Source of the DNA: Demequina iriomotensis | GTDB taxonomy: Bacteria > Actinomycetota > Actinomycetes > Actinomycetales > Demequinaceae | Length of the DNA stretch: 64,000 nucleotides | Assembly (NCBI RefSeq): GCF_000971395.1 | Contig: NZ_BBME01000012.1 | Coordinates: forward strand, 62,001 to 126,000 | Direction: 5' to 3' | Part shown: one piece after another, positions 1-64,000 of the stretch | Position numbering within the stretch: the first letter of the stretch is position 1 | How the letters are laid out: every line of letters begins with the position of its first letter | Notes under the pieces: model-generated | What the model was told of the DNA's origin: nothing | Seen by the model: the letters and a program-made list of their open reading frames with translations, nothing else | Databases searched by the model: none | Translations under genes and position numbers: made by a program

Positions 1-690
1 AGGGCCGCGCTGGACAAGCTCGTCGGGGACGCGATGCGCGCGAGCCGCGACGTACCCGGCCTGGACCAGCGCACCACCGACCAGATGCGCGCCGACGCGC
101 TCGCCGATCTAGCCCGGCACGCCCTGGGCTGCGAGACCACCACCGCGTTGTTCGGTACCACCACCGTCGTCGTCCGCGCCACCGCCACCGACCTGGAGCA
201 GGGCACGGGACTGGGTGAGGTCGACGGCTGCAGCCAGCCCCTCGGCATGACCACCACGCACCGCATGATCACGAGCGCGATCCTCACCCCCGCCCTCATC
301 GGCGACAAGGGCCAGGCGTTGAAGCTCGGACGGAGGATCTACCCGTTCTCCCCCGCCCAGCGCATCGCCCTCGGCGAACGCGACGGCGGCTGCGCGAGAT
401 GCGGAGCCCCGCCGGCGTGGGCCGAGGCCCACCACGTCGTGTTCTGGGGCAAAGGCGGCCGCACCGACCTGTCGAACGGCGCGCTGCTCTGCTCCCATTG
501 CCATCACGTCATACACGATCAAGGCTGGCAGATCCGCGCCACCGACACCGAGATCTGGTTCATACCCCCAGCATCGGTGGATCCCGAACGGACACCCTGG
601 CAAGGCGGACGAGCGCGCTTCGGCGCCCCCCGACCCTGGAACGACGTCGCCACCGGGCCCGAGGACGCCTGCCCGCCCACGCCCACGTAG
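1..690 (+). CDS. HNH endonuclease, 13E12/DUF222 type (5' end outside window)
   Basis: The reading frame is open from base 1, so the N-terminus lies upstream and only the last 229 residues are visible. The C-terminal part carries a zinc-binding HNH nuclease module: a CARCG Cys pair, then EAHHVV, an Asn in DLSNG, and a CSHCHHVIH segment with the second Cys pair and the closing His. The part before it (LDQRTTDQMRADALADLA) matches the stretch that precedes HNH in the actinobacterial 13E12 repeat family. These proteins occur in many copies in actinobacterial genomes and their role is not established; a mobile or selfish nuclease is often assumed. A strong hairpin follows 12 nt after the stop. Confidence 0.85.
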   Translation, partial: RAALDKLVGDAMRASRDVPGLDQRTTDQMRADALADLARHALGCETTTALFGTTTVVVRATATDLEQGTGLGEVDGCSQPLGMTTTHRMITSAILTPALIGDKGQALKLGRRIYPFSPAQRIALGERDGGCARCGAPPAWAEAHHVVFWGKGGRTDLSNGALLCSHCHHVIHDQGWQIRATDTEIWFIPPASVDPERTPWQGGRARFGAPRPWNDVATGPEDACPPTPT

Positions 691-702
691 CTCGCCCGCC
701 CC

Positions 703-730
703 GCGGCGCCTCCCCGAATGGAGGCGCCGC
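703..730 (+). terminator. Hairpin terminator after the HNH gene
   Basis: Perfect inverted repeat with 11-bp arms (GCGGCGCCTCC / GGAGGCGCCGC) around a 6-nt loop, 12 nt past the stop of the HNH gene. There is no T-run, as is common for actinobacterial terminators. Confidence 0.65.
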
Positions 731-790
731 GCAGCCATGTCCCGGCACCCGCAACGCACGCCCATGTGCCGGGCATGTGCGAGGACACGT

Positions 791-859
791 GTGGCCGTGT
801 GGCCGTGTGGCCGTGTGGCCGTGTGGCCGTGTGGCCGTGTGGCCGTGTGGCCGTGTGGC
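791..859. repeat. 8-bp tandem repeat (GTGGCCGT), about 8.6 copies
   Basis: Eight exact head-to-tail copies of GTGGCCGT run from 791 to 854, followed by a partial copy. The unit is not a multiple of three. It sits in about 260 bp of non-coding sequence (691-951) between two convergent genes. It is a simple-sequence tract and copy number is likely to vary between strains. Apart from the two hairpins noted, I see nothing else in this gap. Confidence 0.9.
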
Positions 860-921
860 AGGACGACCGTCTGGCCCTGGGGCCGCGGAGCTGCGGAGCC
901 GTCAAGACGTGTGCCCGGAGT

Positions 922-939
922 GCACGAGGGCCCTCGTGC
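922..939. terminator. Palindrome downstream of the deacetylase gene
   Basis: An 18-bp perfect palindrome (GCACGAGGG/CCCTCGTGC) begins 13 nt beyond the stop of the leftward polysaccharide deacetylase gene. It is a possible terminator, although a perfect palindrome has little loop. Confidence 0.4.
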
Positions 940-951
940 CAGCCGAGAGCC

Positions 952-1611
952 TCAGGGCATCTCGGGGAGCACGAAGCTCCAGCCCTCGGCGAGCCGCTCG
1001 GCGACCACCTCGATGACGGCGTCGACCGTCCCGGATCGGTTGCCGCCGCCATCGTGCAGCAGCACCAGCTCGCCCGGGACCATCGCGAGCCTCAGCCGCG
1101 AGGCGAGCACCGCGGGGTCCTGCTCGACCCAGTCCTCGATCGTGTTGACCACGTCGAGAGGCTGCATCCCCAGCCGCACCGCGACGGGCGCGGTGACGCC
1201 CCACGCGCCGTTCGGGGCGCGCCAGTAGGGCACCGGCACCTCGTCGCCCACCACGGACTCGATGATCGCGAGGTTCCGCAGCATGTCGTCCCGCACGTCG
1301 AGCGCGTTCCACTCCCCCATCGACTCGTACGACGTCGAGTGGTTGCACAGCACGTGACCGTCGGCAACGATGCGCCGCAGCACGTCCGCGCCCGACGGGA
1401 TCGGGGTGCCGTCGCCGCCGACGTCGGTCGGCTTCTCGATCTGCGACCCGACCACCGCGAACACCGCGCGAATCCCCCGCGACTTGAGGAAGTCGAGCAG
1501 GCGCATCGTGTCGAGGCCGTTGGGGCCGTCGTCGAAGGTGAGCGCGCAGGCGGGGCCGGAGAGCGCGAGACCCCCGCTCGCGACGCGGCGAACGGGGGTC
1601 TCGCTGAGCAT
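952..1611 (-). CDS. Polysaccharide deacetylase (NodB-like) family protein
   Basis: A 219-residue protein with the NodB-homology signatures in order: ALTFDDGPN near residue 25 (metal and catalytic Asp), NHSTSY (metal-binding His and Ser/Thr) about residue 91, WRAPNGAW, and VLLHDGGGNR close to the C-terminus. Members remove acetyl groups from peptidoglycan, chitin or related glycans using a divalent metal. No signal peptide or membrane segment is visible from this start. It would therefore act in the cytoplasm unless a longer N-terminus is used or secretion is non-classical. It lies 15 bp after gatB on the same strand and may be read through from gatCAB. The substrate cannot be told from sequence. 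Confidence 0.8.
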   Translation of the reverse strand: MLSETPVRRVASGGLALSGPACALTFDDGPNGLDTMRLLDFLKSRGIRAVFAVVGSQIEKPTDVGGDGTPIPSGADVLRRIVADGHVLCNHSTSYESMGEWNALDVRDDMLRNLAIIESVVGDEVPVPYWRAPNGAWGVTAPVAVRLGMQPLDVVNTIEDWVEQDPAVLASRLRLAMVPGELVLLHDGGGNRSGTVDAVIEVVAERLAEGWSFVLPEMP

Positions 1612-1626
1612 CCTCGGGTTCCCGCC

Positions 1627-3144
1627 TCAGCCCTCGACGCCGGCGCGCTGCAGGATGATCTCCCGCACGCGGCCCGCATCGGCCTGACCCCGCGTCGCCT
1701 TCATGACGGCGCCGACGATCGCACCGGCGGCCTGGACCTTGCCGTCCTGGATCTTGGCGAGGACGTCGGGCTGGGCGGCCAACGCCTCGTCCACCGCCTT
1801 CTCGAGCGCCGAGTCGTCGGAGACGACCGCGAGGCCGCGCGACGCGACCACCTCGGACGGCGATCCCTCGCCCGCGAGGACGCCCTCGAGCGCCTGGCGC
1901 GCGAGCTTGTCGTTGATCTTGCCGTCGTCGACCAGGCCCTGCAGCTCGGCGATCGCGGCGGGGGTCACCGGAAGCTCCGGTAGCGATACCTCACGATCGT
2001 TCGCGACGCGCGACAGCTCGCCCATCCACCACTTGCGCGCGGCCTGGGCCGAGGCGCCGGCGGCCACCGTGGACTCGATGAGCACCAGCGCATCGGCCGC
2101 CACCACATCGCGCATCTCGAGGTCGGAGAAGCCCCAGGCCTCACGCAGCCGTGCGCGCATCTTGGCGGGGTGCTCGGGGATGGTGCCCCGCAGCTCCTCG
2201 ACCCACTCGCGCGACGGCTGCACCGGCAGCAGGTCCGGCTCCGGGAAGTAGCGGTAGTCCTCCGCCTCCTCCTTGGAGCGCCCCGGCGTGGTCGAGGAGG
2301 TGTCCTCGTGCCAGTGGCGGGTCTCCTGCACCACGGGCTGGCCCGCGAGCAGCAGCGACGCCTGACGCGCGGCCTCGAAGTGCACGGCACGCTCGATCGC
2401 GCGGAGCGAGTTGACGTTCTTGGTCTCGGAGCGCTTGCCGAAGGGCACGGCATCCTGGGACTCGCCCGCGACAGCCTTGGGGCGCAGCGACAGGTTGACG
2501 TCGGCACGCACCGAGCCCTGCTCCATGCGGCCGTCCGAGATGCCGAGCGCGCGCACGATGTCGCGGATCGTCGCGACGTACGCCCGCGCGACCTCAGCGG
2601 TCCGAGCACCCATGCCCGTGATCGGCTTGGTGACGATCTCCACGAGCGGCACGCCGCCACGGTTGTAGTCGACCAGCGAGTAGTCGGCGCCCTGGATGCC
2701 GCCGGAGCCGCCCACGTGGGTGTTCTTGCCGGCGTCCTCCTCCATGTGCGCGCGCTCGATCTCGACGGTCACCACCGTGCCGTCGTCGAGGACGACGTCG
2801 AGGGAGCCCTCGTAGCAGGTCGGCTCGTCGTACTGCGAGATCTGGTAGTCCTTCGACAGGTCCGGGTAGAAGTAGTTCTTCCGGGCGAAGCGCGAGGACT
2901 CGCGGATCGAGCATCCGAGGGCCAGGCCGAGGCGGATCGCCGACTCGACGGCCTTCTCGTTGGTCACGGGCATCGCGCCCGGAAGGCCGAGGCAGACCGG
3001 GCAGACCTGGGTGTTGGGCTCGGCGCCGAACTCGTTGGCGCAGCCGCAGAACATCTTGGTCGCGGTGTTGAGCTCGACGTGGACCTCGATGCCGAAGACC
3101 GGGTCGAACTCCTCCATCGCCTGCTCGTAGGTCATCGTGGTCAC
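1627..3144 (-). CDS. gatB: Asp-tRNA(Asn)/Glu-tRNA(Gln) amidotransferase subunit B
   Basis: GatB binds misacylated Glu-tRNA(Gln) or Asp-tRNA(Asn) and phosphorylates and amidates it with ammonia from GatA. The protein is 505 residues, normal for the family. Near the N-terminus are [10 protein letters not shown] and a Cys-rich zinc motif ([10 protein letters not shown]... CPVCLGLPG), followed by the cradle segment [11 protein letters not shown] and the YqeY-like C-terminal tail domain. The GTG start at 3144 overlaps the gatA stop as GTGA; an in-frame ATG at 3135 would shorten the protein by three residues. It is the third gene of the gatC-gatA-gatB operon. Confidence 0.95.
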
Positions 3145-4658
3145 TCGGCCACCTCCAGCTCCGGGGCCTGCGCGGACAACGGGCCGCCCCACTCGGCGGT
3201 CAGCGACGCCTCGAGGGCGGCGCCGATGCGGTACAGACGGGCGTCCTCGTGCGCCGGCGCCAGGATCTGGAAGCCGACCGGCAGCCCGTCCTCGGGCGCG
3301 AGGCCCGACGGCAGCGACATGCCGGGGATGCCCGCGAGGTTGGCGGGGATGGTCGCGATGTCGTTGAGGTACATCGCCAGCGGGTCGTCGATGCGCTCGC
3401 CGATCTTGAACGGCGTGGTGGGCGTCGTGGGCGAGACGAGCACGTCGCACTGCGCGAACGCGGCGTCGAAGTCGCGCTGCACCAGCGTGCGGACCTTCTG
3501 CGCCGAGCCGTAGTAGGCGTCGTAGTAGCCCGCCGACAGCGCGTAGGTGCCGAGGATGATGCGGCGCTTGACCTCGTCACCGAAGCCCTCGGCGCGGGTC
3601 GCGAGCATCGTCTTCTCGACCGTGCTCTTCTCGACCCGGAGGCCGAAGCGCACCGAGTCGAACTTCGCGAGGTTCGAGGACGCCTCCGACGGGAGGATCA
3701 CGTAGTACGCCGCGAGCGCGTACTCGAACGACGGGCAGGACACCTCGACGATCTCGGCGCCCATGGCGCGCAGCCGGTCGAGCGACTCCTCGAAGCGCCG
3801 CTTGACTCCGTCCTGGAAGCCGCCGTCCTTGCCGGACAGCTCGGCCACCACACCCACGCGAACGCCGGTGAGGTCCATCTGCGCGCCCGCGAGCGCGGCC
3901 TCGACCACGGCGGGGACGGGCTCGTCGAGCGAGGTCGCGTCCATCTCGTCGTGACCGCCCATGACCTCGTGCAGGAGCGCCGTGTCGAGCACGGTGCGGC
4001 CGCACGGGCCCAGCTGGTCGAGGGACGATGCGAGGGCGATCGCGCCGAAGCGGCTCACGCCGCCGTAGGTGGGCTTCACACCCACGGTCGCGGTGACCGA
4101 CGCGGGCTGGCGGATCGATCCGCCGGTGTCCGAGCCGATCGTCAGGGGCGCCTCGAAGGCCGCGAGCGCCGCGGCCGAGCCGCCGCCCGAGCCGCCGGGG
4201 ATGCGGTCGAGGTCCCACGGGTTGCGCGTCGGGCCGTAGCCCGAGTGCTCCGTCGAGGAGCCCATCGCGAACTCGTCCATGTTGGTCTTGCCGAGGATCG
4301 GCATGCGCGCCTCGCGGACGCGGCGGGTCACCGTCGCGTCGTACGGCGGGATCCAGCCCTCGAGGATGCGCGAGCCGGCCGTCGTGGGCAGGCCCTTGGT
4401 GACGAGCACGTCCTTGATGCCGATGGGCACGCCCGCCAGGCGGGGCAGCTCGACCCCGGCGGCACGGTCCGCGTCGACCGCGCGGGCGGTCTCGAGCGCA
4501 CCCTCGGCGTCGATGTGCAGGAACGCGTGGACGGGCCCGTCCACGGCGGCGATGCGGTCGAGGTGCGCCTGCACCAGCTCGACCGAGGTGACCTCGCCGG
4601 CGGCAAGGGCATCGGCCATCTGGGCGGCGGTGGCCCGGGTCCAGTCGATGGCGGTCAT
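3141..4658 (-). CDS. gatA: Asp-tRNA(Asn)/Glu-tRNA(Gln) amidotransferase subunit A
   Basis: GatA is the glutaminase subunit and supplies ammonia to GatB. The 505-residue protein has the amidase signature with the complete Ser-cis-Ser-Lys triad: Lys82 in GIKDVLV, Ser157 in [10 protein letters not shown] and Ser181 in [11 protein letters not shown]. The 24-residue spacing between the two serines is that of the family. The start ATG shares one base with the gatC stop (TGATG) and its stop overlaps the gatB start, so the three subunits are translationally coupled. Confidence 0.96.
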
Positions 4659-4957
4659 CAGGCCTCCTCCCCCAGGATCTGCGGGACGCGGAAGCGCCCC
4701 TCCTCCGCGTCGGGCGCGGCGGCCAGCGCATCGTCCTGCGCGAGCGACGGGCGGACCACGTCCTCGCGGTGGATGTTGGCCATCGGGATCGGGTGGCTCG
4801 TCGCCGGGACGTCCTCGCCGGCGACCTCGGCCACCTTGGCGACGGCGTCGACGATCACGGCGAGCTGACCCGAGAGGCGGTCGAGGTCCGCGTCGGACAT
4901 GTCGATGCGGGCGAGCGCCGCGAGGCGCGCCACATCGGAGCGATCAAGGGAAGACAT
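4658..4957 (-). CDS. gatC: Asp-tRNA(Asn)/Glu-tRNA(Gln) amidotransferase subunit C
   Basis: GatC is the small stabilising belt between GatA and GatB. The ATG at 4957 gives 99 residues, the usual length, beginning [20 protein letters not shown] and ending with the typical tail [20 protein letters not shown]...GRFRVPQIL. An in-frame start further upstream at 5050 would add a non-homologous arginine/proline-rich stretch and was rejected. A TAGACT -10 box ends 7 nt before the ATG, which favours this start and a leaderless transcript. It is the first gene of gatCAB. Confidence 0.95.
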
Positions 4958-4964
4958 GGCGTCG

Positions 4965-4970
4965 AGTCTA
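4965..4970 (-). promoter_or_regulatory. -10 box of gatCAB, leaderless type
   Basis: On the minus strand TAGACT is followed by 7 nt and then the gatC ATG. A TANNNT hexamer at this distance puts the transcription start at or next to the start codon. No Shine-Dalgarno sequence lies between. Confidence 0.55.
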
Positions 4971-5006
4971 GTGGCGCGCCGCCGTACGCACGGCGCCGCC
5001 CTTGGC

Positions 5007-5579
5007 TCAGGCGGAGGGCTCCCACGCGTAGCCGAGCAGCCGCACCGCACCCTCAGGCGTGCCCCCGCCCTCGAGCGGGACGCGCGAGACAGAGCCGTCC
5101 GGGTTGTCGACCACCACCCAGTCGAGCTCCTCGCGCCGCGAGAAGCCCATGCGCTCGTAGAGCCGGTGCGCGACGTGCATCGTCTCCATGGTCGACAGGA
5201 CGATGCGCCGGGCGCCCTGCTCGACCGCCCGGTCCATCGCCGCCTGGGCGAGGATCCGGCCGATCCCGCGGCCGCGCTCGATGGGCGACACCGCGAGCAT
5301 GCGCAGCTCGTACTCGCCGTCGTCGGCGAGCTCGATGAAGGGGCTGCCGGGCGGGACGAGCGTGATGGTCCCCACGATCGCGCCCTCGCCCTTCTCGCCG
5401 TCCATCATCGCGAGCAGGTCGGCGCCCTCGGCACGCGCCTGCGCGTCGCGCAGCTGCGGGAGGTACGGGTGGGCGTGGTCCACGAGCCCGTCCGCGAGGT
5501 AGGCGAGCGCGGTGAGCTCGCCGATCTCCTGGAGGCGCGACTTCTCGTCGGGGGCGATGACTCGGACGGCAGATCTCAC
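5007..5579 (-). CDS. GNAT-family N-acetyltransferase
   Basis: A 190-residue acetyltransferase fold. The acetyl-CoA binding motif A is clear: LRMLAVSPIERGRGIGRILAQAA contains the R-x-x-G-x-G/A loop. It is followed by the strand/helix LSTMETMHVAHRLYERMGF typical of motif B. The acceptor substrate is unknown. The GTG start at 5579 overlaps the stop of the upstream small membrane protein (GTGA), so the two are co-translated. The much longer open frame upstream of this GTG is only the shadow of the membrane protein. Confidence 0.8.
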   Translation of the reverse strand: MRSAVRVIAPDEKSRLQEIGELTALAYLADGLVDHAHPYLPQLRDAQARAEGADLLAMMDGEKGEGAIVGTITLVPPGSPFIELADDGEYELRMLAVSPIERGRGIGRILAQAAMDRAVEQGARRIVLSTMETMHVAHRLYERMGFSRREELDWVVVDNPDGSVSRVPLEGGGTPEGAVRLLGYAWEPSA

Positions 5580-5800
5580 TGTGGTCCCTCGTTCGGGTCG
5601 ATGCGGCGATCCCAGTGCGGGATCGAGGTGTCGGACGGCGTTCCCTCGAGCGGATCGGGATGCTGGCCCGTGGGACCTCGGCCGGGGTCCTGAGGCGGCG
5701 GAGCCTGCCGTCGGACCACCGCGAAGACGATGACCACGACCACCAGCACCACGAGGACGACGGCGCCTGCGATGACGCCGATGACGAGTGCGGAGTTCAT
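5576..5800 (-). CDS. Small single-pass membrane protein
   Basis: A 74-residue protein with one strong transmembrane helix at residues 4-25 (Val/Ile-rich), then RRQ and a proline-rich, hydrophilic tail containing PPPQDPGRGP and HPDPLEG. The basic residues after the helix suggest a cytoplasmic C-terminus. No family is recognised. It lies immediately upstream of the GNAT gene with a 4-bp overlap and downstream of ligA on the same strand. Confidence 0.6.
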   Translation of the reverse strand: MNSALVIGVIAGAVVLVVLVVVVIVFAVVRRQAPPPQDPGRGPTGQHPDPLEGTPSDTSIPHWDRRIDPNEGPQ

Positions 5801-5868
5801 GTCGCTGCGCTCCTCCCTCCCCCCCTCGCACGCCAGCCTACCCACGTGGCCGCGCCGACGGCAGGGGG

Positions 5869-8196
<2,328 letters not shown>

Positions 8197-8197
8197 C

Positions 8198-8203
8198 TAG
8201 TCT
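8198..8203 (+). promoter_or_regulatory. -10 box of the M15 peptidase gene, leaderless type
   Basis: TAGTCT is followed by 6 nt and then the ATG of the peptidase. The same hexamer recurs at 45341 and, inverted, at 45354. Confidence 0.5.
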
Positions 8204-8209
8204 GTCCGC

Positions 8210-9139
8210 ATGCCCCCGCGCCACGCTCTGTCCGCTCGCCGTGCGACACGGGCGGCGCTGGTCGCGGCGGTCGGCGCGATCGCGGTGGCCGTGTCGGTCG
8301 CCTCCTGCTCGCCCACCACCGAGGGACCCGCTCCGCGCGCGACGGCGACCGTCACCGCGACCTCGACCGTCACCGCGACACCCGAGCCGAGCATCGTCCC
8401 CGAACCCGCGGTCACCGTGACCGCGAGCCCGTTCGCGCGGCCCGCCTGGCTGGGCGCCACCGTGCTCGAGAAGCAGGACAACGGGCTCGGCGAGCCCGGC
8501 GGCACGCCGGCGGCGCTGCGCGACCGCCGCCTCGAGCCGCGCCCGGGCGCCTACCCCGATCCAGAGGACGATGCGTGGTTCGCCGAGGTGTCGGACATCC
8601 CCGACGACGTGCTGGCCCGCTCGAGCTGGCGCGACGAGTGCCCGGTCCCTCCCGAGGACCTCGCCTACATCGTCATGCCGTTCTGGGGCTTCGACATGCA
8701 GGCCCACACGGGCGAGATGATCACGTCCGCGGAGCACGCCGACGCGATCGTCACCGTGTTCGAGAAGATGTACGAGCGCCGCTTCCCCATCGAGGAGATG
8801 CGCGTCACCACGTGGAACGAGGTCAACGGCGACCACACCGGCGACCAGAACGTCACCATCAGCTTCGAGTGCCGCAAGGTGACGGGCGGCTACGACGTGT
8901 GGTCGGAGCACGCCAAGGGCCTCGCGCTCGACATCAACCCGTTCCACAACCCCTGGGTGCGTGACGGGTACGTGTTCCCCGAGCTGGCCCGCGCATACCT
9001 CGACCGGAGCTGGCTGCGACCCGGGATGATCGAGACCCAGAAGCGCATCGTCAAGGATTTCGCCGCGATCGGCTGGAGCTGGGGCGGCGCCTGGGACGAC
9101 CTCGACGACTGGATGCACTTCTCCGCGAGCGACCTGTAG
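8210..9139 (+). CDS. M15-family peptidase lipoprotein (peptidoglycan peptidase)
   Basis: A 309-residue exported protein. The basic N-terminus, hydrophobic stretch (AALVAAVGAIAVAVSVAS) and VASC lipobox indicate a lipoprotein. A Thr/Pro-rich spacer (TATVTATSTVTATPEPS) follows, then the catalytic domain. The zinc site of the M15C type is visible as HAKGLALDINPFHNPWV (first His and Asp) and the distal DDWMHF (catalytic and metal His). These enzymes cut D-Ala-D-Ala or L-Ala-D-Glu bonds in cell-wall peptides. The 8-oxoguanine deaminase gene starts 25 bp later, but no functional link is apparent. Confidence 0.8.
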   Translation: MPPRHALSARRATRAALVAAVGAIAVAVSVASCSPTTEGPAPRATATVTATSTVTATPEPSIVPEPAVTVTASPFARPAWLGATVLEKQDNGLGEPGGTPAALRDRRLEPRPGAYPDPEDDAWFAEVSDIPDDVLARSSWRDECPVPPEDLAYIVMPFWGFDMQAHTGEMITSAEHADAIVTVFEKMYERRFPIEEMRVTTWNEVNGDHTGDQNVTISFECRKVTGGYDVWSEHAKGLALDINPFHNPWVRDGYVFPELARAYLDRSWLRPGMIETQKRIVKDFAAIGWSWGGAWDDLDDWMHFSASDL

Positions 9140-9164
9140 GTCCCCGACCAGCCGAGGAGCACCC

Positions 9165-10523
9165 ATGAGCGGTCCGACCCTGATCGAGGGCGGCTACGTC
9201 GCGACGATGGACGCGCGCGGCACCGAGCTGGCGCGCGGCTGGATCACGGTCCGCGGCGGGCGCATCGTCGCGCTCGGCGAGGGCGCGGCCCCGTCCGACG
9301 TCCGCGACGCATTCCCCGAGCGGATCGACGCGCGCGGCGCGCTCGTGACGCCGGGGCTGATCAACACGCACCACCACCTCTACCAGTGGCTCACGCGCGG
9401 CTGGGCGCAGGACTCGATCCTGTTCGACTGGCTGGTCGCGCTCTACCCGACCTGGTCGCGCATCGACGAGGGCACCGCCGGGGCGGCCGCCGCCGGCGCC
9501 ATGGCCGTGCTCGCGCGCTCCGGCTGCACCACCGTGGGCGATCACCACTACATTTTCCCGCGCGGCTCCGGGGACATCGTCGGGTCGATCGTGCACGAGG
9601 CGTCCTCGTTGGGGCTGCGGCTGCACGCGACCCGGGGATCCATGGACCTGGGCGAGTCCGACGGCGGCCTGCCGCCGGACTTCGCGGTCGAGACGACGGA
9701 CGATGCGCTGGCCGCGTCCGCGGAGGCCGTCACCCGATACCACGACGCGTCCTTCGACTCGATGGTGCGCGTCGCGATCGCGCCCTGCTCGCCCTTCTCC
9801 GTGACGTCGGACCTGCTGCGCGAGTCCGCGACCCTGGCCCGGCAGCTGCACGTGCGCCTGCACACGCACGGCGCCGAGACCGTCGAGGAGGAGGCCTTCT
9901 GCCGCGAGCGGTTCGGCCTGTCCCCCACGGACTACCTCGAGTCCCTGGGCTGGCTCGGGCCCGACGTGTGGATGGCGCACTGCGTCCACCTCTCGCCCGA
10001 GGACATCGCGCGGTTCGCCTCGACCGGCACGGGCGTCGCGCACTGCCCGTCGTCGAACGCGCGCCTCGCGGCCGGGATCGCACCCGTGCGCGCACTGGTG
10101 GACGCCGGCGCTCCCGTGGGGCTGGGCGTCGACGGAGCGGCCTCCAACGAGCACGGCCGCCTGGGCTCCGAGATCCGCCAGGCCGCCCTGCTCGCGCGGC
10201 TCCGCGAAGGGGCGGGCGCGATGCCGGTGCGGGACTCGCTGCGCCTCGCCACGATGGGCGGTGCGCGAGTGCTGGGCCGCGAGCGCGAGATCGGCTCCCT
10301 CGAGCCGGGCAAGCTCGCGGACATCGTGCTGTGGGAGCTTGACGAGGTCGAGCACGCCGGCATCGCGGATCCGGTCGCTGCGCTCGGGCTCGGCTCGCTG
10401 CCGCGCGTGCGGCGCATGCTGGTGCAGGGACGCGACGTCGTGGTCGACGGCGAGCTGGCGCGCGCCGACTCCCGCGCGATCGCGGGGCGCGTGCGCGGGG
10501 CGGTCGACGCGCTGCGCGGCTGA
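9165..10523 (+). CDS. 8-oxoguanine deaminase-like amidohydrolase
   Basis: A 452-residue amidohydrolase-superfamily TIM barrel. Metal ligands and landmarks: PGLINTHHHLYQWLTR (His69-71), GDHHYIF, RGSMDLGESDGG, the HTHGAET loop, MAHCVHLS, AHCPSSNARL and LGVDGAASNE with the catalytic Asp. The RGSM(D/S)LGESDGGLPPD stretch is characteristic of 8-oxoguanine deaminases, which convert 8-oxoguanine to urate. Relatives such as atrazine and hydroxyatrazine hydrolases are less likely in this setting. Urate would feed directly into the uricase encoded 11 kb away. A GAGGAG ribosome site precedes the ATG. Confidence 0.75.
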   Translation: MSGPTLIEGGYVATMDARGTELARGWITVRGGRIVALGEGAAPSDVRDAFPERIDARGALVTPGLINTHHHLYQWLTRGWAQDSILFDWLVALYPTWSRIDEGTAGAAAAGAMAVLARSGCTTVGDHHYIFPRGSGDIVGSIVHEASSLGLRLHATRGSMDLGESDGGLPPDFAVETTDDALAASAEAVTRYHDASFDSMVRVAIAPCSPFSVTSDLLRESATLARQLHVRLHTHGAETVEEEAFCRERFGLSPTDYLESLGWLGPDVWMAHCVHLSPEDIARFASTGTGVAHCPSSNARLAAGIAPVRALVDAGAPVGLGVDGAASNEHGRLGSEIRQAALLARLREGAGAMPVRDSLRLATMGGARVLGREREIGSLEPGKLADIVLWELDEVEHAGIADPVAALGLGSLPRVRRMLVQGRDVVVDGELARADSRAIAGRVRGAVDALRG

Positions 10524-10558
10524 CGCTGCCCCCTCGACCCGCCCGCCGTGCGCCCCAC

Positions 10559-10605
10559 GAGGTGCTCGGTGCCCGTTGCTGGCCGTTTCGGGCACTCAGC
10601 ACCTC
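10559..10605. terminator. Bidirectional hairpin between convergent genes
   Basis: Long imperfect inverted repeat: GAGGTGCT...AGCACCTC outside and CGGTGCCCG...CGGGCACTC inside, with a 13-nt loop. It lies between the convergent 8-oxoguanine deaminase and XRE-cupin genes. Confidence 0.6.
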
Positions 10606-10648
10606 GCAGGACGATGCGGCGCTGGTGGATGATGCGGCGCGGCGGCGG

Positions 10649-11227
10649 CTAGCGTGCCTGCTGCTTCACCACGAGCAGCCGGTACTCCTCATCCGACCAC
10701 CAGCGATGCAGCACCCCGCCGGCGTAGTAGATCGAGTCGCCCGCGACCAGGCGATGCTCCTTGCCGTCCGTCTCCACGACGGCGGCGCCGGACAGGACGT
10801 ACACGAACTCGTCCTCGGCGTGCGCGAACACCTCGCCGGGCTCGAGGGCGTCCGACTCGACCAGGATCGGCGTGAACGGCCGTGCCCCGCGCGCGAGCGA
10901 CACCGCGGTGCCGCGCGCGAAGCCCTCCGGGGTGGGCCGGCGCGAACCCGCGCGCACCACCTCGGTGCGACGGGGCGCTGCGCCCTCGCCCGCCTCGGCG
11001 GCCGCGACCAGCTCGACCGGGCTCGTCTCGAGCGCGACAGCGATGCGCCGCAGCGACTGGAGGGACAGGTTCGCGAGGCCCCGCTCCACCTGCGACAGGA
11101 ACGGATGCGACAGCTCCGTGGTCTCGGCCAGCTGCACGAGCGTGAGCCCACGCGCCTTCCGCAGCTCGCGAAGGCGGGCGCCCAGCCGCGCCGCGGCCGC
11201 GTCCTCGATGCCCTCGCCGCCTCCCAT
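10649..11227 (-). CDS. XRE-family regulator with C-terminal cupin domain
   Basis: A 192-residue regulator. Residues about 10-70 form a Cro/C1-type helix-turn-helix (ARLRELRKARGLTLVQLAE... SHPFLSQVERG). Residues about 115-185 form a cupin barrel with the double-His/Glu-type motif (ALEPGEVFAHAEDEFVYVLSG ... DSIYYAGGVLHRWW). The family senses small ligands through the cupin. The ATG shares one base with the stop of the upstream permease gene (TGATG), so it is the last gene of the importer operon. It probably controls that operon and possibly the other purine genes that share the operator described at 14942. The larger open frame upstream of this ATG overlaps the permease and was not used. Confidence 0.85.
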   Translation of the reverse strand: MGGGEGIEDAAAARLGARLRELRKARGLTLVQLAETTELSHPFLSQVERGLANLSLQSLRRIAVALETSPVELVAAAEAGEGAAPRRTEVVRAGSRRPTPEGFARGTAVSLARGARPFTPILVESDALEPGEVFAHAEDEFVYVLSGAAVVETDGKEHRLVAGDSIYYAGGVLHRWWSDEEYRLLVVKQQAR

Positions 11228-12102
11228 CACACCCGCTTCGACGGGTGCATGCCCATGCGCGTGAGGACCGTGTTCTCGACGATCTGGACCACGTTGTAGA
11301 GCACCAGCGAGACGCCGGTCACGACGACCACGGACGCCCACAGCTCATCGAACTTGGCTGAGGTCGAGTAGCCGTAGATCACGCCGCCGATGCCCGTGCC
11401 CGTCGCGAGCCACTCCGCGAGCAGCGCGCCGGTGATGGCGCCGGGCACCGAGACGCGCACCGCCGCGAAGAACGCCGGCAACGATGCCGGAAGCGCGACC
11501 GTGGTGAGCTGCTTCATGGGGCTGCCACCGTACACCTGGACCACCTCGAGCGCCTGAGTCGACGCCTGCTGCAGGCCGAAGGCGATGTTCACAAGGGCCG
11601 GGAACAGCACGACGATGCCGCCCATGACCGCGACGGTCAGGAACTCCCGCCCGAAGATCATGATGATGACCGGGGCGAACGCGATGAGCGGCACCGAGCG
11701 CAGCAGCAGCGCGAGCGGCATGACGGCGTGCTCGAAGCCCTTCGACAGGCGGAAGCCGATGGCACCCGCGAGCGCGAGGAGCAGACCGGCGACGAACCCG
11801 ATGGTGGCGTCCTGGAGGGTCGCAGCGAGGTTGGTGGCGATCTCCTCCCGGTTGGCGGCCGCATCCTCCTCGACGAAGAAGAAGTTCCACACGTCCACGG
11901 GCCCCTTGGCGACATAGGGCGAGAGGTCGGACACCCACAGCACCACCTGCCAGAGCACCACGACCGCCACGAGGGTGAGCGCGAACGTCAGCAGCGAGCT
12001 GCCGAGCGACTTCAGCGTCGATCGGCGTGCCTGGCTGCGCACCTGGGCCGCGAGCTGCGCCACCTGCTCGGTGGGCTGCTGCGGCGTCTGCGTGAGCTCC
12101 AT
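11227..12102 (-). CDS. ABC transporter permease (SsuC/ThiX-like)
   Basis: A 291-residue inner-membrane permease with six or so hydrophobic segments starting at about residue 36. It carries the EAA-type loop LEVVQVYGGSPMKQLTTVALPASLPAFF that contacts the ATPase. The fold and loop match the BPD_transp_1 permeases of nitrate/sulfonate/taurine/pyrimidine-precursor importers. The N-terminus is a hydrophilic Gln-rich stretch. It overlaps its neighbours by one base on each side (TGATG). Together with the preceding permease it would form a heterodimeric channel. Confidence 0.85.
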   Translation of the reverse strand: MELTQTPQQPTEQVAQLAAQVRSQARRSTLKSLGSSLLTFALTLVAVVVLWQVVLWVSDLSPYVAKGPVDVWNFFFVEEDAAANREEIATNLAATLQDATIGFVAGLLLALAGAIGFRLSKGFEHAVMPLALLLRSVPLIAFAPVIIMIFGREFLTVAVMGGIVVLFPALVNIAFGLQQASTQALEVVQVYGGSPMKQLTTVALPASLPAFFAAVRVSVPGAITGALLAEWLATGTGIGGVIYGYSTSAKFDELWASVVVVTGVSLVLYNVVQIVENTVLTRMGMHPSKRV

Positions 12103-12896
12103 CACGCGGCTCCCTTCGCCCACGGAGTCGACAGCCGCGTGAGCAGCCCGACCAGCAGGTACAGCGTCAGGGCGATGGCGCCCGAGGCCAGCGCGATGCC
12201 CCACACGCGGGGCGAGTTGAGGGATTGCTGCGCGACCACCATCGCGGGACCGACGCCGGTCTCGACCTTGCCGAAGTACTCGCCGAGCACCGCGCCCAGG
12301 AAGGCCGCCGGCACCGCGATCTGCAACGCCGTGAGCACCGCGGGCAGCGACGCGATTAGGCGCACCTTGCGCAGCTGGGTGAGCCGCGAGCCGCCGTAGA
12401 CCTGCACCACGTCGAGGCTCGCCTTGTCCGCGGCGTGCAGCCCGAGCAGCGAGCCCACCACCGTGGTGAAGAACACGCTGAGCGCGGCGACGAAGATCGC
12501 GGTGCCGGAGGGCTCGCCCTTCGACGGCACCTCGAAGATCAGCACCAGCAGCGGGCCGATCGCCACGATGGGGATGCAGTAGGAGATGACGGCGAGCTGC
12601 ATCACCGCGCCCTCGAGCTTCGGCATCACCATGACGAATCCCGCGAGCAGCAGCGCCACGCCGTTGCCCCACAGGTAGCCCTGGAGCGCCTCGTTGAGCG
12701 TCACGGAGAAGTGGGTGACGTAGAAGTCGAAGCCGATCGCGCCGTACTCCTGGACCACCTGCCACGGCGTCGGGATCGCCTTGGTGTTGCCGGAGCCGAC
12801 GTCCGCGAAGATCGTCACGGAAGAGATCCACCAGAGCGCGACGAGCGCCGCGGTGCTGATCGACACGATCGCCCAGGACGGGAGCCTGCGCTCCAT
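12102..12896 (-). CDS. ABC transporter permease (SsuC/ThiX-like)
   Basis: A 264-residue membrane protein starting [14 protein letters not shown] at an ATG that overlaps the ATPase stop (TGATG). Several transmembrane helices are evident. The ATPase-contacting loop reads LDVVQVYGGSRLTQLRKVRLIASLPAVLTALQ, clearly paralogous to that of the neighbouring permease. Two different permeases plus one ATPase and one binding protein is the pattern of HMP/riboflavin- and nucleobase-type NMT1 importers. The extension upstream of the ATG lies inside the ATPase gene and was rejected. Confidence 0.85.
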   Translation of the reverse strand: MERRLPSWAIVSISTAALVALWWISSVTIFADVGSGNTKAIPTPWQVVQEYGAIGFDFYVTHFSVTLNEALQGYLWGNGVALLLAGFVMVMPKLEGAVMQLAVISYCIPIVAIGPLLVLIFEVPSKGEPSGTAIFVAALSVFFTTVVGSLLGLHAADKASLDVVQVYGGSRLTQLRKVRLIASLPAVLTALQIAVPAAFLGAVLGEYFGKVETGVGPAMVVAQQSLNSPRVWGIALASGAIALTLYLLVGLLTRLSTPWAKGAA

Positions 12897-13720
12897 CACT
12901 CGTCCTCGACCGCCGCGCCGCCGGCGCCGAACAGCAGCTCGGACGCCTGGTCCACGTACGCGTGAAACTCGGGGCTGCGCTGGATCTCGGGGGTGCGCGG
13001 GCGCGGGAGGTCGATGGTCATGACCTCCTTGACGCGCCCCGGACGCGGGCTCATGACGGCGACCTGGTCCGCGAGGAAGATCGCCTCGGTGATGCCGTGC
13101 GTCACCAGCAGCGTTGTCGCGGGCTTCGCGGCGAGGATGCGCATGAGCTCGAGGTTGAGGCGCTGACGCGTCATGTCGTCGAGCGCGCCGAACGGCTCGT
13201 CGAGCAGCAGCACCGACGGCTTGAGCACCAGGGCCCGCGCGATCGACACGCGCTGGCGCATGCCTCCCGACAGCTGCGACGGCTTGGCCTTCTCGAAGCC
13301 CTTGAGGCCGACCAGCTCGATGAGCTCGGCGATGTAGTCGTGGTCGACGTCCTTGCCCGCGACCTCGAACGGGAGCTTGATGTTCTGGTAGACCGAGCGC
13401 CACGGGAGGAGCGCGCTGTCCTGGAACGCGATGCCGAGCTCGTTGTACGCGCGCAGGTCCTTAGGCGACCGCCCGTCGACCCGCGTCGTGCCGCTCGTGG
13501 GCTCCTCGAGCCCCGCGAGGATGCGCAGGATGGTCGACTTGCCGCAGCCCGAGGGACCGAGCAGCGCGAGGAAGGATCCGCGGTCCGTGTGGAGGTTCGC
13601 GTCCTCGAGCGCGGTGACGGTCTTCTTCCCGGAGGTGAAGACCTTGGTGAGGCCGGAGATCTGCAGGCCGGTGCCCGGGGCGGTCTCGCCCCGGGCACCG
13701 GACTGGGTGACGTCGGTCAC
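12896..13720 (-). CDS. ABC transporter ATP-binding protein
   Basis: A 274-residue ATPase that powers the importer. Walker [11 protein letters not shown]-loop [10 protein letters not shown], signature [15 protein letters not shown], Walker [13 protein letters not shown] and H-loop [15 protein letters not shown] are all intact. The sequence is of the nitrate/sulfonate/taurine (SsuB/TauB) type. It starts 15 bp after the substrate-binding protein gene and overlaps the following permease. Confidence 0.92.
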
Positions 13721-13735
13721 TGGAGATCCCGCAGA

Positions 13736-14833
13736 TCAGCCCGCGTAGGCGACGAGCTCGGGGTGCTCCTCGTACACCTCGGCCAGCAGGCTGAGGTCGA
13801 AGAGGTCGGCGGCCTCGAGCTCGATGCCGGCGCCCGCGAGCGACGCGAGCGTCGACGTCTGGAGCTCGTCCGAGATGGTGAAGAGGCCGTTCGCGACGGT
13901 CTCGTCCGAGACCACCAGGTCCTCGGCCTGCGCGACGGCGCCGGCCTCGGAGTTGGTCGGGTCGAGGCCCAGGTCCGCGCCGTACACCTCGTAGGCGAGG
14001 CGGGCGCCCTCGGCCGGGTCGTTGACCGCGTCGGTCCAGCCGAGGATCTCGGCGTACAGGAACGCCTTGAGCGCGTCGCGGTTCTCCGCGATCGACTGGT
14101 CGGTGACCGTCACGGTCTCCGCGACGAACGGCAGGCCGTTGTCCGCGAAGGGCAGGTTGACGGTGTCGTAACCGGCCGCCTCGACGGTGATCGCCTCGTT
14201 GGTGAGGTAGGCGATGAAGCCGTCGACCTCGCCGTTGGTGAGCGGCGCCGGGTCGTACTCGACGGGGACGATCGTGACGTCCTCATCCGTGAGCCCGTTG
14301 GCGGCCAGCAGCGCCTCGAACAGCGACGTGTTGGAGGCCTGGACGCCGATCTTCTTGCCGACCATGTCGTCGACGGTGGCGATGTTGCCGCCGTCCGCGA
14401 GCGACAGGACCGTGAAGGGGTTCTTCTGGTACGTGGTGCCGATGATCTTGAGCGGCGCCTCCTCGGCCGCGACCGCCGCGCCGATGGAGACGGCGTCCGA
14501 GAGCGCGACGTCGGCGGTGCCGGACAGGAGCTCGGCGGCGCCCGTCGACGGGCCGGGGACCAGCTCGACGGACGCGAAGCCCGCCTCGGTGTAATAGCCC
14601 TCGCTGTCGGCGAAGAACTCGCCCGAGAACTCCTCGTTCTTGATCCACGACAGCTGGACGGTGAAGTCCCCGTACGCGCCCGGCTCGACCGCGGCGGGTG
14701 CGTCGTCCGCGCCGCCCGAGACCGATGCGCCGGGCTCGGCCTCGTCCGCCGCGCAGCCTGCGAGCGCGATCGCGGTGAGAGCCGCGGTCGCGACGGCGGC
14801 CGTGCGGCCCGCCTTGCCCATGATGAATCGCAT
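13736..14833 (-). CDS. NMT1/THI5-like substrate-binding lipoprotein of an ABC importer
   Basis: A 365-residue periplasmic-type binding protein anchored by a lipobox (IALAGCAA near residue 29). After an Ala/Gly-rich linker comes the NMT1-type fold: TVQLSWIKNEEFSGEFFADSEGYY, then ELLSGTADVALSDA and DMVGKKIGVQ. Family members bind pyrimidines, riboflavin precursors, sulfonates or nitrate. Here the gene is first in an operon that ends with an XRE-cupin regulator and diverges from xanthine dehydrogenase. I therefore infer a purine-related ligand such as xanthine, urate or allantoin. The chosen ATG gives a compact signal sequence. Confidence 0.85.
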   Translation of the reverse strand: MRFIMGKAGRTAAVATAALTAIALAGCAADEAEPGASVSGGADDAPAAVEPGAYGDFTVQLSWIKNEEFSGEFFADSEGYYTEAGFASVELVPGPSTGAAELLSGTADVALSDAVSIGAAVAAEEAPLKIIGTTYQKNPFTVLSLADGGNIATVDDMVGKKIGVQASNTSLFEALLAANGLTDEDVTIVPVEYDPAPLTNGEVDGFIAYLTNEAITVEAAGYDTVNLPFADNGLPFVAETVTVTDQSIAENRDALKAFLYAEILGWTDAVNDPAEGARLAYEVYGADLGLDPTNSEAGAVAQAEDLVVSDETVANGLFTISDELQTSTLASLAGAGIELEAADLFDLSLLAEVYEEHPELVAYAG

Positions 14834-14941
14834 GTCTTCTCCCTGTTCGCTTCGACGCGAGGTCCGCTGGGGCGCATGGTGGTGGGGTCGCGCCCGCGGC
14901 GTCCGGACACACGCGTCCGGCACGTCGGGACGAAGGTATGG

Positions 14942-14963
14942 AATGTAGATTTCATGAACATGC
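14942..14963. promoter_or_regulatory. Candidate purine-regulon operator, site 1
   Basis: An AT-rich imperfect palindrome (ATGTAGAT-ttc-ATGAACAT) in the 230-bp gap between the divergent importer and xanthine dehydrogenase operons. Two further copies occur before uricase (20826) and before the PucG-type aminotransferase (42625). The consensus is RTGTNGAT-N3-ATSAACAT. The low GC content is conspicuous against the surroundings. Its position would let one regulator control both operons. Nothing else is recognised in this gap. Confidence 0.55.
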
Positions 14964-15063
14964 GAGGTTGTGTTTCGCCCTCGTAAATTCCCGGTTCCGT
15001 GACACAACCGTGACTTTCGGCCATGGCAGACTCGCCGGGAACCAGCCTCGGAAGGGAGGCGCC

Positions 15064-15864
15064 ATGGATCTCACGACGGTGACCGGATACCGCCGCCCCA
15101 CCAGCCGCGACGAGCTCGTGCTCGCGCCCGGCGAGCGCTTCCTCGCGGGCGGCACCTGGCTCTTCTCCGAGCCCAACCGCGACATCACCGGGCTGGTCGA
15201 CCTCCAGGCCATGGGCTGGCCGCGCCTCGAGGTGAGCCGCGACGGGCTGACCATCGGCGCCACGTGCACCATCGCCGACCTCCTCGCGCTGCCACCCCAC
15301 GTGGGCTGGGCCGCGCAGCCGCTCTTCGCCGAGGCCGCGAACGCGCTGCTCGCGAGCTTCAAGATCTGGAACGAGGCGACCGTGGTGGGCAACATCTGCC
15401 GCGGCTTCTCCGCCGCCGCGATGCTCGCCGCGTGCGTCACCCTCGACGCGGACGCCGTGGTGTGGACCGCCGGAGGCGAGGAGCGCATCGTCCCCGTCGC
15501 CGGCCTTCCCACGGGGAACGGCACCACCACGCTCGCCCACGGCGACCTGGTCCGCGAGGTGCGCATCGGCGCCGATGCGCTGCACGCCCGCACCGCGCTG
15601 CGCAAGATCGCGCTCGCCGAGCTGGGCCGTTCGGGCGCCGTCGTGACCGGACGGGCCCACGCCGACGGCCGCACAGTCATCGTCGTCACCGCCGCCACCC
15701 TGACCCCGACCGTGCTGCGCTACGCCGCGCCCCCGCCGCCCGCCGTCGCGCGGGACGATGCGCGGGCCGCCGCGGGCTTCTACACGGACGCCCTGGGCGC
15801 CGCCGACTGGCGCCGGCACGTCGCGGGCGTGCTCGCGGCCGAGGTCGCCGAGGAGCTCGCATGA
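15064..15864 (+). CDS. Xanthine dehydrogenase, FAD-binding subunit
   Basis: A 266-residue FAD subunit of the molybdenum hydroxylase family. The flavin-binding loop [12 protein letters not shown] occupies the usual position near residue 30, and the second motif [21 protein letters not shown] corresponds to the conserved NxxGN/xxP region. The C-terminal domain is the CO dehydrogenase flavoprotein type. The ATG at 15064 follows a GGAGG ribosome site; an upstream extension reads through the operator region and was rejected. The gene overlaps the next by ATGA. Confidence 0.85.
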
Positions 15865-18557
15865 GGCTGGACGTCGACGGCGCACCCGTCGAGGGCGACC
15901 CCGCGCCCGGCCAGAGCCTGCGCACCTACCTGCGCGGTCAGGGACGCTTCGAGGTGAAGAAGGGCTGCGACGCGGGCGACTGCGGCGCGTGCACGGTGCT
16001 GGTCGACGGCGCGCCCGTGCACTCGTGCCTCTACCCGGCCGTGCGCGCCGAGGGCCGTGCCGTCACCACCGCGGGCGGCCTCGCGCCCGGCGACGAGCCC
16101 CACCCCGTCCAGGACTCGTTCGCGCGCCACTTCGCCTTCCAATGCGGATTCTGCACCCCGGGCATGACGGTCACCGCGTCGACTCTCGCCGAGGAGGACC
16201 TCCCCGATCTCGACCGCCGCCTCAAGGGCAACCTGTGCCGCTGCACGGGCTACCGGCCCATCCGCGAGGCGGTGGAGCACGCGGTGCGCGGCTGCGGAGG
16301 CGGCTGCCTCGGCTGCCCCTCCGGTCAGGGAGACGCGCCGGGGGACGATGCGCCGGTCTCCGCACGCGCCGACGTCCGGCCTCCCGCGGCCGACCGGGTG
16401 GTGCAGGGCCGCGAGCCGTACACGTTCGACGTCGACGTGCCGGGCCTCACCCATCTCAAGGTGCTCGCCTCCCCGCACGCTCATGCGCGCATCGTCGCCA
16501 TCGACGCCTCGGCGGCGCTCGCCATGCCGGGGGTCCACGCCGTCCTCACCCATGAGGACGCGCCCGTCACCCGCTACTCGACCGCGCGCCATGCGAACCG
16601 GCTCGACGACCCTCGCGACACCCGCATCCTCGACTCCGTGGTCCGCTTCCGCGGCCAGCGGGTCGCGGCGGTGGTCGCGGACACCCCCGCCCTGGCCGAG
16701 GCCGCCTGCGCGGTGATCGACGTGATCTACGAGGTGCTGCCCGCGGTCCTCGATCCCGAGGAGGCGCGCTCCCCCGGCGCGCCCCTGGTCCACCCCGCGC
16801 TGACCCCCGAGGACGGCGTCGCCGAGGCCTCGCGCAACGTCGTCGCGTCCTGGCGCGGGGGGTACGGCAACGTCGGGAGGGGCCTCGCGCGGGCCACCGC
16901 GGTCGCGACCGGCACCTGGTCGAACGCGCGCGTCAGCCACGCGCAGCTCGAGACCCACGGCTCGATCGGGTGGATCGACGCGGACGGCAGGCTCACCCTG
17001 CGCACCAGCACCCAGGTGCCGTTCCTCACCCGTGACGAGCTCGCGCTGGTGCTCGACCTCGACCCCTCCACGGTGCGCGTGTTCGCCGCCCGCGTGGGCG
17101 GCGGCTTCGGGGGAAAGCAGGAGATCTTCACCGAGGACATCGTCGCGCTGGCGGTCCTGCGGACCGGCCGGCCCGTCGCGTACGAGATGACGCGCGAGGA
17201 GGAGTTCGTGCGCACCGCGACGCGCCACCCGTTCCGGGTCACCGCGACGCTCGGGGCCGACTCCGACGGCCGGCTCACCGCGATGGACATCGAGGTGCTG
17301 TCCAACACCGGCGCGTACGGCAACCACGCTATCGGCGTGATGTTCCACGGCTGCGCGGAGTCGCTCGAGGCCTACCGCTCCCCCGCCAAGCGCCTGCATG
17401 CCGAGGTGGTCTACACGAACACGACCCCCGCCGGGGCGTTCCGCGGCTACGGGCTGGGGCAGGTGATCTTCGCGGTCGAGTCCGCGCTCGACGATCTCGC
17501 CCTGCGGCTCGGCATCGACCCGTTCGAGCTGCGCCGCCGCAACGCGGTGCGCGACGGCGACAAGCTCGGGGTGACCGAGCGGCGCCACCACGAGGACCTC
17601 ATCTTCGGCTCCTACGGCCTCGACCAGTGCCTCGACCTCGCCGAGGCGGCGCTGCGACGCGGCAACGGCGTCGAGGCGCCTCCCGGGTGGGCGGTGGGCG
17701 AGGGCATGGCGCTGTCGATGATCGCGACCATCCCTCCGCGCGGCCATCCCGCGACGGCGGCGGTCACGGCGTTCCCCGACGGCACCGTCGAGGTCGCGGC
17801 CGGCACCGTCGAGTTCGGCAACGGCACCCACACCGTGCTCACGCAGATCGCGGCCGAGGCGCTGGGCGTCGCGCCCGGAGCCGTACGGCTGCGCACGTCC
17901 GACACCGACGCGACCTCGCACGACACCGGCGCGTGGGGCTCCACCGGCATCACCGTCGCGGGCAAGGCCGTGCACGCGGCGGCGGTCGCGCTGCGGTCGC
18001 TCCTCGACGGCGGCGCGCCCGTGCCGTCCGAAGGGCTCACCGCGCACGGCGAGACCGACGGCAAGGTGCGCTCTCTCGCGTTCAACGTCCACGCCGCGCG
18101 GGTCGCGGTCGACGTCGAGACGGGCCGCGTACGCATCCTCCAGTCCATCCAGGCGGCCGACGCGGGCGTGGTCCTCAACCCCGCGCAGTGCCGCGGCCAG
18201 ATCGAGGGCGGCGTGGCGCAGGGCATCGGCTCGGCGCTCTACGAGGAGGTGCTCATGGGCGACCACGGCTCTCCGACCAACCCCGCCTTCCGCGTCTACC
18301 GCGTGCCCCAGATGGCCGACGTCCCGGAGACCGAGGTCTACTTCGCGCAGACCTCCGACTCCCTGGGCCCGTTGGGCGCGAAGTCGATGTCGGAGTCCCC
18401 CTACAACCCCGTCGCGCCGGCGCTGGCGAACGCGATCCGCCGGGCGATCGGCGCGCGCCCGATGGAGCTGCCGATGACGCGCGACCGGGTGTGGCGGCTC
18501 GCCGCCTCCGTCGCCCCCACCCCGGTGCGGGACGCTCAGCCCTCGGATCTCCGATGA
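15861..18557 (+). CDS. Xanthine dehydrogenase, fused [2Fe-2S] and molybdenum-cofactor subunit
   Basis: An 898-residue fusion of two subunits that are usually separate. Residues 1-142 form the iron-sulfur part: plant-type cluster Cys36/41/44/56 ([12 protein letters not shown]...HSC) and the helical-bundle cluster Cys95/98/126/128 (QCGFC, LCRC). Residues about 170-898 form the molybdopterin part, with [21 protein letters not shown] and a terminal [12 protein letters not shown] whose Glu is the expected catalytic base. The enzyme oxidises hypoxanthine/xanthine to urate. The linker contains an additional Cys145-x3-Cys149-x2-Cys152 motif not needed for either known cluster. Its 3' end overlaps the convergent xdhC by 22 bp. 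Confidence 0.9.
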
Positions 18558-19456
18558 ATCGCCCCGTCGCGGTCCCTGAGCCGACGGCCCGTGCCGCCCG
18601 CCCGATCCATGATCACCTCGGCGAGGATCGCGACGGCGGTCTCCGCCGGCGAGGACCCGCCCAGATCGAGCCCGATCGGCGAGCGCAGCCGGGCCAGCGC
18701 ATCGTCCCCCACGCCGACCTCGCGCAGCCGCTGGCGCCGCCGGGCATCGGCGACCCGCGAGCCCATCGCGCCGACGTAGGCGGCGGGCGACGCGAGCGCG
18801 ACCTCGAGCGCGGGCACGTCGACGCGATCGTCATGGGTGAGGACGCAGATCACGGTGGACTGCTCGATCGCGAACGATCGCAGGAAGGCGTCGGGCCACG
18901 CGACGTGGACCTCGTGGGCGGCCGGGACGCGCTCCCTGGTCGCGAAGACCGGGCGCGGATCGACGACGACCACGCGGTACCCGAGCGCCCGGCCGGCCGC
19001 CGCGAGCGCCGGCGTGAAGTCGACCGCGCCGACCACGACGAGGCGCGGCGCCCGCGGACGGACGATGCGGTGGCCGCCCGGGAGCGTCAGCGTCACCTCG
19101 CCGTCGTCGAGCGAGGCCTCGAGCGCGTCGACGAGCCCACGGTCGCCCGGTCCCACGTGGAAGGCCTCCACGTCGACGGCTCCCCCGCAGGCGAGCCCGG
19201 GGCGCAGCAGGTCGCCCTCGCCGCCGAGCGTCGCGGCGACCGGGGCGGGATCCGCGAGGCGCGCGAGCGCGAGCTCGTACGCCTCGGACTCGATGCAGCC
19301 GCCGGAGATCGCGCCGATCGCGCGTCCGTCCGAGGTGACCGCCATCGCGGAGCCGGGGGCGCGGGGCGTCGAGCCATGCACCGCCGTCACCACCACGACG
19401 CCGAGCGCGCCACCCTCGTGCAGCACCCCCAGCGCCTCGCGCGCGATCTCGAACAC
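18536..19456 (-). CDS. xdhC: XdhC-family molybdenum cofactor insertion protein
   Basis: XdhC proteins bind and sulfurate the molybdenum cofactor and hand it to xanthine dehydrogenase. The 306-residue protein has the N-terminal XdhC/CoxI motif ([21 protein letters not shown], then AISGGCIE) and the C-terminal Rossmann domain ([58 protein letters not shown]). The GTG at 19456 is the only start that begins right at the conserved N-terminus. It is divergent from allantoinase (33 bp) and convergent with, and overlapping, its partner dehydrogenase. Confidence 0.88.
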
Positions 19457-19489
19457 GCCCGCCAGTCTGTCACCCCCCGGAGGGAAGAG

Positions 19490-20806
19490 ATGAGCCACGA
19501 CCTGGTCATTCGCGCCGCGCGCGCCGTGCTGCCGACGGGGGAGGTGCCGGCCGCGGTCTTCATCGGCGGCGGCCGCATCGTCGCCGTGGGCCCCGCCGAT
19601 GCGCCGGCCCCGGGCATCCCCGAGGTGGTCCTCGCGCCCGACGAGGTGCTCCTGCCCGGGGCCGTCGACACCCATGTGCACGTCAACGAGCCGGGACGCA
19701 CCGAGTGGGAGGGCTTCGACTCGGCGACGCGCGCGGCGCGGGCGGGCGGAGTCACCACGCTCATCGACATGCCGCTCAACTCGATCCCGCCGACAGTCTC
19801 GCCCGAGGCGCTGGCCGTGAAGCAGTCCGCCGCGGCCGGCAAGACGCACGTCAACGTGGGCTTCTGGGGTGGCGCGGTGCCCTCCAGCCTGGGCTCGCTG
19901 CGCGCGCTGTGGGACCAGGGGGTCTTCGGATTCAAGTGCTTCCTCGCGCCCAGCGGCGTGGACGAGTTCCCTCATCTCAACCGCGGGCAGCTCCTGCGCG
20001 CGATGGACGAGATCGCGGGCTTCGGCGGGCTGCTCATCGTGCACGCGGAGGACCCGGAGGTGCTCGAGGCGTACGACACCGCACCCGGTCGCGACTTCGC
20101 GGCATTCATGGCCACGCGTCCCCAGGCCGCGGAGACGAGCGCGATCGAGACCGTCATCGCCGCGATGCGCGAGACGGGGGCGCGCGCCCACGTCCTTCAT
20201 CTGTCCGCAGCCTCCGCGCTCCCGCTCATCGCCGAGGCCAAGGCGGAGGGGCTACCCCTGACCGTCGAGACCTGCCCCCACTACCTCACGTTCGACGCGG
20301 CCCATGTGCCCGACGGCGCGACCCAGTACAAGTGCTGCCCTCCCATCCGCTCCGAGGAGAACCGCGAGCGGCTCTGGGAGGCCCTCGCCTCCGGGGTCAT
20401 CGACTTCGTGGCGTCCGACCACTCCCCCGCCACCGCCGACCTCAAGCTCGCCGGCGGCGGCGACTTCGGGGTCGCGTGGGGAGGGATCGCCGGCCTCCAG
20501 ACGTCGCTCGCGGCCGTCTGGACGGGGGCACGGATGCGGGGATTCTCGCTCGTCGATGTGGTGGGCTGGATGTCCACGCGGCCGGCGGCATGGTCGGGGC
20601 TCGCCACCAAGGGCGCGATCGAGGCCGGTCGCGACGCGGACCTGGTGGCCTTCGCCGCCGAGGAGCCGTGGGAGGTGCACGCCGACTCCCTCGAGCACCG
20701 CAACAAGGTGAGCGCCTATGACGGCGCGGCGCTCGCGGGGCGCGCGCGTCGGGTGTGGATCGGAGGCGTCGAGGACGCCGCGGGGGTTATGGTCGCCCGG
20801 CCGTAG
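19490..20806 (+). CDS. allB: Allantoinase
   Basis: Allantoinase opens the ring of S-allantoin to give allantoate. The 438-residue amidohydrolase has DTHVHVNEPGRTEWEGF (metal His62 and His64), the carbamylated-Lys region FGFKCFLAPSG, LLIVHAEDP, VLHLSAASALP and SDHSPAT with the catalytic Asp. NEPGRTEWEGF and FKCFL distinguish it from dihydropyrimidinases and dihydroorotases. A GAGGGAAGAG ribosome site precedes the ATG. The long open frame upstream overlaps xdh antisense and was ignored. Confidence 0.93.
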   Translation: MSHDLVIRAARAVLPTGEVPAAVFIGGGRIVAVGPADAPAPGIPEVVLAPDEVLLPGAVDTHVHVNEPGRTEWEGFDSATRAARAGGVTTLIDMPLNSIPPTVSPEALAVKQSAAAGKTHVNVGFWGGAVPSSLGSLRALWDQGVFGFKCFLAPSGVDEFPHLNRGQLLRAMDEIAGFGGLLIVHAEDPEVLEAYDTAPGRDFAAFMATRPQAAETSAIETVIAAMRETGARAHVLHLSAASALPLIAEAKAEGLPLTVETCPHYLTFDAAHVPDGATQYKCCPPIRSEENRERLWEALASGVIDFVASDHSPATADLKLAGGGDFGVAWGGIAGLQTSLAAVWTGARMRGFSLVDVVGWMSTRPAAWSGLATKGAIEAGRDADLVAFAAEEPWEVHADSLEHRNKVSAYDGAALAGRARRVWIGGVEDAAGVMVARP

Positions 20807-20825
20807 GACTCTGCCATCACGCTGA

Positions 20826-20847
20826 AATGTCGATGTAATCAACATGC
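20826..20847. promoter_or_regulatory. Candidate purine-regulon operator, site 2
   Basis: The best of the three copies: ATGTCGAT-gta-ATCAACAT, an almost perfect palindrome. It ends two bases before the TAGCGT -10 box of the uricase gene, so it would cover the -35 region. Confidence 0.6.
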
Positions 20848-20849
20848 CC

Positions 20850-20855
20850 TAGCGT
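20850..20855 (+). promoter_or_regulatory. -10 box of the uricase gene, leaderless type
   Basis: TAGCGT followed by 7 nt and the ATG at 20863. No ribosome-binding site is present, consistent with a leaderless mRNA. Confidence 0.5.
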
Positions 20856-20862
20856 GCGAGGC

Positions 20863-21762
20863 ATGATCATCCTGGGCGACCACCAGTACGGCAAGGCGGA
20901 GAACCGCATCGTGCGCATCGTGCGCGACACCCCGCGCCACGAGATCCGCGACGTCAACGTGAGCTCGTGCCTGCGCGGGCGGTTCGACGAGGCCCACCTC
21001 ACGGGCGACCAGGGCGCCGTCCTCCCGACCGACACGCAGAAGCAGACGTCCTACGCCTTCGCGAAGACCCTCGGCCTGGCCTCGCTCGAGCGCTACGCGC
21101 ATGCGCTCGCGGCGCACTTCGTCGACGACGTCGAGCCCGTCGACCAGGCGCGCGTCGAGCTCGAGGAGTTCGCGTGGGAGCGCGTGTCCGTGGGGGGCAC
21201 CGAGCACGACTTCTCGTGGGTGCGCTCGGGCCAGGAGGTCCGCACGGTGTCCGTCACCGTGGAGGACGGCGGCCTGTGGATCACCGGAGGGCTCAAGGAC
21301 CTGGTGGTGCTCAAGTCCTCAGGCTCCGAGTTCCACGGCTTCCTCAAGGACGAGTACACCGTCCTCGAGCCGACGTCGGACCGCATCATGGCGACCTCGC
21401 TGGTCGCGAGGTGGCGCTTTGGCGACGTGGACGTCGAGACCTTCGACTTCGACGAGGCCTACGCCGAGATCAAGGCCGCCCTGGTCGAGACCTTTGCGGG
21501 ATTCCACTCCCTCGCGCTGCAGCAGACGCTCTACGAGATGGGCAAGGCCGCGCTCGAGGCGGTGCCGGAGCTGGTCGAGGTGCGCCTGAGCGCGCCCAAC
21601 AAGCACCACTTCGCCTACAACCTGGCGCCGTTCGGCATCTCCAACGAGAACGAGGTCTTCCACGCGGACGACCGGCCCTACGGCCTCATCCAGGCGAGCG
21701 TCACCCGCGACGATGCGCCGCCCGCCGGGCCCGCGTGGGTGGGGTACAGCGGGCTCGTGTAG
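20863..21762 (+). CDS. Urate oxidase (uricase)
   Basis: Uricase oxidises urate to 5-hydroxyisourate without cofactor. The 299-residue protein is the usual size and has the two tunnelling-fold repeats. Landmarks are QYGKAENRIVRIVRD (Lys of the catalytic pair), VLPTDTQKQTSYAFAK (Thr), the substrate segment SGSEFHGFLKDEYTVL, and NKHHFAYNLAPFGISNENEVF near the C-terminus. The ATG at 20863 is preferred over a GTG nine bases earlier because it fits the -10 box and the family N-terminus. It follows allantoinase by 56 bp but has its own operator and promoter. Confidence 0.95.
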   Translation: MIILGDHQYGKAENRIVRIVRDTPRHEIRDVNVSSCLRGRFDEAHLTGDQGAVLPTDTQKQTSYAFAKTLGLASLERYAHALAAHFVDDVEPVDQARVELEEFAWERVSVGGTEHDFSWVRSGQEVRTVSVTVEDGGLWITGGLKDLVVLKSSGSEFHGFLKDEYTVLEPTSDRIMATSLVARWRFGDVDVETFDFDEAYAEIKAALVETFAGFHSLALQQTLYEMGKAALEAVPELVEVRLSAPNKHHFAYNLAPFGISNENEVFHADDRPYGLIQASVTRDDAPPAGPAWVGYSGLV

Positions 21763-21766
21763 CCGC

Positions 21767-21952
21767 TCAGCCGTCGACGACCCGGACGTTCTTGGCGAGC
21801 GTCTTGAACCGCTCGCCGTCGTCCTGGACCACCGTGATAGTGACGGCGCCCGTGGCGCTCGTCTTCACGTCGGCGACCACGCCGACCTTGCCTCGGTGCG
21901 TGCCCGCGACCACCTCGCAGCGGTCGCCGTCGCCCACCTCGGGATCCTTCAT
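21767..21952 (-). CDS. Small KOW-motif protein
   Basis: A 61-residue protein consisting almost entirely of one KOW-like beta-barrel (GDRCEVVAGTHRGKVGVVADVK), the nucleic-acid-binding module of ribosomal protein L24 and NusG. Function is unknown. The ATG at 21952 begins just before the motif; the longer open frame upstream has no similarity and was rejected. Its stop lies 5 bp from the uricase stop. Confidence 0.65.
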   Translation of the reverse strand: MKDPEVGDGDRCEVVAGTHRGKVGVVADVKTSATGAVTITVVQDDGERFKTLAKNVRVVDG

Positions 21953-22169
21953 CCCGCCAGTGTCGCACCGCGGCGCGGCGCGGGCACCACGGGTACGCGA
22001 GTCGCCGTCTCCCCACGCCGGAGCGCGGCGTGGGCCTGCGACAGAGACAACGCAGTGGTGAGCGACCTGCACTCGTCCGACCTTCCGACCACGGCACTCG
22101 AGGCGTCGCGCCCCCGGCCCGATGTCGATGGAGACGCCCCCGGGTCTGGTGGAGCGCGGCGATACCTGT

Positions 22170-22197
22170 CATTATTCGGACAATTGACGTCATAATG
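22170..22197. promoter_or_regulatory. AT-rich inverted repeat upstream of the PLC gene
   Basis: CATTAT and ATAATG arms separated by 16 bp, including a TTGACG that could act as a -35 element at 22184. This is the only AT-rich patch in the 297-bp gap (21953-22249) and probably marks the promoter of the PLC-like gene. Confidence 0.35.
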
Positions 22198-22249
22198 CGG
22201 GTCGACGTCTTGGCGCGGGCCGCGCCCGCCTATGGGGAAGGGGTGCGCC

Positions 22250-25200
22250 ATGCGCACTTCGCACGGTTCGTCCACGCTCGGTTCGATCGGACGAGCAGAC
22301 CGGAACAGGATACAGACGCCGCGTCGGCGTCGAACCCTGATGGCGGTGGCCCTGGCGACCGGTGTCGTGCTCTGCACGTCCGGGGTGATCGCGCCGGCGG
22401 CTTTCGCGGGCGATGCCAGCGGGTACAGCGATGAGGATGACAGTGTGGCGAACCTCGACTACTGGATGAGCGCACTTCCAGACGACGTCAAGTTGAGCGA
22501 ACTCTCGATACCAGGCACGCATGACTCGGCTACGTCGACGGTAACCAACGACTTTCCGCGGTTCGCCGAGACGCAAACAATGACGCTGCGGGAGCAGCTG
22601 GACTCCGGCATCCGCGAACTCGACATCCGTGCGGCAGTGCGCGTGAACGACAACAAGCTCGCCAGCGACGACTACTTCACGATTCATCACAACGCGTACG
22701 ACATCAACGAGCCCGGCACGGACCGGCAGATGACAGGCGACGATGTCATGACTGCCGTATGCGGCTTCCTTTCTGACAATCCCCGCGAGACAGTGCTTGT
22801 TCAGTGGGGTGACCTCGATCTGGTGGACGACGAGTGGGACGAGGTGGATCCTGACAGCGATCTCACGGAGGATGAGCGCAACGCACTGGTCGACTCGACC
22901 TATTCGGCCGCGCTGCGGTTGCAGATCGAGCGCTTCGAGGACCAGGGCTGCGTGTGGGACCAGGGCGGCAGCACCACCGTTCCGACGCTCGGTCAGGTGC
23001 GGGGCAAGCTCGTCCTGATCCCGCAGGCGATGGGCGCGGGCGGCTGGGGAGGATCAGCCGATCTCGACGAGTTCGGCCTCTGGTCCGCGCTCTTCTCGGG
23101 TGGAAGGGCACCGGTCGGCGGCGATGCCGTCGACACCCTCTACAACATCCCGGAGTACACGGAGAAGCTGGTCGGGAACATCAAGGCCGCAGATGCCGAT
23201 ACCGACAAGGAGCACATCTATGTCACGGGTCTGAACGCGAACACCGGGGCCAAGCCGCACAGCTTCGCGAATGGGGTCGACGGGATCGGGGCGATCGGCT
23301 ATGAGGGTCAGGGGATCAACGAGCTGATGGTGGAGTGGATGCTGGGGCTTCGGAAGATCGACGGTGATCGCGGGCTTTCGGTGTCCAAGCTGGGGATCGT
23401 CGCGATGGATTATCCCGGGGCTTCGCTGATCGAGACGATCATCGCGTACAACTACCCCCTGATCTCCGACATCGGGATACTCCAGTCAATGGCGAGCGAG
23501 GCGTTCGTGTGGTGGGGCATCCAGATCAACAACGAGGTCGACGAGATTTCGCCTGGCGATGCTGACGCCGCCAAGCGTTGGGAGGCGATGCAGAAGATCC
23601 TGGACCACTTCCTGCCGAGCTATCCCATGATCGGATGGGTGCTGCATGATCGCGACAGGCAGATCTCGTGGGACACGGGCGGCGACGGTCTCTACCTTGA
23701 TTCCAAATGGGACGAGGACTTCCGGTACATGTTCTTGTCGACGCACGGCCGCCCCGGGAACGCGGCGGGCAACAACAAGGCGATCGTCAAGGATCTCCTC
23801 ACGCAACTCTCGGGCGCGAATGCGGCCGCGCGCAGCTACTACCTTCAGAAGGAGATATCGCTGATCTATCCGGGCCGCACAGTCGCGGTCCTGGTCAAGC
23901 AGTCGCCGGGCGGCTACGACAACTGGATGTACACCTCTCCGGAGACGGCACGATACGACCAGGACGGCTTCTTGCACGTCGTCTGGGTGTACGACGCGCC
24001 TGCTCCCCCCGTACTCGAGCTGGGCGGACCGTATGACGTCAACGAGGGCGACACGATCACCCTTCGGGCCGGCGCTTCCACAGACCCGGACGGCCGTCCC
24101 ATCACGTACTGCTGGGCTACCTCGGGAGGCGTGTGCGCCAGCGGCCCGACACTCGATGTTCGCTTCGTCGACAACAACACAAAGACCTGGACGGTGAATG
24201 CGAACAATGGCGTGGCGCAGACCTCGCAAGACGTGACCGTGAGGTTCAACAACGTCGCTCCGACCGTGACCGATGTCCGAATCGACTCGCCCAAGGTGGA
24301 GAACGGAGTCGCGATCCTACGGGGAACACTGATCGATCCGGGAACCGGCGACTCACATACGCTCGTGGTCGACTGGGGAGACGGACAGCACTCGCGGGCA
24401 GAGATTCCTGCGCGCGGTGCCAGTGCTGCGGCTCACTTCCCGCTGCCCGGACTTCAGCACGTGTACCTCGACGACGGCCCGAGTGGGAATCCCTCCTACA
24501 CGTACCCCGTCCACGTGACGGTCACCGACGACGACGGCGGCATCGGAGAGGCCGACGCCGACGCCCGGGTCGACAACGTCGCCCCGACGGTTTCGGACCT
24601 GTCAGTGACGCCGGCGGTGGATGAGAACGGTCTCGCCACCGTCACGGGCACCATCTACGACATCGGCTCGCTTGATACCCATACGGTGACCGTCGACTGG
24701 GGAGACGGGCATCAATCGCACGCGGATGTCCCCGCTCACCTGGAAAGTGCGCCGTTCGCCCCTCTGCCCGACCTGACCCATCAGTACCTCGACGATCCGG
24801 CCGGCGCCTCCTCAGATGAGTACACGGTGACCGTGAACGTGACCGATGATGACGGCGGCGAATGGGAAGACACCGCGCCCGTCCGGGTCGACAACATCGC
24901 CCCGACAGTATCGGACCTGTCCGTGACACCCGTCGACGAGGACGGGGTGGCCACCCTCACCGGGACCCTCAGCGACCCCGGAATGCTCGACACCCACACC
25001 GTGACCGTCGACTGGGGCGACGGATCGGATCCGGAGGGCCACGAGCTGGATGCCGGTCAGGGGCTCCCCGATCTGACACATCAGTACCTCGACGACCCGA
25101 GCGGAACGACGGACGATTACACCGTCAACGTGAGCGTGAGCGATGACGACGGCGGCGCATCGGAAGCCGCGGCTGTCCCAGCCGAGGTGAGCAACGTCGC

Positions 25201-26554
25201 TCCGACGGTCACGGACCTCGCGGTGATACCGGTCGACGAGAACGGTGTCGCGACTCTCACCGGCACCCTCGCAGATCCCGGAACGCTCGACACCCACACG
25301 GTGACCGTCGACTGGGGTGACGGAACGGGTCCGGAAGGCCATGAGCTGGATGCGGGCGAAGGACTCCCGGAGCTGACCCACCGGTACCTCGACGACGACC
25401 CCACCGAAACCGCCTCCGATGAGTACACGGTGACGGTGACGGTGACCGATGACGACGGCGGCGAAGGAGAGGGGACCGCCACCGCCCGGGTGGACAACGT
25501 CGCCCCGGCGGTGCTCGACCTCGCAGTGACACCCGTCGCAGAGAACGCCGTCGCCACCCTCACCGGGACTCTCAGCGACCCCGGAACCCTCGACACGCAC
25601 ACCGTGACCGTCGACTGGGGCGACGGATCGGATTCGGAAAGCCACGAGCTGGCCGGGGGTGACGGTCTCCCGGAGCTGACGCACCGGTACCTCGACGACA
25701 ACCCGACGGGAACCCCCACCGACCAGTACACCGTGACCGTGACCGTGACCGATGACGACGGTGGCGCCTGGGAGGACGCCGTGACCGTCCACGTCGACAA
25801 TGTCGCACCGGTCGTGACCTTCGGGACGATCCGCGACAGCTCCGGCTACACGGTCGGGGCGGCCCCGCCGAGCGACCTCGATGTAGCTCTGCTGGGCCTG
25901 GAAATCGACGCCATCGCGACATTCGCCGACCCGGGAACGCAGGACACACACACCAGCAGCATCGACTGGGGCGATGGGACGGTGAATCCCACCCAAGGCA
26001 GCAGCCCCATCTCAGCAAGCCACCGCTACCTCACGACCGGCGAGCGAACCGTGACGATCACCGTCACCGACGATGACACCGGCGTCGGCACAGCTACGGC
26101 ATCCATCACAGTCGTCGATGCCGCGGGGGCGATCCGCATCCTCGCGGCGCATCTGCAAGGCATCGTGGACGACCCCACCGCCCCGGCGGCGACCCGTGAC
26201 GCCGCGGCATCCGCGTTGACGGTCCTGGTCGGGAACAACCCTGCCAAGACAGGAGGCGCGCTCAACGACCTCACGGCGGTCGCGAAGAACAACTTCTTCG
26301 TCAAGCTCAGGACCGCGGCCGCCACGCTCGAGGGCGCCGCACTGCACCGCGAAGCGAACCTGGTCGCACTCATCGCGAAGTCCGTGATCGTGCTCGAGAT
26401 CGACCAGTCCGCCACACACGCGACCACCGACCGCCAGACTCGTGCCGTCGCAGAAGCCAGAGCGGATGTGGCTGCGGGCGACGCCGCGACCACAGCCGCC
26501 GAAGCGATCGAGCACTACCGGACCGCGCTCATCCACCTCCGGCCCGCGCTATGA
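22250..26554 (+). CDS. Secreted PI-PLC-like protein with PKD-type repeats
   Basis: A 1434-residue exported protein. Residues 1-53: basic N-terminus, hydrophobic core and a probable signal-peptidase site after PAAFA. Residues about 65-580: phosphatidylinositol-specific phospholipase C X-type domain, with the general acid/base His91 in SIPGTHDSAT, LDSGIRELDIRA and the second His in TIHHN (146/147). A classical PKD domain (residues about 585-665) is followed by six tandem beta-sandwich repeats with LTGTLSDPG and VTVDWGDG motifs. The last 145 residues are helical. It probably cleaves a phosphoinositide-like lipid or glycan anchor outside the cell. Base composition is less GC-rich than the neighbours and IS/integrase remnants follow, suggesting acquisition. 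ATG 22250 is chosen for the GGGGAAGGGG ribosome site. Confidence 0.8.
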   Translation: MRTSHGSSTLGSIGRADRNRIQTPRRRRTLMAVALATGVVLCTSGVIAPAAFAGDASGYSDEDDSVANLDYWMSALPDDVKLSELSIPGTHDSATSTVTNDFPRFAETQTMTLREQLDSGIRELDIRAAVRVNDNKLASDDYFTIHHNAYDINEPGTDRQMTGDDVMTAVCGFLSDNPRETVLVQWGDLDLVDDEWDEVDPDSDLTEDERNALVDSTYSAALRLQIERFEDQGCVWDQGGSTTVPTLGQVRGKLVLIPQAMGAGGWGGSADLDEFGLWSALFSGGRAPVGGDAVDTLYNIPEYTEKLVGNIKAADADTDKEHIYVTGLNANTGAKPHSFANGVDGIGAIGYEGQGINELMVEWMLGLRKIDGDRGLSVSKLGIVAMDYPGASLIETIIAYNYPLISDIGILQSMASEAFVWWGIQINNEVDEISPGDADAAKRWEAMQKILDHFLPSYPMIGWVLHDRDRQISWDTGGDGLYLDSKWDEDFRYMFLSTHGRPGNAAGNNKAIVKDLLTQLSGANAAARSYYLQKEISLIYPGRTVAVLVKQSPGGYDNWMYTSPETARYDQDGFLHVVWVYDAPAPPVLELGGPYDVNEGDTITLRAGASTDPDGRPITYCWATSGGVCASGPTLDVRFVDNNTKTWTVNANNGVAQTSQDVTVRFNNVAPTVTDVRIDSPKVENGVAILRGTLIDPGTGDSHTLVVDWGDGQHSRAEIPARGASAAAHFPLPGLQHVYLDDGPSGNPSYTYPVHVTVTDDDGGIGEADADARVDNVAPTVSDLSVTPAVDENGLATVTGTIYDIGSLDTHTVTVDWGDGHQSHADVPAHLESAPFAPLPDLTHQYLDDPAGASSDEYTVTVNVTDDDGGEWEDTAPVRVDNIAPTVSDLSVTPVDEDGVATLTGTLSDPGMLDTHTVTVDWGDGSDPEGHELDAGQGLPDLTHQYLDDPSGTTDDYTVNVSVSDDDGGASEAAAVPAEVSNVAPTVTDLAVIPVDENGVATLTGTLADPGTLDTHTVTVDWGDGTGPEGHELDAGEGLPELTHRYLDDDPTETASDEYTVTVTVTDDDGGEGEGTATARVDNVAPAVLDLAVTPVAENAVATLTGTLSDPGTLDTHTVTVDWGDGSDSESHELAGGDGLPELTHRYLDDNPTGTPTDQYTVTVTVTDDDGGAWEDAVTVHVDNVAPVVTFGTIRDSSGYTVGAAPPSDLDVALLGLEIDAIATFADPGTQDTHTSSIDWGDGTVNPTQGSSPISASHRYLTTGERTVTITVTDDDTGVGTATASITVVDAAGAIRILAAHLQGIVDDPTAPAATRDAAASALTVLVGNNPAKTGGALNDLTAVAKNNFFVKLRTAAATLEGAALHREANLVALIAKSVIVLEIDQSATHATTDRQTRAVAEARADVAAGDAATTAAEAIEHYRTALIHLRPAL
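24251..26101 (+). repeat. Six tandem PKD-type coding repeats
   Basis: Units begin with AAC/AAT-GTC-GC(N)-CCG (Asn-Val-Ala-Pro) at 24251, 24575, 24893, 25193, 25496 and 25799. Spacings are 324, 318, 300, 303 and 303 bp, all multiples of three. DNA identity between the later units is high, so they are prone to recombination and copy-number change. Confidence 0.85.
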
Positions 26555-26563
26555 CGAGAAGGC

Positions 26564-26591
26564 CGCGCACGGCTCAACGTCACCGTGCGCG
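26564..26591 (+). terminator. Hairpin terminator of the PLC-like gene
   Basis: Perfect 9-bp arms (CGCGCACGG / CCGTGCGCG) and a 10-nt loop, 9 nt past the stop codon. Confidence 0.6.
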
Positions 26592-26742
26592 CACACCCGC
26601 CGGATCTGGATGAGCGCGGGCTCGTCGCCGAACGCCCACGCAGACGGGGCCGAGGTCTCCCCGACTTCGGCATGCTCGTCATCCTCTCGGGGGTCCGGAG
26701 CCGCCACCAGACCCGGGGCGCAACACGGTGGGCCGTGAAGGA
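26592..26742. other. Unassigned sequence
   Basis: Short frames exist on both strands but none has a recognisable motif or codon pattern. It is probably the degraded left part of the IS element or of the island. Confidence 0.4.
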
Positions 26743-26910
26743 CGCCAACGCCTGGCGATCATCACCTGGATCGAGAAGCCCTACCACCGACGCCGTCGCC
26801 AAGAACGTCTCGGCCGGATGACGCCCGTCGAGTGCGAGACCGTTGACGCTACCCAACACCTGGCCCTCGCTGCCTGACCACCCCGGTCAACTGATCTTGG
26901 GGCAGACCCC
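26743..26910 (+). mobile_element. Remnant of an IS3-family insertion sequence (OrfB 3' end)
   Basis: Bases 26743-26877 encode the last 44 residues of an IS3-type DDE transposase: LAIITWIEKPYHRRRRQERL then GRMTPVE and a TGA stop. The E..YH.RRRQ..LG..TP.E pattern is the classic C-terminus of that family. The bases after the stop, through a TTGGGGCAGACCCC sequence, look like the terminal repeat of such elements. Everything upstream, including the catalytic Asp residues, is missing. The right end abuts the integrase remnant, which suggests that the IS inserted into the integrase gene. Confidence 0.75.
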
Positions 26911-27573
26911 ACCTTCGTCGTTGTCTTCATCGCGCCGCACCGATTCCTGCTTCGGAACGGAGACGGCCGGCGCCGCAGCGATGATCCCGTCTCGGGCGGC
27001 CCGCCGAAGGATCATCATGAGCACGATCAACACCGGCCGAGTGATGCCGATGAAATTTGACCGAGGGTTCAACGGCGACGGGATCCTGTCGAGCCGATCC
27101 GTCATCTCCCGGATTCTGGCCTTGTCGATCTCACGGACGGGCGTGTCCCCGAACTCGGGGATCAGGTAACCATCGACCTTGCACTTGTACGCGCGGATCG
27201 TCCCTACGGCACGGCGCCTTCCGCTGCGGTTGAGCTCGACACGAATGAGCGCGATCCACCGTTCGGTGTATTCAGTGAAGCCGATTGAGCGTGCACGCTC
27301 CGCCTAGGCTTCCGCACGCCGTCGCGCAGCGAGCGCGGCAGGATGCTCCCACTCTTGGCGCGAGATCTTCGTGTGCACACTGGCCAGCCACGCGCGGGCA
27401 TCCGTCTTTGTGAGGAACGTGAGCGGCCCATCGTCCTCGGTACGCACGGTGTATGTCTCACCGTCCGGGGCAGGATACCGAGCTTGCCAGCGACCAGACG
27501 GGAGCTTCCGAAGGCTCCCCCACGCCTCCCTGCTCGCCGTCGACGAATCGATCCTTCGTGCGGGGCTCATCAT
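26911..27573 (-). pseudogene. Tyrosine-type phage integrase, broken
   Basis: Reading leftward from the ATG at 27573, the frame encodes the N-terminal arm of a phage integrase (WGSLRKLPSGRWQARY, then FLTKTDARAWLASV), interrupted by one in-frame TAG at 27304-27306. The same frame continues with the core-binding domain (FTEYTERW, GYLIPEFGDTPVREIDKARI, MMILRRAARDGIIAA). The catalytic domain with its Arg-His-Arg-Tyr residues is absent because the frame runs into the IS3 remnant near 26910. It is therefore dead through truncation and also carries a nonsense mutation. It marks a former integrative element. Confidence 0.8.
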
Positions 27574-27867
27574 GCCGTCCCGTAGTCACGAGCGGACTCA
27601 CGTGGACAGGCGCGCCATTCCGTGCCACTACATACCCAGGGGGCGCACTGAACACCTCCTGATCAGGAGTTTCTCCCGACCACTGGAGGATGAAGCTCCA
27701 CGATATGGCACGATATGGCACGAGCCCAATGGCACGACGAACCCGAGTTCCGGATGCCGAGCCACCCCGCTCTCTGGTCAAGGGCGTGCGCGTGCCACCC
27801 CCGTGCCACATCGAACGGCCATTCCTGCTCATTGCTGTCCTCCTCTGTCTCTCGAGAGAAGGCACAA
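27574..27867. other. Non-coding remainder of the island
   Basis: No gene, tRNA or attachment core is recognised. The only structure seen is a tandem duplication of CGATATGGCA at 27701-27720 and several scattered GTGCCAC/GTGGCAC words. One of these could belong to a former attachment site, but nothing proves it. Confidence 0.4.
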
Positions 27868-27909
27868 GAGAGGCCCGAATCCGCAGAATCCTGCGAATCC
27901 GGGCCTCTC
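27868..27909. terminator. Strong hairpin downstream of nrdF
   Basis: Perfect 10-bp outer arms (GAGAGGCCCG / CGGGCCTCTC) with an inner CGCAG/CTGCG stem and AATC bulges. It lies 36 bp beyond the nrdF stop and separates the nrd operon from the island. Confidence 0.8.
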
Positions 27910-27944
27910 ACCAGCCGTTTCGGGCCGGAGTCAGAATCGGGAGA

Positions 27945-28964
<1,020 letters not shown>

Positions 28965-31094
28965 CTACAGCATGCAGCTGACGCAGCCGTCGACCTCGGT
29001 GCCCTCGAGCGCCATCTGGCGGATGCGGATGTAGTAGATGGTCTTGATGCCCTTGCGCCACGCGTAGATCTGCGCCTTGTTGATGTCACGCGTGGTCGCG
29101 GTGTCCTTGAAGAACAGGGTCAGCGACAGCCCCTGGTCGACGTGCTGCGTCGCCGCGGCGTACGTGTCGATGATCTTCTCGGGGCCGATCTCGTACGCGT
29201 CCTGGAAGTACTCCAGGTTGTCGTTGTCCATGAAGGGCGCCGGGTAGTAGACGCGACCCAGCTTGCCCTCCTTGCGGATCTCGATGCGCGACGCGATCGG
29301 GTGGATCGAGGACGTCGAGTTGTTGATGTAGGAGATCGAGCCGGTGGGCGGCACGGCCTGGAGGTTCTGGTTGAAGATGCCGTCCTTCTGCACCTTCGCC
29401 TTGAGCTCGCGCCAGTCGTCCTGCGTCGGGATCGAGATGCCGGCCTCCGCGAAGATCTCCGCGACGCGGGCGGTCGCGGGGACCCACTCCTGCTCGGTGT
29501 ACTTGTCGAAGAACTCGCCCGAGGCGTACTTCGAGTTCTCGAAGCCCTCGAACGCGGTCCCCTGCTCCTTCGCGATCGTGTTCGAGGCGGCGATCGCGTG
29601 GAACAGCACCGTGTAGAAGTAGATGTTGGTGAAGTCCACACCCTCCTCGGAGCCGTAGTGGATCCGCTCGCGGCCCAGGTAGCCGTGGAGGTTCATCTGG
29701 CCGAGGCCGATCGCGTGGGCACGGTCGTTGCCGTAGCGGATCGACGGCACCGCATCGATGGCCGACTGGGTCGACACGGCGGTGAGGCCGCGCACCGCGA
29801 TCTCGACCGTCTGCGCGAGGTTGCCGCCGTCCATCGCCGTCGCGATGTTCATCGAACCGAGGTTGCAGGAGATGTCCTTGCCGGTCTCCGCGTACGTGAG
29901 GTCCTCGTTGAAGGTCGACGGGGTGTTGACCTGGAGGATCTCCGAGCAGAGGTTCGACATGTTGATGCGACCCGCGACCGGGTTGGCGTTGTTCACCGTG
30001 TCCTCGAACACGATGTACGGGTAGCCCGACTCGAACTGCAGCTCCGCGACCGTCTGGAAGAACTGGCGGGCCGAGATCTTGGTCTTGCGGATGCGCGCGT
30101 CGTCCACCATCTCGTCGTACTTCTCCGTGATGGAGATGTCGCCGAAGGGCACGCCGTAGACGCGCTCGACGTCGTACGGGCTGAAGAGGTACATCTCCTC
30201 GTTCTTGCGCGCCAGCTCGAACGTGATGTCGGGCACGACGACGCCCAGCGAGAGCGTCTTGATGCGGATCTTCTCGTCTGCATTTTCGCGCTTGGTGTCG
30301 AGGAACTTCATGATGTCCGGGTGGTGCGCCGAGAGGTACACCGCGCCCGCACCCTGGCGCGCGCCGAGCTGGTTCGCGTAGGTGAAGGAGTCCTCGAGGA
30401 GCTTCATCACGGGGATGATGCCCGAGGACTGGTTCTCGATGTGCTTGATCGGCGCGCCGGCCTCACGGATGTTCGACAGCGACAGCGCCACGCCGCCGCC
30501 GCGCTTCGACAGCTGCAGCGCGGAGTTGATGGAGCGGCCGATCGACTCCATGTTGTCCTCGATGCGCAGCAGGAAGCACGAGACGAACTCGCCGCGCTGC
30601 GCCTTGCCCGCGTTGAGGAACGTGGGGGTCGCGGGCTGGAAGCGGCCCGACACGATCTCGTCGACCAGCGCCGTGGCGAGGCCCTCGTCACCCGCGGCGA
30701 GGGTCAGCGCGACCATGACCACGCGGTCCTCGTAGCGCTCGAGGTACCGCTTGCCGTCGAAGGTCTTGAGCGTGTAGCTCGTGTAGTACTTGAAGGCGCC
30801 CAGGAAGGTCGGGAAGCGGAACTTCTTGGCGTACGCGCGCTCGGTCAGCGCCTGGATGAACGTGAAGTCGTACTGCGCGAGGACCTCGGGCTCGTAGTAC
30901 TTCTTCTCCACGAGGTAGTCGAGGCGCTCCTTGAGGGAGTGGAAGAAGACCGTGTTCTGGTTGACGTGCTGGAGGAAGTACTCGCGCGCCGCCTCGCGGT
31001 CCTTGTCGAACTGGATCTTCCCCTCGGCGTCGTAGAGGTTCAGCATCGCGTTGAGCGAGTGGTAGTCCATCCCCGTGCGCGGGGCGTCGATCAC
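28965..31094 (-). CDS. nrdE: Class Ib ribonucleotide reductase, large subunit NrdE
   Basis: The catalytic subunit reduces ribonucleoside diphosphates. Signatures seen: [21 protein letters not shown] (first active-site Cys), NMSNLCSEI (thiyl-radical Cys), LGSMN, and the C-terminal redox pair [12 protein letters not shown] that exchanges electrons with NrdH. The GTG at 31094 (709 residues) overlaps the nrdI stop as GTGA and is my choice; a GTG at 31106 or an ATG at 31073 are alternatives. The family core begins at [13 protein letters not shown]. Confidence 0.95.
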
Positions 31095-31492
31095 AGTTGC
31101 TTCCACAGGTCTTCCAATCCGTCGCGGACGGCCGTGACGTCGTCCGGGGTTCCGAAAAGCTCGAGCTTGTACAGGTGCGGCACCTTGCACTTGCTGGCGA
31201 CGATGTCGCCGGCGATGCAGTAGGCCGAACCGAAGTTGGTGTTGCCCGCGCTGATCACTCCCCTGATGTACGAGCGGTTGTGCTCGTCGTTCAGGAACTT
31301 GATGACCTGCTTGGGCACGGCGCCGCGGTCGTTGCCGCCGCCGTAGGTCGGGAGGACGAGCACGTAGGGCTCGTCGACCTTGAGAGGCTCCTCGGAGGGG
31401 TACAGCGGGATCCGGTCCGCCGGGACACCCAGCTTCTGGACGAAGCGGTGGGTGTTGCCCGAGGCCGAGCTGAAGTACACCAAGGAGGCCAT
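31091..31492 (-). CDS. nrdI: NrdI flavodoxin-like protein
   Basis: NrdI is the small flavoprotein that supplies the oxidant for assembling the Mn2-tyrosyl radical cofactor of NrdF. The 133-residue protein has the FMN phosphate loop [13 protein letters not shown], the [20 protein letters not shown] segment and [14 protein letters not shown]. An AAGGAGG-like ribosome site is absent on the strand, but the gene starts only 12 bp after nrdH and overlaps nrdE. Confidence 0.95.
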
Positions 31493-31504
31493 GCGGCGGC
31501 TCGC

Positions 31505-31741
31505 TTAGGAGGCGACCCGCTCGGCCAGCGCGGCGATGCGGTCGGGCTGGAAGCCCGACCAGTGCTCGTCCCCGGCGACCACCACGGGCGCCTGCAGGTA
31601 GCCCAGCTTCATGACCGTGTCGTACGCGTCCTGGTCCTCGGTGACGTCGAAGATCTGGAACTCGAGCTCCGCGCGCTCGAGCGCCTTCTTGGTGGCGGTG
31701 CACTGCACGCAGGAGGGCTTCGAGTAGACCGAGATCGTCAT
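31505..31741 (-). CDS. nrdH: Glutaredoxin-like NrdH
   Basis: NrdH is the thioredoxin-reductase-dependent electron donor for NrdE. The 78-residue protein starts [21 protein letters not shown] with the CVQC redox motif, and has the cis-Pro segment LQAPVVV and the NrdH-specific WSGFQPDRI. The ATG at 31741 is chosen over a start 45 bases upstream because the homologous region begins there and a GAAAGGAC ribosome site precedes it. It is the first gene of the nrdHIEF operon and lies behind the NrdR boxes. Confidence 0.95.
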
Positions 31742-31781
31742 GGGGACGTCCTTTCGAGAGACGAAACGAGAGACAGCAAGC

Positions 31782-31829
31782 GCCACTATATATGGGGCCT
31801 GCGCCCGGATGCCACCACTAGATGGTGTG
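31782..31829. promoter_or_regulatory. Pair of NrdR boxes before nrdHIEF
   Basis: Two 16-bp sites, at 31782-31797 (CCACTATATATGGGG core) and 31814-31829 (ACCACTAGATGGTGTG), resemble the NrdR consensus ACACWATATATWGTGT. Their start-to-start distance is 32 bp, about three helical turns, as in known NrdR operators. NrdR with bound dATP would repress the operon. A near-match to a DnaA box (TTACCCACA) lies just upstream at 31844. Confidence 0.75.
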
Positions 31830-31856
31830 TTTCCTCCACAGATTTACCCACAAATG

Positions 31857-31885
31857 ACTCACAGGAGGAGGGCCTGCCTGTGAGT
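31857..31885. promoter_or_regulatory. Perfect inverted repeat between nrdH and guanine deaminase
   Basis: Nine-bp arms ACTCACAGG / CCTGTGAGT with an 11-bp centre, in the divergent intergenic region. No gene ends here, so a terminator role is unlikely. It may be an operator for either gene or a leader hairpin of the rightward transcript. Confidence 0.45.
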
Positions 31886-32028
31886 AACTCCGCCCGGTGT
31901 GCGCGACACGCCGTGCCATCCAGGGACGGCGCCCCGCGTCGGCCCGAAACGCTGTGGAAACGGGGGCGGTCTACGGTGACGATGCGCGTCCCCTCCGCCC
32001 TGAGAGGGGGCTGAGGAGGGGCACTCGC

Positions 32029-33465
32029 ATGGCGGACGGCAACGACGTCGCACACCACGACGGGACGCGGGTGTACCGCGCCCACGTCTTCCACATCGCG
32101 GGCTCGCCCGCGCAGACGGACGTCGCGTCGCACCTCGTGTCGATCCCCGACGGCGCGCTGGTGGTCGCGGGCGACGGCCGCATCGTGTGGCTGGGCGGGT
32201 GGGCCGCGCTCCCCGCCGCCTACGCCGACGCGCCCGTGACGCGCGCTGACTACCTGGTCCCCGGCTTCGTCGACTCGCACGTGCACTTCCCGCAGTCCTA
32301 CGCGACCGCGGCGCACGGAGGAGGCCAGCTGCTCGAGTGGCTCGACCACTGCATCTTCCCCACCGAGACCCGGTTCGCCGATCCGGACTTCGCCGACCGC
32401 GCCGCGCGCTACTTCGCGCGCCGACGCATCGCCGCGGGCACCACGGCGGCGATGGTGTTCGGCTCCGCGTTCCCGGTCGCCCAGGACGCCCTCTACCGAG
32501 CGACGCTCGAGGCGGGCCTGCGCATCGTCTCCGGTCGTGGCATCCAGACGGTCGGCCCGGCCGCCGCCTCGGCCCTCCTCACCTCGGAGGAGGACGCGAT
32601 CACCCTCGTGGCCGACGAGATCGACCGCTGGCACGCCGTCGACACGGGCGACCCGCGCACGGCGCACGTCCAGGTCGCGGTGGTCCCGCGCTTCTCGCTC
32701 TCCGCGACCCCTCGCACGCTTCACGCGCTCGGCGAGCTGTACGACGAGGCCCGCATGACCGGCGTCTACTTCCACAGCCACCTCAACGAGAACAACCGCA
32801 AGGGCGACGGCGAGATCGCCGCCGTGCTCGGCTCCTACGGCGTCGAGGCCTACCTCGACACCTACGACGGGCGCTTCCTGCCCGGCTCGAGGACCGGCGG
32901 CCACTCGCTGCTCGGCCGCCGATCGTCGCTCGCTCATGCCGTCCACTCGCAGCCGCGCGAGCTCGCGCGCATGGCCGAGACCGGCACGTCGATCGCTCAC
33001 TGCCCCACCTCGCAGCTGTTCCTGGGCTCCGGGACGATGCCGTGGCGGTCCACCGTCGCGGCCGGGGTCAACGTAGCGCTGGGGTCCGACATCGGAGCCG
33101 GCGACGAGTGGCTCATCTCCCGTGTCGCGGGCGACTGCTACAAGGTGCACATCTCCGAGGAGGGCGACGCGGGCACCGCGCTCCACCCTGCCGAGCTCCT
33201 GTTCGCGGCGACCCTCGCGGGCGCGCGGGCGCTCGACATGGAGCACGCGTTCGGCAACCTCGACGTCGGCAAGGACGCGGACTTCCTCCTCATCGAGACG
33301 AGCCGGTGGGAGCCGCTCGAGGGGATGCTCAGCATGGGGATCCGCTCGGACGACCCGGAGCAGGCGACGCTCGAGGAGCTCTTCACGCTCCTGGTGGGCC
33401 TGCGTCAGCCCGCGATCGCGGGCGTGTACGTCGCGGGCAGGCGGGCGGTCGCGCCCGCCCTGTAG
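32029..33465 (+). CDS. guaD: Guanine deaminase
   Basis: Guanine deaminase converts guanine to xanthine, the substrate of the xanthine dehydrogenase encoded at 15.0-18.6 kb. The 478-residue amidohydrolase has VPGFVDSHVHFPQ (metal His pair), HSHLNENN, LAHAVHSQPREL, AHCPTSQLFLGSGTMPW and LGSDIGAGDEWL with the catalytic Asp. SHVHFPQ and HCPTSQLFLGSG are typical of GuaD. A GAGGAGGGG ribosome site fixes the ATG; the open frame extends 132 bases further upstream without homology. Confidence 0.92.
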   Translation: MADGNDVAHHDGTRVYRAHVFHIAGSPAQTDVASHLVSIPDGALVVAGDGRIVWLGGWAALPAAYADAPVTRADYLVPGFVDSHVHFPQSYATAAHGGGQLLEWLDHCIFPTETRFADPDFADRAARYFARRRIAAGTTAAMVFGSAFPVAQDALYRATLEAGLRIVSGRGIQTVGPAAASALLTSEEDAITLVADEIDRWHAVDTGDPRTAHVQVAVVPRFSLSATPRTLHALGELYDEARMTGVYFHSHLNENNRKGDGEIAAVLGSYGVEAYLDTYDGRFLPGSRTGGHSLLGRRSSLAHAVHSQPRELARMAETGTSIAHCPTSQLFLGSGTMPWRSTVAAGVNVALGSDIGAGDEWLISRVAGDCYKVHISEEGDAGTALHPAELLFAATLAGARALDMEHAFGNLDVGKDADFLLIETSRWEPLEGMLSMGIRSDDPEQATLEELFTLLVGLRQPAIAGVYVAGRRAVAPAL

Positions 33466-33478
33466 CTGTGCCCGCAAC

Positions 33479-33493
33479 CGCCCGATCCGGGCG
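33479..33493 (+). terminator. Short hairpin after guanine deaminase
   Basis: CGCCCG-ATC-CGGGCG, 6-bp arms with a 3-nt loop, 13 nt past the stop. It would be weak as a terminator. Confidence 0.35.
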
Positions 33494-33529
33494 CTCGGCA
33501 CCTCCTGGCGGCCAGGCGACGGCTCAGGC

Positions 33530-33535
33530 TAGGGT
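33530..33535 (+). promoter_or_regulatory. -10 box of the 33542 gene, leaderless type
   Basis: TAGGGT followed by 6 nt and the ATG, with no ribosome site between. Confidence 0.45.
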
Positions 33536-33541
33536 CGAGCC

Positions 33542-33823
33542 ATGCATCCGATCGCGCGACGCTGCGCCCAGTGGGCGGCGGGGCTGGTCCTCGTCGGCAC
33601 GTTCGCCATCGTGGTGGGCCCGGAGATCGTGCTCCGCGTCGGCCAGTCCACCGGCGCCGGCGACGAGGTCGTGTTCTGGATCCTCACCTACGTCATCGGC
33701 GGCATCCGCCTGTTCGCCGTCCCTATCGCCGCGGCGCTCGTGGGCGCCGCGGTGGTGGTCCAGGTGCTCGCCCCCGCGCGCACGGACGTCGATCCCGAGG
33801 TCGAGGAGCGCCACGCGGCGTGA
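33542..33823 (+). CDS. Small two-helix membrane protein
   Basis: A 93-residue protein with two hydrophobic segments (about residues 9-28 and 46-76) and a short acidic tail (DVDPEVEERHAA). It has no recognisable family. It heads a group of three small rightward genes (33542-34336). Confidence 0.55.
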   Translation: MHPIARRCAQWAAGLVLVGTFAIVVGPEIVLRVGQSTGAGDEVVFWILTYVIGGIRLFAVPIAAALVGAAVVVQVLAPARTDVDPEVEERHAA

Positions 33824-33836
33824 GACCATCCTGCCC

Positions 33837-34115
33837 ATGGCGGTGGTGAGCGATCGGGTGGCGGAGCGAGCGGCGGAGGACTTCGGACGGTCGGCGCCGC
33901 GCATCGTCAGCGCGCTCGAGCGCCTGTCGGTGACGCCGAGCGCGGACCCCGAGCGCATCCACGCGGCGGTGCTGCTGTCGGGCCGCGGCAGCCTCTCGCT
34001 GTTCGAGGACGCGCTCGACCACGCGCGCGACGACTGGGCGGACCTGCTCGATCGCGCCGGGCTCGCCGGCGCCGACTGGGGCGCCCGGCTCGACGCGGAG
34101 CTAGGCGTCGGGTGA
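33837..34115 (+). CDS. Hypothetical small soluble protein
   Basis: A 92-residue, helix-rich, acidic protein without membrane segments (MAVVSDRVAERAAEDFGR...). No family is recognised. The ATG lies 13 bp after the preceding gene. The frame is open far upstream but only as an antisense shadow of guanine deaminase. The stop overlaps the GTG of the next gene (GTGA), which supports it being translated. Confidence 0.55.
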   Translation: MAVVSDRVAERAAEDFGRSAPRIVSALERLSVTPSADPERIHAAVLLSGRGSLSLFEDALDHARDDWADLLDRAGLAGADWGARLDAELGVG

Positions 34116-34336
34116 CGCGGGGCACGATGCGCAGGCGCGCCTGGGCGGTCGCCGCAGGCACCGCCGGGGTCGCGCTGTCCCTCGCCTTCGTCCGGCTCTC
34201 GCTCGCGTGGTCGGACTCGCAGCCCTACGACCCTGAGGTCACCGAGCCCCGCTACGTCGCCTTCATCGTCATCGCGCTGGCGATCACGGCATCCGGCCTG
34301 GTGGCGGCGACCCTGATCTGGCGCGGACGCCGCTAG
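34112..34336 (+). CDS. Small two-helix membrane protein
   Basis: A 74-residue protein with hydrophobic helices near residues 10-32 and 48-68 and a basic C-terminus (WRGRR). The GTG start overlaps the previous stop; an ATG 15 bases later is possible. No family is recognised. Its TAG stop forms a shared CTAG with the stop of the convergent CPBP gene. Confidence 0.5.
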   Translation: MTRGTMRRRAWAVAAGTAGVALSLAFVRLSLAWSDSQPYDPEVTEPRYVAFIVIALAITASGLVAATLIWRGRR

Positions 34337-35220
34337 GCCGTCGCCTCCGCGGCCGGCGCGGACGCCTCACCCGCGGGCTCGCCGAGCCCGAACTCCCGGA
34401 AGCGGTCGATCCTGCCGCGGATGAACCACACGAGGATGATGCCGAGGATCATCACCACGTAGTTCGCCATCGCCGCGATCGCCGCGAGGCCGCCGGTCGC
34501 GGCGGCCTCGGTCGTCTCATCGATGCCGCCCGCGAGCAGCATCCCCGACGGGTCCGTGGTCGCGTGGAGGATCATCGGCCAGATCAGGCTCCGCGTCACG
34601 CGCAGCACCAGGTACATCGCGAGGCCGAAGAAGAAGGTGTAGACCACCGTGATGAGCACGGTCGGCACGTCCATCGAGAACGCGTTGCCCAGGTGCATCG
34701 CCGCGAACACCAGCGAGGACAGCACCGCGACCCAGGCCTCCCGGTAGCCGGCCCTGCGCAGCAGGTTGACCGCGAGGCCGCGCGTGGCGAGCTCCTCGGC
34801 GAAGCCCACGAGCGCGCCCAGCACCAGGATCATCACGATCGACCCCACGGTGAACTGGCTGTAGTCCGCCGCGACGAACCTCATGAGGTTCCAGCCGAGC
34901 ACGCCGAGGAACGGTAGCCACATCCACCAGCTCCGGCTGAGCGACGCGGGCTGCCGGAGCATCTGCCCCCACCAGCCGAGCCGCCGCGCGATGATCGCGA
35001 GCACGATGCCGTTGACCAGGATCGACAGGCATGCACCGAGGAAGATCGACAGCGGGTCGCCCAGCAGGTCGTCGGTGTCGACCGAGTCGGCGAGGAACGT
35101 CACGACGAGGTACCCGATGGCCGTGTTGATCGCCACGTAGCCGACCCCGACGAGGACGGCCTTCCAGAAGCCGCCCCGATCCCAGAACCCTGCCCGCGCC
35201 GTCGTGGACCCCTCAGACAT
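34333..35220 (-). CDS. CPBP-family intramembrane metalloprotease
   Basis: A 295-residue membrane protein with about eight hydrophobic segments. The three Abi/CPBP motifs are present: EELATRG (Glu-Glu pair and Arg), FAAMHLGN (His) and ILHATTD (second His). These enzymes (type II CAAX prenyl protease relatives) cleave membrane peptides and often serve in bacteriocin immunity or maturation; the substrate here is unknown. A TAGGTT -10 box at 35261-35266 and a GGGGAGG ribosome site support the ATG at 35220. Confidence 0.85.
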
Positions 35221-35260
35221 GGCGACCTCCCCAGGCCTCGCACCATTGCGTCGTACCTGG

Positions 35261-35266
35261 AACCTA
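35261..35266 (-). promoter_or_regulatory. -10 box of the CPBP gene
   Basis: TAGGTT on the minus strand, about 40 nt before the ATG. It lies in the 124-bp divergent gap shared with pgi. Confidence 0.4.
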
Positions 35267-35331
35267 GCCGTGCGCACCACCCTGTGCAACCGGTCCCACC
35301 CAGGTCCCACGCGCATCGTCCGCAACCCGGC

Positions 35332-35337
35332 TAGCCT
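35332..35337 (+). promoter_or_regulatory. -10 box of pgi, leaderless type
   Basis: TAGCCT followed by 7 nt and the GTG at 35345. This spacing places the transcript start on the start codon. Confidence 0.45.
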
Positions 35338-35344
35338 TTCAACC

Positions 35345-37024
35345 GTGACTGCACCGATCGATCCCACCACCACGTCCGCCTGGGCCGAGCTCACCGCCCT
35401 CCAGGCATCGTTCACCCCGGACCTCCGCGGGTGGTTCGCCGCCGACGCGTCGCGCGTCGAGCGCTTCTCGTTGCCGCTGGCCGACCTCCACGTCGACCTC
35501 TCGAAGAACCTCGTCACGGACGAGATCCTCGCGAGCCTCGTGAAGCTCGCCGAGGAGACCGGCGTCGCCGCGCGCTACTCCGCGATGCTCGCCGGCGAGC
35601 ACATCAACACCACCGAGGACCGCGCCGTGCTTCACACGGCGCTGCGCCGCCCGGCCGGCGCCTCCCCCGCGCTCACGGTCGACGGCCAGGATGTCGACAA
35701 GGACGTCCAGTCCGTCCTCACCGCGATCGACGCCTTCGCGGAGCGCGTCCGCTCCGGCGAGTGGACGGGCGTCACCGGCAAGACCGTGACGCACATCGTC
35801 AACATCGGCATCGGCGGCTCCGACCTGGGCCCCGTCATGGTCTACGAGGCCCTCGAGCCGTACGCGACCGCGGGCATCGAGGCGCGCTTCGTCTCGAACA
35901 TCGACCCGACCGACATGGGCCAGAAGGTCAAGGGCCTCGACCCCGAGACCACGCTGTTCATCGTCGCGTCGAAGACCTTCACCACGCTCGAGACGCTCAC
36001 CAACGCGCGCCTCGCGCGCGACTGGCTGTGGGAGACGCTCGGCGCCGCCGGCGTCCCCGTCGGCACCGACGCCGAGAAGGACGATGCGGTCGCGCACCAC
36101 TTCGTGGCCGTCTCCACCGCGCTCGACAAGGTCGCGGCCTTCGGCATCGACCCGACCAACGCGTTCGGCTTCTGGGACTGGGTGGGCGGCCGCTACTCGG
36201 TCGACTCCGCCATCGGCCTCTCGCTCGCGATCTCGCTCGGCCCGGACGTGTTCCGCGAGTTCCTCGCCGGCTTCCACGCCGTCGACACCCACGTCGCCGA
36301 GACCCCGCTCGAGAAGAACGTGCCCGTCCTCATGGGGCTCCTGAATGTCTGGTACTGCAACTTCCTGGGCTCGCAGTCGCACGCCGTGCTGCCGTATGCG
36401 CAGCAGCTCCACCGCTTCCCTGCCTATCTTCAGCAGCTCACCATGGAGTCCAACGGCAAGTCGGTCATGTGGGACGGCTCGCCCGTCACCACGGACACCG
36501 GCGAGATCTTCTGGGGCGAGCCCGGCACCAACGGCCAGCACGCGTTCTACCAGCTGATCCACCAGGGCACGCGCCTCATCCCCGCGGACTTCATCGCCGT
36601 GGTCAACCCGGCGTACCCGCTCGAGGACGGCGGCCAGGACGTCCACGCGCTGTTCCTCGCCAACTTCCTCGCGCAGACCAAGGCGCTGGCCTTCGGCAAG
36701 ACCGCGGAGGAGGTCGAGGCCGAGGGCACCACGGGCGCCCTCGTCGCCGCGCGCACGTTCGCGGGCAACAAGCCCACGACGTCGATCTTCGCGCCGTCGC
36801 TCACGCCGTCGGTGGTGGGGCAGCTCATCGCACTGTACGAGCACATCACGTTCACGCAGTCCGTCGTGTGGGGCATCAACGCCTTCGACCAGTGGGGCGT
36901 CGAGCTGGGCAAGAAGCTCGCGCTCGAGATCGCGCCCGCCATCGAGGGCGACGATGCGGCGCTGTCCGCGCAGGACGCGTCCACCCAGGCGCTCATCGCG
37001 TACTACCGCTCCAACCGCGCCTGA
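35345..37024 (+). CDS. pgi: Glucose-6-phosphate isomerase
   Basis: Pgi interconverts glucose 6-phosphate and fructose 6-phosphate in glycolysis and gluconeogenesis. The 559-residue protein has the family signatures [25 protein letters not shown], the [15 protein letters not shown] motif (catalytic Arg) and [19 protein letters not shown] (His), with the C-terminal catalytic Lys in the [11 protein letters not shown] motif. The start is GTG at 35345; the residues upstream in frame are not conserved. A strong terminator follows. Confidence 0.97.
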
Positions 37025-37038
37025 TCTCAGGCACAGCG

Positions 37039-37072
37039 AAGGGGGCCGGCCCGGCAGGGTCGGCCCCCTTTC
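37039..37072. terminator. Rho-independent-type terminator of pgi
   Basis: Arms AAGGGGGCCG / CGGCCCCCTT with a 12-nt loop, followed by a short T-run (TTTCG). It also serves the convergent DsbA-like gene. Confidence 0.85.
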
Positions 37073-37101
37073 GTCGTCTGCGGCGCCGCTTCACGCAGGT
37101 C

Positions 37102-37755
37102 TCAGGCGCCGGCGCGCGCCTCCCGCGCCTCGCGCGCCTTCGACAGCGCGAGGGCGAAGGTCTCGACCGGCTGGGCGCCGGAGATCGCGAACGCCGAGTC
37201 GAACACGAAGAACGGGACGCCGGTCGCTCCGTACGCCGCGGCCTGGGCGATGTCCGCGTCGACCGCGTCGCCGTACGCACCCGAGGTCAGCACCTCGCGC
37301 GCCTCGATCTCCGCCAGCCCCACCTCGGCGGCGAGCCCGACCAGGACCTCGTGGTCCGAGACCACGGCGCCTTCGACCATCTGCGCACGCATGAGGCGCT
37401 CCTTCATCTCGACTCCGAGCCCGCGGGCGTGCGCGAGGTGCAGGAGCCGGTGCGCGTCGCGCGTGTTCGCGGACATGTACGCGTCGAAGTCGTACGCGAT
37501 GCCGGCCTGCGCACCGAGGTCGATGAGGCGCTGGTTCATCTCGCGCACGCGCTCCGGCGTGGTGTTGAACTTCTTCGACAGCGCCTCGGCGTGCGGCGTC
37601 GCCTCGTCCGCGGGGATGCTCGGGTCGAGCTGGAAGCTGCGGTAGCGGAGGGTCACCTCCTCGCCCGAGGCGGCGACGGCCTCCTCGAGTCGGCGCTTGC
37701 CCAGGTAGCACCACGGGCAGGCGATGTCGGACCAGATGTCGATCTCAATGCTCAC
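37102..37755 (-). CDS. DsbA/FrnE-family thioredoxin-like oxidoreductase
   Basis: A 217-residue cytoplasmic protein (no signal peptide) with the CPWC redox motif at Cys13-Cys16 in WSDIACPWCYLGKRRLEEA. The helical insert domain and the cis-Pro segment GATGVPFFVFDSAFAISGAQP mark the FrnE/HCCA-isomerase-like branch. FrnE proteins act in disulfide chemistry or polyketide biosynthesis; the substrate is unknown here. The GTG at 37755 starts directly at the conserved N-terminus (MSIEIDIWSD). Confidence 0.85.
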   Translation of the reverse strand: MSIEIDIWSDIACPWCYLGKRRLEEAVAASGEEVTLRYRSFQLDPSIPADEATPHAEALSKKFNTTPERVREMNQRLIDLGAQAGIAYDFDAYMSANTRDAHRLLHLAHARGLGVEMKERLMRAQMVEGAVVSDHEVLVGLAAEVGLAEIEAREVLTSGAYGDAVDADIAQAAAYGATGVPFFVFDSAFAISGAQPVETFALALSKAREAREARAGA

Positions 37756-37762
37756 GCCTCTA

Positions 37763-37784
37763 TTATCGCGCGGCGTGCCGATAA
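37763..37784. promoter_or_regulatory. Inverted repeat upstream of the DsbA-like gene
   Basis: TTATCG / CGATAA arms with a 10-bp centre, 8 bp before the GTG start. It is AT-rich compared with its surroundings and may be an operator overlapping the promoter. Confidence 0.35.
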
Positions 37785-37814
37785 CATTCCCGGCACTCGC
37801 AACAAGCGCTCGTG

Positions 37815-38135
37815 TCACGAGCCCCGATACGTCGAGTAGCCGAACGGGCTGAGCAGCAACGGCACGTGGTAGTGCTCGTCGCCCGCGATGCCGAAGGCGA
37901 TGCGCACCTCCGGGTAGAACGTCGCGACGCCGTGGTCGGCGAACCACTCCCCGGTGGCGAACACCAGCTGGTACGTCCCCGGATGCAGGCGGTCCGGGCC
38001 GAGCGACGCGACGCGGCCGTCCGCGTCGGTCGCACCGGTCGCGATCTCCTCGCCCCCATGGAGCAGCCGCACGTGGATGCCTGCCGCCGGCCGGCCATGG
38101 ACCGAGTCCAGCACGTGCGTGGTCACGTGGCTCAT
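37815..38135 (-). CDS. pucM: 5-Hydroxyisourate hydrolase (transthyretin-like)
   Basis: It hydrolyses 5-hydroxyisourate, the uricase product, to OHCU. The 106-residue protein has the N-terminal VTTHVLDSVHGRPAAG, central RLHPGTYQLVF, a FYPEVRIAF strand, DEHYHVPLLLSPFGYSTYRGS and the diagnostic YRGS C-terminus. Active-site His, Arg and Ser residues are all present. The ATG overlaps the stop of the OHCU decarboxylase gene (ATGA), so the two enzymes of consecutive steps are co-translated. Confidence 0.96.
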   Translation of the reverse strand: MSHVTTHVLDSVHGRPAAGIHVRLLHGGEEIATGATDADGRVASLGPDRLHPGTYQLVFATGEWFADHGVATFYPEVRIAFGIAGDEHYHVPLLLSPFGYSTYRGS

Positions 38136-38608
38136 GCGGCCACCTCCCCGTAGGTCGCGCGGAGGCGCAACAGCGCGATCCCCCGCAGCTGATCCGCCAC
38201 CTCCGCGAGCTCGACGGCGTCCTCGTTCGCGAGGCGCCGCTCCAGCTCCGCGACGATCTCCTCGCGCGAGCGCCCCGCCGCGCGGATGAGGAACACCCGG
38301 TCGAAGCGCTGCTCGTAGGCGCGGTTCCCGTCCGCGAGGCGGCTCGCGAGCGCCTCGTCCCCGGAGGCGGAGGCCACCTGCTCGGAGCGCGAGAAGCGCG
38401 ACTCCGCATCGTCGCCGTCGCGGCGCTCGCCGATGCGCGGGTGGGCCGCGAGCGCCTCGTCGATCTCCTCCGGCGTCAGCGGCGTCGCCGCGGACACGGC
38501 CGCGCGCTCGAGCTCGAGCAGCGAGCCGTAGGCGCGCGCCGCCACCTCGGACGCCCAGCGGTCCACGCGCAGGCACGCGAGCAGATCCTCGCGGGTGGGT
38601 TCGATCAT
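38132..38608 (-). CDS. OHCU decarboxylase
   Basis: 2-Oxo-4-hydroxy-4-carboxy-5-ureidoimidazoline decarboxylase makes S-allantoin. The 158-residue all-helical protein has the catalytic His56 in AAHPRIGE, the substrate motif FLIRAAGRSREEIVAELERRLANE, and ends at RATYGEV. An AAGGAG ribosome site lies before the ATG. It is the first gene of a two-gene operon with HIU hydrolase and diverges from mocA with only 14 bp between the two starts. Confidence 0.94.
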   Translation of the reverse strand: MIEPTREDLLACLRVDRWASEVAARAYGSLLELERAAVSAATPLTPEEIDEALAAHPRIGERRDGDDAESRFSRSEQVASASGDEALASRLADGNRAYEQRFDRVFLIRAAGRSREEIVAELERRLANEDAVELAEVADQLRGIALLRLRATYGEVAA

Positions 38609-38622
38609 CGTGTCTCCTTACG

Positions 38623-39192
38623 ATGTCCAGTATGGCCAACGGTCTTGTCGGAGTGGTGCTCGCCGCGGGCGCGGGATCGCGCTTCGGCGCGCCCAAGGCG
38701 CTTGCGCGGGACGATGCGGGCGCGTGGCTCCCGCGCGCCTGCGGCCTTCTCGCCGATGCGGGCTGCGAGCCCGTGCTCGCGATCCTCGGCGCCGAGGCCG
38801 AGGAGGCCCGTCACCTCCTGCCGCGCGCCGCGCACGCGCTCGTCGCGCACCGCTGGAACGAGGGCATCGGCGAGAGCCTCCACGTCGCGCTCACGGCCGC
38901 GCAGTCGGTTCATGCGCAGGCGGTCCTGGTGACGCTCGTCGACCTGCCGGCGCTCGCGCCCGAGGCCGTCGCGCGCGTGGCGGCACGATGGACGGGAGAC
39001 ACCGGCGTGCTCGCGCGCGCCGTCGACGGCGACACCCCGGGCCACCCGGTGCTTATCGGCGCCACCCATCTCCGGGGGCTGCTCGCGACCGTGGGCGGCA
39101 CGCGCGGCGCGGCCCACTACCTCGAGGCGCACCACGCGGAGCCGGTCGACTGCGCGGGACTCGGCGTCGCGGCGGACGTCGACACCCGCTGA
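38623..39192 (+). CDS. MocA-like molybdenum cofactor cytidylyltransferase
   Basis: A 189-residue nucleotidyltransferase of the MobA/MocA type. The N-terminal VVLAAGAGSRFGAPKAL is the nucleotide-binding loop, and LVTLVDLPALAPEAV and GHPVLIGATHL are typical later motifs. MocA attaches CMP to the molybdenum cofactor, the form used by enzymes of the xanthine dehydrogenase family, which fits the purine genes around it. The start may be 38623 or the ATG at 38632 (MANGLVG); no ribosome site is visible before either. Confidence 0.8.
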   Translation: MSSMANGLVGVVLAAGAGSRFGAPKALARDDAGAWLPRACGLLADAGCEPVLAILGAEAEEARHLLPRAAHALVAHRWNEGIGESLHVALTAAQSVHAQAVLVTLVDLPALAPEAVARVAARWTGDTGVLARAVDGDTPGHPVLIGATHLRGLLATVGGTRGAAHYLEAHHAEPVDCAGLGVAADVDTR

Positions 39193-39193
39193 G

Positions 39194-40039
39194 TCAGACC
39201 TCGATCTCACCGCGCACGCACACGTCGGTCGCGCCGCCGATCCAGAGCTGCTCGTCGACCGGCGTCACGTGCACGCGTCCGCGCCGACCGATCGCCGTGC
39301 CTTGCGCCGCGACGTACGGCGCCTCGATCCGGCCCGACTCGGTCAGCCACTGGCCCAGCGAGGCGTTGAGCGACCCGGTGACGGGATCCTCGTGGAGCGC
39401 GCCGGTGCCTCCGGTGAAGAACCCCCTCACCTCGATCTCGGCGTGCTCTCCTGCGGCGTGACGCGCGAAGACGCCGAGGTCCCATTCGCCCTCGCGCCCG
39501 GCGAGCTCGGGCTCGAGCGCGAGCAGCTCCTCGACCGAGCCGAGCTCGATGGCCACCCAGCCCGGACCGTTGTCGACCCACTGCGAGCCGATCACGCGGT
39601 CGACGGAGATGCCGAGCACCGCGCAGAACTCGGCCAGGTCCTCCGCGGAGACCGGTCCCGTGCGCCGCCGCGCGGGCGCGGCGAACGCCAGCCGCTCGCC
39701 GTCGTCCCACACCTCGACGAGGCCGACGGCGCACTCCTGAACGATGCGCTTGGCGTCACGCGGGACGCCGCCCGCGTCGAGCCACGCGCGCGCGGTCCCC
39801 AGGGTCGGGTGGCCGGCGAACGGCAGCTCGGTCCTGAGGTTGAAGATGCGCACGCGATAGTCGGCGTCGGGGGTGGTCGGCTCGAGCACGAAGGTGCACT
39901 CGGACAGGTTGGTCCACACCGAGATCGCGACCATCTGCGCGTCGGTGAGGCCGTCGGCGCCGAGGATCACCGCGACGGGGTTGCCGGTGTACGGGTCGGC
40001 GCCGAATACGTCGACCTGGCGGAAGGGAAGGGAGGTCAT
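39194..40039 (-). CDS. PhzF-family isomerase/epimerase
   Basis: A 281-residue protein with the diaminopimelate-epimerase-like double fold of PhzF: FRQVDVFGADPYTGNPVAV at the N-terminus, LSECTFVL (catalytic Glu), RIFNLRTELPFAGHPTLGTA and, in the second half, GFFTGGTGALHEDPVTGSLNASLGQWL. Substrates of most members are unknown. It lies downstream of allC on the same strand (55 bp gap) and may be cotranscribed with the purine genes, but no role in that pathway is evident. Confidence 0.85.
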   Translation of the reverse strand: MTSLPFRQVDVFGADPYTGNPVAVILGADGLTDAQMVAISVWTNLSECTFVLEPTTPDADYRVRIFNLRTELPFAGHPTLGTARAWLDAGGVPRDAKRIVQECAVGLVEVWDDGERLAFAAPARRRTGPVSAEDLAEFCAVLGISVDRVIGSQWVDNGPGWVAIELGSVEELLALEPELAGREGEWDLGVFARHAAGEHAEIEVRGFFTGGTGALHEDPVTGSLNASLGQWLTESGRIEAPYVAAQGTAIGRRGRVHVTPVDEQLWIGGATDVCVRGEIEV

Positions 40040-40094
40040 CCCTCGACCGTAGCCGGAGCACCCGGGGCCGCGGCGGGGCCCGCTGGCACCGCGC

Positions 40095-41387
40095 TCACGC
40101 GGACAGCCCGTCCTGGACGCGCTGCGCCGCCGCGAGCACGGCGGCCTCGAACGCGTCGATGGCGAGGGCGACGTCCTCGACGGATACGACCTCGTCGGGA
40201 TGGTGGCTCACGCCGCCGTTGCCGTTGCGGACGAACAGCATCGCGTACGGCGTGAGCGACGCGATCGCCATCGCGTCATGGCCGGCCTTCGACAGCAGCT
40301 CCATCGGCTCCGCGTCGCCCGTCGCCGCGGTCACGCCGGCCTCGACGGCCTCGCTCAGGCGACGCTCGGACGAGGTCGCGCGCGCCTCGTGCCGCAGGCG
40401 CTCGGTGAACGCGAGCCGGCGCTCCCCCGCCGCCTCGACCGCGTGCGCGCGGATCTCCTCCCACGCCTTGTCCCGGTCGGCATCGGTGGCCGCCCGCACG
40501 TCGAGAGAGAAGTCCGCGCGGCCGGGGATCACGTTCGCGGCGCCCGGGCCCACCGTCATCTGCCCCACGGTGCCGACCACCCCGCGCGCCAGGGCCACCC
40601 GCTCGACGGCGAGCGCCGTCTGCGCCGCGCCGAGCAGCGCGTCGCGGCGGTGGCGCATCGGCACACCGCCCGCGTGACCGGCCGCGCCCTCCATGGTGAG
40701 GTCGAAGCGCTTGGCCCCCATGATCCCCGAGACCACGCCGAGCGGGTGGCCCGCGTCGAGCAGCAGCGGGCCCTGCTCGATGTGGGCCTCGAGATAGCCC
40801 ACCAGGGTCGCGGGGTCGAGAGCCGCCTCGCCGACGGCGTCGGGGTCGAGCCCGAACGCGGCGAGCGCCTCGCGCATCGTGACGCCGTCGGCGTCCTCGA
40901 GGTCGAGCCATGCGGGATCCCACGTGCCGGCGACCGCGCACGAGCCCAGCAGCGTGCGCCCGAAGCGCACCCCCTCCTCGTCGGCGAAGCCCAGCACCTC
41001 CAGCGCGAAGGGCAGGCGCACGCCGTTGGCGTGCAGGCGCCGCACCACGGCGATGGCGATCATCACGCCCAGGATGCCGTCGTACCGGCCGGCGTCGGGC
41101 ACGGTGTCGAGATGCGAGCCGAGCAGCAGGACCGGCGCGTCGGGCGTCGCGCCCGGGTACGAGCCGCGCGCGTTGCCCGCCGCGTCCTGCCACGGGCGCA
41201 TGCCCGCGGCGCCCATCCACTCCGCCACCTGCGCGTTGGCGCGCGCATGCTCGGGCGAGAGGTACACGCGCTCGATCCCGCCATCCATCGAGGAGATGCC
41301 CGCGAGGACGTCGCAGCGGCGCATCACCTCGCGTGCGTCGTCGAGCGAGGCGCCGCCCGCGGCTCCCGCGCGCCGCGCGCGCCTCAC
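40095..41387 (-). CDS. allC: Allantoate amidohydrolase (M20 family)
   Basis: AllC hydrolyses allantoate to ureidoglycine, CO2 and ammonia. The 430-residue protein has the M20 dinuclear metal site: LLGSHLDTVPDAGRYDG (His, Asp), FADEEGVRFG (Glu pair), EAHIEQGP (His) and VSHHPDE (terminal His). Other family landmarks are GAAGHAGGVPM and NVIPGRADFSLDVR. The GTG start at 41387 overlaps the stop of the aminotransferase gene (GTGA). The similar hydantoinase/carbamoylase family is an alternative, but the adjacent pucG-type gene favours allantoate. Confidence 0.88.
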   Translation of the reverse strand: MRRARRAGAAGGASLDDAREVMRRCDVLAGISSMDGGIERVYLSPEHARANAQVAEWMGAAGMRPWQDAAGNARGSYPGATPDAPVLLLGSHLDTVPDAGRYDGILGVMIAIAVVRRLHANGVRLPFALEVLGFADEEGVRFGRTLLGSCAVAGTWDPAWLDLEDADGVTMREALAAFGLDPDAVGEAALDPATLVGYLEAHIEQGPLLLDAGHPLGVVSGIMGAKRFDLTMEGAAGHAGGVPMRHRRDALLGAAQTALAVERVALARGVVGTVGQMTVGPGAANVIPGRADFSLDVRAATDADRDKAWEEIRAHAVEAAGERRLAFTERLRHEARATSSERRLSEAVEAGVTAATGDAEPMELLSKAGHDAMAIASLTPYAMLFVRNGNGGVSHHPDEVVSVEDVALAIDAFEAAVLAAAQRVQDGLSA

Positions 41388-42610
41388 GCCGCGGCCCCGT
41401 ACACGTCGTAGGCCGCCTCGACGCCGCCGCCGGCGGGCACCGCGTGGCCGAGCCTTCTCAGCACGGCCTCGAGCGCGGCGAGCGTCCCGAGCACGGCGTC
41501 CTTGCGGGCGTTGTAGCCCATGGTGCCGATGCGCCACACGCGTCCCGCGAGCGGGCCGAAGGAGGTGCCGATCTCGATCCCGAAGTCGCGCAGGAGGACG
41601 CCGCGCACCGCCTCGCCGTCGATCCCGGAGGGGATGACCACGCCCACGACGTTGGCCATCTTGTGCGCGCGGTCGCCGTACACCTCGAGGCCCAGCCCCT
41701 CGACGCCCGCGACCATGGCCGCGCCGTGGAGGGAGTGGCGCTCCTGATACGCGGGCAGTCCCGCCTCGAGGATGATGCGGGCGCACTCGCGCGCGCCGTA
41801 GAGCATGGTCGCGGCCTCGGTGTGGTGGTTGAGGCGGCGCGGCGACCAGTAGTCGAAGATCATCGCGAGGTCGAAGTAGTTCGAGCGGATCGGGTGCGCG
41901 GCGACCGGGTCGCCGTCGACGCGGATGCCCGCCTCGATGGACCTGCGCCCCTCGATCAGCTCGACCGCGCGCGGAGAGAACGTCGCCGGAGCCGAGCCGG
42001 AGGGCCCGCCCAGGCACTTCTGCAGGCCCGCGGTGGCGGCGTCGACGCCCCACGCGTCGGTCGGGAACGGGTTGCCGCCCAGCGTCGCGGTGACGTCCGC
42101 GTAGAGCAGGCACTCGTAGCGGTCGCACAGCTCGCGGAGCCCGTCGAAGGGCTGCATCATCGTGGTCGAGGTGTCGCCGTGCACCGTCGCGAGGAGGCTG
42201 GGCCGCACGCGCTCCATCGCCTCCGCGATGCGCTCGAGCGGCACCACCTCGCCCCAGGGCGCGTCGACCGTGTGGACGTCCGCGCCGCACCGCTCCGCGA
42301 TCTCGACCAGCAGGTGGCCGAACCTCCCCATGACGGGGACCAGCACGCGATCACCCGGCGACACCAGCGACACGAGGGCTGCCTCGATCGCGCCGCGCGA
42401 GGTGGAGTCCACGAGCAGGGTCTGCGCGTTCGCGGTCGCGAACACCCCACGGTAGAGGTCCATGACCTCGTTCATGGTGTCCGTCATGTACGGGTCGTAC
42501 TGCCCCACCAGCTGCGCCGACATGGCGCGCAGCACCCGCGGGTCGGCCGTGATGGGACCGGGGCCCATCAGCAGCCGCGCGGGCGGGTCGATCGGGCCTG
42601 GCAGGGACAT
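41384..42610 (-). CDS. pucG: (S)-Ureidoglycine-glyoxylate aminotransferase (PucG-like)
   Basis: A 408-residue class V, PLP-dependent aminotransferase. Typical stretches are LMGPGPITADPRVLRAM, DSTSRGAIEAALVSL, TVHGDTSTTMMQP, YADVTATLGGNPF and the PLP-lysine motif GLQKCLGGPSG (Lys198), with WRIGTMGYNARKDAVL near the end. PucG of Bacillus transfers the amino group of ureidoglycine to glyoxylate, giving oxalurate and glycine; serine- or alanine-glyoxylate aminotransferases are close relatives. Position directly before allC supports PucG. A GGGGAGG ribosome site precedes the ATG, and operator site 3 lies 14 bp upstream. Confidence 0.85.
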   Translation of the reverse strand: MSLPGPIDPPARLLMGPGPITADPRVLRAMSAQLVGQYDPYMTDTMNEVMDLYRGVFATANAQTLLVDSTSRGAIEAALVSLVSPGDRVLVPVMGRFGHLLVEIAERCGADVHTVDAPWGEVVPLERIAEAMERVRPSLLATVHGDTSTTMMQPFDGLRELCDRYECLLYADVTATLGGNPFPTDAWGVDAATAGLQKCLGGPSGSAPATFSPRAVELIEGRRSIEAGIRVDGDPVAAHPIRSNYFDLAMIFDYWSPRRLNHHTEAATMLYGARECARIILEAGLPAYQERHSLHGAAMVAGVEGLGLEVYGDRAHKMANVVGVVIPSGIDGEAVRGVLLRDFGIEIGTSFGPLAGRVWRIGTMGYNARKDAVLGTLAALEAVLRRLGHAVPAGGGVEAAYDVYGAAA

Positions 42611-42624
42611 CGGGGCCTCCCCGG

Positions 42625-42646
42625 AATGTTGATGTGACTTACACAG
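42625..42646. promoter_or_regulatory. Candidate purine-regulon operator, site 3
   Basis: On the minus strand this reads GTGTAAGT-cac-ATCAACAT, matching sites 1 and 2 best in the right half (ATCAACATNCC). It ends 14 bp before the pucG ATG and overlaps the stop codon of the upstream amidase gene. This suggests that pucG-allC has its own regulated promoter inside the longer operon. Confidence 0.5.
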
Positions 42647-44219
42647 TCTGCCCTGACGATGTTTCGCCTGGATTGCGCAGGAGCGCCTCGAGGGCGAGAC
42701 CCGCCTCGACCAGCGCGAGCTCGGAGCCGGCCGGCCCCACCAGGCACATCCCCACCGGCCCGTCGGGCGTGTCGAGCAGCGGCACCGACAGCGCCGGACG
42801 CCCGGTCAGCCCCGCGATCGCGGTGATGCTGAGCGTCGCGCGGCGACGCTCCTCGAGCTCCGGCTCGGCCGCGTCGAGCGACGGCGCCGCGGAGGCGGCC
42901 GAGGGCACCAGCAGGATGCGGTCCCCGAGCTCGAGGTCGAGCCGCGCGGCGAGCAGGCCCGCATCCGCGAGCGCGTCCGCCTCCTGGTCGTGCGTGACGT
43001 CGCGGGCGAAGTCGAAGCGGTCCTGGACGTCCGGCGCGAGGGCCCCGGGATGCGACTCGACCCACGCGCCGTCGGACACCCACGCCTCGGCCGACTGCGT
43101 GAGGCGGAACGCCAGCAGCATGTCGTCGAGCGCGGGCACGTCGACAGGCGCGACGCGCAGCCCCGCGTCCGCGAGCGCCCCGAGCGCGACGTCGAAGGCG
43201 TCGCGCACGCCGGCCGCGCACGACATCATGACCGCGGGCGCCGCGAGATAGGAGGCCTCGGGCTCCACCGACGGCGCGCCCGCGAGCCCGACGCTCGCCA
43301 CCCGGCGCATCGTCTCCCCGTCCCGGGTGAGCCAGCCCGCCGTGTCGTAGCGCGGCGCGAGGGGCGCGACGTGCTCGAGGCTGACGGCGCCGTGGGTCGG
43401 CCGCAGGCCCCAGAGCCCCTGATAGGACGCGGGGACGCGGATCGAGCCCGCCGTGTCGGTGCCGAGCCCGATGCTCGCCTGGCCCAGCGCGACCGCGCTC
43501 GCGGGCCCCGAGCTCGAGCCGCCCGGGATCGCGCCGGGGACGGCGACGTTGGGAGGCGTGCCGTAGTCGGGGTTGAGCCCCGCGATCGAGTAGGCGAACT
43601 GGTCGGTCTGCGCGATGCCGCGCACGTCCGCGCCGGCGTCGAGCAGCGCCTGCACGGCGGGGGCGGTCCGCTCCTCCACGGGCGCCTCGGCGAGGTAGGC
43701 GCGCACCCCCACGCCGATGCGCTGGCCGGCGATCGCGAAGAGGTCCTTGACCGCCACGGTCTCGCCCGCGAGCGGACCCTCGTCCGCGCCGGCGACCAGC
43801 GGGGCGCCGACGACGCGCCAGACGCGCCCGTCGATCGCCGGTGCGGGCGCGGTCACGTGCGCGGCGACGATGCGCCACGCGCCGGCGCCGTCGCGCCTCC
43901 ACAGCTGGGTGACCAGCCCGCGACCGCCGCCCGCGGGCGCGTTGACCGTGGTGACGTGCGCCGCATCGTCCCCGGCCGGGTGGACGCGGACCTCGGCCAC
44001 CTCGCGCGCACCGGCACCGCCGCGGCGCGAGCGGAAGCCCGCGATGCGCTCGTGACCCACGAGCAGGCCGGCCCGGTCGCCACGCACCGTGTCCGGCCCC
44101 GGCGCGAAGGCCGCGGCGAGCGCGTCCAGGTCGTCCGCGCCGAGCGCGGCCTCGTACGCGAGCACCGCCTCGACCAGCCCGGCGGGCGCCTCGGCCCCGC
44201 CCTCCACGACGATGTTCAT
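42639..44219 (-). CDS. AtzH-like domain fused to an amidase (HpxZ-HpxY-like fusion)
   Basis: A 526-residue fusion. Residues 1-125 form an NTF2-like/DUF3225 (AtzH, HpxZ) domain with FAPGPDTVRGDRAGLLVGHERIAGFRSRR. Residues about 135-526 form an amidase-signature enzyme with Lys158 (VAVKDLFAI), cis-Ser235 (PGGSSSGPA) and nucleophile Ser259 (DTAGSIRVPAS). Separate AtzH/AtzE pairs act in cyanuric-acid breakdown, and HpxZ/HpxY occur in Klebsiella purine (oxamate) catabolism. Located between a PucG-type gene and a formamidase-like gene, it plausibly acts on oxalurate, oxamate or a carboxylated urea. Overlaps the upstream gene by ATGA. Confidence 0.8.
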   Translation of the reverse strand: MNIVVEGGAEAPAGLVEAVLAYEAALGADDLDALAAAFAPGPDTVRGDRAGLLVGHERIAGFRSRRGGAGAREVAEVRVHPAGDDAAHVTTVNAPAGGGRGLVTQLWRRDGAGAWRIVAAHVTAPAPAIDGRVWRVVGAPLVAGADEGPLAGETVAVKDLFAIAGQRIGVGVRAYLAEAPVEERTAPAVQALLDAGADVRGIAQTDQFAYSIAGLNPDYGTPPNVAVPGAIPGGSSSGPASAVALGQASIGLGTDTAGSIRVPASYQGLWGLRPTHGAVSLEHVAPLAPRYDTAGWLTRDGETMRRVASVGLAGAPSVEPEASYLAAPAVMMSCAAGVRDAFDVALGALADAGLRVAPVDVPALDDMLLAFRLTQSAEAWVSDGAWVESHPGALAPDVQDRFDFARDVTHDQEADALADAGLLAARLDLELGDRILLVPSAASAAPSLDAAEPELEERRRATLSITAIAGLTGRPALSVPLLDTPDGPVGMCLVGPAGSELALVEAGLALEALLRNPGETSSGQTV

Positions 44220-45304
44220 CGGACCCCCTCGAAGTCGGCGCGGCGGATGCGGGCGTGGACCCCGGAGACCAGGTCCACCACCTGCGAGATCTCGAAGTCG
44301 GTCGCCGCGGACAGGTACGCGTACGCGAGGTGCGGCGCCATGCCGTAGCGCGCGCCCAGCAGCGCGATGGCCTGGCGCACGCACGCGCGCATGGCCTCGT
44401 CGAGGTCCTCGTCGAGACCGGTGGGCATGAGGTGGGTGGCATCCGCGGCGAGCGGCCCGGCGAGCGCGCCGAACTCGCGCGCCGCCTCGGACGCGTCGAG
44501 CAGGTCGAGCCGGATGCGCACGCGCAGCGACGCCTCGAGCGCCGTGAGCGCGACCTCGCCGTTGCCCTGCGCGAAGTGGGGGTCGCCGACGTATGCGAGC
44601 GCACCGGCGACCTGCACGGGGACGTACAGCGTCGCACCGGCGGTGAGGTGACGGATGTCGATGTTGCCGCCGTGCGGGCCGGGCGGCACGGAGTGCGCGC
44701 GCGCGTCCGTGTCGGTGGCGACGCCCATGATCCCCAGGAACGGTGCGAGCGGGAAGCTCACGGACCGCTCGCCGTCGGGCGTGAGCGGGAGCCGGCCCCG
44801 CCACTCGCCCCGCTCGTCGGGCGCGATCGGCGTGAACACCGACACGTCGCCGGGACCCGCCGGCATCTCGCCCGGCAGCGCGCCGCGGCCGTGCCGGTTC
44901 GAGATGACGCCGTAGGGCACGCGCGGGGTCGCGTCGAGCAGCGTGATCGCGAGCAGGTCCCCGGGTCGCGCGCCGCGCACCTCGATGGGCCCCGTGACCA
45001 CGTGCGGCCCGTCCGAGGCGTCGCGGACGCGCGTCGCGGCGATCGCGACCGCGTCCTCGAGCACCTCCTCGGCGGCGACGCCGTGGCCCGTGAAGAACGC
45101 GAGCGGGTCGCCTCCCTGGTCGGGGAGCAGGCCCTCATGGCTCACCGTGTCGACCGTCAGCTCTGCGCCCGGATCGACCGCGGCCGCGGGGGCGTCGCCG
45201 CGCCGGGGCAGACGGCCCCAGTGCACGAGCGCAGGGTCCGCCGGGAGGTACGTGTCCGCGCCCACGCGCGCGCCGGGCTGCAATGCGCCCTGGTAGTCCC
45301 CCAC
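44216..45304 (-). CDS. Acetamidase/formamidase family protein
   Basis: A 362-residue FmdA/AmdA family hydrolase. The highly conserved core HGGNIDIRHLTAGATLYVPV and YVGDPHFAQGNGEVALTALE is intact, as are the N-terminal TVDTVSHEG and VTGPIEVRGARPGDLLAI. The family releases ammonia from small amides such as formamide. With the amidase fusion it would complete nitrogen release from purine end products. The GTG at 45304 fits the homologous N-terminus; the long upstream frame is an antisense shadow of the DUF1275 gene. It is the first gene of the operon. Confidence 0.88.
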   Translation of the reverse strand: MGDYQGALQPGARVGADTYLPADPALVHWGRLPRRGDAPAAAVDPGAELTVDTVSHEGLLPDQGGDPLAFFTGHGVAAEEVLEDAVAIAATRVRDASDGPHVVTGPIEVRGARPGDLLAITLLDATPRVPYGVISNRHGRGALPGEMPAGPGDVSVFTPIAPDERGEWRGRLPLTPDGERSVSFPLAPFLGIMGVATDTDARAHSVPPGPHGGNIDIRHLTAGATLYVPVQVAGALAYVGDPHFAQGNGEVALTALEASLRVRIRLDLLDASEAAREFGALAGPLAADATHLMPTGLDEDLDEAMRACVRQAIALLGARYGMAPHLAYAYLSAATDFEISQVVDLVSGVHARIRRADFEGVR

Positions 45305-45340
45305 GCGGCCTCCCTCCCGTGGTCGATGCACGGCGTGCCC

Positions 45341-45359
45341 TAGTCTTGGGCCGAGACTA
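45341..45359. promoter_or_regulatory. Overlapping divergent -10 boxes
   Basis: TAGTCT (45341-45346) and AGACTA (45354-45359) form an inverted repeat with a 7-bp centre. Each arm reads TAGTCT on its own strand, like the -10 box at 8198, so the repeat can be two head-on promoters: one rightward to the DUF1275 gene, one leftward to the formamidase operon. It could equally be an operator. Confidence 0.45.
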
Positions 45360-45418
45360 CAGCCGCCCCGGGACGCGGTCTCGGATCCCCGGCCGGGGCC
45401 CACCCCTCCGGAGGACCC

Positions 45419-46123
45419 GTGCTCGACCGCATGCGCCGCAACCCCGCGAACGCCCACCTGGGCCTCATGCTCGCGCTCACCTTCTCGACCGGCATCATCG
45501 ATGCGGTCGGCTACCTCGGCCTCGACCGCGTCTTCACGGGCAACATGACCGGCAACGTCGTGATCCTCGGCATGGGTCTCGCGGGAGACACCGGACTCCC
45601 GATCGTGGGGCCCCTGATCGCGCTCGGCGGGTTCATGGCCGGCGCGGCGCTCGGCGGGCGCGCGCTGCGCGGCTCCGCCGACGCGTGGACCCCGCGCCAC
45701 ACCGTGCTGTTCGGCGCCGTGGGCGTGGTCATCGCTCTCGCCGCCGTGCCCGCCTCGCTGCTCGAGCACGAGGGCACCGCGCTGCAGTACGCGATCACGC
45801 TCGCGCTCGGTGCAGCCATGGGATGCCAGGCCGCCGCCGCGCGCCACGTCGCCGTCAAGGACGTCACCACGGTCGTGGTGACGTCGACCATCACCGGCCT
45901 CGCCTCCGACTCCGTGCTCGGCAAGGGCGGCGGCCAGCCGTGGAAGCGCCGCGCGGGGGCGATCGCGCTCATCAGCCTCGGCGCGCTCACGGGTGCGCTG
46001 CTGCTCAAGCTGCACATCGGCGCCGGCATGGCGCTGTCCGCGATCATCACGCTCGTGGTCGCCTGGCTCGGCCAGGTCTCGCACCCGAGCAGGCTCGCAC
46101 GCCTGCCGTACGACCAGGACTGA
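45419..46123 (+). CDS. DUF1275 (YoaK-like) membrane protein
   Basis: A 234-residue membrane protein with about six helices. The N-terminal GIIDAVGYLGLDRVFTGNMTGNVVILGM is the hallmark of the DUF1275/YoaK family, and MGCQAAAARHVAVKDVTTVVVTSTITGLASDS is the second conserved block. Function is unknown; a transport role is often proposed. The GTG start follows a GGAGGA ribosome site at the right spacing. It is divergent from the formamidase operon, so a link to amide or ammonia handling is possible but unproven. Confidence 0.85.
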   Translation: MLDRMRRNPANAHLGLMLALTFSTGIIDAVGYLGLDRVFTGNMTGNVVILGMGLAGDTGLPIVGPLIALGGFMAGAALGGRALRGSADAWTPRHTVLFGAVGVVIALAAVPASLLEHEGTALQYAITLALGAAMGCQAAAARHVAVKDVTTVVVTSTITGLASDSVLGKGGGQPWKRRAGAIALISLGALTGALLLKLHIGAGMALSAIITLVVAWLGQVSHPSRLARLPYDQD

Positions 46124-46151
46124 CACCGCTTCTACCAGGGACGTGAATCGG

Positions 46152-46182
46152 ACTTGAGCGCAGGCCGCTCAAGTCTTATCCT
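46152..46182 (+). promoter_or_regulatory. HAIR operator (HspR site) with embedded promoter
   Basis: ACTTGAGCG-caggc-CGCTCAAGT is a perfect palindrome matching the HspR-binding HAIR element CTTGAGT-N7-ACTCAAG with one symmetric change. Inside it TTGAGC (46154-46159) can serve as the -35, with 17 bp to TATCCT (46177-46182) as the -10. HspR bound here would block the hsp20 promoter until heat shock. Confidence 0.8.
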
Positions 46183-46259
46183 GACGGTGGAGCGCGTGAG
46201 CGCTCGCCCGCGAGGGCGCCATCCCTTCCGGGCCACCCATCCTTGAAGGAGCTCAGATC

Positions 46260-46706
46260 ATGGCACGAGAGGTTCTTCGTCGTTCGGTTCCGGCCGCTGC
46301 CGCGAGCCCGTGGCCGGACGATTTCCAGCGCATCGTCCAGCATCTCCTCGGCGACGGCGACGCGTCGCTCGCCGGGGCCTTCTCCCCCGCGCTCGACGTC
46401 GAGGAGACCGCGGACGGATTCACGATGCACGTCGAGCTCCCGGGCGTGAAGCCCGACGACGTGGACGTCTCCCTCGAGGAGAACGTCCTCACCGTGTCCG
46501 GCACGCGCGAATTCTACGACGAGAAGAGCGCGGAGGGATTCCGCCGGGTGGAGCGCCGGTTCGGCAGCTTCCACCGCGCCGTCCGCCTGCCCGATCGCGT
46601 CGACCCGGACCAGGTCGCCGCGACGTACAAGGACGGCATGCTCACGGTCACCGTCGCGAAGGCGGAGTCCGCGAAGCCGCGCCGGATCCAGGTCAGCACC
46701 GACTGA
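46260..46706 (+). CDS. Hsp20/alpha-crystallin small heat shock protein
   Basis: A 148-residue small heat shock protein that binds unfolding proteins without ATP. Residues about 44-140 form the alpha-crystallin domain: SPALDVEETADGFTMHVELPGV, then DDVDVSLEENVLTVSG, FHRAVRLPDRVD and the YKDGMLTVTVAK strand. The N-terminus has RRSV...PWPDDFQR like the Hsp18 group of actinobacteria. A GAAGGAG ribosome site lies before the ATG. Control by HspR is indicated by the HAIR site 78 bp upstream. Confidence 0.94.
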   Translation: MAREVLRRSVPAAAASPWPDDFQRIVQHLLGDGDASLAGAFSPALDVEETADGFTMHVELPGVKPDDVDVSLEENVLTVSGTREFYDEKSAEGFRRVERRFGSFHRAVRLPDRVDPDQVAATYKDGMLTVTVAKAESAKPRRIQVSTD

Positions 46707-46712
46707 CCCCGC

Positions 46713-46743
46713 GTGAGGCCCGGGCCACCCTCCCGGGCCTCAC
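46713..46743. terminator. Bidirectional terminator between hsp20 and the AfsR-like gene
   Basis: Perfect 12-bp arms GTGAGGCCCGGG / CCCGGGCCTCAC with a 7-nt loop. The stop codon of the convergent regulator gene lies within the hairpin. Confidence 0.85.
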
Positions 46744-49733
46744 GCCACCGCGGCCCGCGCGGCGCTCATGAGCGCGTCGAAGCCCAGCGTGGCGCCCTCC
46801 GCGGCGAGGTCCGCGACGCGCGCCGGCCCGAGCCGCTCATGGGCGAGGCGTTGGGCCCGCGCGGTGTCGCATGGGACGTGCCACCGGTGCGTGCGCGTGC
46901 AGGCGGACGATGCCCCGAGCAGGAGGGCCGCCGCCGCCGGATCCGGCGTCACCGCCCCCGCGGCCTCCACCGCGTCGCCGAGCGGCAGCGCCCACCCGAG
47001 ATCGTCGAGCGTCTCGAGACCCTCGGCGATGAGCTCGCGGGCACGCCCCGCCTCGCCCGCGTCGCTCGCCACCCGCGCCGCCGCGATGAGCGCGACCGCG
47101 AGCCGGTTGCCCCGCCCCAGCACACGCCATCGCGGGAGCTCCGCCGCGCAGCGCTCGAGCGCGGTGGCCGGATCTCCCCGGTGCGCGCACAGCAGCGCGT
47201 CCGTCATGTCGACGCGCGCGGCGATCTCCTCGAGACCCGCGCGCCGGCTGAGGGTGCGCGCGTGCGCGTCCGCGCGCGCCGCCTCGTCCAGCAGCGCGCG
47301 CGGCTCCCCCGCGGAGTCGACCGCCGAGGCGGCGAGCGCCTCCGCAAGGCCCGCATGCAGCGCGGCCTCGATCTCGGGATGGCCGCCCGCGCGGCCGGCC
47401 GCATCGCGCGACAGCGCCACCGACTCGCCGCACCGGCCCAGATCGGCGAGCACCGCGGCACGCCAGTAGTCCACCCAGAGCGCCCCGGTGGCGTCGCTCG
47501 AGCGCGCGAACGCCTCGAGCGCATCGTCGAGCCGGGCGAGGGCGATGCCGTGCCGCCCGTCGATGGTCGCGGTCGCCCCGAAGATCAGGAGCGCGTGCCC
47601 GCCGACGTCCGGGGCGAACGATCGCACCGCCCCCGTCGCCATGATGCGCTCGCTCCACTCGCACTGGAGCCCGTAGCGCCCGGTGTTGATGAGGGACCAG
47701 CCCGCTCCCGAGGCGATGCGCGCGCCGAGCTCGGCGTCGCCGCGGGCGAGCGCACGGTCGAACGCCACCTGCGCCTCGAGGATGAGGACGTCGAGCCGGC
47801 GGTACCAACGTGCCGTCTCGAACAGCAGCTGCGCACCGACCTCCTCGAGACTCGCCGCGACCCACGCACCGTGCCGCGTCCACAGGTCCGGAGCCTCGTC
47901 CCCGAGCCCGGATGCGGCGAACTGGCGCACGGTCTCGAGCAGCCGGAACGCTCCGTCCTCGGTGCGCTCGACCATCGAGGCGTCGACCAGGTCGGCCAGC
48001 GTCGCCACGGTCTCCGCGTCGTCGGCGCCCGGCTGCGCGCACACCGCGGCCACCGCGTCCGCGCCGAACGTCGAGGCGAACACCGACAGCCGCGCGAGCA
48101 GGCGCCGTTGGGGCTCGCTGAGGAGGGCATGGCTCCATTCGATGGCCGCGCGCAGCGTCCGATGCCGCGGCATCGCCGCGCCGCCGCCCGTGAGAAGGAC
48201 GAGGCTGGCGGAGAGCCGGGAGTCGAGCTCGCGCAGGGCGAGGCCGCCCGTGCGCGCCGCCGCGAGCTCGAGCGCGAGCGGCACGCCGTCGAGGGCGCGA
48301 CAGATCGACGCGACGTGGCGCGCCGCATCGTCCGTGAGCGCGAAGTCGGGGTCGACCCTCCGCGCGCGCTCGACGAAGAGGCGCCCGGAGGCGCACTCCC
48401 CGACCTTGTCCGGCGAGGCGCCCGCGGGCAGCCCGAGCGCGGGGAGGCGCCAGCGCTGCTCGCCCGGCGCGTGCAGCGGCGTGCGGCTGGTCGCGAGGAC
48501 CGCGACCCCCGGGCACGCGTCGAGCAGTACGCCCACGAGCCGCGCGGCTCCGTCGGCGACGTGCTCGCAGTTGTCCAGGACCACCAGGGTGTCCGCGCGC
48601 GAGAGCCGTTCGATGAGGACCGGCAGCGGCGGGCGCGCGATCTGCTCGGGCAGGCCGAGCGCCCTCATCGCGTGCTGCGCCACGCGGGACTCCTCCGCGA
48701 GCCCGGCAAGCGGGATCCAGCAGACCTCGCGCCCGGCGGACTCCTCGTGCGCGACGCGAAGCGCGACCCGGGTCTTGCCGGCGCCGCCCGATCCGGTGAT
48801 GGTGACGAGGCGCCGGCGCGCGAGGAGGTCGCGCACGCGCGCCACCTCGGCCTCGCGACCGATGAGCGGAGCCGGGTCGGGCGGAAGGCCCGCGGCGCCC
48901 GACGGCGGACGCGGCGCGGCGCCGTCCGCGGCGCGTGCCTCGGGCGCGGCCGCGACGTCGTCGTGGGCCCGGAGCAGCTCGAGGTAGCGGCGCTCGATCG
49001 AGGGGTCAGGATCGACCCCGAGCTCGTCGGCGAGCGCGACCCGGAGGCGCTCGTGCGCGCGCAGGGCGTCCCCCCTCCGGCCGAGCGCCGCGAGCGCCTC
49101 GATGAGCGCGGCGGCCGTCCGCTCGTCGGACGGCTCGGCACCCGCGCGCTCCTCGAGACGACCGAGCGCCTGCTCGGGCATGCCCTCGGCGACGAGCCGC
49201 TCGAGCCGCACGAGCTCGAGCCGCGCGTGGAGGGCCCGCAGCCGCGCCGCCTCCTCCTCGGCGAACGGCAGCGCGACCCCGGCGTACGGCTCGCCGCGCC
49301 ATCCGGCGAGCACCGCGTCGAGCGCGGCGACCGCCGCCGACGCACCGGCGCGCATCAGCACGACCGCCTCGTCCTCGAACCGCGCGGCGTCGCACCGCTC
49401 GCGGGGGATCGCGAGGACGTAGCCGGCCGCCGTGGTGAGAAGGGCATCCCTGCCGAGGCCGGCGTCCGCGAGCATGCGTCGCAGCTGCGACACGTAGGTC
49501 TGGACCACCTTGGCGGCGCTGCGCGGCTCCCCCTCGGGCCACAGCGCCGCGATGATCGCGTCGGGGTGGACCGGCTCGCCGACGTGGCAGGCGAGCAGCG
49601 CGAGGACCGCGCGCCGCCCCGAGCCCGGCACGCTCGACGTGCCGCCCTCGTGCACGAGCGCGACGTCGCCCAGCACGCGCACCGCAGGGGCCTCCGCGGG
49701 CTGCTCACCCGCCGTCGACCGCGCATCGACCAT
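46740..49733 (-). CDS. AfsR/SARP-family transcriptional regulator with NB-ARC ATPase
   Basis: A 997-residue multidomain regulator. Residues about 18-110 form an OmpR-like winged-helix DNA-binding domain; 115-255 the bacterial transcriptional activation (BTAD) domain (DEVDPDPSIERRYLELL-like end). At 285-580 lies an NB-ARC-type ATPase with Walker A GSGGAGKT (314-321) and Walker B LVVLDNCEHV; the C-terminal third is Ala-rich and TPR-like. AfsR-type proteins integrate signals to switch on secondary metabolism or development, but no biosynthetic cluster is visible here. The gene diverges from a small repeat-containing protein (53 bp gap), a possible target. Confidence 0.88.
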   Translation of the reverse strand: MVDARSTAGEQPAEAPAVRVLGDVALVHEGGTSSVPGSGRRAVLALLACHVGEPVHPDAIIAALWPEGEPRSAAKVVQTYVSQLRRMLADAGLGRDALLTTAAGYVLAIPRERCDAARFEDEAVVLMRAGASAAVAALDAVLAGWRGEPYAGVALPFAEEEAARLRALHARLELVRLERLVAEGMPEQALGRLEERAGAEPSDERTAAALIEALAALGRRGDALRAHERLRVALADELGVDPDPSIERRYLELLRAHDDVAAAPEARAADGAAPRPPSGAAGLPPDPAPLIGREAEVARVRDLLARRRLVTITGSGGAGKTRVALRVAHEESAGREVCWIPLAGLAEESRVAQHAMRALGLPEQIARPPLPVLIERLSRADTLVVLDNCEHVADGAARLVGVLLDACPGVAVLATSRTPLHAPGEQRWRLPALGLPAGASPDKVGECASGRLFVERARRVDPDFALTDDAARHVASICRALDGVPLALELAAARTGGLALRELDSRLSASLVLLTGGGAAMPRHRTLRAAIEWSHALLSEPQRRLLARLSVFASTFGADAVAAVCAQPGADDAETVATLADLVDASMVERTEDGAFRLLETVRQFAASGLGDEAPDLWTRHGAWVAASLEEVGAQLLFETARWYRRLDVLILEAQVAFDRALARGDAELGARIASGAGWSLINTGRYGLQCEWSERIMATGAVRSFAPDVGGHALLIFGATATIDGRHGIALARLDDALEAFARSSDATGALWVDYWRAAVLADLGRCGESVALSRDAAGRAGGHPEIEAALHAGLAEALAASAVDSAGEPRALLDEAARADAHARTLSRRAGLEEIAARVDMTDALLCAHRGDPATALERCAAELPRWRVLGRGNRLAVALIAAARVASDAGEAGRARELIAEGLETLDDLGWALPLGDAVEAAGAVTPDPAAAALLLGASSACTRTHRWHVPCDTARAQRLAHERLGPARVADLAAEGATLGFDALMSAARAAVA

Positions 49734-49786
49734 GCGTTGACTCCCCCCGAGGACGGTGGGAGCTGCCCGACCCGGAGGAGGTCATC

Positions 49787-50176
49787 ATGCTCGAGGCACG
49801 CCGCTCCCGCACCACCACCGTTCCCAGCACCCTAACCCGCGCTCCCGCGCCTCAGCCAGGCACGATGACGGCCCCCGCCGCGATCGCGATCCTGGGCGAC
49901 GCCCTCGGGCGGCTGGTCGGGGTCCGCCCGTCCGCGCGCCGCAGGGTCGCGCTCGGCCTTGCGGCCGCCGCCGCCCTCGCCGCCGCGATCGGCGTCGGGA
50001 CCGCGGCGAGCGCGCTGCCGGTCGCGGACGACTCGCCGCCGGTGCGCATCGACCTCGTCGCGGTGCACGACGACCTGTCGCCGATGAGCGCGGCGGCCGC
50101 GGCGCTCGTCGCGGCGGGCCTCGACGACGACCTGTCGCCGATGGCGAGCGCGGTCGCCGAGTCGCACACCGACTGA
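49787..50176 (+). CDS. Small membrane-anchored or secreted protein with DDLSPM repeats
   Basis: A 129-residue protein without a known family. A hydrophilic N-terminus (residues 1-50, with RPSARRR) precedes one Ala-rich hydrophobic segment (52-75) that could be an anchor or an unusually late signal peptide ending at ASA. The 55-residue tail carries two copies of DDLSPM; at DNA level GACGACCTGTCGCCGATG is repeated exactly. A GGAGGAGG ribosome site 7 nt before the ATG supports the start. It is transcribed divergently from the AfsR-like regulator, an arrangement reminiscent of afsR/afsS, but it is not similar to AfsS. Confidence 0.55.
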   Translation: MLEARRSRTTTVPSTLTRAPAPQPGTMTAPAAIAILGDALGRLVGVRPSARRRVALGLAAAAALAAAIGVGTAASALPVADDSPPVRIDLVAVHDDLSPMSAAAAALVAAGLDDDLSPMASAVAESHTD

Positions 50177-50199
50177 GCGTTCCGGCCCCGGGGGAGGCA

Positions 50200-50230
50200 C
50201 GCGGCCCGGCGGAGGCCCCGCCGGGCCGCG
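50200..50230. terminator. Bidirectional terminator
   Basis: Perfect 13-bp arms CGCGGCCCGGCGG / CCGCCGGGCCGCG with a 5-nt loop between two convergent genes. Confidence 0.85.
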
Positions 50231-50232
50231 GG

Positions 50233-50826
50233 TCAGCCCACGATCTCGTCGTCGGCGTGAGCGGCGTAGAAGTCGCTCTGGCCGCGGACGATCTCGCGCA
50301 TCGTCGCGCCGCGCTCCACGCCGTACACGGTGCCCGTGAAGTCGAGCCCCTGCTGGATGGCCCACACCTCCTCGTGCTGGTCCGGGGGAAGCGTGGTCGC
50401 CGGCGTCCCGACCGCGATCCACCCGATGGGCACCACGGTTCCCGCGGTGAGCGTGGTGTTCACCTGGACCACGCCACGGATGCGCACCTCGCACCCGTCC
50501 TCGAGGACCGCGCCGGGGAAGAGCGCGGCACCCGTCGCGAGGAAGCACTCATCGCCGACGCGCGCGCCGTTGAGGTGCACGTGCGGCCCGATCACCACGG
50601 CGTCCCCGATCTCGACGTCGTGGCCCGCACGCGCCTTCACCACCGCGTTCTCCATCACCACCACGTCGGACCCGACCGTGATGCGCCCGTTTTCGGCCGT
50701 GAGCACGGCGCCGTGCAGCACCCGCACCCCCGGGCCGAGCGTGACGTCGCCGCACACGACAGCCGTCGGCGCGACGGTCGCCGTGGGATCGATGGACGGG
50801 GACTTGCCGCGGTGCGTGACGATCAT
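50233..50826 (-). CDS. Hexapeptide-repeat (gamma-carbonic-anhydrase-like) protein
   Basis: A 197-residue left-handed beta-helix protein. Imperfect hexapeptide repeats run from about residue 18 to 130 (ATVAPTAVVCGDVTLGPGVRVLHGAVLTAENG, VVIGPHVHLNGARVGDECFLATGAALFPGAVL). His residues in the HVHLNG loop resemble metal ligands of gamma-class carbonic anhydrases, but the full three-His set is not certain. The ATG at 50826 (MIVTHRG) is chosen; an ATG nine bases earlier is possible. Whether it is a carbonic anhydrase or an acyltransferase is undecided. Confidence 0.75.
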   Translation of the reverse strand: MIVTHRGKSPSIDPTATVAPTAVVCGDVTLGPGVRVLHGAVLTAENGRITVGSDVVVMENAVVKARAGHDVEIGDAVVIGPHVHLNGARVGDECFLATGAALFPGAVLEDGCEVRIRGVVQVNTTLTAGTVVPIGWIAVGTPATTLPPDQHEEVWAIQQGLDFTGTVYGVERGATMREIVRGQSDFYAAHADDEIVG

Positions 50827-50862
50827 GCCGACCATCGTAGATACCTGCTTCGACACGCGACA

Positions 50863-50888
50863 GGGCCCGGAGCATCCGCTCCGGGCCC
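50863..50888 (-). terminator. Hairpin terminator of the SDR gene
   Basis: Arms GGGCCCGGAGC / GCTCCGGGCCC, 11 bp, 4-nt loop, 37 bp after the SDR stop. Confidence 0.8.
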
Positions 50889-50924
50889 CCGCGCGCGACC
50901 CCTGGGACGGGACGCGCGATTCCG

Positions 50925-51989
50925 TCAGGCCGCCGACCAGCCGCCGTCCGACGGCAGGATCGCGCCGTTGAGGTTGACGCCGTCGTCGGAGAGCAGGAAC
51001 GTGATCGACGCGGCGAGCTGCTCGGCCGCGACCGGCGCCGGGAGCACGGCCATCGCGGTGGTGATCCGCTCCTGCGCGAGCTCCGAGTCGAAGCGGGCCT
51101 CGATGTTGGTGATCACGGGTCCCGGCGCGACCGCGTTGACGCGGATGCCCGACGGCCCGTAGAGGAACGCCGTGCTCTTGGTCATGCCGACCACGGCGTG
51201 CTTCGACGCCGTGTAGGCGACGCCTGCGGCGGATCCGCGGAGACCGGCCTCGGACGCGACGTTGACGATCGCCCCCGCGCCGGCCTCGAGCATGCGCGGC
51301 AGCACCGCTCGCGACAAGCGCATCACGCCCTCGACGTTGACCGCGAACACGCGCGACCAGACATCGTCCGCGACCTCGTGCAGGCCGGTCATGTTGTCCA
51401 TGATCCCTGCCACGTTCGCGAGCGCGTCGATGCGGTCGCCCGCGGCCTCGAGCACGCGCGCGATGTCGCCCTCCCGGGTGACGTCGGCGGTCACGGTGGT
51501 GACATCGAGCCCGTCGAGCTCGGCCGCGAGCTGGGTGAGGCGCTCGGCGGAGATGTCGAGCGCGATGACGCGGCCGCCCTCGCGGGCGACGCGCGCGGCC
51601 GTGGCGCGACCGATGCCCGAGCCGGCGCCGGTGACCACCACGGTCTTGCCGGTGAAGCGGCCGTCGGTGACACGCTCCTCCCACTCGGGGGCCTCCGCTG
51701 CGGCGGCGACGGGAGCCGAGGGCTCCTCGTCGGACGATGCCGCGGCGACGGGCGCGGACGGATCGGCCGCGCGACGCGCGGTCTCGGCGACGAGCCCGTC
51801 GAGCAGCTCCTGGCTGAAGCGGCCGCCGGAGATCTTGACGAGCTTGTTCATCGAGAAGCGCTTCACGGGTGCGAGCGTCTTCTCGGACTGGCCGGCCTCG
51901 GCGAGCATCTCGCGCATGACCTGGCCGGCGACGGGGTGGGCGAGCCAGTCGGCGACCTTGGTGTCGCCGGTGGGCAGGGTGGTGGACAT
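50925..51989 (-). CDS. Short-chain dehydrogenase with extra N-terminal helical domain
   Basis: A 354-residue oxidoreductase. Residues about 105-354 form a classical SDR: TGAGSGIGRATAARVA (NAD(P) loop), ANVAGIMDN, the Ser of IVNVASEAG, and the YTASKHAVV Tyr-Lys pair. The first 65 residues (KVADWLAHPVAGQVMREMLAE ... FSMNKLVKISGGRFSQELLDGL) resemble a small helical module seen at the ends of other actinobacterial enzymes. An Ala/Pro/Glu linker separates the parts. The ATG at 51989 follows an AGAGGAAG ribosome site. It is divergent from a TetR gene that probably represses it. Confidence 0.85.
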   Translation of the reverse strand: MSTTLPTGDTKVADWLAHPVAGQVMREMLAEAGQSEKTLAPVKRFSMNKLVKISGGRFSQELLDGLVAETARRAADPSAPVAAASSDEEPSAPVAAAAEAPEWEERVTDGRFTGKTVVVTGAGSGIGRATAARVAREGGRVIALDISAERLTQLAAELDGLDVTTVTADVTREGDIARVLEAAGDRIDALANVAGIMDNMTGLHEVADDVWSRVFAVNVEGVMRLSRAVLPRMLEAGAGAIVNVASEAGLRGSAAGVAYTASKHAVVGMTKSTAFLYGPSGIRVNAVAPGPVITNIEARFDSELAQERITTAMAVLPAPVAAEQLAASITFLLSDDGVNLNGAILPSDGGWSAA

Positions 51990-52162
51990 GACTTCCTCTC
52001 GGTGGGGAGTGGAGAGACTGCGGACGTCGCGACGGGGCGACGATGCGCGGGCGGCTCCGGGGAAAGCCGAAGGGACGGCGGCCGGCGCGGCCGGGCCGTG
52101 CGGCGTGACGCCGATGCGTCGCCGGGACGGCGGGGCTGTGTCGACCATGTGCTCCCTCTGCT

Positions 52163-52182
52163 ACCGGACAACTCTGTCCGGT
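52163..52182. promoter_or_regulatory. Perfect palindromic operator of the SDR/TetR pair
   Basis: ACCGGACA-actc-TGTCCGGT is a perfect palindrome in the divergent gap. It ends 12 bp before the TetR -10 box, so the TetR protein should control its own gene and the SDR gene. Confidence 0.75.
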
Positions 52183-52194
52183 CATCCCACCCTA

Positions 52195-52200
52195 TACATT
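52195..52200 (+). promoter_or_regulatory. -10 box of the TetR gene, leaderless type
   Basis: TACATT followed by 6 nt and the ATG; the overlapping TATACA is an alternative hexamer. Confidence 0.5.
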
Positions 52201-52206
52201 CGACCC

Positions 52207-52755
52207 ATGGCGACCAAGACGAATCGCGGGCCCAGCGCGGCCGCCGAGAACCGCGCCGCGCTCGTCGCCGCCGCGCGGGACGTCTTCGCGGCGAACGGCG
52301 TGGAGGGACCGGTCTCCGCGGTCGCGCGCCGCGCCGGCGTGGGACAGGCGAGCCTGTACCGCCACTTCCCCACGCGCGAGTCGCTGGTGTACGCCGTGTT
52401 CGACGAGAACCTCACGGCGATCGAGACGCTCGCCGCGGACCCGGGTACCACGCTCCGCGACGTCACCGACCTGGTCACGCACCAGATCGAGGGCACCGCC
52501 GCGATCATCACGTACGCCGCGACGGACGACGGTCCCGAGATGCGGGCGCTCGAGCGCCGCATGGCGCGCGCGATCGCCGGCAAGGTGGACCTCGCGCGCA
52601 CGGACGGCACGCTCGCGCCCGGCACGACGGCGGAGGACATGCTGCTCGCGATCGGCATGCTCGCCGCGCTCGTCGCGCGCGTGCCCGCCGATCAGCGGCA
52701 CGCGCGCGTCGAGGAGGCCTGGGGCCTGCTCATGCGGGGCCTCGGGCCGGCGTAG
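52207..52755 (+). CDS. TetR-family transcriptional regulator
   Basis: A 182-residue repressor. Residues about 14-58 form the TetR helix-turn-helix (ALVAAARDVFAANGVEGPVSAVARRAGVGQASLYRHFPTRESL). The remaining helical domain binds an unknown ligand. The ATG at 52207 fits both the family N-terminus and the -10 box. The divergent SDR gene and the intervening perfect palindrome make it the likely local regulator. Confidence 0.92.
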   Translation: MATKTNRGPSAAAENRAALVAAARDVFAANGVEGPVSAVARRAGVGQASLYRHFPTRESLVYAVFDENLTAIETLAADPGTTLRDVTDLVTHQIEGTAAIITYAATDDGPEMRALERRMARAIAGKVDLARTDGTLAPGTTAEDMLLAIGMLAALVARVPADQRHARVEEAWGLLMRGLGPA

Positions 52756-52773
52756 GCCCGACCGCATCGTCTC

Positions 52774-53814
52774 TCAGGCCGAGTCGCGCACCACCAGCTC
52801 GAGCGGCAGGATCAGCTCGCGCGGCAGGTCGACCGCGCCGTTGAGCACGTCGATGAGGATGTCGGCCATGTGCCAGCCCATCTGCCGCGACGGCTGACGC
52901 ACGGTCGTGAGCCCGACGCCCGTCGACACGGCGGCCGCGCTGTCGTCGAATCCCACGAGCGCCATGTCGTCCGGGATGCGGATGCCGCGGTCGAGCAGCA
53001 CCGGCACCGCGCCCGACGCCATGAGGTCGGAGGCGACGAACACCCCGTCGACGGGCTCGCGCCACTCGAGGATCTCGCGCATGGCGGCGGCCCCGCCGAA
53101 CATCGTGAAGTCTCCGTCGACCACGGGGCCCGCGGCGACGCCGGCCGCGTCCAGCGCCTGACGCCACCCCGTGAGGCGGTCGATCGAGCTCTGCATCGTC
53201 AGCGGGCCCGCGATGGTGGCGATGCGCGTGCAGCCGCGATCGATGAGCCGCTGCGTCGCGAGCGCGCCGCCCGCGACGTTGTCGACGTCGACCACGTAGG
53301 TGTCGTTGCCCGCGACCGAGGTGCGACCGCCGTACACGACCGGCAGCGACTCCGTGAGGCGCCGCAGGAACCGGTCGCTGGTGTGGTGCGAGACCACGAT
53401 CGCGCCGTCGACCGCACCGCCGCCGAGGTAGCGCATCGTCTTCCCGCTCGGGTCGTGGTTGGCGACCATGAGGTTGAGCACGTAGTCGGAGTCCTCGAGG
53501 CGGGCGTCGATGCCCGACACGATCTCCGCGAAGAACAGGTCGCCGAAGAAGCGGTTGACGTCCTCGGGGGCGACCAGCGCGATCGCCTGCGACTGTTGGC
53601 TCACGAGCGACCGCGCCGCGCGGTTGGGCACGTAGCCCAGCTCCTGGACCGCCCGGCGGACCGCCTCCGCGATGGGCTGGGACACCGACGTCGACCCGTT
53701 GACGACGCGGGACACGGTCGCGCGGGACACTCCCGCGCGCGCGGCGACCAGCTCGAGCGTGGGCGGCGGGGTCCGCCCCGGAGCGGTCACGATCGGATCC
53801 TCGTCGGCGGGCAT
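52774..53814 (-). CDS. LacI-family transcriptional regulator
   Basis: A 346-residue repressor. The N-terminal LacI helix-turn-helix (LELVAARAGVSRATVSRVVNG) and hinge helix (NRAARSLVSQQSQ) are followed by a sugar-binding-protein-like effector domain (FFGDLFFAEIVSGIDARL ... GFDDSAAAVSTGVGLTTVRQP). It lies 57 bp after the sugar permease genes on the same strand and probably controls them through the twin palindromes before the binding-protein gene. The ATG at 53814 has an AAGGAT ribosome site. Confidence 0.92.
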   Translation of the reverse strand: MPADEDPIVTAPGRTPPPTLELVAARAGVSRATVSRVVNGSTSVSQPIAEAVRRAVQELGYVPNRAARSLVSQQSQAIALVAPEDVNRFFGDLFFAEIVSGIDARLEDSDYVLNLMVANHDPSGKTMRYLGGGAVDGAIVVSHHTSDRFLRRLTESLPVVYGGRTSVAGNDTYVVDVDNVAGGALATQRLIDRGCTRIATIAGPLTMQSSIDRLTGWRQALDAAGVAAGPVVDGDFTMFGGAAAMREILEWREPVDGVFVASDLMASGAVPVLLDRGIRIPDDMALVGFDDSAAAVSTGVGLTTVRQPSRQMGWHMADILIDVLNGAVDLPRELILPLELVVRDSA

Positions 53815-53871
53815 GGGGACATCCTTGCGGAGATCACGCCATGCCCGCCGCACGTGCGAGGCATGTCGCGC

Positions 53872-54750
53872 CTAGCCCTTCACCGCCCCCGCCATGATGC
53901 CGGAGACGAGCTGACGCCCGGCGAACATGAACAGGAGGAGCAGCGGCACCGTTGCCAGCAGGACGCCCGCGAGCACGAGCGAGTAGTCGACGAAGTAGTT
54001 CGCCTGGAGGATCGACAGCGACACCGGCAGCGTCGGGTTGTTCGAGTCGAGCACGATGTACGGCCACATGAAGTTGTTCCAGCTGGTCACGAACGTGAAG
54101 AGGAACAGCATGGCCGCGGCGGGACGCGCCGCCGGGAGGCCGACGTGCCAGAACGTGCGGATCATCGAGCAGCCGTCGACTCGCGCCGCCTCGATGAGCT
54201 CGGTGGGCAGCGACTGCGAGATGTACTGCGTCATCCAGAACACGCCGAACGCCGTCACCAGGCCCGGGATGATGACCGCGCCCACGCTGCCCGTCCAGCC
54301 GAACTTCTGCATGAGGATGTACAGCGGCACGATGCCGAGCTGGACCGGCACCGCCATCGTCGCGACGACGCCGACGAGCAGCGGACCCGAGCCCTTGAAC
54401 CGGAGCTTCGCGAACGCGTAGCCGGCGAGGGTGGACAGCACCACGGTCGAGACGGAGACCGACGTCGAGACGACGATCGAGTTCCAGAGGGCCTTCCAGA
54501 AGTTGACGGCCGGGTTGTTGATGACCGTCGCCGCGTTCTCGAGGAAGTTGCCGCCGGGCCACCACGACAGGTTGGGGTCGTTGATGGTGAAGCGGTCGCC
54601 CGACGCGATCAGGAACGACCAGTAGAACGGGAACACCGACGCGATGAGGAAGATCGCCAGCGCGGCGTACGTGAACCAGCTGGGGCGCATCGTCGACACG
54701 GCGCTCGCGCCCTGCTTGGCGCGCTTGAGGGGGTTGACGATGGTGGTCAC
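53872..54750 (-). CDS. Sugar ABC transporter permease, MalG/CUT1 type
   Basis: A 292-residue permease with six transmembrane helices and the EAA loop ELIEAARVDGCSMIRTFWHVGLPAARPA. It forms the translocation channel with the MalF-type partner. The GTG start overlaps the preceding stop (GTGA). Confidence 0.93.
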   Translation of the reverse strand: MTTIVNPLKRAKQGASAVSTMRPSWFTYAALAIFLIASVFPFYWSFLIASGDRFTINDPNLSWWPGGNFLENAATVINNPAVNFWKALWNSIVVSTSVSVSTVVLSTLAGYAFAKLRFKGSGPLLVGVVATMAVPVQLGIVPLYILMQKFGWTGSVGAVIIPGLVTAFGVFWMTQYISQSLPTELIEAARVDGCSMIRTFWHVGLPAARPAAAMLFLFTFVTSWNNFMWPYIVLDSNNPTLPVSLSILQANYFVDYSLVLAGVLLATVPLLLLFMFAGRQLVSGIMAGAVKG

Positions 54751-55754
54751 TGGGACACCTTCTTCCGCTTCGGCGCCTTGGCGACCGTGTCGCCCGCGAT
54801 GAAGCGCTGCGTGATGAAGAAGTTCAGCAGGCCGAAGGCGACGATGATGATGAACAGGATCCACGCGACCGCCGCCGCACGGCCGAAGTCGAAGTCGACC
54901 CAGCCCATGTTGTAGAGGTACAGCGTGATGGTCTCCCACTGGTGGTTCGAGCCGCCCTGGCCGTTGGTGTCGTACATGCGGGGCTCGTCGAAGATCTGCA
55001 GGCCGCCGATGGTCGACGTGATGATGACGAAGATCATGGTCGGGCGGATCTGGGGCAGGGTGACCGAGAAGAAGCGGCGCACGGTGCCGGCGCCGTCGAT
55101 CGCGGCGGCCTCGTAGAGGTCGCGCGGGATGGCCTGCATCGCGGCCAGGAGGATCAGCGCGTTGTACCCGGTCCAGCGGAAGTTGACCATGGTCGCGATC
55201 GCGAAGTGGCTCGGGATGACGTCGACGTGCCAGCGGATGCTGTCGAGGCCGATGTCGTTGAGCAGCGAGTTGATGAGGCCGTAGCGGTCGCCGAACATGT
55301 TCGAGAAGATCAGCGCGACCGCCACCGGCGCGACGACGTAGGGAAGCAGCACGCCCATGCGCCAGAAGGTCTTGGCGCGGATGTTCTTGTCGAGCATCGC
55401 GGCGATGAAGGTCGCGATGATGACCTGCGGCACGGAGGACAGCAGGAAGATCGAGAAGGTGTTGCGCAGTGACAGCCAGAACTCGCGGTCCTGCAGGACG
55501 AACGCGAAGTTGTCGAAGCCGGTCATGGTGCCGGTGTTGCGCACCAGGTCCCAGTCCTGGAAGGAGATGACCGCCGTGTAGACGATCGGGAAGAGCCCGA
55601 CGATCGCGAAGACGATCCAGAAGGGCGCGATGTACAGGTACGGCGACAGCTTCACGTCGAGTCGGCCGAGGCGCTGACGCCACGTGAGCGGCGTGCGCCG
55701 GCGCTCGGGGCCGCGAGGCGCCGGTGCCTGTGTCTGGGGGGTGGTGGTGGTCAT
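54747..55754 (-). CDS. Sugar ABC transporter permease, MalF/CUT1 type
   Basis: A 335-residue permease. After a basic, Pro-rich cytoplasmic N-terminus come six helices and the EAA loop DLYEAAAIDGAGTVRRFFSVTLPQIRPT. It lies between the binding-protein and MalG-type genes. No ATPase gene is nearby, so a shared ATPase such as an MsiK-like protein is probably used, as is common in actinobacteria. Confidence 0.93.
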   Translation of the reverse strand: MTTTTPQTQAPAPRGPERRRTPLTWRQRLGRLDVKLSPYLYIAPFWIVFAIVGLFPIVYTAVISFQDWDLVRNTGTMTGFDNFAFVLQDREFWLSLRNTFSIFLLSSVPQVIIATFIAAMLDKNIRAKTFWRMGVLLPYVVAPVAVALIFSNMFGDRYGLINSLLNDIGLDSIRWHVDVIPSHFAIATMVNFRWTGYNALILLAAMQAIPRDLYEAAAIDGAGTVRRFFSVTLPQIRPTMIFVIITSTIGGLQIFDEPRMYDTNGQGGSNHQWETITLYLYNMGWVDFDFGRAAAVAWILFIIIVAFGLLNFFITQRFIAGDTVAKAPKRKKVSQ

Positions 55755-55794
55755 GTGGTGCTTCCCCTGGTGGTGATGACGGTGCCGACGATGG

Positions 55795-55828
55795 GTGCGG
55801 GCCGCCTCCCGAGGGAGACGGCCCGCAC
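55795..55828 (-). terminator. Intra-operon hairpin between binding-protein and permease genes
   Basis: Arms GTGCGGGCCG / CGGCCCGCAC enclose a second stem CTCCC-GA-GGGAG. It lies 12 bp after the binding-protein stop. It probably causes partial termination or stabilises the upstream mRNA, giving more binding protein than permease. Confidence 0.75.
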
Positions 55829-55839
55829 CGTGGATCGAC

Positions 55840-57183
55840 TTAGCCCAGCGCCTCGACGTCGGACTGGAACTGCGCCCACGACTCGTCGGCGGACATGGTG
55901 CCCTCCTCCACACGACGCAGGGCGTTCACCATGGCGTCGTTGACCTGGAAGTAGTGGGGGCCCTTGTACGGGGCGACCGTCACCGCAGCGGCACGCGTGG
56001 TGAAGATCTTGCCGGTCTCGGCGCCGCCGAAGAACTCGTTGGTCGCGGACTGGACGTCCTCGGACTCCGAGGCCTCGGGCTGGCTCGGGAACGCACCCAC
56101 GTTCGCGAACGCCTTCGCCTGCTGCTCGGGAGCCGTCAGCCACGCGGCGAACTCGGTCGCCGCCTCGACGTTGGCACCGCTGGCCGGGACGGTCAGGTAC
56201 GAGCCGCCCCAGTTGCCGCCGCCGCCCGGGAAGGCGTCGGCGATCGCCCAGTTGCCGTCCGGCGCGTTGCCGTTGATGACACCGAGCATCCAGGACGGGC
56301 AGGGCATGACGGCGAAGTCGCCGTTGGCCATGCCGGCCGCCCAGTCGTCGCCCCACTGCTGGAGGCCGGCAGAGATGCCGTCCGCCGTGGCCTGCGTGAG
56401 GGTGTCGTACATCGCCTTCACGTCGGCGTTGTCGAGCGCGATGATCGAGTCGTCGTCGGGGCTCTCGTACGGGGCCTCGAGCTGGCCGATCATGGCCTGG
56501 AGGATGGCCGGGGTCTCCTCGAAGAAGCCCTTGCCGGTCGCGTCGGTGTACTGCTTGCCGAGCTCCATGAAGTTGTCCCAGTCGCCGTCGAGCGCGGCGG
56601 CCATCGCCTCGGGCGAGGAGTCCATGCCGGCGGCGTCGATCGCGTCGACGTTGTAGCAGATGGCCTCCGGGCCGATGTCGGTGCCGTAGCCGATGAGACG
56701 GCCGTCCTTGTCGGTCGCCGCGTCGGTCTTCCACTGCAGCCAGCGGCCGTCGACGTCGGAGGAGGTCAGGTCCGCGAGCAGGTCCGAGTACTGCATGGCC
56801 TCGGGCAGCCAGTCGACCTCGATCGCCTCGACGTCCGCGAGGCCGCCGGGGCCCAGCTTGGTGAAGAAGTTCTCGCGCGCCGTGTTCGAGGTGTCCGCGA
56901 CGTTGTAGACGATGTCGACGTTGGGGTGAAGCTCCTCGTACTCCGCGATGAGGTCGTAGGCGTAGTCACCGCCCTCCGACTCGCCGGAGTAGCCGAACTG
57001 GTTGAAGGTCGCCAGCGTCAGGGTGATCTGCTCTTCCGAGCCGGAACCGCCGTCGGTGCCGGCCGGCGAGCCCGAGGCCTCCGGGTCGCTGCTGTCGCTG
57101 CAGCCCGCGAGGGCGATGGCAAGGGTCGCGGCTCCCGCGGCGAACCCGAGGGTGGTCTTGCGTCGTGAGAAGCTCACGTTCAC
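55840..57183 (-). CDS. Sugar-binding lipoprotein of a CUT1 ABC transporter
   Basis: A 447-residue lipoprotein. Signal sequence with lipobox ALAGCSD near residue 28, then an acidic/Ser linker and the SBP_bac_1 fold (EEQITLTLATFNQFGYSG, IAEYEELHPNVDIVY, YGTDIGPEAICYN). It captures an oligosaccharide for the MalFG-type channel. The sugar is unknown; resemblance of the operator to CebR sites makes a beta-glucoside or cello-oligosaccharide a reasonable guess. The AAGGAG ribosome site precedes the ATG. Confidence 0.9.
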   Translation of the reverse strand: MNVSFSRRKTTLGFAAGAATLAIALAGCSDSSDPEASGSPAGTDGGSGSEEQITLTLATFNQFGYSGESEGGDYAYDLIAEYEELHPNVDIVYNVADTSNTARENFFTKLGPGGLADVEAIEVDWLPEAMQYSDLLADLTSSDVDGRWLQWKTDAATDKDGRLIGYGTDIGPEAICYNVDAIDAAGMDSSPEAMAAALDGDWDNFMELGKQYTDATGKGFFEETPAILQAMIGQLEAPYESPDDDSIIALDNADVKAMYDTLTQATADGISAGLQQWGDDWAAGMANGDFAVMPCPSWMLGVINGNAPDGNWAIADAFPGGGGNWGGSYLTVPASGANVEAATEFAAWLTAPEQQAKAFANVGAFPSQPEASESEDVQSATNEFFGGAETGKIFTTRAAAVTVAPYKGPHYFQVNDAMVNALRRVEEGTMSADESWAQFQSDVEALG

Positions 57184-57213
57184 TCCTTTGTGTCCGTACT
57201 GATGGGTGATCGT

Positions 57214-57242
57214 GAGAGCGCTCTCGCTGTGAGAGCGCTCTC
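57214..57242. promoter_or_regulatory. Twin LacI-type operators
   Basis: Two identical palindromes GAGAGCGCTCTC at 57214-57225 and 57231-57242, 17 bp centre to centre. The central CG and flanking symmetry are typical of LacI-family sites and resemble the CebR box GGGAGCGCTCCC. They lie upstream of the sugar-binding-protein gene and should bind the LacI protein encoded at 52774. Confidence 0.8.
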
Positions 57243-57307
57243 TCGCATCGGCTTCAAGGTATTGCCCCGCCGGGCACGTGTCAAACCGTTTCGACGGGCG
57301 TCGTTCT

Positions 57308-57329
57308 TTCGTATCCGAAACGTTACGAA
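57308..57329. promoter_or_regulatory. Inverted repeat upstream of the lipoprotein gene
   Basis: TTCGTA / TACGAA arms with a 10-bp centre in the 242-bp divergent gap. It is a possible operator for the rightward lipoprotein gene; evidence is limited to symmetry. Confidence 0.3.
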
Positions 57330-57425
57330 TCCGTGAGCGAGGCCTCGGAGGAGGCGCACCGACGGTTGCGCGATCGTGACCCGAACGGCCTTGCGCGTGG
57401 GGCGGCGCGGCGAGAGCATCGACCT

Positions 57426-57881
57426 ATGAAGCGCTCGTTAGCAGGGATCTTGCTCGGGTCACTGAGTGCCCTGGGCGCCCTGGGCGCGCTGACAGCCTGC
57501 GCCGCGCCGGCCGGTGACGGCCTCGACGCGGCCGGCAGCCCCGTGGCCCGCTACGACTGGGATCCCGGCTCGGGCGGGGACGCGGCGCTCATGGAGGGGA
57601 CGCTCGCGCTGCGGGACGGCTGCCTGTACATCGTGGGCGAGGGCGACGCCGACGGCCTCACGGTGGTCCCGGTGCTCTCCCGCGAGCTTGCCGCCTGGGA
57701 CGCGACGGCGGAGGTGCTGACCTACGCCGGCCGGGACTACGCGATGGGCGACACCGTGTTCGCCGGCGGCGGCTGGGGCGCGCCCACCCCCGACATGACG
57801 ATCCCGGACGCATGCGTGCCCGACGAGTGGGGCGAGGTCATGCACGTCCAGGACGTCGACCTCGAGCCCTACGCAGGCTGA
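57426..57881 (+). CDS. Small lipoprotein of unknown function
   Basis: A 151-residue exported protein with signal sequence and lipobox (ALTACAAP, Cys near residue 25). The mature part is acidic and Gly/Asp-rich ([29 protein letters not shown]), possibly a small beta-fold. Two Cys residues in the mature domain could form a disulfide. No family is assigned. Its 3' end overlaps convergent mnmA by 13 bp. Confidence 0.65.
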
Positions 57882-58954
57882 CGGACCAGGGTCGCCTGAC
57901 CGATCACGCGTGATCCCTGGTAGAGCACCAGCGACTGGCCCGCGGCAACGCCCCGCATGGGCTCCTCGAGCGTGACGGCGACCCGCGCATCGTCCCGCGT
58001 CACGGTGCCGCGCACGGGTGCGCCGTGCGCGCGCACCTGGACCTCGCACGGGGTCGCGCCGCGCGCCGGCACGTCCTCCGCGAGCCACACGACGTCCTCG
58101 CCCACGAGCGTGCGCACGCTCAGCAGCGTCTCGGGGCCGACGGTCACCACGTTGCGAGTCGTGTCGATGCCGGTGACGTAGCGCGGCGCGCCGTCGGCGG
58201 CCGGACGGGGCAGGCGCAGCCCCTTGCGCTGCCCGACGGTGAAGGCGTAGGCGCCGGCGTGCTCGCCGACGACCGCGCCGTTCTCGTCGACGATGTCGCC
58301 GGGGCGCTCCCCCAGCTCGCGCGCGAGGAATCCCTGCGTGTCGCCGTCGGCGACGAAGCAGATGTCGTAGGAGTCGGGCTTGTTCGAGACGCCCAGCCCG
58401 CGCGCGACCGCCTCGGCGCGCACCTCGGCCTTCGAGGCGACGGTGCCGAGCGGGAACATCGCCCGCGCGAGGCGATCGGGGCCCATGACGGCGAGCACGT
58501 AGCTCTGGTCCTTCGCGGCATCGGCGGCGCGGTGCAACTCGCGCGCGCCGTCCTCGCGCACGTCGATCCGCGCGTAGTGCCCGGTGCACACCGCGTCGAA
58601 GCCGAGCGCCACGCCGCGCTCGAGCAACGTGTCGAACTTGATGTGCTCGTTGCAGCGCACGCACGGGTTGGGGGTGCGGCCGGCGGCGTACTCGGACAGG
58701 AAGTCCTGGACCACGGTGTCGTGGAACTCGTCGCTGAGGTCCCACACGTAGTACGGGATGCCCAGCTTGTCCGCCGCGCGCCGCGCATCGTTGGCGTCCT
58801 CGATCGAGCAGCAGCCGCGGGAGCCGGTGCGGTGCTCGGCGCGGCTGCGCGAGAGCGCCATGTGCACGCCGACCACGTCGTGGCCCGCGTCCTTCGCGCG
58901 CGCGGCCGCGACAGCGGAGTCGACCCCGCCGGACAGGGCGGCGAGCACGCGCAT
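57869..58954 (-). CDS. mnmA: tRNA-specific 2-thiouridylase MnmA
   Basis: MnmA introduces the 2-thio group at U34 of Lys, Glu and Gln tRNAs. The 361-residue protein has the PP-loop [43 protein letters not shown] (catalytic Cys), [11 protein letters not shown] (second catalytic Cys) and [15 protein letters not shown], followed by the C-terminal beta-barrel. The ATG at 58954 has a GGGAGG ribosome site and a TACACT -10 box 28 nt upstream. Confidence 0.96.
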
Positions 58955-58981
58955 GGGGACCTCCCGGTGATGAACCCCACA

Positions 58982-58987
58982 AGTGTA
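58982..58987 (-). promoter_or_regulatory. -10 box of mnmA
   Basis: TACACT on the minus strand, 27 nt before the start codon. Confidence 0.45.
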
Positions 58988-59077
58988 CGAGGCGCGCACG
59001 GAGCGTCGGCCGGGCCTGCCCGAAACGGGCGCTCGCCCGGCACGCGAATCGTCGCACCACGCCGGTGCCCTCGCCTT

Positions 59078-59294
59078 CGCGCATAGGATCTTGAGACTTG
59101 CCGGCGGCGCACCGGCTTCGCGCAGGGGATCTTGAGATCACCGAGGTCGCCTGCGGCGCAGTGCCACGGCACAGCCCGCAGCACCGCCTGCGGCACAGCC
59201 CCGCGGCGCACCCGGGCACCGCAGCCCGGGGCGACCTCAAGATCTCATGCGCGAAGCGCCGATCCACCCCGGAAATCTCAAGATCCCCTGCGCG
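59078..59294. repeat. Four-copy inverted repeat cluster (CGCGCAGGGGATCTTGAGAT family)
   Basis: Two direct copies (59078-59096 and 59119-59138) are followed by two inverted copies (59236-59253 and 59275-59294). Copies 2 and 4 are perfect 20-bp reverse complements. The cluster fills most of the 444-bp gap between mnmA and the IclR gene and is flanked by GC-rich low-complexity DNA (59295-59398). It looks like a REP-type extragenic palindromic element, and its stem could also terminate IclR transcription. Confidence 0.75.
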
Positions 59295-59398
59295 GAGCGC
59301 GGCGCGGCGGCGAGGCGGCGGCGGCGCGAAGCGCGAAGCGCGGCGGGGCGGCGGGGCGGCGGCGCGAAGCCCCGCGGCACCATCGCCGCAGGCTCGCC

Positions 59399-60181
59399 TC
59401 AGCGCCGTCCGATGCGCCGCTCGAGCTCGGCGACCTCCCGCGTCACCGCCGCGACCAGCTCGTCGCGCCGCGCGGCGTCCACCCGGTCCGCGGGGTAGGT
59501 CACCGCGATCGCCGCGACGGGCCAGCCCGCGTGGTCGCGCACCGCCGCCGCGACCGAGGCGAGGCCCGGGGTGACGTCGCCCTCCTCGCGCGCGTGACCT
59601 CGCGCACGCGTCTCGCGTACCAGCTCCTTGAGCGCCGCGTAGCTCTGCGGCGAACCCTCCGGGGCGCCGGTGAACGCGTCGCGGCCCGGGTACAGCGCCC
59701 GCAGCTGGGCGTCGGGGAGCGCCGCGAGCAGGGCGCGGCCGGTGGCCGTCGCGAGCGCAGGCAGTCTCACCCCCACGTCGGTGATGAGCGGCGGCCGCCG
59801 CGGCGCGCGCTCCTCGACCAGGTAGACCACGTCGCGCCCGCTGAGGACGGCGAGGTGCGCCGACTCCCCCACGCGGTCGACCAGCGCCGCGAGCACCGGA
59901 GCGCCCAGACGGGCGAGAGGCTGCTGGCGGGAGAAGCCGGAGCTGAGCTCGTAGGCCGCGACCCCGAGCCCGTACCGCCCCTCCTCGGGAAGGTGCACCA
60001 CGTAGCCGTGCGCGATCATCGCGGCGAGCTGCCGGTACAGCGACGCGCGCGGGATCCCGAGGGCCGTGGCGAGCGCGCCCGCGGTCACGGGGCCGCGTTG
60101 ACGCGCGAGGAAGGTGAGCAACGCGAGCGCCTGGTCGACGGCGGGCGCGGTCGGACGCGACCGGGCTGACGTTTCGGGCAT
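59399..60181 (-). CDS. IclR-family transcriptional regulator
   Basis: A 260-residue regulator. Residues about 14-75 are the IclR winged helix (ALALLTFLARQRGPVTAGALATALGIPRASLYRQLAAM), followed by the effector domain with ALATATGRALLAAL and GLASVAAAVRDHAGWPVAAIAVTYPADR. Divergent from hutH with an inverted repeat in the 77-bp gap, it is very likely the regulator of the histidine-utilisation genes. The ATG at 60181 is preferred to one 60 bases upstream because it avoids the operator. Confidence 0.9.
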   Translation of the reverse strand: MPETSARSRPTAPAVDQALALLTFLARQRGPVTAGALATALGIPRASLYRQLAAMIAHGYVVHLPEEGRYGLGVAAYELSSGFSRQQPLARLGAPVLAALVDRVGESAHLAVLSGRDVVYLVEERAPRRPPLITDVGVRLPALATATGRALLAALPDAQLRALYPGRDAFTGAPEGSPQSYAALKELVRETRARGHAREEGDVTPGLASVAAAVRDHAGWPVAAIAVTYPADRVDAARRDELVAAVTREVAELERRIGRR

Positions 60182-60188
60182 GCTTCCA

Positions 60189-60204
60189 GTCTCACATATG
60201 AGAC
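60189..60204. promoter_or_regulatory. Candidate IclR operator for the hut genes
   Basis: GTCTCA-cata-TGAGAC inverted repeat, 7 bp before the IclR start and 54 bp before hutH. Confidence 0.5.
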
Positions 60205-60258
60205 ACGGGCCCCGATCTGCGGCCGCCGCCCGCGTCCCCACCGCAGTTCCATAGAGGC

Positions 60259-61812
60259 ATGAGCACGATCACCTCCCCCGCGCAGGTCCGGATCGGCGTC
60301 GGCGCGCTGAGCCTCGCCGACGTCGTCGCCGTCGCGCGTCACGATGCCCGCGTCGAGATCTCCCCCGACGCCCTCGCCGCGATGGCCGCGTCGCGCGCCG
60401 TCGTCGAGTCGCTGGCCGCCGACCCCGAGCCTCACTACGGCGTCTCGACCGGCTTCGGCGCGCTCGCCACCACCTTCATCGACCGCGACCGCCGCGCGCA
60501 GCTCCAGCTCAGCCTGGTGCGCTCGCATGCCGCGGGCTCCGGTCCGGAGGTCGAGCGCGAGGTGGTCCGCGCGCTCACGCTGCTGCGCCTCTCGACGCTC
60601 CTCACCGGCCGCACCGGCGCGCGCCCGCTCGTCGCCGAGACCTATGCGGCGATGCTCAACGCGGGCATCACGCCCATCGTCCACGAGTACGGCTCGCTCG
60701 GCTGCAGCGGCGACCTCGCCCCGCTGTCCCACGTCGCGCTCGCGGCGATCGGCGAGGGTCCCGTGCGCGACGCCGAGGGCACGCCGATGAACGCCCGCCA
60801 CGCCCTCGCCGCCGCCGACATCGCGCCGCTGCACCTCGAGGAGAAGGAGGGCCTCGCCCTCATCAACGGCACCGACGGCATGCTGGGCCAGCTCGCCCTC
60901 GCGCTCGCGGACCTCGACACGCTCGTGAGCACCGCCGACGTCACGGCCGCGATGAGCGTCGAGGCGCTGCTCGGCTCCGACTCGCCGTTCGCCGCCGACC
61001 TCCAGGCGCTGCGCCCCCACCCGGGCATCGCCGCCGCCGCCGCGAACATGCGCCGGGTCCTGGCCGGATCGCCCATCGTCGCGAGCCACCAGACGCCCGA
61101 GTGCACGCGCGTCCAGGACGCCTACTCGCTGCGCTGCGCCCCCCAGGTCGCCGGCGCCGTCCGCGACACCCTCGCGCATGCCCGCACGGTCGCCGACCGC
61201 GAGCTCGCGGCCGCGGTCGACAACCCCGTCGTCACCCTCGACGGCCGCGTCGAGTCGAACGGGAGCTTCCACGGCGCCCCCGTCGCATACGTGCTCGACT
61301 TCCTCGCGATCGCCGTCGCGGACCTCGCGTCCATGTCCGAGCGTCGCATCGACCGCATGCTCGACCCCGCGCGCAACCACGGCCTGCCGCCGTTCCTCGC
61401 GCACGAGGTCGGCGTCGACTCGGGCCTCATGATCGCGCAGTACACCGCTGCGGGCGTGGTGAGCGAGATGAAGCGCCTCGCGGCGCCGGCGACGGTCGAC
61501 TCGATCCCGTCGTCCGCGATGCAGGAGGACCACGTGTCGATGGGCTGGCACGCCGCGCGCAAGCTGCGCACCGCCGTCGACGGGCTCTCCCGCGTGCTCG
61601 GCATCGAGCTCATGACCGCATCCCGCGCCCTCGCGCTCCGCGCGCCCCTCGCCCCCGGCGAGGCCACCGGGGCCGCCGCCGCGTGCATCGTCCGCGCCGC
61701 CGCTCCCGGGCCCGACCGCTTCGTCTCCCCCGACATCGACGATGCCGTGGCCGCCGTCCGCTCGGGCGGCGTCCTCGCGGCGGTCGAGACCACCATCGGC
61801 CCGCTCAGCTAA
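60259..61812 (+). CDS. hutH: Histidine ammonia-lyase
   Basis: HutH removes ammonia from histidine to give urocanate. The 517-residue protein has the MIO-forming tripeptide Cys149-Ser150-Gly151 in [16 protein letters not shown], where many bacteria have Ala-Ser-Gly; the Cys form also occurs in actinobacteria such as Streptomyces. Other signatures are [11 protein letters not shown] (catalytic Tyr), [10 protein letters not shown] and [15 protein letters not shown]. The stop TAA lies 10 bp before hutU. Confidence 0.96.
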
Positions 61813-61822
61813 GGAGCCCACC

Positions 61823-63505
61823 ATGACCACCACCTCCCGCACCGTCCGCGCCGCGCGCGGCAGCGAGATCACCGCGAAGTCCTGGCAGACCGAGGCGCCG
61901 ATGCGCATGCTCATGAACAACCTCGACCCCGAGGTCGCCGAGCGCCCCGAGGACCTGGTGGTCTACGGCGGCACCGGCCGCGCCGCGCGCAGCTGGGAGG
62001 CGTACGACGCGATCGTCGCCACCCTGCGCGATCTGGAGTCGGACGAGACGCTCCTGGTCCAGTCCGGCAAGCCCGTCGGCGTGTTCCGCACGCACGAGTG
62101 GGCGCCGCGCGTGCTCATCGCCAACTCGAACCTCGTGGGCGACTGGGCGACGTGGCCCGAGTTCCGCCGTCTCGAGGCGCAGGGCCTCATGATGTACGGC
62201 CAGATGACCGCGGGCTCATGGATCTACATCGGCACGCAGGGGATCCTCCAGGGCACGTACGAGACCTTCGCGGCCGCCGCCCGCCAGCGCGCCGAGCGCG
62301 AGGGCCGCGACCCGCGCACCGCCTCGCTCAGGGGCACGCTGACGCTCACCGGCGGCGCCGGCGGCATGGGCGGCGCGCAGCCGCTCGCCGTCACGCTCAA
62401 CGAGGGCGCGTGCCTCATCGTCGACGTCGACGCGAGCCGCCTCGAGCGCCGCGTGGCGCACGGCTACCTCGATACCGTCGCATCGTCGCTGGACGATGCG
62501 GTGGCACAGGCCGTCGCCGCCCGCACCGAGGGCCGCGCGCTGTCCGTGGGCGTCGTCGGCAACACGGCCGAGGTGTTCCCCGAGCTGCTGCGTCGCGGGG
62601 TCCCGATCGACCTGGTGACCGATCAGACCTCGGCCCACGACCCGCTGTCGTACTTGCCCGTCGGGTACACCGTCGAGGAGTGGCACGCGCGCGCCGAGGC
62701 CGACCCCGAGGGCTTCACGCGCGACGCCCGCGCCGCGATGGCCGCGCACGTCGAGGCGATGGTCGGCTTCATGGACGCCGGCGCCGACGTGTTCGACTAC
62801 GGCAACTCGATCCGCGCGGAGGCGCAGCTGGGCGGCTACGACCGCGCGTTCGCGTTCCCCGGGTTCGTGCCCGCGTACATCCGCCCGCAGTTCGAGGAGG
62901 GCCGCGGCCCGTTCCGCTGGGCCGCGCTCTCGGGCGACCCGGAGGACATCGCGAAGACCGACCGCGCGCTCATGGAGCTCTTCCCCGAGCACGAGTCGCT
63001 CCACCGCTGGCTCAAGGCCGCTGGCGAGAAGGTCCACTTCGAGGGCCTCCCAGCGCGCATCTGCTGGCTCGGCTACCAGGAGCGACACCTCGCGGGCCTC
63101 AAGTTCAACGAGATGGTCGCGACCGGCGAGCTGTCCGCGCCCATCGTCATCGGCCGCGACCACCTCGACTCCGGGTCGGTCGCGTCGCCGTACCGCGAGA
63201 CCGAGGCGATGAAGGACGGCTCGGACGCGATCGCCGACTGGCCGTTGCTCAACGCGCTGCTCAACACCGCCTCGGGCGCGACCTGGGTGTCGCTCCACCA
63301 CGGCGGCGGCGTGGGCATCGGCCGCTCGATCCACGCGGGCCAGGTCACGGTCGCCGACGGCACCGACCTCGCGGCGGAGAAGATCGCGCGCGTGCTGGTC
63401 AACGATCCCGGCACGGGCGTGATGCGCCACGTGGACGCGGGCTACGCGCACGCGAAGGACGTCGCCCGCGAGCGCGGCCTGCGCGTGCCGATGCTGGACG
63501 CCTGA
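61823..63505 (+). CDS. hutU: Urocanate hydratase
   Basis: HutU hydrates urocanate to imidazolone propionate with tightly bound NAD+. The 560-residue protein shows [20 protein letters not shown], the NAD loop [40 protein letters not shown] and [16 protein letters not shown] with the active-site Cys. An AAGGAG ribosome site precedes the ATG. The stop overlaps the following start (TGATG). Confidence 0.96.
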
Positions 63506-64000
63506 TGGCGGCTGCCACCATGACCGTGATCGACCCCGTCGCCGCGCTCGCCGAGCTCGCGCCCGTCGGCGCCGACCCGGTCCGCGGAGGCTGGTCGCGG
63601 CATCTGCTCGATGACGCGGACCGCGGGATGCGCGCGTGGTTCGTGCGCACCGCCGAGTCGCTCGGGCTCGCCGTCGAGACCGACGCGAACGCCAACCAGT
63701 GGGCGACCTGGGCGCCCGCGGGCGCCACCGGCAAGGCCCTCGCGACCGGCAGCCACCTCGACTCGGTGCCCGGCGGCGGACCGCTCGACGGCCCGCTCGG
63801 CGTCGTGTCGGCGCTGGCGGCCGTCTCGCGGCTCATGGCCGAGGGTCACGCCCCGGCGCGGCCGATCCGGGTCGCGAACTTCGCCGAGGAGGAGGGCGCC
63901 CGCTTCGGCGTGCCGTGCCTGGGCTCGCAGCTGCTCGCCGGCGAGCTCGACACCGGCCGCGTGCGCGACCTGGCCGATGCGTCCGGCGCCACCTACGCGG
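63505..64000 (+). CDS. M20-family amidohydrolase in the hut operon (3' end outside window)
   Basis: The first 165 residues of an allantoate amidohydrolase/carbamoylase-like enzyme. Visible are TGSHLDSVPGGGPLDGPLGVV (metal His and Asp) and FAEEEGARFGVPCLGS (catalytic and metal Glu). The start ATG overlaps the hutU stop (TGATG). It is a paralogue of the allC at 40095. In this operon it is probably used for the formimino- or formylglutamate end of histidine breakdown rather than for allantoate, but the rest of the gene and its neighbours are not visible. Confidence 0.8.
   Translation, partial: MAAATMTVIDPVAALAELAPVGADPVRGGWSRHLLDDADRGMRAWFVRTAESLGLAVETDANANQWATWAPAGATGKALATGSHLDSVPGGGPLDGPLGVVSALAAVSRLMAEGHAPARPIRVANFAEEEGARFGVPCLGSQLLAGELDTGRVRDLADASGATYA

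Follow-up and report, generated by a model that had tools for sequence, protein, structure and literature searches.

A candidate two-gene module for oxalurate consumption beside pucG in Demequina iriomotensis and other actinobacteria

In a 64,000-nucleotide stretch of the Demequina iriomotensis genome (hereafter the window, whose numbering is used for all coordinates), a gene for an FmdA-type amidase and a gene fusing an AtzH/HpxZ-like domain to an amidase were found next to pucG (Table 1). We consider it probable, on balance, that the two form a module consuming oxalurate, the product of PucG. The data establish gene structure, protein families, catalytic residues, conserved linkage and co-occurrence with PucG. 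The first-pass annotation of the window had proposed a connection with PucG, and hence with oxalurate; the co-occurrence, conserved operons and the parallel with the Klebsiella hpx genes all support it strongly. All of the chemical steps and the order of the enzymes are our inference. The amidase would hydrolyse the terminal ureido amide of oxalurate, releasing ammonia and N-carboxyoxamate. The AtzH/HpxZ domain of the same polypeptide would convert this unstable carbamate into oxamate and CO2, much as AtzH probably decarboxylates 1,3-dicarboxyurea. FmdA, a putative oxamate amidohydrolase, would then yield oxalate and a second ammonia.

The 3' end of fmdA overlapped the start of the fusion gene by four bases, and the pair was located upstream of pucG and allC, with 28 bases separating the fusion gene from pucG. 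The gene calls, the Pfam matches and this overlap confirmed the initial description of two overlapping genes upstream of pucG. The window PucG-like protein was 63% identical to Klebsiella HpxJ. The best-matching structures were the ureidoglycine-glyoxylate aminotransferase 3nnk (570 bits) and B. subtilis PucG 3isl (434 bits), the next one scoring 295, and by these structure-sequence scores the protein was nearer to the characterised PucG/HpxJ enzymes than to other class V aminotransferases. A Pfam scan (E 0.001 or 1e-10) of 39 of the 56 genes called in the window detected no ureidoglycine aminohydrolase or ureidoglycolate lyase, in line with the initial reading. The best NCBIfam models for the large xanthine dehydrogenase-like subunit were xanthine dehydrogenase subunits, with scores below their cut-offs. 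An apparent XdhC-allantoinase fusion at 18554-20806 was rejected, as the allantoinase starts at 19490 and the preceding frame has no Pfam match. The long frames that precede the allantoinase domain at loci L179 and L186 probably also result from misplaced starts.

Table 1. Position of the candidate oxalurate module and of other purine-related genes in the window.
Feature	Position	Strand	Details and basis
AtzH-amidase fusion, whole gene	42639-44219	-	526 aa, ATG start
AtzH/HpxZ-like domain at the N-terminus of the fusion, residues 1-128	43836..44219	-	Pfam PF11533, alignment to AtzH 6bjt
PRK08310-like amidase-signature domain of the fusion, starting near residue 129	42639..43835	-	Pfam PF01425, NCBIfam
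FmdA/AmdA-type amidase	44216..45304	-	362 aa, presumed GTG start; PF03069
PucG/HpxJ-type (S)-ureidoglycine-glyoxylate aminotransferase, forming oxalurate	41384..42610	-	3nnk, 3isl and HpxJ matches
Allantoate amidohydrolase, AllC type	40095..41324	-	NCBIfam NF006775 above cut-off
OHCU decarboxylase	38132..38608	-	TIGR03180 above cut-off
5-hydroxyisourate hydrolase	37815..38135	-	TIGR02962 above cut-off
Allantoinase AllB, same pathway, separate cluster	19490..20806	+	TIGR03178 above cut-off
Urate oxidase, same pathway, separate cluster	20863..21762	+	TIGR03383 above cut-off
Xanthine dehydrogenase-like subunits, same pathway, separate cluster	15064..18557	+	Pfam
8-oxoguanine/guanine deaminase	9165..10523	+	NF006055 above cut-off

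The first-pass annotation had suggested surveying the co-occurrence of the fusion with pucG across actinobacteria, and had named a lack of co-occurrence as grounds for refutation; the survey favoured its proposal. Among 393 genomes of the class, the amidase was present in all 27 that carry a true PucG, compared to 55 overall (Fisher p ~1e-26, genomes being counted as independent of kinship), and FmdA in 26 of these 27, compared to 67 of the 393 overall. Weak PucG matches (38-42% identity, E 1e-56 to 1e-66) were treated as paralogues and used as a negative control: the 20 class genomes possessing only such a paralogue showed neither the amidase nor FmdA at E 1e-50. True PucG was absent from 28 of the 55 amidase-bearing genomes, 20 of which had FmdA. 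In the genus Demequina (37 genomes), PucG was found in 25 genomes, accompanied by the amidase in 25 and by FmdA in 24. The fusion is not due to chance, since a search of the other 36 Demequina genomes recovered it in 24, at 59-87% identity and nearly full length.

A second survey started from pucG, using the best-scoring 80 of at least 590 confirmed matches, which were all actinobacterial and bear on actinobacteria only. Genes in the related loci were called by a codon-usage script, and their start sites are approximate. Of these 80, 62 loci had at least 20 kb (full-flank loci); the amidase was called in 55 and FmdA in 53. In several families, the operons unite the pair with genes for OHCU decarboxylase, HIU hydrolase, uricase, allantoinase, AllC and an RpiR regulator. 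The idea that Curtobacterium had lost the pair along with its place by pucG was rejected, as FmdA-fusion pairs were present elsewhere in five of six genomes. In Curtobacterium ZW137, the pucG operon contains one pair, and a second lies next to transporter genes (locus L232); pairs situated away from pucG in other Curtobacterium may therefore be paralogues with another task.

This second pair belongs to the observations that leave a small chance that the pair acts on another purine-ureide compound, or is a general small-amide scavenger riding in the operon. Amidase relatives in class genomes without a true PucG were located in operons with creatininase, isochorismatase, cupin and luciferase-like genes, and another one on a Rhodococcus plasmid among monooxygenases and ABC transporters. 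As these close relatives lie in operons devoid of purine genes, the amidase family serves other substrates too. Four Demequina genomes had the amidase and no PucG: two of them (G021 and G032) possessed a full-length fusion in the absence of FmdA, and in G008, which also lacks FmdA, the fusion was frameshifted and the positions of Tyr22, Arg63, Arg66 and Arg72 (aligned by eye) were changed, an observation in favour of the oxalurate module. However, a passenger would hardly follow PucG when unlinked, and six of the seven genomes in which the pair was not at the pucG locus carried an FmdA-fusion pair elsewhere; the 27 of 27 co-occurrence in the class also argues against a passenger.

Within the favoured oxalurate module, FmdA is no less a part of the unit than the fusion. 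Its gene was directly upstream of the amidase gene in 49 of the 51 full-flank pucG loci with calls for both (from the best 80 of at least 590 matches), and in two Microbacterium species FmdA and the amidase formed one polypeptide, as in Microbacterium kunmingense. PF03069 was the sole Pfam match of the window protein (E 2e-29), a family in common with the FmdA/AmdA formamidases and acetamidases, with 3b9t and 2ii1 as solved relatives. It scored 78 bits on the NCBIfam FmdA equivalog with a cut-off of 500, and is thus not an orthologue of the formamidase FmdA by this model. FmdA-type enzymes act on formamide and acetamide; to our knowledge, none has been linked to oxamate.

The amidase domain was first described as AtzE/HpxY-like, which did not hold beyond the common superfamily. 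The PF01425 amidase match starts at residue 144 of the fusion (E 8e-49). The best NCBIfam family was PRK08310, with 349.6 bits (below the cut-off of 391), compared to 131 and 130 bits on the two AtzE models (cut-offs of 461 and 426, respectively); Klebsiella HpxY itself reached 773 bits on the AtzE model. The BLASTP alignment with HpxY was largely confined to a catalytic core of 152 columns (41%), plus one short segment at the C-terminus. HpxY was far outside in the amidase tree, which was built without AtzE, AtzF and two own-genome paralogues (short alignable length), and whose deep branching order is unreliable owing to its long branches. An AtzE/HpxY-like assignment was rejected on the NCBIfam scores, the tree and BLASTP, and by sequence comparison the domain comes closest to PRK08310. 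No gene for an AtzG/HpxX (GatC-like) partner adjoins the fusion, fmdA overlapping it on one side and pucG following on the other. Lys158, Ser235 and Ser259, which we take to be the Ser-cisSer-Lys triad from the roles known in other amidases, were invariant in alignments A1, A3 and A4. An Azospirillum plasmid encodes a PRK08310 amidase (538 bits, above cut-off) 44% identical to that of the fusion; its gene overlaps hpxZ, near xanthine-dehydrogenase-type and DUF1116 (AllG) genes. A Roseomonas plasmid amidase, followed by hpxZ, grouped with it in the tree. In contrast to the fusion, these plasmid genes are separate, in the order amidase then hpxZ, and neither FmdA nor PucG is annotated within 5 kb of them.

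The N-terminal domain was matched by PF11533 at residues 14-123 of the fusion (E 2e-16, 60 bits for a cut-off of 27), corresponding to profile positions 11-121 of 126. The catalytic residues of AtzH are Tyr22 and Arg46, according to PMC6219798. Both, and most of the arginine pocket, were retained in the fusion as aligned to 6bjt, and the match and these residues bear out the kinship to HpxZ/AtzH claimed initially. The AtzH dyad and the pocket Arg63, Arg66, Arg73 and Gln108 were present in 22 of 22 rows of alignment A1. In A3, Arg46 was present in 32 of 33 rows (one gap) and Arg66 in 32 of 33 (one His). Fusion residues Tyr22, Arg46, Arg63, Arg66, Arg72 and Gln105 were found in all 45 rows of A4; these counts hold for the rows aligned, that is the window fusion together with 44 of 68 fusion genes called in the best 80 pucG loci, selected for a length of 490-560 aa with two of 46 omitted. 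The fusion differed from AtzH at two pocket positions: Arg96, since fusion position 93 (matched by eye) was never Arg, and the variable Gln106, for which fusion position 103 carried Val in 19 of the 22 A1 rows, and 27 of the 45 A4 rows had Gln.

The AtzH domain is not essential, since six of the 62 full-flank pucG loci (best 80 of at least 590 PucG matches) lack it and keep the amidase, as do loci L101, L118 and L124; the Cryobacterium glaciale amidase is one that lacks the AtzH domain. This dispensability would suit swapped roles, in which FmdA attacks oxalurate, the amidase hydrolyses oxamate, and the AtzH domain has a structural role or promotes oligomerisation. The sequence does not give the order of action, and in two Subtercola genomes FmdA adjoins pucG with the fusion elsewhere. 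Such an arrangement is nevertheless unlikely: a structural domain would not need the dyad and pocket that are invariant in the 45 aligned pucG-linked fusions, and the Azospirillum amidase of the same type overlaps a separate hpxZ gene.

The proposed order, with the amidase acting first on oxalurate, can be compared to known systems. In Klebsiella, hpxX, hpxY, hpxZ and an RpiR gene adjoin the pucG homologue hpxJ, so that an HpxZ/AtzH protein and an amidase are found together as in the window pair; the NCBI annotation designates HpxX and HpxZ as oxalurate catabolism proteins. Klebsiella HpxY is of AtzE type, with a separate HpxX partner and unfused to HpxZ, whereas the Demequina amidase is PRK08310-like and fused. 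FmdA stands where Klebsiella would have HpxW, an oxamate amidohydrolase (PMC5270733) homologous to gamma-glutamyl transpeptidase (PMC3560190); the Pfam search of the window FmdA gave no such homology. As the amidase subfamily differs from HpxY and the FmdA family from HpxW, the route may have been assembled separately around the same aminotransferase. In AtzG-AtzE-AtzH of Pseudomonas sp. ADP, the amidase takes the terminal ureido amide and AtzH probably decarboxylates the product, 1,3-dicarboxyurea (PMC6219798). The scheme of a terminal-amide amidase with AtzH, and the Tyr22/Arg46 pair given there, recur in Demequina, which differs by its amidase subfamily, the lack of AtzG, the single polypeptide and the absence of adjoining AtzD/AtzF. 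The E. coli oxamic transcarbamylase AllFGH, with AllK, consumes oxalurate and yields oxamate (PMC11326118); it is phosphorolytic and produces carbamoyl phosphate, whereas the Demequina route would be hydrolytic. AllG had no match in any of the 37 Demequina, which therefore lack the established path to oxamate through AllFGH. In many actinobacteria, the pair accompanying pucG probably turns oxalurate into oxalate, CO2 and ammonia with enzymes unlike those of Klebsiella or E. coli.

It is distinctly unlikely that the amidase instead cleaves oxalurate at its inner amide into oxalate and urea, with FmdA acting on another small amide. The fold of the amidase domain is that of amide hydrolases in general, and the nearest Foldseek matches of the predicted structure (pLDDT 92.5) include malonamidase E2. 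No urease was matched in any of the 37 Demequina, and the argument that urea would be useless was weakened by the urea carboxylase and allophanate hydrolase encoded in the own genome, which can probably use urea; a urea-forming cleavage would therefore not be wasteful there. However, urea carboxylase was above cut-off in 8 of the 25 PucG-bearing Demequina, leaving 17 with neither route (urea might be excreted), and with an inner-amide cut neither the AtzH decarboxylase-type domain nor FmdA would have a function to perform.

We know of no account of the fate of oxalurate after PucG in organisms lacking oxamic transcarbamylase, a gap in purine catabolism. The terminal-amide scheme offers a concrete two-gene candidate answer for many actinobacteria. 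There is about an even chance that a hydrolytic, phosphate-independent oxalurate-to-oxalate pathway is widespread among them, composed of a PRK08310-type amidase, an AtzH domain as N-carboxyoxamate decarboxylase and an FmdA-type oxamate amidohydrolase; no description of a pathway of this make-up was found in the openly licensed papers searched. If true, AtzH/HpxZ domains would gain a natural role other than cyanurate breakdown, and the family a physiological substrate. Many proteins presently called "amidase" or "acetamidase/formamidase family protein" could be named, and the natural variants with, without or with rearranged domains bear on the question of why an unstable carbamate needs its own decarboxylase.

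The genes of the AtzH-amidase fusion and of the FmdA/AmdA-family protein shared 4 bases, and those of the PucG-type aminotransferase and allantoate amidohydrolase lay downstream, followed by a PhzF-like gene, OHCU decarboxylase and HIU hydrolase. A second purine cluster, at 9–22 kb of the window, contained a guanine-type deaminase, xanthine dehydrogenase-like genes, allantoinase and urate oxidase, so that the window covers nearly the entire guanine-to-oxalurate route. Oxalurate is the product of PucG. The window aminotransferase was 63% identical to Klebsiella HpxJ, and the solved ureidoglycine-glyoxylate aminotransferase 3nnk was a better match to it than B. subtilis PucG (3isl).

Other genes of the region are included in the table. 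The PhzF-family gene, within the purine operon, adjoined allC in most mapped Demequina loci, but did so in only 5 of 80 pucG loci (best 80 of 590 matches). The MobA-like gene, on the opposite strand inside the cluster, recurred near OHCU decarboxylase in many loci; its product is perhaps a molybdenum cofactor cytidylyltransferase serving xanthine dehydrogenase. The DUF1275 gene, divergent from fmdA, occupied the same place in Demequina, Microbacteriaceae and others, and is a candidate transporter tied to the pathway.

Features of the proposed oxalurate module and its surroundings (window positions unless a locus, L, or the organism's own genome, G000, is named)
Feature	Coordinates	Strand	Remarks
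AtzH-amidase fusion	42639-44219	-	526 residues; PF11533 residues 14-123; PF01425 from residue 144
FmdA/AmdA-family protein	44216-45304	-	362 residues; upstream of fusion
PucG-type aminotransferase	41384-42610	-	downstream of fusion
Allantoate amidohydrolase	40095-41324	-	downstream of fusion
PhzF-family gene	39194-40039	-	
MobA-like nucleotidyltransferase	38623-39192	+	
DUF1275 membrane protein	45419-46123	+	
Amidohydrolase-family gene (PF01979)	32029-33465	+	between the two purine clusters
Natural FmdA-amidase fusion, AtzH-less	L179:7578-9959		Microbacterium kunmingense
Natural FmdA-amidase fusion, AtzH-less	L186:7516-9963		Microbacterium sp. AK009
Urea carboxylase and allophanate hydrolase genes	G000:C14:61325-69252		near each other

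The relatives survey covered 59 genomes, 37 of them Demequina. PucG was present in 25 of the 37; all 25 had the amidase (in pieces in genome G026) and 24 had FmdA, the one lacking a match (G004) being cut there by a contig end. The amidase occurred without PucG or FmdA in four Demequina: the G008 fusion had a frameshift and, in an alignment by eye, changes at AtzH Tyr22 and at three arginines of the pocket, the G017 amidase had no AtzH domain, and the fusions of G021 and G032 were full-length. In the 393-genome class survey (true PucG at E < 1e-170, amidase at E 1e-50 or better), true PucG was found in 27 genomes. The link of the fusion to pucG proposed in the first-pass annotation was borne out: the amidase was present in 27/27 of these (55 genomes in all) and FmdA in 26/27 (67/393 in all), with Fisher p values, kinship ignored, of about 1e-26 and 2e-21, respectively. 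The 20 class genomes with no true PucG but a relative of about 40% identity had neither. Among true-PucG genomes, the amidase lay apart from pucG in G241 and G044, and FmdA in G217; in G171 a divergent AtzH-less amidase adjoined pucG and FmdA was unmatched.

A survey starting from PucG (best 80 of 590 matches in the genome collection) gave 62 loci with at least 20 kb around pucG. Among these best matches, 55/62 loci had the amidase and 53/62 FmdA; the AtzH domain was in-frame in 47 of the 55 amidases, in a shifted frame in 2 and absent from 6. Of the 51 such loci with both genes called, 49 had FmdA immediately upstream of the amidase, and the two overlapped in 30 of the 49 by our own gene calls. 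In two Microbacterium strains they formed a single open frame of 793 (M. kunmingense) or 815 (AK009) residues. The seven full-flank loci without the amidase, again among the best 80 of 590, belonged to six Curtobacterium and one Galbitalea. Six of these genomes had the fusion elsewhere, always adjoining FmdA; the seventh, a Curtobacterium, gave no fusion match. Two Subtercola and one Aeromicrobium with shorter pucG loci lacking the amidase also had the fusion elsewhere, with FmdA not beside it. The fusion thus tends to follow PucG even if unlinked. Curtobacterium MCBA15_001 had two pucG operons (L234, L235) with a pair in each. Curtobacterium ZW137 had one pair inside the pucG operon and another beside transporter genes (L232), so that unlinked pairs may be paralogues.

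The published work on AtzH describes it as probably decarboxylating 1,3-dicarboxyurea, which the amidase AtzE forms, with Tyr22 and Arg46 as the most important residues and a pocket of Arg63, Arg66, Arg73, Arg96, Gln106 and Gln108 (PMC6219798). The AtzH part of the fusion could be aligned to the AtzH structure 6bjt. The fusion counterparts (Tyr22, Arg46, Arg63, Arg66, Arg72, Gln105) were found in 22/22 rows of one alignment and in 45/45 of the alignment of pucG-linked fusions; in a wider alignment of 33 rows, Arg46 was gapped in one row and Arg66 replaced by His in one. An arginine at the Arg96 position was never found in the aligned fusions, and the Gln106 position was variable. In the amidase domain, the Lys, cis-Ser and Ser of the superfamily were kept in every aligned row. 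The first-pass description of this domain as AtzE/HpxY-like did not hold: the best curated family was PRK08310 (350 bits, below cut-off), whereas two AtzE models gave about 130 bits (Klebsiella HpxY scores 773 on AtzE), and HpxY fell far outside in the amidase tree, on a long branch. With an AlphaFold2 model (mean pLDDT 92.5, pTM 0.81), the top Foldseek matches were an amidase (2dc0) and malonamidase E2; allophanate hydrolase and 6c62, which we take to be AtzE, came lower.

Oxalurate is H2N-CO-NH-CO-COO-. We propose that it would be deaminated at the ureido end to N-carboxyoxamate, a carbamate resembling 1,3-dicarboxyurea, that the AtzH domain would speed the loss of CO2 to give oxamate, and that FmdA would convert oxamate to oxalate and NH3. 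This scheme, inferred throughout, would assign every part a role. The AtzH domain was repeatedly absent (Cryobacterium glaciale, Cryobacterium frigoriphilum, the FmdA-amidase fusion, L118 and L124), which fits the scheme because carbamates also lose CO2 spontaneously. Counting against the scheme, the formation of urea from oxalurate would be no waste for this organism, since its own genome has an allophanate hydrolase above cut-off and a urea carboxylase. However, urea carboxylase was above cut-off in only 8 of the 25 PucG-bearing Demequina (11/37 Demequina in all), and urease in none.

Also counting against the scheme, true PucG was missing from 28 of the 55 amidase-bearing class genomes, and the amidase, AtzH-bearing or AtzH-less and often with FmdA, was also seen in PucG-free operons. 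Such operons, at L088-L092, L094-L099, L205 and L238, had genes for the AtzH-amidase fusion or for the amidase, in many cases with FmdA nearby. Their partners included several of creatininase, isochorismatase, cupin, metallo-beta-lactamase-fold and luciferase-like genes, and from this gene content the operons would be another catabolic context in which these enzymes work. On a Rhodococcus plasmid the amidase was beside monooxygenases and ABC transporters.

In Klebsiella, the neighbours of the HpxX, HpxY and HpxZ genes include an RpiR regulator and a homologue of PucG; NCBI annotates HpxX and HpxZ as oxalurate catabolism proteins. The AtzH work describes that cluster with a ggt-like gene, a transaminase and allantoate amidohydrolase (PMC6219798), and HpxW, the ggt-like protein, is an oxamate amidohydrolase (PMC5270733). 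A 2025 paper gives hpxY two names, "oxalurate amidohydrolase" in its text and "oxamate carbamoyltransferase" in one of its legends (PMC12625717), so that the Klebsiella step is not settled there. The E. coli route uses AllFGH, the oxamic transcarbamylase (PMC11326118); AllG had no match in the 37 Demequina. An Azospirillum plasmid carries a PRK08310 amidase gene (44% identity over the domain) that overlaps a separate hpxZ gene, with xanthine-dehydrogenase-type and DUF1116 genes nearby, and Roseomonas has a similar pair. A pair of this kind, its order inverted, may have given rise to the actinobacterial fusion. The openly licensed papers searched, in the text available, included none on an AtzH-amidase fusion, FmdA in oxalurate breakdown or this actinobacterial operon. 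The module is real and conserved. Like the Klebsiella system, it combines an amidase with an HpxZ domain and a further amide hydrolase, at the matching point of the pathway, and it is best read as a new form of the Klebsiella hpx-type oxalurate route.
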